DNA from: Loxodes magnus
Taxonomy: Eukaryota; Ciliophora; Karyorelictea; Loxodida; Loxodidae
Reading direction: 5' to 3'
DNA: 64,000 bases
Assembly: GCA_946699065.1 (NCBI GenBank)
Contig: CAMPDV010001989.1
Location: 1-64,000, forward strand
Below the pieces are notes generated by a model, which saw only the letters and a program-made list of their open reading frames with translations, did not search any database and was not told the origin of the DNA. Below, one piece after another: positions 1 to 64,000 of the stretch. The position numbers were made by a program, and so were the translations under genes. Position 1 is the first letter of the stretch. Each line of letters begins with the position of its first letter.

Positions 1-2131
1 GATAATATAGCTTCAAATATAAATGCACAAATCTCTATTTAAGCACTAAATCTACCTAAATTTTCTTCAGAGATACTAATGAAAAAATTACTTATCAAAC
101 TGTATAAATAAATAGATTTGAGTGCTTCGAAAGATAAACTAATAGCAAGAGAATTAAGAAAAAATTACTATATAAAGATAGGATTCGTTTAGTCGATATT
201 AGTAGACTCTTATCCTTTTTTTCAATTTATAAACACAAAATAATTCAATTACTTTATCTAAACGGAATAAATATATTCCTAACATTTTATTGAATTAAGA
301 AAGAAGAAACAGGAGTAAGAAACTGAATGAAAGACCTATAAAGAAGGTGAAATATTACACTAGCTACTTCATCAGAAGAGTATGGAAAGAAATCTAAAAA
401 TTTTAATTCGAATTTTTAGTAAAAAGAAGCGCAACTATCGCAAGAGTAAAATAGGTCTTAAATATCAAACTTAATTTCATCTATTTTTACGGAAGTTACT
501 CTGTTTGGTTGACTTTAAATTATAAAATTTCCTTATTTAGATAAAGCTAAACAGGTAAGAAAGTCTATCACTAAATTTCAGAATTTAGATTCTCTTAAAT
601 TCTTTAGATTATGATAAAGATGGAAAATGTTTGTTTTTATTATTTTTATATGATAGATAAGAAAAACAAACAAGCTTACAACTAGAAATTTATTAATGTA
701 TTTTCCTTTATTCTCTTATAAAGACAGGTTCGAAAGAAAACTGTATTAAGATTTGATTTCAATAACTAGCAATGAAAAATAACTAAAGAGATAAAAATTA
801 ATTAAGTAAGTCATAAACTCAAAAACCAAAACATTTTGTCTATCTTATTCGATCTTATATCATTTTGTTTCTCCACTTTTCTCTAAGAAACTTATTGAAG
901 AATTTAATACTTTACTACAATTTTTTCTTAAACTTTAAAATTTTTAACAAAGCTAATAAATTAAATAAAAATAATAAGCATACCTTTTCAATTTATCTGA
1001 GAGATTTCATTTTATAAGATGACTTTATTTTCATGATGCTAGCATTTTTCTTAATCCTTAATTCAAGCAAATTTAAGAATAGTCAAATGACCTCCTTTAT
1101 AATATGACTAAACAGTTTTTTATCTTACTATATCAATTTTATAAGATCAAACTTATACGAAATTATATCTAATTTGGGTATTATTTCTTAGGAGAAAGAT
1201 ATACAGATAGATAATAATAATCAACTTAGAATCTCTTTTAAAGAGATTTGCTAAAAATTAGGTAAGTGTAAACTAAACTAATTTTAGCTTAGTTTAGGCT
1301 ATTAAAGTAGTCTGAAAATAAATTGCATTCAACATTGATATACACTTAATTATCCTTTATAAACAGATCTATTGTTTTAGATTGATATATGAGAAAAACC
1401 TTCTCAATGATATTATCTGTAAAATTAAAAAACTAAATAGTTTGAGATTTCGCTCCGTTAAGTAGAAATATCCAGAGTTAGTTTTTTAAGTTGATAGTTT
1501 GGTATTTAAGAATAGATGAACCCATAAAGTTGATATCAATAAATTAATGAAGTATTTGCTTATTAGTTATGTTCATCAGTTAAACGTTTAAAGACATTTC
1601 AAATGGTATGAGGTATAAAATCAATATGCTAGTCTCTTGTATTCTGCAAAGCTTTTATTTTGTTTGATTTCTTCTTTAAAATTAAAATATAAACGCAGAA
1701 AAATTTATCGAGACTCTTTTAATTAGCAAATTCTTCCAAAATGAAAAAAATTATATTCGAAATGCCATCTTAAACGAGACTTAAGAAAGCTATAAATATA
1801 ATAATTCTATAGAAAATATAAAAGTAGAACTTCGCTATTAATCAAACCACTAGATATAAAACAAATCATTGAGTAGCATTAATAAATTAAATTTTTTAGG
1901 TCTTTCACTGACTAGTAATAAAGGAGTGAAATTTCTTCAATATTGGTTGAATAAAAAAAATTAATATCTATTTAAAATGATTCCAAAAACAAATTAAAGA
2001 CTCTTATATAATTAAGCTTTATCTAGGATATTATAAGACAATTTAGATTTTTACTAGTTGCTTGAAACTTTATAACTCAAACTTCTGGGGTAAATTGCAG
2101 TATATGATCTATATCTGTTTAAGCTTAAGTT
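1..2131. other. No confident gene; possible coding start and two hairpins
   Basis: The first ~430 bases continue the weak reading frame that starts at 53,125 in the other copy (window base 1 corresponds to its codon 48). Beyond that I see no family signature. Two short perfect inverted repeats lie close together: 1230-1248 (AATCTCTTT stem) and 1273-1297 (CTAAACTAA stem). Leucine-rich reading frames exist on the reverse strand between about 1,000 and 2,200, but they change frame repeatedly and no repeat unit could be fixed. Confidence 0.4.
1230..1297. repeat. Two adjacent short hairpins
   Basis: Bases 1230-1248 form a 9-bp perfect stem around a single T. Bases 1273-1297 form a 9-bp stem (CTAAACTAA pairing with TTAGTTTAG) around a 7-base loop. 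Copy 2 of the direct repeat keeps both stems and adds one T in the second loop. Function unknown; chance is not excluded in DNA this rich in A and T. Confidence 0.5.
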
Positions 2132-2666
2132 CTTTTATCAAAAAAAGATAAAATCTCTTCATAAAACTTCTTTAAAAGCTTGACTTTCTGCAAATATATA
2201 GCTAATGCAGCAGAGTAAGAGCTAATGAATCTAATAAAGTTAAATTATTTCCCTTGATATACTTATAATTTAAACTTTCAATACCTTTCGTATATTTTAA
2301 AAGCATCCTTAAATCTAAAATATGAGATGCTAATGAGTTTTGTTTTAATAAAGAGAATCTGGTTTTTTTAGTTAATTGTGCATTGAAATTTAAATTAAAG
2401 GTAATTAGTAGTTTGATAGTTGAAGATTTTAAAATAAATAGTTTATATAAATAACTATGCAGGAGGATAATATCACTGTTTAATAAATTTAAGAGCTCTT
2501 CGCATAACATGGAGCTGGAAAAGCTTTAAACTCGCCTATTAAAATACATGAATATTAGGATTTAATTCCAAAAGGAGTTAAGTTATAAAAATTAGGCGAA
2601 GGTGGATAAGGGTGTGTTTATTTGATTGAATTAAGAGGTATTAAATATGCAATTAAGATAATGAAG
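2132..2666. other. 535-bp block identical in both direct-repeat copies
   Basis: Bases 2132-2666 match copy 2 without a single difference, while flanking DNA differs every few tens of bases. The block covers about 325 bases upstream of the kinase ATG and the first 70 codons. Its reverse strand holds a leucine-rich frame (2202-2510) that lacks TAA, TAG and TGA for 102 codons, very unlikely by chance at this composition. In the forward direction the same triplets read as a Gln-rich N-terminal extension in frame with the kinase. I cannot decide which strand is coding. Confidence 0.6.
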
Positions 2667-4465
2667 TAAACAAATGATCAACAAAGTCTAATAAAAGATT
2701 TCTATAACGAATGTAAATCTTTCTTATCTGTTAACGATGAATTTGTTTTAAGAATAGTAGGCTATGCTATTGATACATCTAGAGAAGATAAATATCGTTT
2801 CTGTTATTACACGAATTATTAGTAAAAAAGAAGCTTAAGTGACTTAATAAAAAACAAAAGTTTGTTCTAAGATCAATAAATAGATTTTTAAAAAAGATTT
2901 GTCGCTAAACTAAAATTGCTTTGCTAGATTACTTAGGGATTAAATGCCATTCATTAGGCTAATTTAATACATAGAGATATAAAATCCTTAAATATTTTGC
3001 TAAATGAAAGTGATTCTCCAAAAATAGCAGATTTAGGATTAGCTAGAGAATAAAGTGAATCCAAAACAAATGATTCAAAAGGAACATATAAATATATGCT
3101 CCTGAAACTTTTGAAAGCAAAATATATTAAAAAAGTGATATATGAGAATTAGCTTGTGTAGCAGTTGAAATCTTCAATGAAAATTTTATCTTTCCTGATT
3201 TATAAAATGACATTAAAGTGATTATGAATCATATTTATATTCAAAGATAGATTCCTTTATTTTCTGGTGAGATTATAAATGAGCCAGAACTCTAAAAACT
3301 TCTAACATAATCATTTAGTTTTGCTCCTGCTGACAGACCAAATATATTTGAATTCTAAAAACGACTTGAAAATATAAAAAAAAGTTACGAATAAAAATTA
3401 AGTTAAATTTAGCCTCTAAATATTAATCCTCTGTAAAATTAGAATTTAAATATTGGTGTTAATCCTAAAGAACTAAAGAATGAAGAATAAAAAATAATTA
3501 ATCCAATTATTAAATAACTAGATAAATAAGAAGAAGAGTAAAAAGAAAAATTTTAGGAGTTAAACGTATCTCTTGTTTGCTTTCTGAAATCTTGTCATGC
3601 TGCTATAATAAAAAAAGGAGTAGAATTTTAAGAGATAAAATTGGAAAATAGTTAGATTAGAATGGATGAAGGAAGCTCCGTTTATTATACAAAAGATTAT
3701 ATTTACATTTCTGGAGGAAAAGCAAATGGAGCTTGTACCAAAAGCTTTTAAATGGTTGATAGGGTAACTTTTAAAGTCTATAAAGAGTGTGAAATGATTC
3801 ATCCTAGAACTGATCACGGAATGACAGAAAGAAATTTACCAGACAATAAATATATCTATATTTTATCAGGTAGTTCAAACAGTTAAGTTTTAGCATTCTG
3901 CGAGTACTTTGATGTAAATGAGGGCGTTTGTAAAGAGTTTGAAAAAATAGTATTCAAAGTTAAAAATTTTGGATGTATATTTGAAAAAGACAAATTAATC
4001 GTAGTTGGTGGAATAAATTAGTTTCAATAGAGAATTATTTAAGGATAATGATATGACTTCAATATTAAAAGTTGAAGAATCATTTCAAAAGGAATCCCTT
4101 ATGGATCAACTGTAAGAATAGTAAAAGATGATAATGAGGAAATTTATATATTCGGAGATTACCTAGAAGGTGTTTACAAAATGACTTGAGAAACTGATTA
4201 ACCTAAATACTCCAAACTAACAGAAAATAATTATCCTGGTTAACTTAGTAATCAAAATCCTATCATAGAGGATTAAATGATTTATATATACGATGGAAAG
4301 AAAGTACATTGCTATGACTTAATTGAAAATAAATGATAAGTCAAATACTAAGAAAAAATAATTTATACGTAAGAATAGATTCAGTTCGTATTGAATCAAA
4401 TGAAATAAGGAAATAAGTTTGATTAAATAACCATTCCAAATGGAATAAGTGAAGAGCAAAGCTGA
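2457..4465 (+). pseudogene. Protein kinase-Kelch fusion gene, copy 1, frameshifted
   Basis: Same gene as 55,731-57,740, but one G is missing at about 3,098, inside the codons for the kinase APE motif (Tyr-Met-Ala-Pro-Glu in copy 2). This shifts the frame for the rest of the kinase and the Kelch part. The total length is 2,009 bases against 2,010, so this is the only net length change. The remaining sequence is still well preserved (HRD, DLG and Kelch repeats readable in the shifted frame), so the break is recent or is an assembly error. The ATG at 2457 matches the start chosen for copy 2; the final TGA is at 4463-4465. If the shift is real, the product would lose the kinase C-lobe and all Kelch repeats. 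Confidence 0.8.
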
Positions 4466-7290
4466 ATTGAAGAATTTAAATTCAATAACTTTAAAATATT
4501 TTAGATTTAAATAGGAAAATAAAAGAAAATATTTATGATATAATTTATATAAAAGATTTTAAACTTAATTTAAACGATGGCAAATATTATAACTATTAAA
4601 TGTATATTAAAGCAATAAAAATAAATCCCCTAATGTAAAGAACTCATATGAATGTTAAAGAGCCTAAGTTCTTCTATGTGAATAAATCTTTATTCTTTAT
4701 ATATAAAAAATTAAGATCTAGGCTAATTGATTCTATAATAATACATATATAAATAGTTTTTTAATTAATTTAAATACAATGAAAATTAATTTTCATCGTA
4801 CAAGCATTTCAAATATTTTATTTACTTTCTTAAGTTTTTGATGAATATACCATCTTATAAGATATTTATGCTGTAGAAATTTTTAAAGCAAACTTTTGGC
4901 AGTATTTTTATTATTTTTTTATCTAAGAAGATAAATAATTTTATCATGCTACTTTTTAAAAAGAGATAAAATCATAGAATAAAGAGAAAGGTTATCAATA
5001 CAATTAAAAATATCCTTTTTTATCAGGCTTTATTTTTATTTTTCCTTAATATCTACAAAACTTTTAAGGAAATTCTTTGAGTGAAAAAATAATAATTAGA
5101 TATAGAATGTTGAGAATATGATGCTCTAGCATAAGAAGATTTTATATTAATTAATAATTTAAACCTTATTATAATTTTCCTTTAAGTTGATATTATTTCG
5201 TTTTATAATTATTTATCTATAATTTTAACTTTATAATTGATTAAATTACTAAAGCGACTATTAATTCTACTATCTAAATTTTGATTTATGTATATAAAAT
5301 ATTTTTAAGTTTAATAAGGTTTATAATTTGCTTCAATTTTACATTGCGTACTAAAAGCTCTATATTAAATAAATCACTGAAATGCTTCTTTTTATTTATA
5401 AGCAGAAGTATTTTTCTTGCTTATTTTCTAAGGAATAAATATCTAGTGATATTTTAATATTTTATTTATAGCATCTTTTGCTTTTTTACTAAAAAGGTGT
5501 CTGATTATACAATTAAATCTTGCTAATTCAGTATATTTTCTTTTATCTTCTAAACACTTATTTCATAATCTTTGGGTTCAGTAAGAAACTATTATACTGA
5601 TTACTACTCGAAATTTATAAATCTTCATTTTTATCTACTAATTTAAAAGTATCTAAAACCACCACAAGATTAGACTTTTAACATTTAATCTCAGGTTTCT
5701 CTCGAGAAAGGCCATATTTACCCTAAAAACTTAGTCAGCACTAGATTACATTTATAAGTTTTTAATTTGAAAAGTATTTTGATTAAAATACCTCAATTAC
5801 TAGACATAAAATAATCAAATCTTAGTACTAATTATAAAGAAAGAATCTCAATAAAAATAAGCTCTTAAATAAATTAGTTACATATGCTTAAAACAACCTT
5901 AAGTCTAGTTTTCTTAATTCATTTAAAAGATTCTGCATTATAACTCTCTATTTACTTAAAGAGCTAGTCAATATGATTTAATCTTAGCTTCTTTTAATCT
6001 AATTTTTAGATTAGGTTAGATAAATATTTTATTAATATGAGCAAAGTTTATGGAATTTTGTAATATATTTCTTTTAAAAAGAATAATTTAAAAGTTACAT
6101 CATCTATTTTATTATAAAGCTATACAGTCACAATATTAGAATTAAATTAGCTTTTATTTACATACTTTATAGCATATTCTTAGTTTAGATCAGATAAAAT
6201 CTGAAATTTATCAAATTTTGTTAAGATACTAATTTGAGATTTCAAGTAAAGGAATTTTAAGAACATAAGAGATAAAAAACAAAAATTGAAAGTTAAAAAT
6301 TAATAATAATTTTATATTAAAGCAGAATAAGCAACTTATGATATATTATAGAGAGATAAAAATATTTCAAGCAGTGTATAAATAAGCTAGTTTTAATTCT
6401 GTTATTGTTCTAGTAATAAATTTAATAATTATAGAAAATATTACTCAGGAAGAAGTATAGAAAGCAAAAATGTTGTGTTCTTTTCGAAGATTATAAGCTG
6501 ATTTAGAAATAGAATGAGAATAAACTGCTCGATATATTAAAATATAAAAATTTATACATAAGTCAAGCTATTTCATACAGTATAGATATAGAACTTATAA
6601 GAAAATAATTCCTTCCTTAAAATATAAAGCTATCCTAATATTATTTAATTAAATAGTAAACAACTACCTTTTATTAAAAGTACAACTATACTGTGTAAAT
6701 GATTGTATTATTAATCTAAATTTTAAAGGATGAAAGAATAGATGAATATTTGAATTTAGAGGTTATTTATTTAACTTATAACTAATAATGAAAGTAAAGA
6801 AGTTAGGAAAATTTCTTAAATGTAAGCAAACATATTGAAAAATATCTTTCAAAAATTAATTTAATAGTTCTATTTGAAATTTATTATAGCTTATTTTGAA
6901 TTCTAATATTTTATATAAATAAACATAAGAAAAGCTTTGAAACTTTTATAAGATAATTAGTCCTTTTAAAAGTAATTTTGCTAGAATATATAAGCAATGT
7001 AAAATGATATAAATTTAATTTTTGTAATTGAGAATTTGTCTATTTTAAAAATCCTTTACACTGTATACTCTTAATATTTCCTTTAAGAAGCAAAAGGGGA
7101 TTTATCTAATTTTATTAGATGCTAGCTTAATTTTCTTATCTTAATGATAAATATAATTTAACTTATTTCTTATTAAGAAATGTTTACTTTTATCAATTTT
7201 AATATATACAATATGTCTATCTAGCCATATTATATATATATTTCTAAATTTAATTCTTTCAACTATTAAATCTGATTATAAGAAATAAGT
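4466..7290. other. AT-rich intergenic stretch, nothing recognised
   Basis: No conserved motif, tRNA or repeat was found here apart from membership in the direct repeat. A segment around 4,870-4,950 is replaced by unrelated sequence in copy 2 (about 58,135-58,200). Confidence 0.6.
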
Positions 7291-7351
7291 TTATATAAAT
7301 CAATTATCTTGTAGTCTCATATTTAAGCTAATTAAAAGTATATTTATATTA

Positions 7352-7432
7352 GACACTATGGCCGAGTGGTTAAGGCGACAGACTAGAAATCTGTTGGGTT
7401 CTCCCGCGCAGGTTCAAATCCTGCTGGTGTCG
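7352..7432 (+). tRNA. tRNA-Ser (anticodon AGA)
   Basis: An 81-nt class II tRNA with long variable arm. The acceptor stem GACACTA pairs with TGGTGTC, the discriminator is G, and the anticodon stem ACAGA/TCTGT encloses the loop CTAGAAA, giving AGA. The T-arm contains GGTTCAAATCC. A T-run follows directly at 7433, as expected of an RNA polymerase III terminator. The anticodon should decode UCU and, after inosine modification, UCC. It is paired with a tRNA-Arg 60 bases downstream. Confidence 0.93.
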
Positions 7433-7439
7433 TTTTTTT
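7433..7439 (+). terminator. Pol III T-run after tRNA-Ser
   Basis: Seven consecutive T residues directly follow the tRNA-Ser discriminator base. This is the usual RNA polymerase III termination signal. Confidence 0.7.
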
Positions 7440-7491
7440 GTCACTTTCTTTAATTTGAATATATTTATAGAAGCTAAATGATATATTATAA

Positions 7492-7566
7492 GTGCCCTTG
7501 AGGCCTAATGGATAAGGTGCTTCCCTCCTAAGGAAGAGATTGCGATTCAAGTCCCGTCAAAAGTGC
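7492..7566 (+). tRNA. tRNA-Arg (CCT), degenerate
   Basis: The anticodon arm CTTCC-CTCCTAA-GGAAG is intact and gives CCT (reads AGG). The gene is damaged elsewhere: the T-stem reads GCGATTCAAGTCCCG and lacks the GGG of the reverse-strand copies, and the 3' acceptor strand has two mismatches (AAAGTGC against GTGCCCT). I expect it to be a non-functional relic. The same T-arm lesion is present at 28,041 and 60,759, so it predates the duplications. Confidence 0.7.
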
Positions 7567-7590
7567 TTTTTAATAAAAGTATCTTTATTT

Positions 7591-10069
7591 AAAAAAATAA
7601 CTATTATTAACAATAATTTAAATTTATTTACTCATCTTTAAAAATAAAATTAAAAATATAATTATTCAAGAAAAAAAGTGAAATAATAATTAAAAAATTA
7701 TAAGGATAAGCATCAATAATATAAGATTACTAACTTCAAATAATTATAAAAAAGAAGGAAAAAGAAATTAATTAATTAAAGTAAAACAATAAAATAAAAT
7801 TTTTAGGAAATAATAAAGTAATAAAATATTTAAAATATCTATTTAATCAATTTAATTAAAAAGTAATATTCAATTTAATATTAATAATGTAAATTTAAAT
7901 TATAGCAAAAAATTTTTTTACATTATAAATATAAACTTTATTAATAAAAGATGATTAATAATTTATTTAAAACTTAGTAAATTAAAACAATTTAGCCACT
8001 AAATTTAATTATTATTTTTTTTTAAAGATTTTTTATGCTTTTTTCACTAGAAAAAATCTATTTTTCGACGTTTATGGTAATTAATTTAACCTTTTGTTCT
8101 TATTTTATTTACCTTTCTAATTAATGAATTTTATTTTTAAATAATATATTTAGATAATAAATTTTATTCAAGTTAAATCAGATTTTATAATTTTGACTAA
8201 AATAATTTATTTAGGTCATATATAGTAATAAATCTATTATTCATAATTATAATAGAATGATAATTGCTAAATTAACAGATGGAGTTTTAGATTATAATTA
8301 ATAAGTTTTAATTTATTTTTGAGTTATTTTAAAATTATTTTTTACTATATAATCAAAAGTATTAGCGTAAATAATTTAAAGAAATGCTTCTATTTAGAAT
8401 AAACTATTCATAAAACTCTTTAAGTATTTTATTTTTTAAATAAACAACTTTCAACATTTTTTCATTGGATAAAGAAGGATGTGATTTATTTGCTCAATTT
8501 ACTTTTGTTAATACTTTATAAATATGTAAATAATTTTATTTCTTCTTATATTTAAAGAAGAGATTAAATTTATTTATGCTGATTTTTTATGAATTTTAGA
8601 AATATAATTATAATTCAAATATGTTAATTTTTTATGGCAAGTCTAATCTCCAAAAAATTTTCTTTAATTGTTATAATTTTTTAATATTATAAATATTTAT
8701 TCTCTTTAATTCTTTATTCTTTTCTTCTCTTAAAATTAATATATTCTTCAATGATGTTACTTCATCTATTTATTAAACGAGAATTTATTGTTCTATTCTG
8801 ATTGGAAGCTCAATTCCTTGTTCATTTAAACTCTTAATTTACGGTCTTTAAGTACTAATGATTACTGGTGGTATGTGTGAGTATAGGCAGTTGATATTAG
8901 GATATCCTAGTCAGAGAGCTCCATCGTTATTGACTGCCTGTCGTAAAAACCCTACCGATGATAAACTGGATAATTCGATTTGACTTTGAATCAGAATTCT
9001 GCATTCAAGCTAGTGATTTATATCTAAATGTAGACGAAATATTACTCCTGAAGCCGCCTATTTTAAATTATTATGTCGTTATTTAAAATTAAATCTCTGA
9101 TTATTGTCTATAATATATAAGCTATCATCAATTTTGGCTCCCTTTATGAAATTTTCAATGTTTTGCCATTAATCCAGTTGAGTTAAATTTAAATTAATCT
9201 ACATAAATATTTTCATAATATAATCCTCTATTTTATTCTAATAACACTTTATTTCATATTATTTTATATCAAACTTCCTTAAAAATAAATTTAATTTTGC
9301 TTATTTTTTTAATCTAGTTTCCTTTAAAGCTGATTTTTAGATAAAAAATAAAAATTGATATTGAGCTTTAAATTTTTAAACAAAGAAATAATTTATGACC
9401 CTGATAATTTTAAACTGATACATTTGAAAAATAAAATTTTAAACTGAAAAATATAAAAATAAATATATTAGATTTATTTAAATATTTAAATCTTAATATT
9501 TACAAAAAGTAACTAAATAAAATACAATTTTAGAAATATTTTATAGAAATAGTAACAAAACAAATATTTCTTATTTTCATTAAAATAAATATAAAAAGAT
9601 TAAAAATGTTTAGATATTTAAAATTAAGAATTGCATAAAGCAGATGAAAAATATAAAATTAAGCTGCAAAAGTAAGATATTATCTTTTATTTTAGAAAAA
9701 TACTTTTAGTTATTTTGAAAGATAATATTTTGCGTTATAGTAAAGGAAAATAATTAAATAAAATCAAAGATGAAAAAATTTTAAACTAAAAAACAGAAAA
9801 AAAATTTAAGATATGAAGTTAAAGTTTATAATTTATATAATTATATTTAAAATTTTTAATCTTTTGTTTTAATTTTTCATTAAATATTGCAAAAATTTAT
9901 TCTTAAACTAAGAAAGTTAAATATTAAGATAAAAATAAAAAAGAAACTATGAATATTTGTATATTATTCTTACTTATATAGACTCTAAATCCTTATTTTT
10001 AATTATAGTTAATTAATTATCATAAATAATTTTATTTTTATTTTCTTTTAGTTGATTAAATCTTAATAA
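7591..10069. other. Spacer of the tRNA inverted repeat
   Basis: Extremely AT-rich filler apart from a GC-elevated island at 8,747-9,080. No gene could be assigned. Confidence 0.5.
8747..9080 (-). other. GC-elevated island, possible decayed coding sequence
   Basis: This stretch is clearly richer in G and C than its surroundings and is repeated at 61,996-62,330. On the reverse strand it reads without TGA interruption, apart from one Trp-compatible TGA, as a plausible protein (for example HLDINHQLECRILIQSQ). The forward strand is readable too. Most copy differences change amino acids on either strand, and copy 2 has a one-base insertion near 62,157, so the sequence is not under obvious protein constraint. 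A 7-bp stem (AGGCAGT/ACTGCCT) in copy 1 is broken in copy 2, which also argues against a conserved RNA. It is most likely a decayed gene or mobile-element fragment; family not recognised. Confidence 0.4.
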
Positions 10070-10086
10070 GAAATTTTAATTAAAAA

Positions 10087-10162
10087 ACACCCTTGACGGG
10101 ACTTGAACCCGCAATCTCTTCCTTAGGAGGGAAGCGCCTTATCCATTAGGCTACAAGGGCAC
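10087..10162 (-). tRNA. tRNA-Arg (anticodon CCT)
   Basis: A 76-nt tRNA on the reverse strand. The anticodon arm CTTCC-CTCCTAA-GGAAG gives CCT, reading AGG. The T-arm GCGGG-TTCAAGT-CCCGT is intact, unlike the forward copies. The 5' end GTGCCCT pairs with AGGGTGT through three G-U wobbles, so the acceptor stem is weaker than usual but formed. Best candidate for a working tRNA-Arg in this copy. Confidence 0.85.
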
Positions 10163-10221
10163 TTATAATATATCATTTAGCTTCTATAAATATATTCAAA
10201 TTAAAGAAAGTGACAAAAAAA

Positions 10222-10302
10222 CGACACCAGCAGGATTTGAACCTGCGCGGGAGAACCCAACAGATTTCTAGTCTGTCGCCTTAACCACTCGGCCATAGTG
10301 TC
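10222..10302 (-). tRNA. tRNA-Ser (anticodon AGA)
   Basis: Perfect reverse-complement counterpart of the tRNA at 7352-7432, with the same 81-nt length, anticodon AGA and long variable arm. A T-run (A-run on the forward strand at 10,215-10,221) follows its 3' end. Confidence 0.93.
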
Positions 10303-10360
10303 TAATATAAATATACTTTTAATTAGCTTAAATATGAGACTACAAGATAATTGATTTATA

Positions 10361-12959
10361 TATCTTTAATTTTATCTAAAGGAGATTATTTATTAAAGTA
10401 TTTAATGCAACTTAAATTTTATAAATATATCTTAATTGTTTGTATTTTAACTAAAGTTATTTTAATATTTAAATATTCTATTATATAAACTATTATGTAA
10501 TCGAATAATTGTAATTATAACTTTAAATTTACTAGAAATATATTTTTATTGTAAAAGCAAGATTCTTTTTGGTAAAATGCTATACATTTTACTTTTCTCT
10601 CTCTTCTTTTTTAAAGTCAGATGAAGCAAGATAAAATATACGCTATTTTTGAGAATTCAAAGCGTTTTCTATTAAATTAAATTATATTATATTATATTAA
10701 AATATATCTTTTTAATAAAGTAGGAAAATTAAGAAAACATAGAGTAAATATTTAAATATTTGCATCTTAACAATTTAAACTAATAGAGCTGATAAATTAA
10801 AAAGAGTAAATAGTAAATTTATATAATTAATCCTTTATTTAAACATTTTAATTAAATTATAAATAATAAATCTAACTTCATTTTAGTAATAAATATATTA
10901 ATAAAATAATACTTTTAAAAGCTAAAATTTAAACTTATAAATTTAAAATGCTAGTAAAAATATTTTATTTATAAATATAGAGATAAAAATTATCTAAAAG
11001 AGGTAAACTATTAAAATTCTATATTTACAATAAAATTAAGAATTAAAGTGATTGCTAAAAAATAAAAATATTATAATTAAAAAAAATTGGAAATTAATTT
11101 TTTCTGCATTTTAAATTTAACAAAAATAAGATATATTTTGGATATAAATTTCCAAAAATTTAAATAAAAAATGTAAAAATAAATTTGTTAATATTTTGAT
11201 AATATTTTATTTTAAAATAAATTTAAAAGATATAAACTTATATGCTAAATATATTGAACATTTGCTTATAAAAATATTTAATTTTAGATTAAAAATAGAA
11301 AAAGAATCAAAAATTTTAAAATAAATTTGCCAAAATTTTAGAAGGAAAATTATAAAAATTTTATTTATTTTAATATTAAAAAAATTATGAGAAAAATTAA
11401 ATATAGAAGCAATAAAATTGAAATAAGTATATAAAAAGTTAATTTTTCAAATTCTTTAAGCATTAAGTTTTTATATAGCTAATAGATTCAAATCATCATA
11501 TTAATTTTTAAAAGAAATGCTATTAAAACTTGAACCAGATAAAAGTGAAAATTAAAAAAAATTCATAATGCAAGGATCTATTAAAAAACTTGGTAATTAA
11601 AGTTTCTATAAGCTATTAAAATTTGAACTTCCTAATTTTAAATCATACTACAATCAAACTTATTTAAATAAATTTACTTTGCCAAAATAAAAGAAAAGGC
11701 TTTAAATAAACTGCTATATTTCTCTTTTTTATAGAAAATTAGTCTTTAAATATATTTAACAAAAAAGAATTCTATTTGAAAATTAAATCTTAAGGTATCT
11801 ATTTTATAACCAAATCTAGACTTATAAAAAGATTTAAAAGGTTATTTTAAAAATTATGCTACATCACTAGTAATAATAATTAAAGCTACTTTGATTATAC
11901 ACATTCTAATCTAATATCTAAAGCACGAACGTTGAAATAAATACTAAAATAGGAAATTAGTTTACGATTATAAAAATTTATAATTAATAATAATTAAAGA
12001 TTATATTATGATTATTTAAATTAAGATTATCTATAATAATTTTTCTTTTATATATTAAAGAGTTAAGCACAAATGTTTATTTTACTTATAAATATTTATA
12101 ATTTTAATTTATGAGTAATAAAATATCAGGGTATAAGAATTTTGCAAAGAGTATTCAATATTTAATTGCAAGTCTTCAAATTTACAAGAATAAAATTAAT
12201 TTTATACCTTTAAACTCTATAACACTCAGAACTAAACTTCTATTAGCTTTGCTATATAAAATTTCTATTAATTCATTAAAATATTTAAAATATTTAGAAT
12301 AATTTAGATTTAAAAACTATTTAGACAAAACAACTTTAAAATCAGTTACTAAAGAGAAGTTTTCTAAACATTCACTGAGAATAAAATAATAAAAAGCTGC
12401 AAAGTATTAAAATTAGATCTAGTTTCACTATCAATTTCAATACTTTCTTGCAAGAAGATAAAGTTAAAGAGATAACTCCGAAATTAAACATATAAGTAAC
12501 ACAATATACAGTTTAAGAGTACTAAATTATAAAATAAATATTTAATATTAAAGGAATAAAGTTTAAAAATTATCTATAGCAGTAACTTAATACAATTCTT
12601 AGCAACACCCTTAATTATGATATTTTAGCTTTTAATATCAAATAAATTTATCTATAGGACTAAATTCAGCATAATTTAAATAACTAGAGAGATGTATTTA
12701 TTTTGTTAGCGTCTATACAAAGATTAGGAAATTGTATACTAAAGCAATGTATATATCATTCTAAAAAAATAATTTTAATTTAAAGGAAAGCTAGGCGAAT
12801 GTAAATTAAAGTTCTAAAGAAAATAAACTAGTAAAATATAGGAAATTCCTTTAATAAACTAAACATAAAAATAAAATTTAATATTTAGTTAATCATTATC
12901 TAATAGCAGAAACATCTTAATTAAATGATTTTATCTATATATTAAATTAAATTATAAAA
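10361..12959. other. AT-rich, nothing confidently recognised
   Basis: A short ATTAT/ATATT microsatellite lies at about 10,675-10,705. A reading frame with ATG at 12,111 runs 63 codons before its first TAA (12,111-12,302) and stays open under the ciliate code. It has no recognisable motif and no paralogue comparison to support it. I see no other structure. Confidence 0.5.
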
Positions 12960-13952
12960 ATTTAATTAAAAATAAATTACAATTAAATTACATTTCTTTA
13001 GGAAAATTCTTCTTTGCAGATCCCCATCTATTGTCCTATGAACAATAGTATGCTATTTTATAAGCCATTCAAAAATTTGCAGAACATTTAAAATAATCTG
13101 TGTTCTGTTATTGGAAAGATTAAGTTTTGATATTGTTACTAAAAACAATATCTATTTTTATTTAATTTAATATCTTAAATTATTCCAATCTTTCCTTAAG
13201 CTTTAGATAGCTTCATCGTATTTTTCTAATTTTTTACATATCATTTTTGATAATTTATTTAAAGAGAATTCTTACGAATCATATTATGAATAGTAGCCAG
13301 CTTTCAATTGTTTTATAGAAGCTAAGTTCATCCTTTTAGGTTCATATTTTATATTTTCTACAAATTTACTTGCAAGTAGAAAAACTTGACTTTGTTGATT
13401 AAACAATTATATCTTGCATACACATCTTTAGTTTTAAGATTAGCTATATTTCTTTTGAAAGGTCGGCACTTTCAGTTTAGCATTATACTATCTTACTAGT
13501 CACCTCTTATATCAACTTCTCGTTTGACTTCCTTCTTGATCTGTCCGCATAATTTTGCTGATTTTTCAAGAGTATAATTCAATTAGTAGAGACGTATCCA
13601 GATCGCATTCATTTTGAGCTAATCAACTAAAAATATTCGAGGCTTCTATCTTGATAGTGAGCGAGCACTTAGCAGAAACTTACAATTTTAATCGCTGGTA
13701 AACTTATTTTTAGCTATTAATTACCTCCTTCGTCTTTATTATTAATCCACGGACTGAAAGCGGCTTTTTACTTTATAATATTCTGAAAATATTAAGAGAT
13801 ATTTTTGATCATCGTTACTGACAAAATTCCCAAAGTAAATTGTTTTGATAACACTAAACTTTACTTCGATTTCCTACCTCCATCTCATTTATTATAATTT
13901 TAAAAGATTTTCTCTAATTTATACAGTTGGCATTGTAAAAATTTTAAACTAG
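12960..13952 (-). repeat. Dispersed ~1-kb repeat, copy A (inverted)
   Basis: The reverse complement aligns with 18,522-19,700 and more weakly with 25,138-26,320. Shared landmarks in order are a start with TAGTTTAAAATTTTTACAAT, a block reading KCSLT..., a long near-identical block encoding a peptide that includes FSLNKLSKMICKKLEKYDEA, and an end with GAAGAATTTTCCTAAAG. Copies A and B point toward each other's outside and flank 4.6 kb. The frame is not continuous between blocks in any copy, so all may be inactive. The C/K-rich first block resembles a transposase zinc-binding region only loosely, and I could not assign a family. Confidence 0.8.
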
Positions 13953-16900
13953 AAAATTAATTAAACTAAATATAAATCTTAAACTAAATTAATAAAATGC
14001 ACTATAATTTTTTAAAGTATTAGATCTAAAAATAAATTACTTAAAGAGGAAAAATCTAAAACTTTAATAAAATAAATTTTTCATAATTCTTCAATGGTAG
14101 ATTTAAGATACTCAATGCAAGTAAAAGCATAACTAAACTGAATTTAATATTTACAAGAATGAGTATAAACTGCTTATACATATGAGAGAAGGAAGTTATT
14201 TAAATTAATATTTAAACTAGAACTTCTACACTTATTTACTTTTTAGTTTTTTATCTAGATTGTTATTGTATAATAAATCTAAAATATAAAAGAATGTTTA
14301 ATTTAAAATATCTAAAAGGATTATAATTAATTAGATAAAGATGAATAATGAATCACTATGACAAATATTTATCATTAAATTAAATTAGAAACTTTTCTAT
14401 TTTAGTACTTTAAACTTAATCTGTCTTCATTGATATTAGGTAAGAAGTATATATATTTTACTTAGAGTATGCAATGTCTTAGTTTGGATTATCTTATTGC
14501 AAGTTAAAGAGGCAAAAAGGTTTAAAGTATTTATTAAATGTTTTAAATAATAAGAGAATTAAGAGTAAACTTGAAAGGATGTTTATGATGAAGCAAAAAA
14601 TGATAAAGAATAAACACTAAAATGAATATAAATATTGTGATTTGAAATAATTAAATATGCTTATAACTATTTAATTTAAAATATAACTACTACAAGTTAA
14701 ACTTTTATTACAATTAAAAGAAATCAATAAGAAATTAATTCTAATAAGAATAAACTTACTAGATACTTTAGCATAGAAGTTTAGTTAAATTTAAAGGTAT
14801 ATCATAATAATAATTTTAAAATTACATAAGCTTATTCTTTACTAAATTTAAATAATTAGAAGAACCTTTATCGCTTAAGTTAACTTAACAGAATAAAACT
14901 TATAATAGTTTGCTACCTATTTATTTTCTTAATTCAGAAAGATATGAAGTAGTATTAATGAATTTTTTTAAACTTATAGCTATATTTTTTCCAATCTTAT
15001 TTAGGATAAATGGATTTAGATTTTATAATAAATGCTCTAGCTTTAGTTTCATATTGCTGATATAATATTTAAATATTTTAGAATTTATTTTAGTTATTTC
15101 TTTGTAAGATTAACTAAATTTATAAATATACAGCTTACATTATGATCAATAGAAACTACCTACATCGAAGTTTTAATTTAGTATTTTTGCTATAAAGTTA
15201 CATAAATATAGCTATTTTATATAAATTAAAAAACAACAAAGCTGTGTATATTAAATATAATGAAGGAATAGACTTATAACTAATCCTTAGTTAAATTTAC
15301 AACTTTATCTATTATATTAAAAGGATTATTTTCATTTATTTTCATTAAGATGAAGAGATTTAAATATTGGTCTAAGAATAAAAAACAATAAAATTAGCAA
15401 GACTTTATAAAGCTTTATATCAGATACTAAGCAAATGCTTTTAACTATTAAAATATTCTAACTTTATTTCTAAATAAGTTCATACACATTAAGCTTTCAT
15501 AAAATATTGCAATTTATTTTATTAAAGATTGAATAAAAAAGAAAATAATTTACTAGGCAAAATATAAAAAAGTTTTGCTTCATTTAATAAATCAATAAAT
15601 AAATTCTATTATAAGCTTTCTTTCTATTTTTCTTGCAAAAATTATTAAGATTTAATTTATTTTTATAAGTCCACAATAACTCTTAACTTTTATATTTTTC
15701 CTACTAAAATTTATGAAGAAATCACAAACTCATTTTAAAGTAGTAATTGTATAATTTATTTTATAAGCGAATATAAATCAGCAATCATTGTGGATTTTAT
15801 ATTTAAGAAGAATTATAGAAAAAAATTTCAGAAACAAGTTCTTATTTACTACTCTATATAAATCCTTTGAACTTCTTTTGATTTTTCCTTCTATTTAAAA
15901 GCTGGTATCTTTTTAAGAATTTGGATAAATTTTTTTAAGTTTATTTTAAATTGATTTTTTTATTATTTTTTTGAGATAAAATTCATTTAGTAAAAGAATT
16001 ATGTTTATCTATAATTATATATAATATTTCAACTAAATTTTCTCTAATGGAAATTAAAAAATTTTGATATCTGAATTTTTTCATGCATCATATCTCATTT
16101 TAATTAATGATTGATGTATCAATATCTTTATTATTTAAAATTAACTAAATTTTTAACTTTAAATCTCTTTTTCTTATGTATTTGCTAGTTTTTTTGGAAT
16201 AAATCAATCAAATATTTTCAACTTCTTCTTTCTTATTCCCTTGTTGTATATTAAAGATTCTCAATCATGTTTTTATTACCCTTTAAATTTTTTAATTTCT
16301 TCATCTATAAAAATAAAATCTATCTTCGTACTATTCTACTTAGTAGAAAAACAATTATTTATAAGACAAATTTTCCATTCATTGATGTAAATTCGTTATT
16401 TTTGGATATATCAATATCTTTTTTTATTCTAAATTAGTTGGTACAGCTACGAAAAATAATTTAATATTCCTTTTATCTTTCTCAAAATATAATTGAGCCG
16501 GCTTAGTTTTTTTATTTTAAAGCATTTTTAAAAAATTGATATAATGAAATAAAGTATTTTTCTAATTACTCTTTTAATTTAATTTAAAAAAATAAAATCT
16601 AAAATAAAAATATTTAATTTAGGATTTTATTTTTATCAGTTGAAAACAAAACTAAATTATTTGCTTAATTAATTTAATTTAAATTTATTTAAATGACTAT
16701 TAATAAAAATTAATTGCAAACATATCCATCACTTATCTCATAAAAATAATTTATTTAATATTATCAAGTTTGATCGAATACATAGCAAAAGCTAATTTTT
16801 AATAGTTCTAGCACTAAATTATTTTATTTTAGAATATTTTGCTAAAAGATTTAGTGGTTTGCTTAAAATATCTAAATGATTGTATAATTTTAAATAATTA

Positions 16901-18521
16901 TCTTATAATTTGTATCTGTTAATTTGTATAAAGTTAAATAAAATTTAGTTTATTAAGATTTTCTTAATACTCATATAAATATTATTATCACTTCTATTTT
17001 CTCTTTATTTATAGACAACACTTTCAGTATTTTTCACTAAAATTGTTTAATCTAATGCTTTAGAACATTTTTAAAGAATAAAAAATTTCATATTATGAAT
17101 CTTGATGAAAATAAAAAGTAAAGCATTGAAATAAAGATTCTGATATATATTTAAAAGAAGCAATTTAATTTACTATCTTCTTTTGTTTTTATTAGTTAAA
17201 TAATATAAATTATTAATTTATTTTATTATAATTAATTACAGATAACTCTTATTTTATTTATTTTTAAAGCTTTCTGGAATTTAAGCTTCTTTTGAAGTGA
17301 TTTAAATATAAGTAATCGCTTAGATATTTTTTTAATAAATCTCAGAATGAAGTTTATGAAAATTTAGATGATATAGATGTAATTTTACACTATATAAAGA
17401 TTATAATTAAAAATATTAAAGATAATTTAATAGATTTTTAAATAAATCTAGTTTGGTATTTATCATAATAGTCTATTTTAAATTAATTTATTAAAATAGA
17501 CAAAATATTAAATTTTATTCAGGAATCTTAAGATTCATATAAAACCTTTAAGTACATGACTTCGATAAAATAAGTTGTATAAAGGAAAAAAATTTAGAAA
17601 TAGCTTTGTAATTTAATAGCTAAAATAGTATATTTATTTTTTATTTAACTTAAAATTTATTTTAAAATGGAATTTATTTTCTTTTGTTATAAGTAAAATA
17701 TTTTATCTACAATATCTACAATTAACAAAGATTATTCCCTTTATTTTTTATTTACTTGTGAATATAGCAAATTACTTTTAGCTTTATGCAGATATACTTA
17801 ATTATAAAAAAAAAATTTAACTTTAAAATCTTAAAAGTAAGCAAGGTATTTTTAAAGGCTGGATTTTATTTTATTTTCTTAAAATTAATTTAGAAAGAAA
17901 ATAAAGAAGCTAGAATTATTTAAAATTATTTTCTAAGCATTTAAGTTTATTATTAGACAAATAAATGAAAGTTAATTACAGACTAACAAAACTTGATTTT
18001 GCTAAATTCTTATAATTTCAAGCCTTTTATAAATTTATTTATATAAAAAGAAAATTATTTCCTCTTAAATAAAGGAAATTCCTTACTAGCAAACAAATTA
18101 AAAAATAGATAAATAAGCTATTCATTTAATTAAGCAAAAGAACATTGAACACTTTAGCATCTTTAAATTATTCTAACAAGTTTATAAACAATTATTAAAG
18201 ATTAGAATTTAGAATTATTTTAAATTAATGTTTCTTTAATATTTCTTCTTTAAGATATTTTAAAATAGTTGATGCTCTCGCAAGTTAATATAATTTTCAG
18301 AACTTATTTAATTTTTAAATTCCTTATATTTTTAATACCATGCTTATAAGTCAACAACTAACTATCTTAAAGCACACTATTTACCTCACTTTATTATGTT
18401 TAAAATATTTAAATTAAAAGTGATTTATTTAATAAAGGTGTTTAGTTATACTTATGATATAAATATAGAGTAGCTTAATAATTTATCTTATAATTATTAA
18501 TTAAAGTTTATTTTTATTTTT
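13953..18521. other. Interior of the inverted pair, no clear gene
   Basis: Very AT-rich. Between about 15,800 and 16,500 the reverse strand is somewhat less AT-biased and reads as basic, Lys/Gln-rich peptide in several frames (for example MENLSYKQLFFYQVEQYEDR). No frame is convincing and no catalytic motif is visible. This could be the remains of an internal gene of an element bounded by the flanking arms. Confidence 0.35.
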
Positions 18522-19700
18522 CTAGTTTAAAATTTTTACAATCACTACTGTATAAATTAGATATCATGCTTTCAAATTATAATAAACTAGTTGGAGGCTG
18601 AGAACCGTAGCAAAGTCTAGTATGCTGAAAGTAATTTACTTTTTGAAGATCATCAAAATATTGCTCAAATGCGACTTTTAGCATAAGCGAACATTTGAAA
18701 CTTGCATACCGCTTTTACTCGTCAGACAGGGAACTATTGTAAAAAGATGAAGTCTGACTTTATTAAGCTTCAAACTATTTAAACAGAAGATAAATTTGTT
18801 TAATTATCTCTCAAGTGCTCATTAGCAGCTCCAGTTAAGTTTTTTAATTTTTTTCTCGATCAGAACATAGTGGAATGCTATCAGGATACTTCCTTAAAAA
18901 AGAACTTTCTCTCTAGGTATAAATTAATTTTTTTAAAAGGTCCTTTTAGAAAGTAAAATGTAAAGTTGCTAAAAGAAGTAAATAACAAGATAATCAAGTG
19001 ACAATTGAATGTACAGACTAAAAAAGGAATACTCATAATCTTAGGAAAGCAAAATAAAAATTATGTAATCAACGGTGCTTAACTTTATTATACTTGTAAG
19101 TAAATTTGTAGAAAATATAAAATATGAACCTAAAAGGATGAACTTAGCTTCTATAAAATAATAGAAGGCTGGCTACTATTCATAATATGATTCGTAAGAA
19201 TTCTCTTTAAATAAATTATCAAAAATGATATGTAAAAAATTAGAAAAATACGATGAAGCTATCTAAAGCTTAAGGAAAGATTGGAATAATTAAAGATATT
19301 AAATTAAATAAAAATAGATATTGTTTTTAGTAACAATATCAAAACTTAATCTTTCCAATAACAGAGCACGGACTAATTCGGAATTTTCTGTAAGGTTCTA
19401 AAGTAATTGCCTAATAAAATAGCATGCATACTATTGCTCATAGGACAACAGATCAAAATAAATAACTGCATCAAAGCTAAATTTATAATTTTTAGAGTAA
19501 TTTAGAAAAAGTAAATTTAAGCAAGGCTTGATGCCAAAAAGCATTAGCAAAAAACAAAGTTATAAAACTTTGTAGTTAGATATTTTAAATTTAAAGTAGA
19601 TTGAATAAAAAATTTTTGTTCTTAAAATAAAATCCCTAATCTACAAAGAAGAATTTTCCTAAAGATATGTAATTTAATTGTAATTTATTTTTAATTTAAT
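18522..19700 (+). repeat. Dispersed ~1-kb repeat, copy B
   Basis: Forward copy of the family described at 12,960-13,952. The block 19,100-19,360 is almost base-for-base the same as in copy A, whereas the first 500 bases are much more diverged. With copy A it makes a 6.7-kb inverted pair (12,960-19,700), the shape expected of a DNA element with long terminal inverted repeats. No terminal target-site duplication could be fixed by eye. Confidence 0.8.
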
Positions 19701-22700
19701 TTTATAATTAAGCTTTTAAAATTGATGAAATTAACATAAAAAAGATTAAACCAATAATTATATAATATTAAATTTAGATTTGATTGAATATTTTATTAGT
19801 ATTATAATTATTAATTGTGTTTTATAATATTTGATTGGCTGGTTCTAGTTGCTTTATTTAATTTCTATTTAATATATTTTTTATTGAATATTAAAGTTTA
19901 TTTAATTTTTAATTTTTTAATTTTTAATTATTTAATTATTATTAAAGTAAATAGCTAAATAAGTATTAATAGGCAGATGTATTATTTTATTTAAATAATT
20001 TATTCTGTATTTACTAGTTTATTTTTCTTTATAACACTAATTATCACTCTTCTATCTTGCCTTTAAGTTACAGTTATTAGATTAGAATAATAAAATAAAT
20101 ACATAAACTAATAATTATTCTAATAGTTAGGTAGATATTTAATAAAATAAATGGAAAGTTTTAGATGGTTAAATTGATAATATATTTAGTAAGTAGATAA
20201 ATCTAAATGCTTCATATAAGAAAATAAATATTTTCTCAAAGAAACCAATTAAGTTAATAACTAAATAAATATTAAGGATAATCTTAATTAATGGTATATA
20301 AGATTATTTAACTATATCCTAATAATACCAAATATTAGTTTTTTATTTATAGTTTTTAGTTATATAATGCATATAAGGTATATATAATTACATTTTTATA
20401 AAGGATTATATAAATTAACTAGCTAGAAATTATAAGTATTAGGTATTTAATTTATATCTATTGCTATATTTTTACTTATTTAAAATATTTAATTTTTAGT
20501 AAATCTTTAGGAAATTTCTATTAGATTAGCTGCTTTTTGTGATTTTTACTAAATTGTTTATTTATCTTAATTAATCTAAATATTGCTATGAATTTTAACA
20601 TATTATGGATTAAGTTAATAAACACTTAGATAGAGTATTATAAAATTTAAACAAGTATGAAACTTAATGTTGAGATATATTAAAGCACTATAACTGGCTA
20701 TAATTTATTTAAAATAACTGATGTAAAGTTATCTCTATAAATTACTAAAGATAAATTTACCTAAACCAAATAATTTTAAAGTAGCCATAAATTAAGCTCT
20801 ACAAAGCTTGTAAAACTTAATATAAATTTACTTATTTTAATCATTTTATCAATGCTTGCTTATAAGATATTAAATTATATATTAAATTTCATAGATATAT
20901 TTAATTATAACAATATAGTAGGTATTCAATCTTACCAAAATTAATTACTTTTTTAAACTAATTTTAATTAAAACTTTGTAATTTGATAGAATAATATCTT
21001 TATTAAAGTTAATAACAAATATTTAAAACAAATTTAGCAATAATATAATTTAATTAAATTTCTAGGATAAGTTAAAATTTAAATATAGAAAGATAGAAAC
21101 ATTGAAATTAAAATATTATTAAGCAAAATATTTTATAAGTAAAATCTAATATTTGTATTGCTTTATTTTAACTTTTTGAAAGAAATTATTTATAGTTTTT
21201 TTCACTTTTAACTTTTATTTAAATGAAAACATTTAAAAATATTTTACATTTATATTTTTTTCTTCACTCTTATTTTAAAAAAAATTTTCGATTAAATTAA
21301 AAAATAATTAAATTAAAAGAATCTATTGCTTAAAGCTTCTAAACTATTTCACATAATCCAGCATTTTTGAATAAAAGGAATTATATATTAAAAAATTAAT
21401 TTAATTTATAGTATCTAGATTTTTTATGATAATTTGACTTTATAATTTTTTATCCAGATTAAGAAATAAAAATATTACTTTATTAATAAAAAACTTTATT
21501 TTATTCATAAAAATAAAATTATTAATTATAATATTTTTTTTAAATGCATATAGTTAAAATTATATATATTAATATAAAAATAAATTATTTTATATTTCTT
21601 CAAAATAGTATTTTTCTCATTTATTTAAGAAACAATTATATCCATTTTAATAATAATAATCTAAATTATCTGATTCATACTAACATATAATAATATTTAT
21701 TAGTTAGTTTAAACTGAAAATTATTTAAAGTTTAATAATTAATTTTATTTTTTATAAACAAAATATTCTAATTTTAAATTTTTCTAGTTAAATATTCAAA
21801 ATATTTCCTTTTTTTTGCATTAGCTTTATATGTAAATTTAAAATTTAAGCATAGAAAGAAAGATATAATAATCAAAAACTTATTCCATCAGATTTTATAT
21901 ATAATTATTATTTTTATAACCAAAAAATTATTTATCTCATGGATTATTATAATTAAATGATTCTAAACATACTAAAGAAAAAGTATGGTATAATGATATT
22001 ATATTCAGTTATAAAAGTGTCTATTAGTTTAAAAAAGTTTAAATAAAGAAAAGATATTCTAACATTTTGTAGGAGAAAGAAATAATTGATTCACCAATAT
22101 ATAAACTTAGTTGATTATAAAAAGATAGCTCATATTATTTAAAATATTTATTAATATATCAATAAGAAAGAAAACTTACTCTTAAGCTCTAATTAATCCA
22201 TTTTACTTTTAAAATTTTAGAAAGAAATTAAAATTGCAATAATTATTTAATTCTGCTTATTTTATACTTAATCCTTAAAATTTTAAACTATTTCTAGTAT
22301 TTTTCTTTTATTATTTAAAGTATAGAATTGCAATAATATTCAAATTAAAAATTAACTTACATTGCTTCTATTAAATTAAATAATTTAGTCTTTTTTCCAA
22401 TCATTATTTTTTCTTCAATGTTTGTTTTAAATAAATTATATGAGATTCAATCTTCATATTACTAGTTAATTAAAGTCTTAAAGCTATTTTAGTGAAGAAA
22501 ATAATTAAAACTTTAATTATAAATAATGAGGAAATAGAAGCGATAATGATAATTAAATGAGTATTTAGAAAGTCTTAATAATAAATTTTATTTAGCATTA
22601 TGTAAATTAACAGATAGAAGATATAAATTAATTATTTAAAATTATTAAATCAAATATTTATTAAGAAATACGCTATCTCTTTTAGATTAATTTAACTAAG

Positions 22701-25137
22701 ATTAATAGTCATTTAGAGTTACCATAGTTAAAATACCCTTTGCTTTAGAATTAACTATTTTAATTAACTTACTCTTTTTATTTAAGCTACTAATATCTTT
22801 CCAATTTATTTTTATTTTCATTTAAATAATAGAACTATTTAAATTCCAAGATCTAAGGAAAAGGAAGGATATTTTCAATTTATAAAAATAAAAAGTATAA
22901 TAAAACTATATCCTTATTATTAGATCTCCCTTTTAAAAATATAATTGAAAGAGTAATTAAAAAATATTTTATTTCATAATACATAAATTATTAATAAATG
23001 CTTTAAAATAACAAAATTACTTACTCAAATATATTTAAGAAACATAAAACTGATATTCAGTTATTATGAACCATTAACAATTAATCTAATATCAGATTAT
23101 TTTTTTATATAGTCAGAAAATAACTATTTAATATATTCGAAAGGCAGAGAAGTTTTTTAGCAAAAATAACTGCTTTTCTAATAAGTTGAACAATAAGGAG
23201 ATAAATCCATTTTTATAGGTGAAGAAAATAAAATATGTAAAGGCATATGAAAACACTAGAAAAATTATTTAAATAAGCTACGAACAAATATTACAGAAAA
23301 AGTTAAAAAACATGAGATTGATTTTTATTAAAGAAATCTTGCTAATATATTGATAAAACCAATAAATGAAAAAGACTTTTAGCATGAGAAAAATAGGATA
23401 AAATCGAGTAGGTCACATAAACATCATAAATTAAAAAGAGACTTGATAATATAAAAAATTTAAGATATAAATAATTTATTATTTCTTAAAGAGAAAAAAT
23501 TATTAAACAAATAATTTAGAAATATATTAGTGAAATTATTTAGAATTATATCTTTCATTTCTAAATAATGATTGCTTATTATTATTATTCTTAAAAATAA
23601 AAGTTAATAAAATTGTTAATTTATATTTATTTATAAATTAGAATATAACTTTTTATTCTAGGATGATTAATGATCTGTTTACTAAGTTAGATGAAAATAT
23701 AAAGATGTAGAGTTATTGTAAAGTTATAAAATAAATAAAAATATAAACAATTTTTATCTAAAAATAGAAAAATAAACAAAAAATGTATAAAATAATTTAT
23801 AAATTGGTATATCAAATTAAGTAAACATTTATTCAATTTTTAGAGTATATAATTTTTCATTATATTAAATCTTTTATAAAGATAATAAAAATAATATAAA
23901 TGATATTTATATTTTATTTAACATTTTACATTGATTTTAAAACTTAAAATATATTAAATTATCTAAATTTAAATTTGAGAATTTAATTTAATAATTACCT
24001 GGTTTTAGGCTTATATAAAGTCAATTAATCATTCTAATTTAATAATTTAAGTTTATTTATTAGCATATTCGTCTAAATGAAATAAATAAGTTAAATAATT
24101 TTAATAAAATAGATTAAATATTAAACTAAATAAGGATAAGTTAAAGGTTATTCCTTCATGATATACAGAATACTCTATTTTATCTATTGCTTAATCTTTA
24201 TATAAAATATTATATTAATGTAATTTTATCGCTTAAGATACTGCAAGTAAAATTTTGAACTTGTTGTCTAATGAGCATAATGCCACTATAACTTTTAAAA
24301 TGTAAATTAATCTAAATAAAATAATATTAATAAATTCCAAATAATAAAATTTACATCTAAATTATAAAAATAAACATTTATAGTAATTATTATCAAATAT
24401 AAATGCGTCTATTTCTTCTCTATAAAGATCTCTTTAAGCTTAGTAATTATTTAATTTTTTTAATCTACCAAGGATATAACTGTTCTCTGTGTTGATTAAG
24501 AAATAAATAAGAGGAAGATTAATATTTTGTAAATTACTTACTTTTATATAAACATTTAAATACTTTAAGCTTCTTAGTTTCTTTATACTTACAAGAATAC
24601 TATAAGGATTAAGATATTTCATACTCTACTAAATCTTAATAAATATGTTATAGAATGAAAATCAATAATTACAGATTAAGTTTAAAATAACAAAAAAGAA
24701 AAGTTTAAATTTGATTTCATTATAAATATTTGCTTATAATAGACTTATATTTCAATTATTTAATATTAGCATTTTAGAATCTTTTAACAAATTTATCTTT
24801 TTTATTTATATTTATGATAAAATAAAAATTTAGAGAAAACCAATTTGAAAGCAAATAATTATATAAATCCTAGTTTATATAATTTATTAAAAATAAACTT
24901 AAAAAAATATTTTTCTCTAATATCTTTAAAAAAAGGATGTTTATTATTATGTATATTAAAGCCAGCTAAGTAATATTTTTATCTTAATTGTCTTTTTGAA
25001 ATATTTTCCTAAGTTTGATAAGTTATTTAAGTTTATCTATTTTTAATTAAGTATCTTAATTTTAAGTTCCTAATATATAAAAAATTTATAGTGCTCTTTT
25101 ATTAAATTTATAATAATTATTTAATCTAATTAATTTT
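19701..25137. other. Long AT-rich stretch, no gene recognised
   Basis: Dominated by TTTAATT/ATTTAAA-like low-complexity sequence, for example around 19,890-19,940. A leucine-rich peptide can be read on the reverse strand at 24,440-24,622 (contains KKLRSLKYLNVYIKV), reminiscent of ciliate leucine-rich repeats, but it is too short and isolated to call. Nothing else was found. Confidence 0.5.
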
Positions 25138-26320
25138 ATAGTTTAAAATTTTTACAATAACTACTGTATAAATTCGAGAAAACGCTTTAAAATTATAATA
25201 AATGGGATAGAGGTAGAAATTCTAAGCAAAATCCAGCAAGATTAAAGTAATTTTCTTCATGAAATTTATCAGTAGCGTTGCTCGATAGAATTCCTTAAAT
25301 TATTGCGAGCTTTTAAAAATTTTGGCAGTTGTTTCAAATTTCTAAGTCAGTGAGTTAGTGTAAGAGATAAATAAAAATTTTTAGGATATAAACTAGTTGA
25401 AAAGCGAGGAAAATATGTAAGTTTCTTCTAAGTGCTCGTTCACAGTTCCAGTTCGAATTTCATATATTTTTGGTTGAATAAAACATAAATGAATGGTATC
25501 AAAATACAACCTTACTATCTGGGTAATATTCTCGAGGAAATTGTAAAATAATGAAGAAAGATCAAGAATAAAGATAAGCAAGGAGTTGATAAAAGAAATA
25601 ACTAAAAAGATAGTATAAGAGCTAACCTTAAAGGAACAACCCAGCAAAAGTAATAGTAATAATTTTTAGATTAGAGAAAGCAGCAAGCCATAAGTGTAAA
25701 ATCATCATTTTTTCTGCTAGTAAGTAAATTTAAAAAAAATCAATCAAAAAAGTTGAAAAATGAAGATAAACTCTATAAAAGTATAGAAGATTGGCCACTA
25801 CTTATAATATGACTAATATAGATTCTCTCTAAATAAATTATCAAAAATGATATGTAAAAAATTAGAAAAATACGAGGAGACAATTGAAACTTATGGAAAG
25901 ATTGGAATATATTAAGATATTTAATTGGGTAAAATAGATATTGCTCTTAGTAGCAATATCAAAACTTAGTCTTTCCAATAATAAAACAATGACTATTTTG
26001 TAATATTCTGAAAGTTTCAATTGTCTTATAAAATATTTTACTATAACTCATAGAGCAATAGATCAGAATAACTTATTGCTATAAAATAATATAGTACCCT
26101 AGTAACTTAGAAATAATATTAAGCAAGAAAGTAAAAATCCGTTATCTAGAAGCTATTGCTTAACATTAAAAAATATATTAAGTTAGATTTTTTAAATTTC
26201 AAGTTGAATGAAAAAAGAGATGAAGAATATCAATTCTTCAATAAGAATTGCTTTTATTTATAGAAGAATTTGCCTAAAGATTTGAAGTTAAATGTAATTT
26301 AATTTTTAATTTTATACCTA
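25138..26320 (+). repeat. Dispersed ~1-kb repeat, copy C
   Basis: Third and most diverged copy of the family at 12,960-13,952 and 18,522-19,700. It keeps the left terminal tract, the KCSFTVPVR block, the FSLNKLSKMICKKLEKY block and the right end. A one-base deletion after the last block (near 25,895) shifts the frame relative to copies A and B. No inverted partner was found nearby. Confidence 0.75.
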
Positions 26321-27860
26321 TAATTAAATATTTAAATTTAGATATTTAAAATGAAATTAATTTGATTAAATGAATTTGTTTATAATTTTATAAAAGCTAG
26401 TGTTACATAATAATTATTAATTATCTTATCTCTTTAGTTCCTATTTGTAGTTATTCTGTCTAAATAGTTTTTATTTCTTAATTATTATAAAATATTTTAA
26501 TGAATTTTAAATATTTTATAGAAGCTGATAAGAGCTTGGTTCTAAAGTATTATAAATATGAAATTAATATTGATACTTGTGAAATATGAAAGCTTATAAT
26601 TAATTATTAAATATTTTTACAAGTCTTTAAATCAGTTATTTCATTATGTCTAATACGTATACTACAAATTTTATTAACCCAAACATTCAAATATAGTTAG
26701 CTGCAAAAAATGTTAAAGAAAAATAGCTATAAATAAACTAATTTTAAATTATCATAAATTAATATTTCCCTTCTATTCAATTAGTAAGTCTTTATATTAA
26801 CTACTTTATTTTCAAACTAATTATTTTCAAGTGTTTTATACATTTTATTACAATATGCTTTCTCAAATTTGCCTTATCTTATAATTATGATATACCATTA
26901 ATTTTCAATATTAGCAGCTTATATCTATTTATAGCCATTATTTCTTTTATAAACATAATAGAAATTCATTTTCTAAAATCTAGTTTTGCTTCATTTATTT
27001 CTAGATTAATTATCATTGAAAAAGAGAAATTTATTATTTAATTTTACAACCCTTTTCTTTGTGAGAAAATAAGTTTATCTTAATAAATTTAGTTATAGAT
27101 TTATTTAAAATATGAAAGATTAAATTTAATAGCTAATTCAAATCTTTATTAGCTATTATTTTTATAATCAATCTTTACATTCACATTTTCTTCTATCAGT
27201 TTGCTTTTCTTAGTCAAATTTTAAATTTAATATGATTAACAAATAAAACTTAATATAATAGTTTGAAATTATTAGCTAGATATAAACTTAGTGCTTGAAT
27301 ACATTTGAATAATAAAACTTTTTATTCTAATTTTAGATATATTGCTGCTATATTTTAAGTTTTTCATTAATTGCTAATATTATAATTAATGAAATTTATT
27401 TCTTAATTTCTTAATTTTAATTCTTAAATTTTTTAATTAAATTATATTAGAAATTTGTTTCTTTTTCTTAATTTTATTTCTATGTTAAAATTAATTAAAA
27501 AATATTTAATATATTTAGTATTAATTATTTAATTTTAAATATTTTATAAATTAAAAGAGTATAAACATTAATAATAGTTTATTTTCAAAATTATCTTCTT
27601 TCATATGTTTTAAAAAAGGAAAGCAAAAAGTAAAATTATTTGAAGACAATCATAAAAGAATCTTGATGTAGAGTAATAGAAATAATTTTGGTAATTATTA
27701 AGTTATTCTTACGTTTATTTGGTTACATACATATAGAATCATTATATATAATTATTTTCTAAAACACATAAATAAGAACTCTAATAAAATTTCTTAGTTT
27801 TATTAAAACATTAATAAATTATATCCTTTAAATAAATCTAAATTATTAAACATTAATGTA
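26321..27860. other. AT-rich, nothing recognised
   Basis: Low-complexity AT-rich sequence (for example 27,370-27,560). No gene or repeat was identified. Confidence 0.6.
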
Positions 27861-27901
27861 ATTATCAAGTTTTTAAGCTAATTAAAAGTATATTTATATT
27901 A

Positions 27902-27982
27902 GACACTATGGCCGAGTGGTTAAGGCGACAGACTTGAAATCTGTTGGGTTCTCCCGCGCAGGTTCAAATCCTGCTGGTGTCG
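27902..27982 (+). tRNA. tRNA-Ser (anticodon TGA)
   Basis: Identical in length and fold to the other tRNA-Ser genes, but the anticodon loop is CTTGAAA, giving TGA, which reads UCA (and UCG by wobble). It differs from the AGA copies in a couple of loop bases only. A T-run follows at 27,983. Confidence 0.92.
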
Positions 27983-28040
27983 TTTTTTAGTAGCATTTTT
28001 GATTAAAATAAATTTATGGAAGTGAAATGTTATAGTATAA

Positions 28041-28115
28041 GTGCCCTTGTAGCTTAATGGATAAGGCGCTTCCCTCCTAAAGAAGAGATTGCGATTCAAG
28101 TCCCGTTAATGGCGC
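28041..28115 (+). tRNA. tRNA-Arg (CCT), degenerate
   Basis: Anticodon CCT in the loop CTCCTAA, but the anticodon stem has a mismatch (CTTCC against AGAAG). The T-stem has the GCGATTC lesion seen at 7492 and 60,759, and the acceptor has one mismatch. Probably a pseudogene. Confidence 0.65.
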
Positions 28116-28135
28116 TTTTAATAAAAGTATCTTAT

Positions 28136-28831
28136 TAAGAATTGGGGGAAATATATCATTCTTAATCACTAGAATTAAAACTTTTCTTAATTATACTAAT
28201 TGATAATTATCTAAAGATAAAAATGATGTGATAAAATCATAAAAAATGAAAAATAAGTATAAGATACACTATTTTTTAAGATAATAAACTATTTTCAGTT
28301 TATAAGAATTTGAATTTTCCTTTTGATACAAATTAAGAATTGAAAAATAATAAATTGTTGAGTAGTTAAATGTAAGGTTATTCAGCGAATGTATTAAAAC
28401 TTTCTGGTTATTAAATCATTTTTTAATATCATTTTTTTATTATCTATCTTAGTTAAATAAAAGCTAATTTAATTTTTAAGCTAAGTATAATTTTTTCCTT
28501 AAGCTTCTTGAATTCTATAAAATTAGGTATAAATTTGCTCTAAAAGTTAAGAAATAACAATTTATTAATTTAAAATTTTATCAAGAGTGTTAATCAAGTT
28601 TAATCTGATATTTCATTGAGTATAATTTGAATATTTACAGTGATCAAGTTATTTTCACTTTTATTATCTCAAAAGATAAAATTAAATTTGTATACTTATT
28701 TATTTATTTTTTGTAGAGATTTTTTAATTAAAACTTGAAATAGATGATTTGAATATGATTTAATGTATATGAATTAATTACTTAGTATTTATAAGAATAA
28801 ATATAGAAAATATTAAAAAATAATATCAAAA
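28136..28831. other. AT-rich spacer
   Basis: Nothing recognised between the tRNA-Arg relic and tRNA-His. Confidence 0.6.
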
Positions 28832-28904
28832 TGTCGGTGCAGAGACTTGAACTCCGGTTTCGACGGCCACAACGTCGTGCCCTAACCACCTAGACTACAC
28901 CGAC
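28832..28904 (-). tRNA. tRNA-His (anticodon GTG)
   Basis: Reverse-strand tRNA. Acceptor GTCGGTG pairs perfectly with CACCGAC, followed by discriminator A. The anticodon stem CGACG/CGTCG encloses the loop TTGTGGC, giving GTG. The T-arm is CGGAG-TTCAAGT-CTCTG with one G-U pair. All arms form, so it should be functional. A degraded relative lies at 52,243-52,313. Confidence 0.93.
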
Positions 28905-31275
28905 TTACTATAATATACAATACTTATTTAAATATAAATTTAAATATATTCCTTTTACACTCTAACTAACTAGCTATTATAATGGATATACTCAAGATTA
29001 AGATGAATATATTTTTACATTTTCTATCTTCAATATAATTATTATATAATCATCTCTATTTTATTAACTAACTAATTAAGAAATTTTCCTTAATCATAAA
29101 AAAAAAGAACTAGATGAATTAGATATTTTAAGCGTAATTTGAATATTTCTTATTATATAGCTTAATATATAAGATTTAATATACTTTAAATAATTTATTC
29201 TTTATCAACATCTAACTTAATAATCTTGTTCTCATTTTGCTTTTACTACTATTATTTTTTGTTTGGTATGATCAAGCTATCTAAATTAATTATAATATTT
29301 ACAATCTTAAATAATTTGCATTAAAAATAGAAGAGACTAAGATAAATGTTTGAATACTTTTGCTAAATTTAATAAAATAAAATCAACATTTGCTAGCAGA
29401 GTAATAAGAAACTACTTTATTTAACTTATAAAGAAGAAATTAAAATGATACTTCAAGTAAGTGTAGGAAGCTTTAGAAAATTATATTTAATAAAAGTTAA
29501 GATTATAACTAATAAAGCAATATTTTAGTTAAAATTAATATTTTTTGCTAAATTAAAGACTAAAAACAACAAGAGAAGCAAGATCTACTAAATTAGTAAA
29601 TACTAAAAAGCATTTTTGATAGTTGATTATGCTTATATTTAATGTGATATAGAGACTTATTAACTTAAATTTTAATATACTAAGGCTATTTTTAATTCTT
29701 TAAAATAAGGTTATTTAAAATTATCAAAGAGAAAGATTTCATGCAAAGCATCTTATCAAAATTTACGTTCATTACTAGTTACAAGGGTGATTATGTTTTA
29801 GAAAATTAAAGGTTTAAGGCATAGTAAGATGTAAAATGCTTAAATTAGACTTAAGCAATTTAATTTAGAAATATTAATAATTAGACATATTAACAATAGA
29901 ATTTATTTTTACCTTTAGATCATATGTAGTTTCAAAATGAAAAATGAAATCCTCAAAACTTAAACTTTAGATGCTTATTAAAACTTTATAATAAATTCTA
30001 CCATTCTAGCTAAGCTTTCATTTTACTATTTCAATGTAATACATGCAAATTTAATAAAAATTAACTTATAAGCTTTAATTTTGTTATAAACATCCAATTT
30101 ACTCACAGTCTTTAATTACCAACTAGAATAAACTGATTTAACAATTTATATAGCAATAATGGTTTATATCGTAATCTCTAATTATATCTATAAGAGTCAT
30201 ATATCTTAGCTATATTAATGCTATTTTTATAATATTTTGCTAAAACTTAATAAAGCTAAAAGCATATAGAGATGCTTTTATACATTTAATAAAAAATAAA
30301 ATGATATTAGTTATAATTATAAGCTTTAAGTTTCTAAATCCCTTTTATTTAGTTAATAATTTAATTTATAATAACTAAGAAATTTCTAGAAACTAAATAT
30401 CATTAATAATTAACAAAATTGCTAATAAACTGACATCATGTACATTATAAATCTTAATTCCTCTCTAACTAATTAAATAGCTATTAATAATATAATCTAA
30501 TATTATAAAATTAGATTCTTAAAATTAGATGCTAAAGATATAATCTAAGCATATTAATCTAAGAGTTAAAATAAGTTTTAGATATAATTTAGAAGAAATT
30601 CTTTATAGAAAATATAATTATTTAATTTAAAATTAAACTTATCTATTTTTATTTTTAGTACCTAGTTAATCTCAAATTTTACTATACGCTTCTGCTTTAT
30701 CTACCTTTAAACAAGTATAAACACCAAAATACAATAAAAATCTTTTTTGGTTTCCTTCAAAAACTAGTTATAATTACAATCTTTAAATAACTAGCCTCTT
30801 AATTGAATACTTGACTAGAATAATTAAAAGAAAGAGAGTTAAAATGATTTATAAATAAATGTTGCAAATAGGCTAATTATAAATAGTACAATTAAAATTT
30901 ATTGCTATTAATCTTATTTTAGTAATGCTTTACCTTATTATTATACAAATAACCTTAGAAATATACTCTAAAGCCAATGTTATAAAGCTTTTATACTAAA
31001 AAATAGTAAAACATATAAGGAATTTATTTCTCTTAAATAAAACAATTATGTTAAAAGAGCTAACTCATTAAAATTACCTAACTAGAAATAAAGTGAAAAG
31101 AATCTAATTTTAAACTACATAGCCAATGCTAAAAATTACGTTATTAATTAAATAAAATATCTAGGAAGTAAGCTGACAAAGCAACTAATTACGTATGGCT
31201 TATTAATTTAATCTAAATAACTAAAAGCAAAGTTAATTTAAGTCTAAATTATTAAAAATAAGATAATTGTTAAAA
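28905..31275. other. AT-rich upstream region of the receptor gene
   Basis: No recognisable gene. From about 30,900 the forward frame in register with the receptor reads as a basic peptide, but no motif supports coding. The first confident codon downstream is the ATG at 31,276. Confidence 0.5.
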
Positions 31276-34200
31276 ATGCCTATTTGGATATTCTTAATCC
31301 TAAGTGCAACTCAAACAAGTTCATTGCAATTTTTAATTGTTAGTTCTCCCCATACATTACCTAACTTATCTGATTTCATTTAAATGTAGGTGTCTCAAAG
31401 TTTGTTTGGAAACTATTCTTTCAATCCTATTCATATATACCTGGAAAACTCTAATTTTTTAACCTATACCATTGAAAGATAAATAAATTATAATAAAATA
31501 TAATTCATTCTGGACTTAACATTCAACATCTTCTATTCCTCTAAATTAAGCCTTTTAAAGACTAATATCCCTTAGTTTGTAGCCTATAGAGATAATAATA
31601 ATTTTAAAAGCTAGAGAGTGTATTGAATTATGCCTAGCTATAAGCAAGAAGGAAAAGCGCTGTAAGGATTATTTGCAAGCCTAAACTTTACTAGGATATC
31701 TTATATTAGCTAAGAAGAGAATACATTTTATAAGCCACCTGAATTTATTGATCAAAGCAAAATAAAAATAAGCAACTCTTTAAATATTCCTTTGCATTCA
31801 AACTATGGTCTGAATTAATCAATATGCAATAATGATTATATGAAAGACAGAATACTGAAAGAAATTATTTAAGTATATAGAATTTATGGTTCTTCAGCAG
31901 TCCTAATTTAGTTGGAAGTTTGCTGGTAAGCATATATTTATACGGTCGCTGCTGATTATGAAAAAACAAAAGCCAGACAAGCCTTTATAGCAGGCCTTGA
32001 AGCTTCATATATCATAAATCCATAAATAACTTAAATTATATAATAAAGTTATAAGCCTCGCATTAGTATTTTAGATAATGGAATTATAGCTTTAACTCCA
32101 AAATTTTATATCCCTAGTAATTACTTCGAACTGTCAATGTACTATGTACAGCGTGTTTTAACTTTTATAGAAAAAGTAGTTTAACTTTAAACGAAAGAAA
32201 ATGATTAATCTTTTATAGAAGCATTTAATAAGCTTAAAGGGGAAATATTCGATAGTAACAATTTTATGCGGACAGAGTTTTCAGTTTTCAATCTTCAAAA
32301 TAGGAGACTAATTGAAGTTCTAGAAATAAAAGATGACTAAGTGATCAAAATATAAGATATTATTTACCCTGGACCAAGCACAACACCACCTCCTAATTAA
32401 TTTCCAATAGAAATGTCTTACTCAACTAACGATTAAGAACCAGATGGCTCATAATCTAGTTTCATTTTAATATCTCCTCCATAACATATTCCTTGTATTG
32501 TTGATTACGTCAACTTAGAATTAAGATAGTTAAGTCAATATTATTTTAAAGCAAACCCAATTTCATACGGGGGAATGAAGTTTAGTTTAAACTATACTTT
32601 GTAAGTTTTACTGGAAAACTATTATGAAATAGGAATAGCTCATTAAGGTAGCATACTAATTTAAAGTTGATATTATACTTATTTTGTTTTAAAATAGATG
32701 AATATAAATATTCCATATATTATAGCGAGTAGAGAAGATGAACTATCAGATATTCATTAATATGAAAATGTTATATATAACTATATTTCATGGGAATTTT
32801 TTCAAGACATGTATATTTAATTTTTAATCAGAAACAAATGAGATAAATTTGGTATAATTTTTGAGAAATACGAACCTTCTTGTAAAAAAATTCATGATAA
32901 GATAAAATAATGACTGATTAGTAACGACAAGGCTATTTTAAACTCCAATGAAACTACACTCTTAGAATTAGATCAAAGAAAAAATTAGTAGCTTTATGAT
33001 GATATAGCTCGTCAGATAATTTAGAAGGAAATTAGAATTATATTTTCCTTACCTGCTTTAAACTTTATTTATAATACGAAACGAGAAATTATGAAACTTG
33101 GCTGACAAAAAGGAGATACTAACTTAGTAATTATGTACACTGCTAACACCTTTGAATATGGAAATGTTGATGAGGAATTGATTTATTCAAAAAAGTTACT
33201 TCATGGAGCGATGACTATTTCCCCTTAAGAATATGTAGGAGAGAATGGATAATTACTAATATAAGTTCAAAAAGATTGTATACATTTTTTACCTCCTTCA
33301 CCTTGCTATTATATTGAGTAATCGTTGATAATTGCTAGAGGACTTAAAATTTGTCTAGAGCAAGGTTAAAGCTTTTTAAATTCAAAGAATTTGATATATA
33401 ATATAAGAAATCCATAATTCACGGGATGTAGTGGATCAGTAAAATTCAAAAAGTAATCAAATTTTAGAGATAATCTAAACTTTTTCTTCATCAATAATGT
33501 TTATGACTGACAGTGAAATTTACGTTTGGTTCCTTATCTTGAATATTGTTAAACATGTGCAATTGTGTGAAATAAGTTAAACGAACCGACTTGAAATGAC
33601 AACACCACAGAAACTCCTTAAGATTCTTTCGAATTATACGACAGTAATTGTGACTTTTCAGTTCGAAGGGTGAAAAAATTCAATTTAGGTTATAATATAA
33701 GTATTTCAGAGTTAGTATTTATATCTTTAGTTACTCTTTCTGCAACAATTTGGGGCTTTAAAGTTTGAAGATCTCATAAGCAAGAAGTACTGAAGAATAA
33801 AGTATTGATGAGTAGCGAAGACGAAATATTTATAATATATTTGCTAACTCAATTTATATAATACGTTATGTTAGGACCAGATCTAAGTAATTTATTTTTT
33901 CAAGCTACTTTTTCGAAAATTTTATCACTTGACTTTTTAGTTATAAAGATGAGCAATTATTTCTTTTGAACTAGTGTTCTCTTTAGCTCAACCTTGGCCT
34001 TTTCTATTGTTTTTCTATATTTGGCTTTTTTATTCTAATTCGAGGTAAAATATAAAAGCAATTGTATGCTAAGAAATTTGGGAAAGTTCTCTTATCTTTT
34101 TAGTCCTATTTTGACAGAAATAACTTTTATGCCAGTTATTTTTATACTAACAGAGATATACAAATGCAGCTATGGTAGAGATAGCAATTTAAATGAAGAA

Positions 34201-35250
34201 ATAGAAATCTCTGAAAGTTTTTTAGATATGAACTGCTCTAAATAATGCTTTACATAAATGCACTTTATAGCCATAGTCTTATCAACCTTAGCTTTATTAT
34301 TCTACATTCCTTTAGTAGTTTTAGTAAGACCTCACTGATAAGAATTATAAGGAGATACTATTCATATAAAATAGCAACCCTGATACATTGTAATTAAGAG
34401 CACTATTTAGATTATAATAGTAATTTTGAGCCAGGCTTTAAAAGAATTTCATCCTTTCCTTCATGGTATTATTTACTCTCTAATATTTCTAGTTTTTGCT
34501 ATTCTAGTGCTTATAAAGAAGGCTTTAACTTACTTAAAATTTAACTGAATATAATTTATTCTTCTTCTACTTACTTCCTTCATAACTGCAATAGTAGCTT
34601 TATCATTCCAAACCTCTAATTCAGGGAAAATAGTTTTATAGATAATACTTATATCAGGTATTGGATTAATCTTCATAATAGGTATAATAGTTATGGGAAA
34701 ATACCCTTCATACCTCAAATAAATAAAGCCAGATTTAGTAAATTTATTTAGGTTTGGATTTAGACTAAGAGTAGATGTAGGAATACTAAATAAGCATATA
34801 GATACATAAAATAAAAGAATATAAATATATAGGCAAATATTCCTTTAGAACTCTAGTAATTCAGCTTTAATGAGAACAAACTCTTCTTAGGATTAAAAGT
34901 GATTAGCCTCATTACAAGACAAATAAACTCTTATGAGCATTAAGAACTAAGTCACTACTTTTGCTTTAGAAGAAAGCTAAGAAAACAGCTTTACAATAGA
35001 TTACTCTTAGCAAAAAATGAATGAAAATTCTAAAAACTAAAGCATAAATCATTGAGTTACTAAATTTAAATTAGATAGTAAATAATGTAAGTTATTCTTA
35101 TAGTAAGCAGAAGTTAGGCAGGAAAATAGCATATCTTAGGAATATGAAATAAAGGACTTTACTTAACACTATAGCTTTTCATTTTTAACTATTAAATTTT
35201 AAATTTAAGATTTAAAGAAAAAATAGGCTATATCTATTCTAATTAAATGA
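31276..35250 (+). CDS. Receptor-like protein: ANF/PBP1 ligand-binding modules plus multipass membrane domain
   Basis: A reading frame of up to 1,325 codons with TAA/TAG as Gln and more than a dozen TGA as Trp. It begins with a signal-like hydrophobic segment (MPIWIFLILS). Residues ~200-370 and ~395-750 resemble type-1 periplasmic-binding-protein/ANF receptor modules. The second shows the typical order SWEFFQDMYIQFLIRNKWDK, IIFSLP...LGW, and a closing GCSGSVKFK...INNV. From codon ~800 to ~1,150 there are at least eight hydrophobic segments (for example FIIYLLTQFIQYVML), followed by a Gln/Ser-rich tail. The layout is that of a class-C-GPCR-like or other ciliate chemoreceptor; the ligand is unknown. 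The end is uncertain: in-frame TGAs at about 34,906 and 35,052 could be Trp or stop, and I chose the TGA at 35,248. No introns were needed. Confidence 0.82.
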
Positions 35251-35639
35251 CTAAGCTCTATTTAAAAACATTTATTTCATGCTAATTAGATATATTTAGA
35301 TCGCTTGATATAATTTTTTAATTTAAAGGTAAAAATGAAAAGATTTAATGTTTATAGTCACTTAAAGTTTTTATTAATTATGCGTATGAAAAGAAAATGT
35401 AGCTTGTAATAGTAAAAAAGAGTTAACTTAGTTATTAAATTTCCTTTAGTTATTTTTAATTATTATAACTAAATAATTAATTAAAATTATTAACTTCAGC
35501 ATTGGTACAATTCTATTTATGATTTATTAGCTCTATTTAGCATTAATTTGCTTCAATTAACTGAGAAATTATAAATTTAACTTAATCATTAATCAAATTC
35601 TTTATTTTCTTAAAATAAAGTCCCTTTATATTTATTAAT

Positions 35640-36640
35640 GAACCAAAAAAATTATTAAAACTGCAAGTTTTGCTTTAAAATATCTAATAATATCAACCTA
35701 ATCAAATTAATAGCTTATTTTTAGGATTGCTTACAATCACAAAGATAGACACTACTGGACTAGTTAGCATATGATTAGGTTAAAAAATACCAAATTAATA
35801 GAATAAAACTCTTGATATTTCATATCAAGCTGAATAAATAAATAAAACATTGTTTGTTATTTTACAAGATTTAATTTCTCTTAAATTACAAAAGTAACTC
35901 AGGACTATTACATTAAGAAGAGTATTCTTCATATAGGATATGCATGAGGGCATATTATTTAATCTTTAAAATGATACAATGATTAAAGAGTATTATTGCA
36001 ACTGAAGTTATCATAGGATGATAACTCTTGTAAATTATATGGTTTTACTTCTATAATTACAACGGATGAAGATATTAATTTTTCTCATAATTTCTACATT
36101 TTTAGTCTAAATGTATTAAACAATTTGTTTCAAAACATCTCCAGGGCCAAGAAATGTGAACAAATCTTGCTAATAATTAAGAAATAAAAATTAGAAAATT
36201 TTATAGATTTAAAATTTTATTTTCAGGTAATCCTAATCAAGTAGTTTCAATACTCCAATTCATTAAGGAATATGATATATCCTAGATAATTTAGGTGTTT
36301 GAAGACTAAACTAAAATAAAATTTTGAAAGCATTTAAATTATTTTATTTTATTTCCTTATATTTTGGAACTAAGAACATTGGCATCTTTTAATTAGCCAA
36401 TCCATTTAATTAACAAGAAGATCATATAAAACTGGAAAAGCTACAAAAGCAATCTCCATAAAATTAATAAAGCTATATAACTAAGAAATTAACTATTTAT
36501 GAAACTAGCAAAAGCATATATACAATAATTGATAAAGTTGTATTTATTTAATTTTAAATAAGATTTAAATAAAATTATTATGGAAAAGGAGTTTGATTGC
36601 TTTTAATAGTTTAGATGAGGATAGCTATAATGCACACATA
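35640..36640 (+). pseudogene. Decayed paralogue of the GT13 glycosyltransferase gene
   Basis: Aligns along its length with 43,330-44,435 on the same strand. Readable islands include NDTMIKEYYCNQSYH (NDTMIKQYDCSRSYH in the better copy) and TDEDINFSHNFY (SDDDINFSHNIY). Frame changes are frequent. At the position of the 16-nt intron of the other copy, the GT is kept but the AG is lost. The C-terminal block KEFDCFQQF is still visible near 36,590. It lies 390 bases downstream of the receptor stop and is not expected to make a product. Confidence 0.75.
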
Positions 36641-36779
36641 TATTCATAAAATTTTTTTTACATTATAACCAAAATTTTTTATTTAATTTTATAAATAAAT
36701 AATCCCCTTTTTTATTATTCTAGATATATTTAATTATATCCTCTACAATAAAATTTAATTTTTTGATTTTTTTTTTTAA

Positions 36780-37740
36780 TTTTCTAAGTTTGCCAATGTA
36801 AATAAAATATTTCTTCTTTAAGCAACTGTAAGCATATCATATTTTCCTCTCTAATTTCAATTTGTTTGCTGATATTTAAAATGGTGTCGCAATTTTTATT
36901 TTCAGTTATAACTTTTAAACCAGTTGATAGTGATATTATCACATTATGGGTGATTATTGACAATTTATCTTAAATTGTATTAAAGCTAAATCTAACTTAA
37001 AAACTAATTAACTTTAAGTAATTTATATCTGGATAAATAGCATTAATATTTGATTCTTTGTTCTTAAATTTGCTTTTATTTATAATATTTTTATTTTTAT
37101 TTAAGCTTCTTAAATAATGCAGATGATTCTTCTTTTAGTTTGTGAGATATACATTTAATAAATTGATTATGTGGTTTAACACATCAATAGATTAACAAAT
37201 TTAAGATTATATTTATAAATTCTCAATTATTTCCTTTGATTGTGCTGATAAATACTCTTACTAGATAATTATCATTTCTTGTATTAAAGTTTTCCACTTT
37301 GGTTTATCTCAAAGTCTAAGATTTTCAAGTATTTCATTTACATTTATCACTGCTTATTTAATTTAAAGTCTAAAATTGCTTGATTTTATATTTGTTTGCC
37401 ATCAGTGTAATATAAATTTTAAATTAAAGATTAAAATGGTTTTATAAGCTTTATTTCTTGCAGTACCTTTATCTCTTAATTATTTTTTTCTTTTAGCTGC
37501 AAATTTTCATTTAAAAGTTATTGTATATAGTATCTTTTAGAGATGTTTAAGGTTTAAATTATTTATTAACTTTCTTTTGGATTTCGACAAAAATAAGGGA
37601 TCAGGCTTGAGATCTATTTGTTTAATCATTTCTTTTTGTACAAAATTTTAATATTCGGGCTCTATTTTTAATTTTTTAAATAATTATGTGAGCTTCTCTT
37701 ACTTCTGCTTATTATATATATTAATAATTCTAGCATTATA
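36780..37740 (-). CDS. Probable coding sequence of unknown function, frame interrupted
   Basis: On the reverse strand three consecutive blocks look protein-like: 37,735-37,510 (contains EMIKQIDLKPDPLFLSKSKR), 37,510-37,430 (coiled-coil-like, NENLQLKEKNNQEIK) and 37,360-36,780 (contains SNINAIYPDINYLKLISFQV and TENKNCDTILNISKQIEIRE). The frame differs between blocks. Short introns, decay or assembly indels could each explain this. No domain was recognised. The helical, Gln/Asn-rich content is reminiscent of ciliate signalling proteins, but that is only an impression. Confidence 0.4.
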
Positions 37741-39637
37741 TATATAAAATAGCTAATTTAGTAGCTATATAATAAGAGAGCATAATAGTTAAATTAAGTA
37801 TTAGTATGTAAACTACTTTATCACTTTAAATTTAATAACTTTAAAGAGTAAAGAAATTCCATAATTTTATTAAAGTCTTATATACTAATGTCATATCAAC
37901 CTCTACTTTAATATATACAAGCTTTAAGTATTTTACCAGATTATTTTTCTAAGGATATGAAGTATTAAAATTTTCATTTTCTAAAGTCTCCAAATATTAA
38001 AATCAATCTTGGTGCTAGTTTCAAACGACAAGAAAAAAATACATTTAAGCATAAAAATAATGATATAGGAAAATATAAGGATTGCTAAAACTAAAAAAGC
38101 TAAATATAATAAAGCTAAAGTTGAATTAATTTATTAATAACACTTTATTTTATAAAATGATGCCTAAAATAAAAAATAAAGCTATAAAAAGAAATCTTAA
38201 AGTTAGCATCCAATGATAGTAAAAATATTCGCACTTCGAAAATAATATTTAGAGAATTACTATCTTAAGAATAATTATACTAAACTCAAAAATATACTAT
38301 TTAACTATGTCAAATTTAAGGTTTAAAAGTTATCAAACTTTAAAGTTTAAGAAACATCATCTACTAATCTTTTGCTATTTGGTTAATAGTCCATCAGAGA
38401 CAGATATAATAAGCTTTGCTTTCTCTTTACAAATTTTTTAATTAGGAATAAATTTAGTTTAAATAATGACTTGAAAGAATAAAGAAGGAGAGCCAATAAA
38501 GTCTTTTTTGCTTACTATTATTATAAGTTTACTTTATCATTTTTTGCTAGTACATCTTAAGCAAAACTATAAAAGCCAAATATAAGATTCCAGGAAGGTT
38601 TGAATAAGCGAACTACATATAACTACCAAATAAGCTTAGCAATTAGTTGTAATTATTTACTTATAGTCTTTCACTAGCAGAAGCAAATAGCATCATATAA
38701 TGAATATCAACTTACAGTATATAGAAAGACCTTTAGATAAAGTATAGAAGCTATTTAATAATATAATTACCTATCTTAGCTTCATATCAGTTAAAATTAA
38801 AACCTTATATTTAATACTTTAACCCTTAATTACCTATAAATCCAATTAAGAGAAAAGCTAAAGAAATTTCTATTTTCTTGTTAGTGTTTAAGCCCTAAAT
38901 AAGCATGAAAAAGAATAAAGTAGGTTATTTATCTATTAATACTAGAATATAAATTATAAATCTATAAGGAAAACTGTATATACCTAATAAACAGCTTAAG
39001 ATCTTTAGAGTCTAGTTTATCTATTTCTAGTTATTCCTTAATTAACAAGTTCTAAAATTTATTATTTATTCACTTAAAAGCTTTAATCAAATAAAGATAT
39101 AAAGGAAATTTCTCTTTAATTGAATAATTTAAAAGCAGGATAGCTTTTAATGTAATTAAAGGAATTAGTGATTGACAATTGAATAGCAATTAAGAAATTA
39201 ATATCTAAAATGAATAATAAATGATGAAGGATGCTACAATAATCTAAAAGGGAGTGGCTTTTTGATAATACTGGAGATAAAAAAGAAATATAGTTATAAA
39301 TAAATTTAATGGAATTAATAAAATCAACAATCATTATGTTTGAAGTATTTAGTAGGATAAGCTTTAATTAATCTTATCTAAATATTATCTATTTTCAGTA
39401 TAACTATAAAATTAAACTACTAAGAATTTTAATTTTAAGTATTAAGCATCGATAATTAAATCTAAAAATATCAGTCAGAATAATACTTAGACTGTAAATA
39501 AAGATTTAAATTTAAAATAAGTTATAAAGGTTATGAAGGTAATAAAGTTTACAAGCTATAAATCTGAATCTATTAAAAATTTATTTTATTTTAAATGCTC
39601 TAAAGGAAGATAGAGACCTTATTATTTTTAATTTGCT
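37741..39637. other. Intergenic, weak coding signal only
   Basis: A forward frame around 39,090-39,350 reads as a tidy Leu/Lys-rich peptide (for example LQLNNLKAGQLLMQLKELVI), while another frame upstream reads equally well. Without stops to discriminate, I cannot call a gene. Confidence 0.4.
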
Positions 39638-41224
39638 TCATACACATAAAAACTTAATTATTTAATTTTATATAATTGACTGGATAAGATAAAAATTATT
39701 GATTTAAGTTTGCTGTTAATTTATAATATTCTTGAATAATAATGTCACCAATGGTCCTTCGTTGTACCAAGATCCATGATCTAAGCTTTTTGGTATATTT
39801 TGAGTCTAAATTATTTTAACTTTGAATCCTTATTATTCAATATTATATAATAAAAATTAAGATAGATGTTGCCACATCACTCCATTTTCCAATTCTACTT
39901 GAATTGTATAATCTTAATTTTCTACAATTTCCCAGTTTTTTTAAAAGATTTAAATTATTTATACATATTCAGGCTCTTTGTATTCAATATCTTCATAAAA
40001 GGTACTAATTTATTAAAATTCTTATGATTCTAAATTTATGGCTTAACTTGACTATTGAAAATAAATATTTTTTAAAAGTACATTTCTTCCATTTATAGCT
40101 GAACTTCTTATTCCTATTCCACAAAATATGCAACTCTTGTTTGTTTGGAAAGATAAATAATTATACTTCTTAACATTTCATTTACTGACTCCATATGACT
40201 ATTTAACTCTTACAATTGATAAAGAAGTTTTATGGCTAACTTCTTCTTGCTTTTAATGAAAACTAATTTCGTTTTGTTTAGCTTCTTCTGAGTTATAAGG
40301 ACTACTAAATAACTATTCAATTGAAATAAGCAGTTAATAGTTTTCTTCATTTTATTCCTATTAATAGATTTTTTTTACTTAGTCATATCTATCTAATCAC
40401 TTTATCGCTTCACTGTCTCCAAAAATAGCTTTTTCATTTATAAAATCCTCAAATGTTCCTATTTGTGGCTAGTTAGTTTTTTGCTATATTATTATTTTTT
40501 CTTGTACTGGTTATTAGAAAAGTTTTTCTTCTTGTCTCTTTTCTTTATGTCTGATTTAAATATCTTAGCCATATACATAAAAATTAATGGAATAGCTTTC
40601 TCTTAGTAGCACTAATAATAGGGACTAATCTTAAAATTGCTTTCTTATAGCTAGCTATTCAATTTGATAGCTTTATTTTAGCAATTTTTTCTTATTTTAT
40701 AGAACTTCAAGTAGTTATCTTAGTTATTTAGTCTAGCAATCACTATTTTATAACTAGATGAGATTAGGATTACTAAATTGGTTCATTCTTTGGACTACTA
40801 GACTATAAGCTTTTGCAATAGCTTCCTCTTTCTTGGCTTAAATATTAGATAGGATATAGTTTGATTATTCTTGGAAAAGATTAGGAAATGTTAGTCTTAA
40901 AGTATGTAATTATTCTAGCATTAAATGAGTTTAGCTACTATAGAAATGCAGTTATTACTTATACTTAAGTAATTAGTCTCTTACTTGCTTTACTTCACTG
41001 TTTTGCTATTCTTGCATTACATCTAAATAACTACTAATAATCAGATTTTCACTTAGAAGGGAGTAATGCTAAGGATCTATTTTTTAATCAATAGGACATA
41101 AAACTCCTTAAGATCTCTAAAATAGTTAGCAGCATATAAGACAAAGGGTATGACCACATTAAAGAACTTTAGGTAGGTAATTAGCTTTATTAAAGTGTTG
41201 CTTACAATTTTAGCATCTAAGCAT
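39638..41224 (-). CDS. RING-finger protein with coiled coil and PHR-like C-terminus
   Basis: A reverse-strand frame of 528 codons plus a terminal TGA (39,638-39,640), uninterrupted and needing no intron. The RING starts at once: Cys4, Cys7, Cys23, His25, Cys28, Cys31, Cys43 and Asp46 give C3HC3D spacing, in the order CQNCKQ...LQCGHTLCLICC...LCPID. Residues ~60-250 are Gln/Leu/Lys-rich and probably coiled coil. Residues ~370-520 (CIFCGIGIRSSAING, YTIQVELENG, LDHGSWYNEGPLV) resemble the beta-rich PHR domain. RING plus PHR suggests a ubiquitin E3 ligase; the substrate is unknown. Two internal TGA codons read as Trp (KWLDRYD and SKWNVKK). The ATG at 41,224 lies three codons before the first zinc ligand, supporting this start. 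Confidence 0.85.
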
Positions 41225-42991
41225 TTTATATAAGGAAAAGATTATAAAATAAATAATTTTAGACTTTCTAGGTTGTTTATATTATAAGCTTTATATAACT
41301 TAAGCATTATAAAGTAGTTATATAGTTATTATAGTTCAACCTGCACTATTTATATCCTTTATTTATTTTATTATTATTACTAAATTCTTAAAGTTTCCCT
41401 TTTATAATTAACCATTAAATTATACATCTCTCAAATATTCAGATTAAGATCTCTAAAAGGCATTTTATTCCTTTGATTAGCAGTTTATAACAATATAAAT
41501 TTGCTTGGGTTTATTGATTAAATAAGCTAAATATACTTATAAACATTTAATTCTAAGTATAAATAGCATTAGTTATAGCTTTATATTCATCTAAATCATT
41601 TAATAGCTTATAAACTTTTATTTTCTTCGCTTTAAATTAGTTTTATATTTACTTTCTCCTCCACTTAAAAACAACTTCATCTGGATATTAAATTATAATG
41701 CTATAGCTTAAAGGAAAACATTATTAATACTCTTATCTGATTCCTAAATATTAAGGGATATAACTTTAAAAGTGTAGGAGTTTGGAGTTAATTTATCTAA
41801 ATATTAATTGCAAGGAATAATCATTTAAAGTATTAATAAAATAAAACTAAATTAAGTATCATTTCTAAAGCCAATATTATGGCATTATCATATAAGTATG
41901 TTTAGAACCTATTTAAGATATTACAACTATTAGTAAAACCAACTTTTAATAAAAAACCTAGTATGCTATAATCAAAGGATTATACCAGAGATTCTTGAGA
42001 ACCTTATTCCACAGAAAAACTTCTAACCAGATTCTATATCAGAAAAAAGGATTAAAATTACCTTTTTAAATAGAAAACATTTATTAAGCTATAAAGCAGA
42101 GCATGCTTATATATTTCAATAGCAAACTATATAAGCATTTTTGTTTTTTAACTAGAAATAAATAGTTTATTAATAATTCTTTGAAAAAGCACAAGAACTA
42201 GAATAGAAATGAAATAACTATAAAAATAAAAAAGATAAACTTTAGAGGTAGAGTAAACGTTTATTAGACCATACTATTAAATAAAAGTTCTAAAAATCAA
42301 CTAAAATAGATTCATCTACATCTTTCTAAAATTAAAAATTTTGAAAAGATATTCTAAGAAAAGAAATATCAAATACTTAAATATTGTCACTTTTAGAAAC
42401 TTGGAGTAACTACAACAAATTAAAAAGTGAAAAAATACTTAGAATGCTATATAAAACGCCAACGAGATCTATCTATTACAGAAAAAATTCACTTCCAAGT
42501 TTTAATACCTAACTTGGAATGAAGAACTTAAATATTTACAAGTAGAAAGAAAGAAAAGTTATTTATATTTCATACTATTAGCATACTACATATGAATTTT
42601 AAATGAATAAAGAATCTAAAGATTATTTTAAATCGATGTTGTCGATTTAAGTACCTGAAAATAATAATAGTAGTTGGTTAAATAAACTCTATTCATTAAA
42701 TATTCGATAGTTTGAAATAGAGTATTTATATGTTAGTTTCTTTAAATATATTTGTAAATTTTTAGAATTTTTCTTCATCCTAAGAAAGAAAGTATACAAT
42801 TTAAATAATATTAGCAAAGCTTCTTAAATCAAAACGTTAAATCTTAAATTTTCTCAAAAATACCTATAAAAAGCGAGAGTAATATTCAGGAAATAACTTA
42901 AGGAAATCAAGGCTAAATATCAGTTAAAGAATAGCCTTAAAATTAATATAAATATAGTTTCCACTGCTTTTGGAAGTTACTAAGAATCAAT
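41225..42991. other. Intergenic between divergent genes, nothing recognised
   Basis: Separates the reverse-strand RING gene from the forward GT13-like gene. AT-rich, with no motif or repeat found. Promoters for both genes presumably lie here. Confidence 0.5.
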
Positions 42992-44459
42992 ATGCAAGAT
43001 GTTCACAAACGGAAATTTATATTTCAGCTTAGAGTAAAATTATTACTACAGGCTTATGTAGCATCAAGACCACTAAGAGTTGAAAGTTTACTTCAAGCAA
43101 AGCAAATATATTATGAAGGAAGTCAAGAGAAAGTTTCTTAATTTTTTTTGTAATATAGATAACTTTTTTTAACTGATTCATTGGAAGAATTTTCTCAAGT
43201 TTTGAATATGTTGAAGGAAAATAATTTTTTATAATTAAATTTCTATACAACTGATTTTGAAAGCAAAATCAGAAATTGAAATAAACGCTACTCATTTTGG
43301 ATATTATGAAGCTTATGGATTTAAAAAGAAAAAGGAATGATTTGAAATTGCAAGATTCGCTTGGAGATTAGCAAATAATATTTTTCTAGTTAAACCTAAA
43401 GAAGATGGATTTTTTAACGATGCTTACAATTGGAAAGATAGACCATTCTGGGCAGGTGCGCATCTTTTTGACAAGGAATATTAACGAGCAATAAATTATT
43501 TTAACAAATATTAAAGGAAAAAACTTCCGGAAATTTTAATTCCAATATGATTCAGGCTTATAAAAGACCTGATTATTTGAATAAAACTCCTGATACTTTA
43601 TGTCAAGCTGAAAAAATAAACGAGACTTTGATTGCTATTTCACAAGAAGGGAATTTCTCCTAAGTTACCAAAATAGTTCATAGTTATTACAGTAAGCTGA
43701 ATATACTTCATATAAGATACTCTTGAGAACCTATTCCTTAACCTTTTATAGAATATTAAAACGATACAATGATAAAACAGTATGATTGCAGTCGAAGTTA
43801 TCATTGAATGATAACTCTAGCAAAGTATATGAATTTCGCTGCTATAATCACATCAGATGATGACATCAACTTCTCTCATAATATTTATACTTTTAGTACT
43901 TATGTGAACAGAAACTTACTTCAAAATATCTTCTGATCTAAGAAATTGGAATGATGTTAGTTATGATTCGAAAAGAAAAAGGGATAGTATTGAAGACTTT
44001 TTCACCTTTTATTTTTCGAGATCTCAAGATTAAGCAGATTTAATATCCAATATATACTAATGGATTATATATATCCTAGCTTTTTTGGACATTTCATGGA
44101 CAGACGCATGAGAGAATTTCGCAAAAAACCTGAATAAATATACTTTAGATCCTTTTATTTACCGTGCTAAGCACACTAGATAATTTTCTAATGAATCAAT
44201 CCACTAAATAAACAAAAGCAATCTAAAAGAATAGGAAATAACTAAAAAGCTATCTCAATATAATAAATGAAGCTACATAATTAGACAATTAACCATTCTC
44301 GAAACTAGCACTAATATATATGCGATAAATTCTAAAGCTAGGTTATTAGGTTTGAAGTAAGTTAGAAATAAGTTTATTTTAAGGAAAAAGTTTGACTACT
44401 TCTAATAATTTCGATGGAATAAGTGGTGGTACAGTGTAGAGGCTTCAAAACTTTCTTGA
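42992..44459 (+). CDS. GT13-like N-acetylglucosaminyltransferase, with 16-nt intron and two frame changes
   Basis: The central part matches the GT13 family (GnT-I/POMGNT1 type), which adds GlcNAc to mannose on glycoproteins in the secretory pathway. Visible landmarks in order are IQAYKRPDYL (first strand of the fold), ETLIAISQEGNF (…SQDG… motif), SYHWMITLAKYM, the metal-binding ITSDDDI, and NWNDVSYD (…AWNDNG… motif). A 16-nt intron at 43,896-43,911 (GTACTTATGTGAACAG) restores the frame between DDDI and NWND. Upstream, codons 1-90 (VASRPLRVESLLQAKQIYYE) and 90-180 (FWAGAHLFDKEYQRAINYF) lie in different frames, changing near 43,277 and again near 43,540. At each change a TGA is at or beside the shift. 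Decay, assembly indels or ribosomal frameshifting remain possible. The stop TGA is at 44,457. Confidence 0.72.
43896..43911 (+). other. 16-nt GT-AG intron in the GT13-like gene
   Basis: The sequence GTACTTATGTGAACAG has consensus ends. Removing it joins TFK-TYFKISSDLRNWND in one frame, matching the expected GT13 motif order. Introns of 15-16 nt are known from heterotrich ciliates. Confidence 0.75.
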
Positions 44460-45640
44460 CACTATATCTTTAATTTAATTTTAATTGTATTAGAAAGAAT
44501 AACCTCTTATTTAATCTTAGATGCTTAAAATAAATCTTTTGAAACTATAAAATTTAAACTTTGAACTTAGTTTTTTCCTCTGTTAAAATTTCTTAAATTG
44601 AGATGTAAATGATATCAACAATTTTGTAGAGTGATCTATGATAATATGAATTGATTTAATTTATAGTTAAAATAATTGATTCTTAATTATAAGATAAATA
44701 ATATTTAATTAACCTATACATGCTTGAATATAGTAGCTCATAATTTTTTTAGATATCACATTTAATTTAGTTTCGAGTTATAATAATATGAATTAAGTTA
44801 TTTTATTATTAGGCTAGGTATATTAACTTCAGAATATTACTAAAAATTAACTTTAGGATGTTTCTACTATTTTTATATAGCAAGGAATTTTTATTCTTTT
44901 TATTTTTTGTAATTTCTAGATGCTCTTTTATATTTAAAATATATTCCTTCATATTAAAGTAAATATTAATTCCTTAGAAGACTTTATTAATACAGTCCTA
45001 TCAAATTTATTTTTTTAATTTTTTAAATGAGTTAATTATAAAAATAGAAAGAATTGTAAATAAAGCATACATTAAAGAAGAATTTATTTTTATTTAATTT
45101 CATATAATCTTATTAAGAAATTACTTGGTAAGGTTTCTAGATTTGTTTTAAATATTTATTTCTCTTTGTCTTATTTTCGTTTTTATCTAATATTAAATTG
45201 CCGTTCTGTTAAATTTAGAAAAGGCTTTACTTTAAACTAAATATTTTTCTAATGTCTCGCTTATAGAATTAACTGACTGCTTTCTCTTTTTCAATTTAAT
45301 TTAATTTAAAGTATTTATATAATCTAAGCACTCTCAGAGATTTTTATATCTAGATTAGTTTAAATTTAAATACTTGCTTGACTTTTTATCTCTAAAGAAA
45401 ATAAAGGATTTATTAATAGCATTCTTATATTAATTCTCTGTAACTACTTGACAGGATTAAATTGATTCATCTTAATCCTATCTATTTCTTTTCTTACTTT
45501 TATGGTTAAACTTGGTTTCTCGCATTTTCTTTTTTTACTTACCCATTCTTTATTTTACTCTTAATCCAGCAATTTATCTTTTTATATTCAAATAGATTTC
45601 TTTCTTAATTTAAAAAGATAATAGAGAAAACGGAAAAAAA
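44460..45640. other. AT-rich intergenic region
   Basis: No gene or repeat recognised between the GT13-like gene and the next ATG at 45,641. Confidence 0.55.
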
Positions 45641-46370
45641 ATGTTTTAGAAAAATCTTAGGAAAGATGGATCAGAAACTGCTGATGTTGCTATTAAACTT
45701 ACCATGTTTTATGGTTATGAAGAGCCTGAAAATAACTAAGATAAGAGAACAACAAAGAACATGAAGGATGATGAATAAATAATGAATAACTATAAATGAG
45801 TTCTTTAAGAAGGCTGGATTTATAAGGAATTAGAGGAGTATCAATTCTTGTACTAAATGGCACAGTCTAATTATATTTATCTAAATGAAAATTATATTTG
45901 ATTAGATTCATGCTTTTAGGTATTTGCCAATTTCTGTTCAGCTTTGTGATAAGAGAAAATAGGATAATTCTGACGCTTTAAAGTGGTCATTAGTAAGTTT
46001 CTCGTATCGCAAGAGAGAATCCTCGAGATTTATCAAACAAAAGGCACGTTCTTACTTAAATGCAGTTGTATCTATTACGAGAGTACTTGTAACTCAGTTT
46101 AAACTGGATTGGATTACCATATAATCTAAGTAAAGCACATAGTGGTTTTTTAAATATTTGATATAATAATTTAAAATTAAAATTAGAACATAATAATTCT
46201 TTAAAGAAGAGAGGCTTAAGTTTATGATTTTCGTTTAGTTATATTCTGATCAAGTTTATATTATAATAAATTGTACAAACCTACTAATAATTTACATTGT
46301 AATTAAGCAAAAATTTAAGTATTTTGCTTAATTTTAGTAGTAATTTAAAAATGTCATAGAAAAATTGTGA
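45641..46370 (+). CDS. Protein of unknown function with a probable 22-nt intron
   Basis: ATG at 45,641 opens a well-composed frame (EEPENNQDKRTTKNMKDDEQ; EEYQFLYQMAQSNYIYLNEN). After FQ at 45,919 the coding frame changes to one beginning LCDKRKQDNSDALKWSL. Removing 45,920-45,941 (22 nt, GTATTTG...GTTCAG) joins the two exactly. The second part contains SYRKRESSRFIKQKARSYLN and VVSITRVLVTQFKLDW. The first in-frame TGA after that is at 46,368, which would give 235 residues and overlap the next gene's ATG (46,351) by 20 bases. The last ~70 codons are AT-richer and may be untranslated. No family recognised. Confidence 0.5.
45920..45941 (+). other. Probable 22-nt GT-AG intron
   Basis: Starts GTATTT and ends TTCAG. 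Excision restores a continuous, better-composed reading frame across the junction. It is longer than the 15-16 nt typical of heterotrichs, so this is less certain than the intron at 43,896. Confidence 0.5.
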
Positions 46371-47520
46371 AGCATGTAATGAAGAATTTGATAAAGTCAA
46401 ACATCTGCCGAGATAAGTTGAATGTGTTTGTGTAAGATGTAAGAATTGTCTGAGGATATTTCAGCAACCAAAATCATTTTTATTGTAAATTCCATAACTA
46501 AATAACCTAAACGCAAGTACGAAAACTTAGGGTAGCTTTTGAATATCTATAGTCGGCACACAAATAAGTTCAAAGATGTGGCTAGCACAATTAAGAGCTA
46601 AATTATTTCTGTTTAGATGATAAAATACAAAGATTCTTGTAACGTCTCGATCAAGAACATAATGAATTTAATCATTCGAACAAATATAAAATTTAAAGCA
46701 AATCATATCAAACATCAAGGTAAATATAGATTAAATTCTAAATAAAATAAATTCAAGGTCTGAGACTTTACTTAAGTTAAAAACTTAAGAAAAACAAGAA
46801 ATCGTTTTGTGATCCAAAAACTTTCAAGAATATAAAAATCATAGCTAAGTAAATTTAAAAAGTAGATAGTTGGTGGACATTTATAATAATCTCTAGAAGG
46901 AGTCGAAGTATTTCCTTAATGTCAAAATAAAAGAAATTTCAACATAAAAATATGTTTATTAGTTATGTGTTTATAGCAGACAAGCTCCTCAATAGATCCC
47001 AAGATTATTAAATTCTAGCATCATCAAAAGGCTAAATGAATATTCTTCAATAAAAATAGTACAAAGAGTATAAGATATGAAGTATCTTATTAGCTTAAAA
47101 TTAGGTAAAAGAGGTTAACCAACTGAAAGAGGAAAGCTAATAGTTGATAAATAAGTTAGCATAATGAAAGTAGATAATATTAAATAAAAAAAGAATTAAT
47201 TCAAAGTATATCAAAGAGGAATAGATATAATTGCTTAATAAATTGCTTTAATAATATTAAAAAATGATAGCATCTTTAGAATAAAAATTAGAGCTACAAA
47301 AAAGTAAATCGAGATTAATTAAAATGACTAGTAATAAGTATTCAATTCGTTAATTTTAGAAAATGAAAGACAATAAAATATTGTTGAAACTTTAAAGTCT
47401 GAAAAGTTAAAATTATAAGAGTAGATTCAGGATTAAACTAATTAATATTAATAGTTGTAAAATCTCTTCTAAGCTACACAAGTTCGACGATTTAAAGTAA
47501 AAATCTTAGCTTCTTTTTAG
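46351..47520 (+). CDS. RING/B-box/coiled-coil (TRIM-like) coding region with two frame changes
   Basis: The ATG at 46,351 is followed by a RING-like set of ligands: Cys6, Cys9, Cys25, Cys27, Cys30 and Cys33, in LPRQVECVCVRCKNC. The last pair (YCKFH) is found in the next frame, reached by dropping one T from the T-run at 46,477-46,481. That second frame carries a B-box-like segment (CGQHNQELNYFCLDDK ... EHNEFNH), which lacks one Cys pair. The first frame then resumes near 46,690 with a long coiled-coil stretch (LKQIISNIKVNIDQILNKIN to LKLQEQIQDQTNQYQQLQNL at ~47,450). Two opposite frame changes suggest a compensated pair of indels, or errors. Domain order suggests a ubiquitin ligase or scaffold. 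Confidence 0.6.
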
Positions 47521-47559
47521 ACTTTTCCATAATTTCTAATAACTACTTATTTATCAAAT

Positions 47560-48130
47560 TGTGTCGATTTTTCTCAGCAAGTCCTCTTGAATATTTAAAA
47601 ATTATTGGTTTTTACTAGTATTTATGAAATTCTACCTTTCTTTCATGCTTCATTAAATCTGTATATATTTCCTTTATTTTTTCATTAATATAGTCAAAAT
47701 TATCTAATTAAAACTTTATTTGCCTTTTTTCTCTTGCAAGCGTTCTTTTTAGTTTCTAAGAGTTCTTATTTGATAAATCTCTATAACTTTATCCTTTTTT
47801 GATTAGAAAGAAAAATCCCTATTTTTATATTCAATTTTTCTTTTCACTAAAATTCTTGGCAAAGTAACTTGATATGAATCAATTATATCCTGATATTTTC
47901 TTGTTATGTGCGAATTCTCAAACAATAAACATATATGCTCCTGATAATATATTCTAGTTTATTCTATATAATACCATATTTGTAGCATTTCCATTAATAT
48001 TTACTTCTATTTTTTTAGGTAAAGTGCATCCTCTTTCACTTGAATAAAAATCAGAAGGCTTAGAAGTTTTAATGCTGCATTTTTAAATAAAAGTCTTCTT
48101 TTCCTTAAGGACTAAGTATAAAAAGTATAT
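47560..48130 (-). CDS. Probable coding fragment on the reverse strand, function unknown
   Basis: The reverse strand reads as protein in alternating frames: KTSKPSDFYSSERGC and KKIEVNINGNATNMVLYRIN (about 48,115-47,990), ENSHITRKYQDIIDSYQVTL (about 47,930-47,860), and QIKFQLDNFDYINEKIKEIY then KHERKVEFHKYQQKP (about 47,720-47,610). At least two frame changes are needed. No domain recognised. It lies between a forward RING/B-box region and forward Kelch sequence, so it could be an inserted fragment. Confidence 0.4.
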
Positions 48131-48229
48131 ATAGTTAAGTCAATAATAGTTAGATTATTCATTATTATAATGTTAAAAATGTATGATAGTCATCTTCTTA
48201 AAATTCTGCTTCTGAGAAAAATTTATAAT

Positions 48230-49120
48230 GTAATCATAAAACTTCAATGTGAGTCGAATTTTCGAGAAATTTGGAATTGAAGTTACAAAATATGAATTAT
48301 GTCCTAATCTTTGGGAGAGACTTGAGTTTAAGAAGATTTCAAAGGTTTACAACAGTTCAACTATCAAGATTACTTATTTGATAGATTCCAAGTAGTTTGT
48401 TTAGAAATAGGGCAATATTAAGAAGACTAAATAAAATTTAACCTAAGTACAAAAAATTAAGTAAGAGAGTCTTCTTATAAGAAGGATGTTATTTCAATTA
48501 AATAGGTTTATTATCCTTTAATTAAATAGAACTCAAGAGTTCTCAATGTAGTTCTAATGATTCTGCCATAAAACTAAGTTCAATAAAAAGGATATTATTT
48601 TCATTATTTCAGGAGAAGTCTTTAAGAACAAAAAGTTTATAAATATATCTGAATGTGAAGTATTCAAAATTAGATAATTTCAATTTAGTAATATTAAGCA
48701 CATTAAGACTCCAGTCAATCGTTTTGGAAGTGATTTATTAAACTAATCTGTTTATATTTTTGGTGAATATAACTACATATAATCGATCTATTAAGATAAA
48801 GTTCAATCTATGATAGTATTATAAATGAATAATTTATGCGTGAAGAGAAACTTAAGGAGAGATCTTATGCTTAAGCTATTTTTATTCCTATGATTAATTC
48901 ATTTCTTATTTACGCAAATGGATCAATAATGAAAACATAAGCATATTACTTTAAGAAGCTACTTTCGCAGGACAGAAGTATCCAGCAACGGAGTATATTC
49001 TCGACTTTACAAATCCTATTTTAAGTTAGAACAGTATTTGGTAATTTAATTATAGCACTAAAATCCTAAAATATGATATAAGAAATAAGCAATGGAATAT
49101 AATTAAATGAGATTTATATA
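48230..49120 (+). pseudogene. Kelch-repeat coding sequence with frame changes
   Basis: Kelch-type units are readable in order. KDIIFIISGEVFKNK is followed by CEVFKIRQFQFSNIK, then VNRFGSDLLNQSVYIFGEYN in the same frame (about 48,580-48,770). ERSYAQAIFIPMINSFLIYA is in a second frame (about 48,850-48,920). A closing LKYDIRNKQWNIIKW unit is in a third (about 49,065-49,115), with one TGG and one TGA tryptophan. No single short intron I tried joins them. It is either a decaying gene or the C-terminal half of the RING/B-box gene upstream, a common ciliate domain combination. Confidence 0.5.
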
Positions 49121-49239
49121 AACTTAAATCCTTAAAAATTTGTATTTATTATTAGCAATAGTCTAACTTAACTTTACAGGTATAATATAAAAAATTATTA
49201 AAACTAAATTTAGATAAAGCCAATATAAATGTTCTAAGC

Positions 49240-50080
49240 ATCTTCTATGGTTAAGATTAGGATTTTTTACGCTTAAAAAAAGCAGGAATTACCAATATCC
49301 TAGAGAGGTTAGGAGCAGGAAAAGAACATCAAAAAGATATTACAACTCTAAAAAGAAGCCTAAAAATACTAAAAATATAGAACACTCATAAATCATTGAT
49401 CTCACCACTAAGCAGCAAATAACTATGATTAACTGATTAAAGTTTTACTTTACTTCCAGGTTGAGATCAGAAATTTGAAGATAATAAGAAACTAATGGGG
49501 CAATTTGAAATAAAGAAGAAAAAGAATCGAGACTCATGACCAAAGAAAGAGATTTTAATGCCTTCTGAAATATTTTTAAAGACCAGAACAGCATATCATA
49601 AAGTTAGCATTAGAAGCAGAGAGAATTTGGCAGTATAATTAAAAAAATAGAAGAGTATCAGCAAAAATTGCTGTATTAAATAGAACTAAGAGAATATTAG
49701 AATGACCCGTTGATAATCGAAAAAGAAAAAACTTAAGATTTAAGCCTAAACGAGAAAAAAATTCTATACTGCAACTCTCTAACGTATCATTGAAAAAATG
49801 CTTGAAATTTCATAAATTCAAATTAAATTATGAAAATGCTAGAATAAGTAGGAAAAAAAATTAACAAACAACTAATCCTAAAATGAAATATATATATTAC
49901 AGACAATTTGAAAACATTTACAAGAAAAGCATATCAAGTATTATATAGAAAAAGTAATAATTCAAGGACCAAATGCATAGCAAGGAGAAGATTGTAGAGA
50001 CGAGCATTTTTATATTTAGTCTCTAAAGCAATCTTGAGGATTGACAGGAAGGAAGTTTAAATACCTTTTAGAACACCATA
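49240..50080 (+). CDS. Possible coding sequence, charged and helical, unknown
   Basis: One forward frame (codon phase equal to position 1) is better composed than chance. It contains TNGAIWNKEEKESRLMTKER, REFGSIIKKIEEYQQKLLYQ and NDPLIIEKEKTQDLSLNEKK, with several TGA read as Trp. No start, stop or family could be fixed. It may be a coiled-coil protein or a relic. Confidence 0.3.
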
Positions 50081-52242
50081 CATTTAATTTTGTATTTTTA
50101 TTTGCAAAGATCGTATTGGAAAATCCTAAATTATGTAATATATATGTATATAAAGATACTATTTATTCTTCAAGCAATCAATATTATAAATAGAAATGCT
50201 TATCCTTTTCTATTTTTAAATCTTTAGTTGTTTTATCGTAGCACAATCCTTTTTGCTTACTAGAATATTAAATATTTACTGCTAGATATTATACTTGTAT
50301 AGATTTTGTAAGAAGACTTTAATATATAAAGGTTTTTGAGACTTGCTGCAGAGAATAGAAAGGCATTTAACTTTCTTAAGAAAAAATGAAATTTGGATGG
50401 TAATTATAACTGATTGTATGAATCCAAGTGTCATTAATAAATAAAAGATCTACTTCATAATGCTATTAATATTGTAGTTAGAGTTCTAGATTTTCTTCTT
50501 GATCAATACAATTTATCTATTTATTAGATCTACTAATGGAACTCTTAAAATCTTAGTACAAACACCATTTAAAATATTTAAGTTTAAACATATTTGCTTA
50601 CTTAACTTTGTCATACCACTACCCATAACTCCAAGTTGCTTCAGACAAATTTCAAAATTCTAGAGAAGCTGAATTTTTAAGCAGGTTCATTTCACATTTA
50701 TAAGAAACACTAATTATTTAACAGTTTAGTTTATCACTATGATTACTTTTAGATAACTTCATTTAAATAATAATAAATTTTTATGATGCAGTTCAAAAAA
50801 TAGGTAAGAAGTTAATCAATATATCAAGCATTAATTATAATTAAAAAGATCTAAATACATAGTTATAATGAAATCTGCTGTAATTAAGCATATTTAAGTA
50901 AAAGTAGCAAAATATTTTAGATTAAATTTACTTTCAGTAAAGTTACCAAAATAAAATGTAATCACTACTTGCTTATAAGGGAAATTAATTTAAAGTAATA
51001 ATGAAGTTTAATCCTTTATTTATCTTCATGACTATGGGATTTCTTTTTAAACTATTCATTCTATTGCTGTACTTGCACTAAATGGGATAGAAGAACTTAT
51101 AAATCGATACTTTAAAAGTAATTTTGCTGATATTGACTCCTGTATCTATTACCTTAAAATCTCTGTATACATGATGTAAATTTTTGTCTGGAAAGAGAGA
51201 AAAAACAATCTTTAAGTAAAAGAAAAGATAAGCTTGGTATTCTTTTCTTGTTGATGAAATAGTAAGTTGTGATCTTGTAAACAATTTTGGATAATTTATT
51301 ATTTGCAAAAACACTTACTATCAAGAGAAATGGTTGAAGAATATTGAATATATATGAATTTTTTATAACTATACATGTTGAATAAACATGCTAGAATGTT
51401 TAGCCTCATGCCTTATTCAAGAATCTAATAACTAAATGACAGAAGAGAAAGTTATTTAACTAGAATTCTTAATAGCCTATACTTGATAAATCCTTTAACA
51501 TATGCCCAATGGCCTGGTATCCTAATTAAAAGAGTTATTTCTTGTTAAAAAATATACTTGAGAGTGTTTTTTAAAAGAGAAGAATATGCTTAATAAATTT
51601 ATTAACTGCTAAAGTTATCTTAAGTGTTTTAAATACTTTAATCATCAACTTTCTTAAATTAACCTTCTTCAATAAATAAATTATAGGTATGTATTATAAG
51701 TACTTTTAATAGTTACATTATCATCTTATTATTAATCCTCTTCCTATACTTTCTAATACTTAATTATCTCCCTAGTTAACGTTTATGGTACATACTGAAG
51801 CTAATTTTGCTGATTGAAGTATTGTAAAAACGGAAATAATTTGAATTTTACTTAGACAAAACGTTATAATTTGAGTATAAATTTAGATTTAGGTAATTAT
51901 TATTTCCCTTTAGAGTAATTTATCTCAATCAAGCATGAAGCATTTAGAAATGATAATGGTTATTTGATTAAAGTATCAAACTTAGTATGCTAGAACTAAA
52001 CTATTGCTAAAATATTGATTATAATTCTGAAGTTTTATTGTAAGTCTTTTAGAAATTTCATCCTCTTTATAAGAGATTAAAGGATTTAGTGAGGAAAACT
52101 TTAATTGAATATCTTAAATCTTGGTAAGAAGTATAAAATATATAGAAATTCCCTATTTTAGATCATATGAAAATGATCTTTAAAATTGGTATAAAATGCT
52201 TTTATTTATTGCATTTAAACTTATATAATTCGATAAAAAAAA
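50081..52242. other. Largely unassigned; weak coding signal near 51.7-52.1 kb
   Basis: A forward frame at about 51,880-52,010 reads NLDLGNYYFPLEQFISIKHE and similar, suggestive but unsupported. The rest is AT-rich without recognised features. Confidence 0.35.
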
Positions 52243-52313
52243 TCAATGCGAAGACTTGAACTCCGATTTTGACAGCTGCAATGTCGTGGCCTTATTACCA
52301 AATAGAACCTATT
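52243..52313 (-). pseudogene. tRNA-His relic with Cys-like anticodon
   Basis: The reverse strand resembles the tRNA-His at 28,832-28,904 through the T-arm (GGAGTTCAAGTCTTCGC) and anticodon arm. The anticodon loop is TTGCAGC (GCA) instead of TTGTGGC, and the two acceptor strands no longer pair. It is not expected to be functional. Confidence 0.75.
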
Positions 52314-53124
52314 AAATTGTATAAATGCCAATATTAATTACCATTCACTAAAGTCTTAAATCTAATCTCATTTAGAGTCTATATATCTATGACTGCTCAT
52401 ATCTTAACTGCCTGTATATGATTTTATAAACTAATAATATTCATAAATGAAAATATTCTAATTCAATCTAAACTTTTATATACTCAAGAGTATACACTTA
52501 TCATTTAAATATCATTTATAGAAGTTTACACTATAAAAGAGTAGATAGAGTGTATATAAGATTGAGAAAGTAAAGTAGAGTGAGACCCTATTGAAAGTAA
52601 GATACGATAAAGCAATGGCTCTTTGAGAAAAAAGTAAAATTCTTCAAAAAGAAAAAAATTTAAATTGGTTTTGTATTAAGATAGTATAACAATGTCTTTT
52701 AGTGCTAATAATAATTTACGTAATAAGATCATAATAGATAAATCAATATAAAGAATATGAATATTATATATGTTGCTAATAAGCTTTTTCAGAATAAGCA
52801 AGTATCAACCTATTTACTTGAATGATATCAGTAGAGGAAATAAAATAAAAAATAATAAAAGGTATCTTGTATTTTATTAGCTTAATTGAGTAAAAATTCA
52901 ATTTAAAATTCTAAAGGAATTTGTTTAAAAAATATCTAAATGTTAAAAATCTTGATTTATAGTTATACGTAATTGGTACTTTTTGGTCTAAAATGGAGAT
53001 ATAAACTTCTTCAAAATAATTTAGCTTATATTAAATTTTAAATGTGATTGTAGCATGAAAAAGTCTCACTAAAAGATCTCGTCACTTAATTAAGTTTATT
53101 ATAATAAAATTTAGGAATATACTA
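52314..53124. other. AT-rich, nothing recognised
   Basis: No gene identified between the tRNA relic and the weak ATG frame at 53,125. Confidence 0.5.
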
Positions 53125-53566
53125 ATGAATTTTAAATTGAATACTAAGGAAAATTAGTAAAAAATTAAAAACTTAAACTAGCAAAGTTTTTAAGTGTCTG
53201 AAGGCTAAACTTGGATGGTTATTTTGGGTTTTTAATTTGATAATAACTATTTTCTACCGATCTGAGATAATATAGCTTCAAATGTAAATGCACAAATTTC
53301 TATTTAAGCACTAAATCTACCTAAATTTTCTTCAGAGATACTAATGAAAAAATTACTTATCAAGCTGTATAAATAAATAAATTTGAGTGCTTCGAAAGAT
53401 AAACTAATAGCAAGAGAATTAAGCAGAAATTACTATATAAAGATAGGATTCGTTTAGTCGATATTAGTAGACTCTTATCCTTTTTTTCAATTTATAAACA
53501 CAAAATAATTCAATTACTTTATCTAAACGGAATAAATATATTCCTAACATTTTATTGAATTAAGAA
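53125..53566 (+). CDS. Weak candidate gene at the edge of direct-repeat copy 2
   Basis: ATG at 53,125 opens a frame of about 147 codons that reads as ordinary protein (SFQVSEGQTWMVILGFQFDN; SASKDKLIARELSRNYYIKI; GFVQSILVDSYPFFQFINTK). One TGA (53,263) is read as Trp. A 7-base insertion relative to copy 1 near 53,566 shifts the frame, and the quality downstream is poor. Window base 1 is codon 48 of the same frame in copy 1. Differences between the copies here change amino acids at several places, so constraint is weak. No family recognised. Confidence 0.3.
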
Positions 53567-55730
53567 AGAAGAAAGAAGAAACAGGAGTAAGAAACTGAAC
53601 GAAAGACCTATAAAGAAGGTGAAATATTACACTAGCTACTTCGTCAGAAGAGTATGGAAAGAAATATAAAAATTTTAATTCAAATTTTTAGTAAAAAGAA
53701 GCGCAACTGTCGCAAGAGTAAAATAGGTCTTAAATATCAAACTTAATTTCATCTATTTTTACGGAAGTTACTCTGTTTGGTTGACTTTAAATTATAAAAT
53801 TTCCTTATTTAGATAAAGCTAAACAGGTAAGAAAGATTATCACTAAATTTCAGAATTTAGATTCTCTTAAATTCTTTAGATTATGATAAAGAAGGAAAAT
53901 GTTTGTTTTTATTATTTTTATATGATAGATAAGAAAAATAAACAAGCTTACAACTAGAAATTTATTAATGTATTTTCCTTTATTCTCTTATAAAGACAGG
54001 TTCGAAAGAAAACTGTATTAAGATTTGATTTCAATAACTAGCAATGAAAAATAACTAAAGAGATAAAAATTAATTAAGTAAGTCATAAACTCAAAAACCA
54101 AAACATTTTATCTATCCTATTCGATCTTAAATCATTTTGTTTCTCCACTTTTCTCAAAGAAACTTATTGAAGAATTTAATACTTTACTACAATTTTTTCT
54201 TAAACTTTAAAATTTTTAACAAAGTTAATAAATTAAATAAAAATAATAAGCATACCTTTTCAACTTATCTGAGAGATTTCATTTTATAAGATGACTTTAT
54301 TTTCATGATGCTAGCATTTTTCTTAATCCTTAATTCAAGCAAATTTAAGAATAGTCAAATGACCTCCCTTATAATATGACTAAACAGTTTTTTATCTTAT
54401 TATATCAATTTTATAAGATCAAACTTATACGAAATTATATCTAATTGGGGTATTATTTCTTAGGAGAAACATATACAGATAGATAATAATAATCAACTTA
54501 GAATCTCTTTTAAAGAGATTTGCTAAAAAGTAGGTAAGTGTAAACTAAACTAATTTTTAGCTTAGTTTAGGTTATTAAATTAGTTTGAAAATAAATTGCA
54601 TTCAACATAGATATACACTTAATTATCCTTTATAAGCAGATCTATTGCTTTAGCTTGATATGTGAGAAAAACCTTTTCAATGATATTATTGTAAAATTAA
54701 AAAACTAAATAATTTGAGATTTCGCTCCGTTAAGTAGAAATATCCAGACTTAGTTTTTTAAGTTTATAGTTTGGTATTTAAGAATAGATGAACCCATAAA
54801 GTTTAAATTAATAAATTAATGAAGTATTTGCTTATTAGTTATGTTCATCAGTTAAACGTTTAAAGACATTTCAAATGGTATGAGGTATAAAATCAATATA
54901 GCTAGTCTCTTGTATACTGCAAAGCTTTTATTTTGTTTGATTTCTTCTTTAAAATTAAAATCTAAACACAGAAAAATTTATCGAGACTTTTTTAATTAGC
55001 AAATTCTTCCAAAATGAAAAAATTATATTCGAAATGCCATCTTAAACGAGACTTAAGAAAGCTATAAATATAATAATTATATAGAAAACATAAAAGTAGA
55101 ACTTCGCTATTAATCAAACCACTTAATATAAAAAAAATCATTGAGTAGCATTAATAAATTAAATTTTTTAGGTCTTTCACTGACTAGTAATAAAGGAGTG
55201 AAATTTCTTCAATATTGGTTGAATAAAAAAAATTAATATCTATTTAAAATGATTCCAAAAAACAAATTAAAGACTCTTATATAATTAAGCTTTATCTAGG
55301 ATATTATAAGACAATTTTAGATTATTACTAGTTGCTTGAAACTTTATAACTCAAACTTCTGGGGTAAATTGCAGTATATGATCTATATCTGTTTAAGCTT
55401 AAGTTATTTTATCAAAAAAAGATAAAATCTCTTCATAAAACTTCTTTAAAAGCTTGACTTTCTGCAAATATATAGCTAATGCAGCAGAGTAAGAGCTAAT
55501 GAATCTAATAAAGTTAAATTATTTCCCTTGATATACTTATAATTTAAACTTTCAATACCTTTCGTATATTTTAAAAGCATCCTTAAATCTAAAATATGAG
55601 ATGCTAATGAGTTTTGTTTTAATAAAGAGAATCTGGTTTTTTTAGTTAATTGTGCATTGAAATTTAAATTAAAGGTAATTAGTAGTTTGATAGTTGAAGA
55701 TTTTAAAATAAATAGTTTATATAAATAACT
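53567..55730. other. Upstream region of kinase copy 2
   Basis: Counterpart of 295-2,456. It contains the two hairpins corresponding to 1230-1297 and the identical block described at 2132-2666. No confident gene. Confidence 0.45.
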
Positions 55731-57740
55731 ATGCAGGAGGATAATATCACTGTTTAATAAATTTAAGAGCTCTTCGCATAACATGGAGCTGGAAAAGCTT
55801 TAAACTCGCCTATTAAAATACATGAATATTAGGATTTAATTCCAAAAGGAGTTAAGTTATAAAAATTAGGCGAAGGTGGATAAGGGTGTGTTTATTTGAT
55901 TGAATTAAGAGGTATTAAATATGCAATTAAGATAATGAAGTGAACAAATGATCAACAAAGTCTAATAAAAGATTTCTATAATGAATGCAAATCTTTCTTA
56001 TCTGTTAACGATGAATTTGTTTTAAGAATAGTAGGCTACGCTATGGATACATCTAGAAAAGATAAATATCGTTTCTGTTATTACACTAATTATTAGTAAA
56101 AAGGAAGCTTAAGAACCTTAATAAAAAACAAATGTTTACTCTCAGATCAATAGATAGATTTAAAAAAAAGATTTGTCGCTAAATTAAAATTGCTTTGCTA
56201 GATTACTTAGGGATTAAATGCCATTCATTAGGCCAATTTAATACATAGAGATATAAAATCCTTAAATATTTTGCTAAATGAAAGTGATTCTCCAAAAATA
56301 GCAGATTTAGGATTAGCTAGAGAATAAAGTGAATCCAAAACAAATTTTTTAAAAGGAACATATAAATATATGGCTCCTGAAACTTTTGAAGGCAAAATAT
56401 ATTAAAAAAGTGATATATGAGGATTAGCTTGTGTAGCAGTTGAAATCTTCAATGAAAATTTTATCTTTCCTGATTTATAAAATAAGATTAAAGTGATTAT
56501 GAATCATATTAATATTCAAAGATAGATTCCTTTATTTTCTGGTGAGATTATAAATGAGCCAGAACTCTAAAAACTTCTAACATAATCATTTAGTTTTGCT
56601 CCTGCTGACAGACCAAATATATTTGAATTCTAAAAACGACTTGAAAATATAAAAAAAAGTTACGAATAAAAATTAAGTTAAATTTAGCCTCTAAATATTA
56701 ATCCTCTGTAAAATTAGAATTTAAATATTGGTGTTAATCCTAAAGAACTAAAGAATGAAGAATAAAAAATAATTAATCCAATTATTAAATAACTAGATAA
56801 ATAAGAAGAAGAGTAAAAAGAAAAGTTTTAGGAGTTAAACGTATCTTCTATTTGTTTTCTAAAATCTTGTCATGCTGCTATAATAAAAAAAGGAGTAGAA
56901 TTTTAAGAGATAAAATTGGAAAATAGTTAGATTAGAATGGATGAAGGAAGCTCCGTTTATTATACAAAAGATTATATTTACATTTCTGGAGGAAAAGCAA
57001 ATGGAGCTTGTACCAAAAGCTTTTAAATGATTGATAGGGTAACTTTTAAAGTCTATAAAGAATGTGAAATGATTCATCCTAGAACTGATCACGGAATGAC
57101 AGAAAGAAATTTGCCAGACAATAAATATATCTATATTTTATCAGGTAGTTCAAACAGTTAAGTTTTAGCATCCTGCGAGTACTTTGATGTAAATGAGGGC
57201 GTTTGTAAAGAGTTTGAAAAAATAGTATTCAAAGTTAAAAGTTTTGGATGTATATTTGAAAAAGACAAATTAATCGTAGTTGGTGGAATAAATTAGTTTC
57301 AATAGAGAATTATTTAAGGATAATGATATGACTTCAATATTAAAAGTTGAAGAATCATTTCAAAAGGAATCCCTTATGGATCAACTGTAAGAATCGTAAA
57401 AGATGATAATGAGGAAATTTATATATTCGGAGATTACCTAGAAGGTGTTTACAAAATGACTTGAGAAACTGATTAACCTAAATACTCCAAACTAACGGAA
57501 AATAGTTATCCTGGTTAACTTAGTAATCAAAATCCTATCATAGAGGATTAAATGATTTATATATACGATGGAAAGAAAGTACATTGCTATGACTTAATTG
57601 AAAATAAATGATAAGTCAAATACTAAGAAAAAGTAATTTATACGTAAGAATAGATTCAGTTCGTATTGAATCAAATGAAATAAGGAAAATAGTTTGAGTA
57701 AATAACCATTCCAAATGGAATAAGTGAAGAGCAAAGCTGA
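55731..57740 (+). CDS. Protein kinase with C-terminal Kelch repeats (intact copy)
   Basis: 669 codons plus a terminal TGA, in one frame without introns. Kinase landmarks: Gly-rich loop GEGGQG (47-52), AIKIMK lysine (64-69), HRDIK (172-176), DLG in place of DFG (192-194), APE (215-217) and SDIW (227-230). The domain ends near residue 310 with the DRPN motif and is followed by a Gln/Asn/Glu-rich linker (~310-390). Residues ~410-640 are Kelch units: YIYISGGK, YIYILSGS, LIVVGGIN, YIFGDYLEG and IYIYDGKK, with Trp at 540 (YDFNIKSW) and 627 (YDLIENKW) encoded by TGA. A cytosolic Ser/Thr-type kinase with a beta-propeller binding module is likely; the substrate is unknown. Codon 71 is TGA here but TAA in copy 1. 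The start is the ATG giving QEDNITVQQ; an in-frame N-terminal extension is possible. Confidence 0.88.
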
Positions 57741-60560
57741 ATTGAAGAATTTAAATTCAATAACTTTAAAATATTTTAGATTTAAATAGGAAAATAAAAG
57801 AAAAAATTTATGATATAATTTATATAAAAGATGTTAAGCTTAATTTAAACGATGGTAAATATTATAACTATTAAATGTATATTAAAGCAATAAAAATAAA
57901 TCCCCTAATGTAAAGAACTCATATGAATGTTAAAGAGCCTAAGTTCTTCTATGTGAATAAATCTTTATTCTTTATATATAAAAAATTAAGATCTAGGCTA
58001 ATTGATTCTATAATAATACATATATAAATAGTTTTTTAATTAATTTAAATACAATGAAAATTAATTTTCATCGTACAAGCATTTCAAATATTTTATTTAC
58101 TTTCTTAAGTTTTTGATGAATATACCATCTTATAAATCTTTTACACTGTATAAATGTATAAAATCATTTTTTGGCTATGTTTTTATCTTACAAGATAAAT
58201 AACTTTATCATGCTACTTTTTAAAAAGGAACAAAATCATAGAATAAAGAGAAAGGTTTATCAATAAAATTAAAAATATCCTTTTTTATCATTCTTTATTT
58301 TTATTTTTCCTTAATATCTACAAAACTTTTAAGGAAATCCTTTGAGTGAAAAAATAATAATTTGATATAGAATGTTGAGAATATGATGCTCTAGCATAAG
58401 AAGATTTATATTAATTAATAATTTAAACCTTATTATAATTTTCCTTTAAGTTGACATTATTTAATTTTAATACTATTTATCTCTAATTTTAACTTTATAA
58501 TTGATTAAATTACTAAAGTGACTATTAATTCTACTATCTAAATTTTGATTTATGTATATAAAATATTTTTAAGTTTAATAAGGTTTATAATTTGCTTCAA
58601 TTTTACATTGTGTATTAAAAGCTCTATATTAAATAAATCACTTAAATGATTCTTTTTATTTATAAGCAGAAGTATTTTTCTTGCTTATTTTCTAAGGAAT
58701 AAATATCTAGTGATATTTTAATATTTTATTTATAGCGTCTTTTGCTTTTTTACTAAAAAGGTGTCTGATTATTCAATTAAAATTTGCTAATTCAGTATAT
58801 TTTCTTTTATCTTCTAAGCGCTTATTTCAGACTCTTTGGGTTCAGTAAGAAACTATTATACTGATTAACTACTCAAAATTTATAAATCTTCATTTTTATC
58901 CACTAATTTAAAAGTATCTAAAACCACCACAAGATTAGACTTTTAACATTTAATCTCAGGTTTCTCTCGAGAAAGGCCATATTTGCCCTAAAATCTTAGT
59001 CAGCACTAGATTACATTTATAAGTTTTTAATTTGAAAAGTATTTTAGATTAAAATACCTCAATTACTAGACATAAAATAATAAAATCTTAGTACTAATTA
59101 TAAAGAAAGAATCTCAATAAAAATAAGCTCTTAAATAAATTAGTTACATATGCTTAAAACAACCTTAAGCCTAGTTTTCTTAATTATTTTAAAAGATTCT
59201 GCATTATAACTCTCTATTTACTTAAAGAGCTAGTCAATATGATTTAATCTTAGCTTCTTTTAATATAATTTTTAGATTAGGTTAGATAAATATTTTATTA
59301 ATATGAGCAAAGTTTATGGAATTTTGTAATATATTTCTTTTAAAAAGAATAATTTAAAAGTTACATCATCTATTTTATTATAAAGCTATACAGTCACAAT
59401 ATTAGAATTAAATTAGCTTTTATTTACATACTTTATAGCATATTCTTAGTTTAGATCAGATAAAATCTGAAATTTATCAAATTTTGTTAAGATACTAATT
59501 TGAGATTTCAAGTAAAGGAATTTTAAGAACATAAGAGATAAAAATCAAAAATTGAAAGTTAAAAATTAATAATAATTTTATATTAAAGCAGAATAAGCAA
59601 CTTATGATATATTATAGAGAGATAAAAATATTTAAAGCAGTGTATAAATAAGCTAGTTTTAATTCTGTTATTGTTCTAGTAATAAATTTAATAATTATAG
59701 AAAATATTACTCAGGAAGAAGTATCAGAAAGCAAAAATGTTGTGTTCCTTTCGAAGATTATAAGCTGATTTAGAAATAGAATGAGAATAAACTGCTCGAT
59801 ATATAAAAATATAAAAATTTGTACATAAGTCAAGCTATTTCATACAGTATAGATATAGAACTTATAAGAAAATAATTCCTTCCTTAAAATATAAAGCTAT
59901 CCTAATATTATTTAATTAAATAATAAACAACTACCTTTTATTAAAAATACAACTATACTGTGTAAATGATTCTATTATTAATCTAAATTTTAAAGGATGA
60001 AAGAATAGATGAATATTTGAATTTAGAGGTTATTTATTTAACTTATAACTAATAATGAAAGTAAAGAAGTTAGGAAAACTTCTTAAATGTAAACAAACAT
60101 ATTGAAAAATATCTTTCGAAAATTAATTTAATAGTTCTATTTGAAATTTATTATAGCTTATTTTTAATTCTAATATTTTATATAAATAAACATAAGAAAA
60201 GCTTTGAAACTTTTATAAGATAATTAGTCCTTTTAAAAGTAATTTTGCTAGAATATATAAGCAATGCAAAATGATGTAAATTTAATTTTTGTAATTGAGA
60301 ATTTGTCTATTTTAGAAATCCTTTACACTGTATACTCTTAATATTTCCTTTAAGAAGCAAAAGGGGATTTATCTAATTTTATTAGATGCTAGCTTAATTT
60401 TCTTATCTTAATGATAAATATAATTTAATTTATTTCTTATTAAGAAATGTTTACTTTTATCAATTTTAATATATATAATATGTCTATCTAGCCATATTAT
60501 ATATACATTCCTAAATTTAATTCTTTCAACTATTAAATCAGATTATAAGAAATAAGTTTA
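57741..60560. other. AT-rich, counterpart of 4,466-7,290
   Basis: Nothing recognised. It includes the non-homologous patch at about 58,135-58,200. Confidence 0.6.
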
Positions 60561-60618
60561 TATAAATCAATTATCTTGTAGTCTCATATTTAAGCCAATT
60601 AAAAGTATATTTATATTA

Positions 60619-60699
60619 GACACTATGGCCGAGTGGTTAAGGCGACAGACTAGAAATCTGTTGGGTTCTCCCGCGCAGGTTCAAATCCTGCTGGTGTCG
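60619..60699 (+). tRNA. tRNA-Ser (anticodon AGA)
   Basis: Sequence and fold identical to the tRNA at 7352-7432, followed by a seven-T run. Confidence 0.93.
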
Positions 60700-60758
60700 T
60701 TTTTTTGTCACTTTCTTTAATTTAAATATATTTATAGAAGCGAAATGATATATTATAA

Positions 60759-60833
60759 GTGCCCTTGTAGCCTAATGGATAAGGCGCTTCCCTCCTAAGG
60801 AAAAGATTGCGATTCAAGTCCCGTCAAGGGTGT
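60759..60833 (+). tRNA. tRNA-Arg (CCT), degenerate
   Basis: The acceptor end is better preserved than at 7492 (AGGGTGT). The T-stem lesion GCGATTC is present and the anticodon stem has one mismatch (CTTCC against GGAAA). Probably inactive. Confidence 0.68.
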
Positions 60834-60857
60834 TTTTTAATTAAAATTTCTTTATTT

Positions 60858-63320
60858 AAAAAAAACTATTATTAACAATAATTTAAATTTATTTACTTAT
60901 CTAAAATATAAAATTAAAAATATAATTATTCAAGAAAAAAGGTTAAAGAATCATTAAAAAATTATAAGGATAAACACCAATAAATATTTAGATTACTATC
61001 TTCAAATAATTATAAAACAGAAGGAAAAAGAAATTAATTAATTAAAATAAAGCAATAAAATAAAATTTTAAGGAAATAATAAAGTAATAAAATATTTAAA
61101 ATATCTATTAATCAATTTAATTAAAAAACAATATTCAATTTAATATTAATAATGTAAATTTAAATTATAGCAAAAAAATTGTTTACATTATAAGTATAAA
61201 ATTTATAAATAAAAGATGATTAATAATTTATGTAAATCTTAGTAAATTAAAACAATTTAGCCACTAAATTTAATTATTGTTTCTTTAAAAGATTTTTTAT
61301 GCTTTTTCTCTAGAAAAAATCTCTTTTTCGACGTTTATGGTAATTAATTTAACCTTTTATTCTTATTTTATTTACCTTTCTAATTATGAATTTTATTTTT
61401 AAATAATATATTTAGAAAATAAATTTTATTCAAGTTAAATCAAATTTTATAAAATAATTTATTTAGGTTATATATAGTAATAAATCTATTATTCATAATT
61501 ATAATAGAATGATGATTGCTAAATTAACAGATGGAAGTTTAGATTATAATTAATAAGTTTTAATTTATTTTTGAGTTATTTTAAAATTATTTTTTACTAT
61601 ATAATCAAAAGTATTAGCGTAAATAATTTAAAGAAATGCTTCTATTTAGAATAACTATTCATAAAAATCTTTAAGTATTTTATTTTTTAAATAAACAAAT
61701 TTCAACATTTTTTCATTGGATAAAGAAGGATGTGATTTATTTGCTCAATTTACTTTTGTTAATACTTTATAAATATGTAAATAATTTTATTTCTTCTTAT
61801 ATTTAAAGATGAGATTAAATTTATTTATGCTGATTTTTTATGAATTTTAGAAATATAATTATAATTCAAATATGTTAATTTTTTATGGCAAGTATAATCT
61901 CCAAAAAAATTTCATTAATTGTTATAATTTTTTAATATTATAAATATTTTTTTAAAATTCTTTATTCTTTTCTTCTCGTAAAAGTTATTATATTATTCAA
62001 TGATGTTACTTCATCTATTTATTAAACGAGAATTTATTGTTCTATTCTGATTGGAAGCTCAATTCTTTGTTCATTTAAACTCCTAATTTATGGTCTTTAA
62101 GTACTAATGATTACTGGTGGTATGTGTGAGTATAGGCAGTTGATATTAGGATATCTGTAGTCAGAGAGCTCCATCGTTATTGACTACCTGTCGTCAGATC
62201 CCTACCAATGATAAGCCGGGTAATTTGATTTGACTTTGAATCAGGATTCTGCATTCATGCTAGTGACTTATATCTAGATGTAGACGAAACATTACTCCTG
62301 AAGCCGCCTAATTTAAATTATTATGTCGTTATTTAAAGATAAATCTTTAATTATTGTCTAATATATATAAACTTTTAACCAATTTACGCTCCTTTTATGA
62401 AATTTTCAATGTTTTGCCATTATTCCAGTTGAGTTAAATTTAAATTAATCTAAATAAATATTTTCATAATATAATCCTCTATTTTATTCTAATAACACTT
62501 TATTTCATATTATTTTATATCAAACTTCCTTAAAAATAAATTTAATTTTGCTTATTTTTTTAATCTAGTTTCCTTTAAAGCTGATTTTTAGATAAAAAAT
62601 AAAAATTGATATTGAGCTTTAAATTTTTAAACAAAGAAATAATTTACGACCCTGATAATTTTAAACTGATACATTTGAAAAATAAAATTTTAAACTGAAA
62701 AATATAAAAATAAATATATTAGATTTATTTAAATATTTAAGTTCTAATATTTACAAAAAGTAACTAAATAAAATACAATTTTAGAAATATTTTATAGAAA
62801 TAGTACCAAAACAAATATTTCTTATTTTCATTAAAATAAATATAAAAATATTAAAAATGTTTAGATATTTAAAATTAAGAATTGCATAAAGCAGATGAAA
62901 AATATAAAATTAAGCTGCAAAAGTAAGATATTATCTTTTATTTTAGAAAAATATTTTTAGTTATTTTTAAAGATAATATTTTGCGTTATAGTAAAGGAAA
63001 ATAATTAAATAAAATAAAAGATGAAAAAATTTTAAACTAAAAAACAGAAAAAAAATTTAAGATATGAAGTTAAAGTTTATAATTTATATAATTATATTTA
63101 AAATTTTCAATCTTTTGTTTTAATTTTTCATTAAATATTGCAAAAATTTATTCGTAAACTAAGAAAGTTAAATATTAAGATAAAAATAAAAAAGAAAATA
63201 TGAATATTTGTATATTATCTTTACTTATATAGACTCTAAATCCTTATTTTTAATTATAGTTAATTAATTATCATAAATAATTGTATTTTTATTTTCTTTT
63301 AGTTGATTAAATCTTAATAA
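60858..63320. other. Spacer of tRNA inverted repeat, copy 2
   Basis: AT-rich, with the GC-elevated island at 61,996-62,330. No gene assigned. Confidence 0.5.
61996..62330 (-). other. GC-elevated island, copy 2
   Basis: Counterpart of 8,747-9,080. It carries many substitutions, mostly transitions, and a one-base insertion near 62,157 that breaks the reverse-strand frame relative to copy 1. This fits decay of a former gene or element. Confidence 0.4.
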
Positions 63321-63337
63321 GAAATTTTAATTAAAAA

Positions 63338-63413
63338 ACACCCTTGACGGGACTTGAACCCGCAATCTCTTCCTTAGGAGGGAAGCGCCTTATCCATTAG
63401 GCTACAAGGGCAC
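63338..63413 (-). tRNA. tRNA-Arg (anticodon CCT)
   Basis: Same sequence as the intact reverse-strand gene at 10,087-10,162, with the T-stem GCGGG/CCCGT paired and an intact anticodon arm. Confidence 0.85.
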
Positions 63414-63472
63414 TTATAATATATCATTTCGCTTCTATAAATATATTTAAATTAAAGAAAGTGACAAAAAAA

Positions 63473-63553
63473 CGACACCAGCAGGATTTGAACCTGCGCG
63501 GGAGAACCCAACAGATTTCTAGTCTGTCGCCTTAACCACTCGGCCATAGTGTC
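63473..63553 (-). tRNA. tRNA-Ser (anticodon AGA)
   Basis: Same sequence as the gene at 10,222-10,302. Fully paired arms and a downstream T-run on its own strand. Confidence 0.93.
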
Positions 63554-64000
63554 TAATATAAATATACTTTTAATTGGCTTAAATATGAGACTACAAGATA
63601 ATTGATTTATATATCTTTAATTTATTTAAAGGAGATTATTTATTAAAGTCTTTAATGCAACTTAAATTTTATAAATATATCTTAATTGTTTGTATTTTAA
63701 CTAAAGTTATTTTAATATCTAAATATTCTATTATATGAAACTATTATGTAATCGAATAATTGTAATGATAACTTTAAATTTACTAGAAATATATTTTTAT
63801 TGTAAAAGCAAGATTCTTTTTGGTAAAATTCTATACATTTTACTTTTCTCTCTCTTCTTTTTTAAAGTCAGATGAAGCAAGATAAAATATACGCTATTTT
63901 TGAGAATTCAAAGCGTTTTCTATTAAATTATATTAAATTATATTATATTAAAATATATCTTTTTAATCAAGTAGCAAAATTAAGAAAACATAGAGTAAAT

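Follow-up and report, generated by a model that had tools for sequence, protein, structure and literature searches.

UAA, UAG and UGA as sense codons, with UGA and possibly UAA also as stops, in a 64,000-nucleotide stretch of ciliate DNA, most likely from Loxodes magnus

The window analysed here, the whole stretch of 64,000 nucleotides, is very probably macronuclear DNA of a karyorelict ciliate, with Loxodes magnus the most likely source. Judged from its sequence, the genes in it would be translated with UAA and UAG as glutamine; UGA would mean tryptophan at internal positions and would be the principal terminator where genes end. We propose that UGA may be decoded by a tRNA-Trp(CCA) in which the top of the anticodon stem is unpaired, and that the choice between stop and tryptophan would be set by the closeness of the codon to the mRNA 3' end, as has been published for karyorelicts. 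Because the karyorelict reading is supported, the code itself is already known; it has been published, and the present result is an independent rediscovery from raw sequence. Two observations go beyond the known code: TAA stands at a few aligned gene ends (Arp1 and a Rab), and tRNA-Trp(CCA) genes with a broken top pair lie in tandem arrays.

According to the available text of PMC11441545, karyorelicts use translation table 27, in which UGA is the sole stop and also encodes tryptophan and UAR encodes glutamine, and this is stated for Loxodes magnus. The same text gives the Loxodes magnus assemblies as 706 Mbp (MAC) and 848 Mbp (MIC); the assembly searched here has 705,730,643 bases in 7843 contigs, with the window on contig 1989. 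In the portions of the literature available, the combination of UAR for glutamine and UGA for tryptophan has been published for karyorelicts, Condylostoma and Parduczia, and Plagiopyla frontata and an Amoebophrya have been suggested to share it.

The evidence for codon meaning comes mainly from a gene on the forward strand at 55731..57740 that encodes a kinase followed by Kelch repeats. The reading frame runs from ATG 55731 without a break, with six internal TGA codons and no TGG (6/669 codons for TGA). With TAA and TAG read as Gln and TGA as Trp, Pfam places a Pkinase domain (E = 1.4e-40) ahead of the Kelch repeats (Kelch_1, 21.1 bits against a cut-off of 20.1; the larger Kelch model reaches 31.6 bits, under its cut-off of 50). 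The first-pass annotation had assigned tryptophan to TGA in the kinase SDIW motif and at the conserved tryptophan of the Kelch repeats, and in-frame TGA codons are present at 56418..56420 (SDIW), 57324..57326, 57348..57350 (YDFNIKSW) and 57609..57611 (YDLIENKW). Tryptophan stands opposite TGA 57348 in all four displayed alignments with Kelch chains from the PDB, and opposite TGA 57609 in the sole displayed alignment that reaches that far (-0.8 bits, weak by itself). The residues opposite TGA 57324 in the PDB Kelch alignments are not tryptophan.

The window gene was aligned with 40 fetched copies, giving a set of 41 that was drawn from 60 listed kinase-family matches and left out partial matches and further close copies; all three stop codons were coded as X, so that no reading was favoured. 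All 41 copies match in a single frame to at least residue 627 of 669. The columns at 56418 (TGA in 20 copies, TGG in 21), 57348 (TGA 26, TGG 15) and 57609 (TGA 17, TGG 24) contain only TGA or TGG in 41/41 copies. In the window ORF, with its TGA rate of 6/669, the probability that three named columns would all be TGA by chance is about 7e-7. Relatives with other residues at these three positions, which the annotation had named as grounds for refutation, were not seen among the 41 copies. A further TGA, at 57462..57464, falls in a column with TGA or TGG in 35/41 copies and is likewise read as Trp. The SDIW assignment is thereby borne out, and the Kelch assignment holds for 57348 and 57609. TGA 57324, at the first base of the annotated range, lies in a variable column of the Kelch part in which TGA or TGG occurs in 13/41 copies, and this is not a Trp column. 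The column at 55941, with TGA in one of the 41 copies, is not a Trp column either. Against the reading as Trp, two inner columns (56769 and 57723) have TGA in at least five rows and TGG in none, the second of these lying near the gene end with TAA as its commonest codon.

Among 23 representatives that are less than 80% identical to each other, tryptophan is enriched 108-fold in TGA columns, while glutamine is enriched 7.9-fold opposite TAA and 8.4-fold opposite TAG; the corresponding values opposite TAA and TAG are 1.6-1.7 for lysine and 1.7-1.9 for glutamate. These figures uphold the earlier proposal that all three stop codons are also sense codons. Exchange of TGA and TGG at invariant Trp columns is at odds with table 6, in which UGA is solely a stop, and the preference for glutamine over glutamate is at odds with table 31, in which UAR is glutamate. 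What was found agrees with table 27 for UAA and UAG as glutamine, for UGA as tryptophan inside the coding sequence and for UGA at gene ends.

The internal TGA codons might instead mark a decaying gene copy in a code with UAR as glutamine and UGA strictly as stop, since TGG becomes TGA by one transition. A second copy of the gene (copy A), at 2457..4465 on the forward strand within a 10.7 kb direct repeat, has a 1-nt gap at 3097 and is for this reason probably broken; copies A and B differ by 31 nonsynonymous codons (four of them past the stop) against 15 synonymous, which indicates weak constraint. The alignment of 41 copies has already refuted this explanation, to which we attach next to no probability: the copies keep one frame, 17-26 of them carry TGA at each invariant Trp column, and TGA outnumbers TGG by 21:3 in two window ORFs. 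Copy A keeps seven of the eight TGAs compared (the six internal ones, 57738 and a downstream TGA at 57924), with TAA in place of the one at 55941. At one further locus (L027), two copies of the kinase-Kelch type apparently share a continuous frame, with a second kinase start following on from the tail of the upstream copy.

The reading of UGA as tryptophan inside genes is also favoured by profile scores. When TGA was given each of the 20 residues in turn, Trp came top with the Pkinase profile (140.2 bits; Tyr 137.8, Phe 136.5) and with the Kelch model (32.2 bits; Met next at 28.8). With the ANF_receptor profile on the ORF at 31630-35166, for which 18 residues were scored (Pro and Thr were left out), Trp was best at 17.1 bits and Tyr next at 13.0, against a cut-off of 25.4. 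The claim of the first-pass annotation that TGA encodes Trp is thus sustained by the profiles as well as by the exchange with TGG. For TAA, Pfam alone gives 189.5 bits for Gln versus 188.4 for Lys (a hand sum over three domains), and Kelch_1 scores 27.9 bits with TAA as Glu versus 22.6 with TAA as Gln. Lysine, near-equal by Pfam, was set aside as disfavoured by the paralog alignment, which favours Gln.

The ratio of 21:3 for TGA to TGG in the two window ORFs (14:2 in their best-supported part) is indistinguishable from that of other pairs ending in A or G, namely AAA/AAG, GAA/GAG and CAA/CAG (231/294; Fisher p 0.43). Family-wide, TGA is rarer than a plain synonym of TGG would be: the 23 representatives have TGA:TGG at 90:77 (54% A) versus 905:241 for AAA/AAG and 772:158 for GAA/GAG. 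UGA makes up 1.14% of codons in the two window ORFs (21/1847) and 0.63% in the representatives (90/14350), unlike Condylostoma magnum, for which the available text of PMC4967479 gives 0.042%; Parduczia is there put at 0.120%. The near-identical main actins (L049-L060) contain no internal TGA, though they use TAG and TAA, and divergent actins have up to four; highly expressed genes may avoid TGA.

The second of the two ORFs, at 31630..35166 on the forward strand, is receptor-like, with an ANF-receptor-like ectodomain below the Pfam cut-off, 15 TGA and 3 TGG. Its coding nature is argued from a codon-model score, for which the kinase ORF with the three stop codons omitted was the training set and which peaks at 56.8 at position 33715 and is lower beyond, and from its hydrophobic segments, of which there are eight in frame versus three and one in the other frames. 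In 200 codon shuffles the mean number of segments was 3.3 and the maximum eight, so that at least one shuffle reached the observed value. By codon scores, the candidate ends are TAA 35164 or TGA 35248. No intron is needed, and no strong relative of this ORF was found.

The first-pass annotation had also read TGA 43805 as the tryptophan of an SYHW motif in a GT13 glycosyltransferase. The TGA is in frame, within a GlcNAc-transferase-like fragment (43502..43924, forward strand) on both sides of which the frame changes; neither the family nor the tryptophan was sustained. The Pfam MGAT2 match (20.7 bits, cut-off 27) stops short of the motif, a PDB search gave nothing better than E 0.65, and a diverged copy at 35769-36617 has AGG in place of the TGA, and the GT13 label was rejected on these grounds. 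Joining frames across the changes lowered the MGAT2 score (18.7 versus 20.7 bits). On visual inspection, the 20 bases at 43455-43474 may be a GT..AG intron, removal of which would bring both frames of the fragment together.

That TGA also serves as a terminator, as the annotation had supposed, is supported by three other families and probably by the kinase-Kelch gene itself. The window gene most likely terminates at TGA 57738-57740 (forward strand), because this codon is kept in 9/9 close copies, the coding score has its maximum at 57747 and the GC content there drops from 32% to 12%. A higher GC content in coding sequence than in the 3' flank is also part of the published picture, with 33.5% reported for coding sequence and 18.6% for 3'-UTRs (PMC11441545, available text). 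The actin relatives, cathepsins and Rabs were chosen by hand from the match lists, several of the cathepsins being near-identical. All 12 near-identical actin copies end in KCF-TGA. At 16 of 20 further actin-family loci, TGA lies 0-2 codons beyond the match; L077 and L074 have it 8 and 10 codons beyond, respectively, and at the remaining two, L078 and L080, TAA stands one codon beyond the match. L080 is Arp1, with an alignment that reaches the last residue (370/370) of PDB chain 5adx_A and TAA as the next codon. TGA follows the profile end by 1-2 codons in 19 of the 20 cathepsins examined (of 154 matches), and the other (L093) has TAA at the profile end and TGA eight codons later.

Rab tails were examined for 60 of 150 matches. 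A regular expression counted 25 ends with TGA, 4 with TAG and 4 with TAA and left 27 unmatched; by eye there are 28 prenyl-type ends with TGA and 4 with TAA (L110, L113, L150 and L157), so that TGA is found in 28/32 recognisable ends. The rest comprise one spurious match (L107) and the 27 tails without the motif, among which L123, L151 and L153 have CSKC or CFCL followed by TGA. None of the Rab ends is a clear TAG: the four matched by the expression are the spurious one, one CC-TAG-YV-TGA and two CCK-TAG-TGA. The tail of L113 ends CNC-TAA and that of its relative L127 ends CNC-TGA.

These ends bear on whether UGA is the sole stop. In a code of the Condylostoma type, TAA (perhaps also TAG) would terminate translation near mRNA ends as well, and we regard this as rather probable. 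Seah et al. reportedly noted in 2022 that UAA may serve as the stop in a small minority of transcripts. The aligned ends of Arp1 (L080), L078, the cathepsin L093 and the Rab L113 are occupied by TAA; among the six genes with no TGA at the aligned end (these four, L074 and L077), TAA stands exactly there in four, against a per-codon background of 6.1% (P = 2e-4, for six genes that were picked after looking). A search for a motif followed by any stop also favours TAA by chance, L093 has its TGA only eight codons further on, single genes may reflect extensions or sequencing error, and most recognisable ends are TGA, with no clear TAG end.

In 12 of the 23 kinase-Kelch representatives, TGA follows the last Trp by 27-44 codons; four have it at codons 7, 18, 21 and 51, and seven have no TGA before codon 59, with TAA or TAG at the end. 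In the close copies L039 and L048, a 1-nt gap lies just past the end and the common frame is lost there. These seven tails and the lost frame speak for a code of the Condylostoma type. Against it, removal of a candidate GT..AG intron of 15-27 nt in L023, L034, L037 or L042 would place a TGA at codon 20-40, and our confidence in a TAA stop is slightly lower because of these candidates; no such intron is among the candidates listed (at most eight each) for L020, L030 and L039. TAA is relatively depleted near ends, with TAA:TAG at 28:36 in the last 20 codons versus 47:26 in the preceding 25 (p 0.017), and at 705:269 in the kinase core. Relative avoidance of UAA before the stop is shared with what is published for the karyorelict code, depletion of UGA and UAA, and not UAG, being reported there (PMC11441545, available text). 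The lack of TGA just before stops was dropped as evidence, being present by construction in the 11 kinase tails; the 28 Rabs have no TGA in the more upstream codons either (0/700).

The set of genes thus resembles table 27 in having UAA and UAG as glutamine and UGA as tryptophan inside genes and as stop at the end, and differs from it in the apparent use of TAA as the end of a minority of genes. It resembles table 28 of Condylostoma magnum in that all three stops are also sense (Gln, Gln, Trp) and termination would be positional, and differs from that code in having no clear TAG terminator. The annotation had left the choice between a karyorelict and a Condylostoma code; the karyorelict alternative is supported rather than Condylostoma, the assembly size pointing to Loxodes magnus, for which table 27 is published.

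Inside genes, UGA as tryptophan calls for a decoder. The simplest would be a cognate tRNA-Trp(UCA), a mitochondrial form of which is known in sequenced ciliates (PMC4967479, available text), and we consider a cytosolic reader of this kind very unlikely here. In the window, tRNA genes were found for Ser, Arg and His but not for Trp. Two arm patterns, rather than full tRNA scans, were searched genome-wide. The pattern TCGACTYCARATCGA gave 128 matches against 10 for its control, and the 100 listed are all CCA; the UCA-arm pattern GACTTCARATC gave 254 matches against 482 in the reversed control (100 listed) and is not enriched. Among the matches listed for the two patterns there is no sign of a UCA tRNA. 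Another pattern, TCCARAN{15,30}GTTCRANYC, was discarded (236 matches versus 264 in the control, with tRNA-Trp in 1/6 fetched stretches). The available text of PMC13092985 reports no cytosolic tRNA-Trp(UCA) in C. magnum, Blastocrithidia and an Amoebophrya. It further reports that UGA is read in relatives by a tRNA-Trp(CCA) with a shortened, 4-bp anticodon stem, that stems of this kind raise readthrough at UGA and that such a tRNA is present in Loxodes. Because of this, the absence of a UCA-reading tRNA, which the annotation had put forward as refuting tryptophan, would not do so.

The features of the 4-bp-stem tRNA-Trp(CCA), a CCA anticodon and an unpaired anticodon-stem top, are found here. 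By place, the 100 listed matches to TCGACTYCARATCGA fall into a tandem array on C67 (49; C67:482319-491372, units of about 188 bases), a second on C148 (47; C148:157314-168461, units of about 241 bases), one more site on C148 and three on C110. ARAGORN called tRNA-Trp(CCA) in nine of ten fetched stretches, the tenth (L176) being the cut unit with which the C67 array ends. The C110 copies (L161, L173, L174) have 5-bp anticodon stems. In the C67 and C148 units (L167-L171, L175 and L176 from the arrays, and L172, a single copy beside the C148 array), the top pair is broken in 7/8, as A.C in three from C67 and as U.C in four from C148, and is intact in the cut unit. The tRNAs with a broken top pair are the putative readers of UGA. 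They share the CCA anticodon and the unpaired stem top with the tRNA-Trp that PMC13092985 (available text) describes in Blastocrithidia nonstop and C. magnum, and differ in that they form two large tandem arrays, each with its own mismatch, in a genome that also has 5-bp copies on C110. The portions of the literature available, which concern UGA as tryptophan, contain no mention of such arrays.

A wider proposal would join these observations: that UAA and UGA are both sense and stop, with paralogs ending in TGA or TAA at one aligned place, and that UGA is read by a dedicated, amplified tRNA-Trp(CCA) in two arrays (at least 49 units on C67 and at least 47 on C148) whose differently broken top pairs reflect repeated selection for the unpaired state. 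We would give this even chances. One genome offers a test bed with TGA/TGG swaps at invariant tryptophans, apparent switching between TGA and TAA at gene ends and amplified candidate decoder tRNAs, and both positional termination and the 4-bp-stem hypothesis can be tested directly in one organism.

No relatives were confirmed in viral and genome contig collections. The direct repeat of the window that holds copy A (1-10749 and 53266-64000) is 10.7 kb long and 96.7% identical, with 303 substitutions and 29 gaps and its copies 53.3 kb apart. An old inverted duplication (10058-17050 and 22478-28143, 67-78% identity) has a related stretch at 18461-19770. Pairs of tRNA-Ser and tRNA-Arg(CCU) genes lie at 7352-7565, 10088-10302, 27902-28114, 60619-60832 and 63339-63553, as direct and inverted copies, and some of the Arg copies look decayed.
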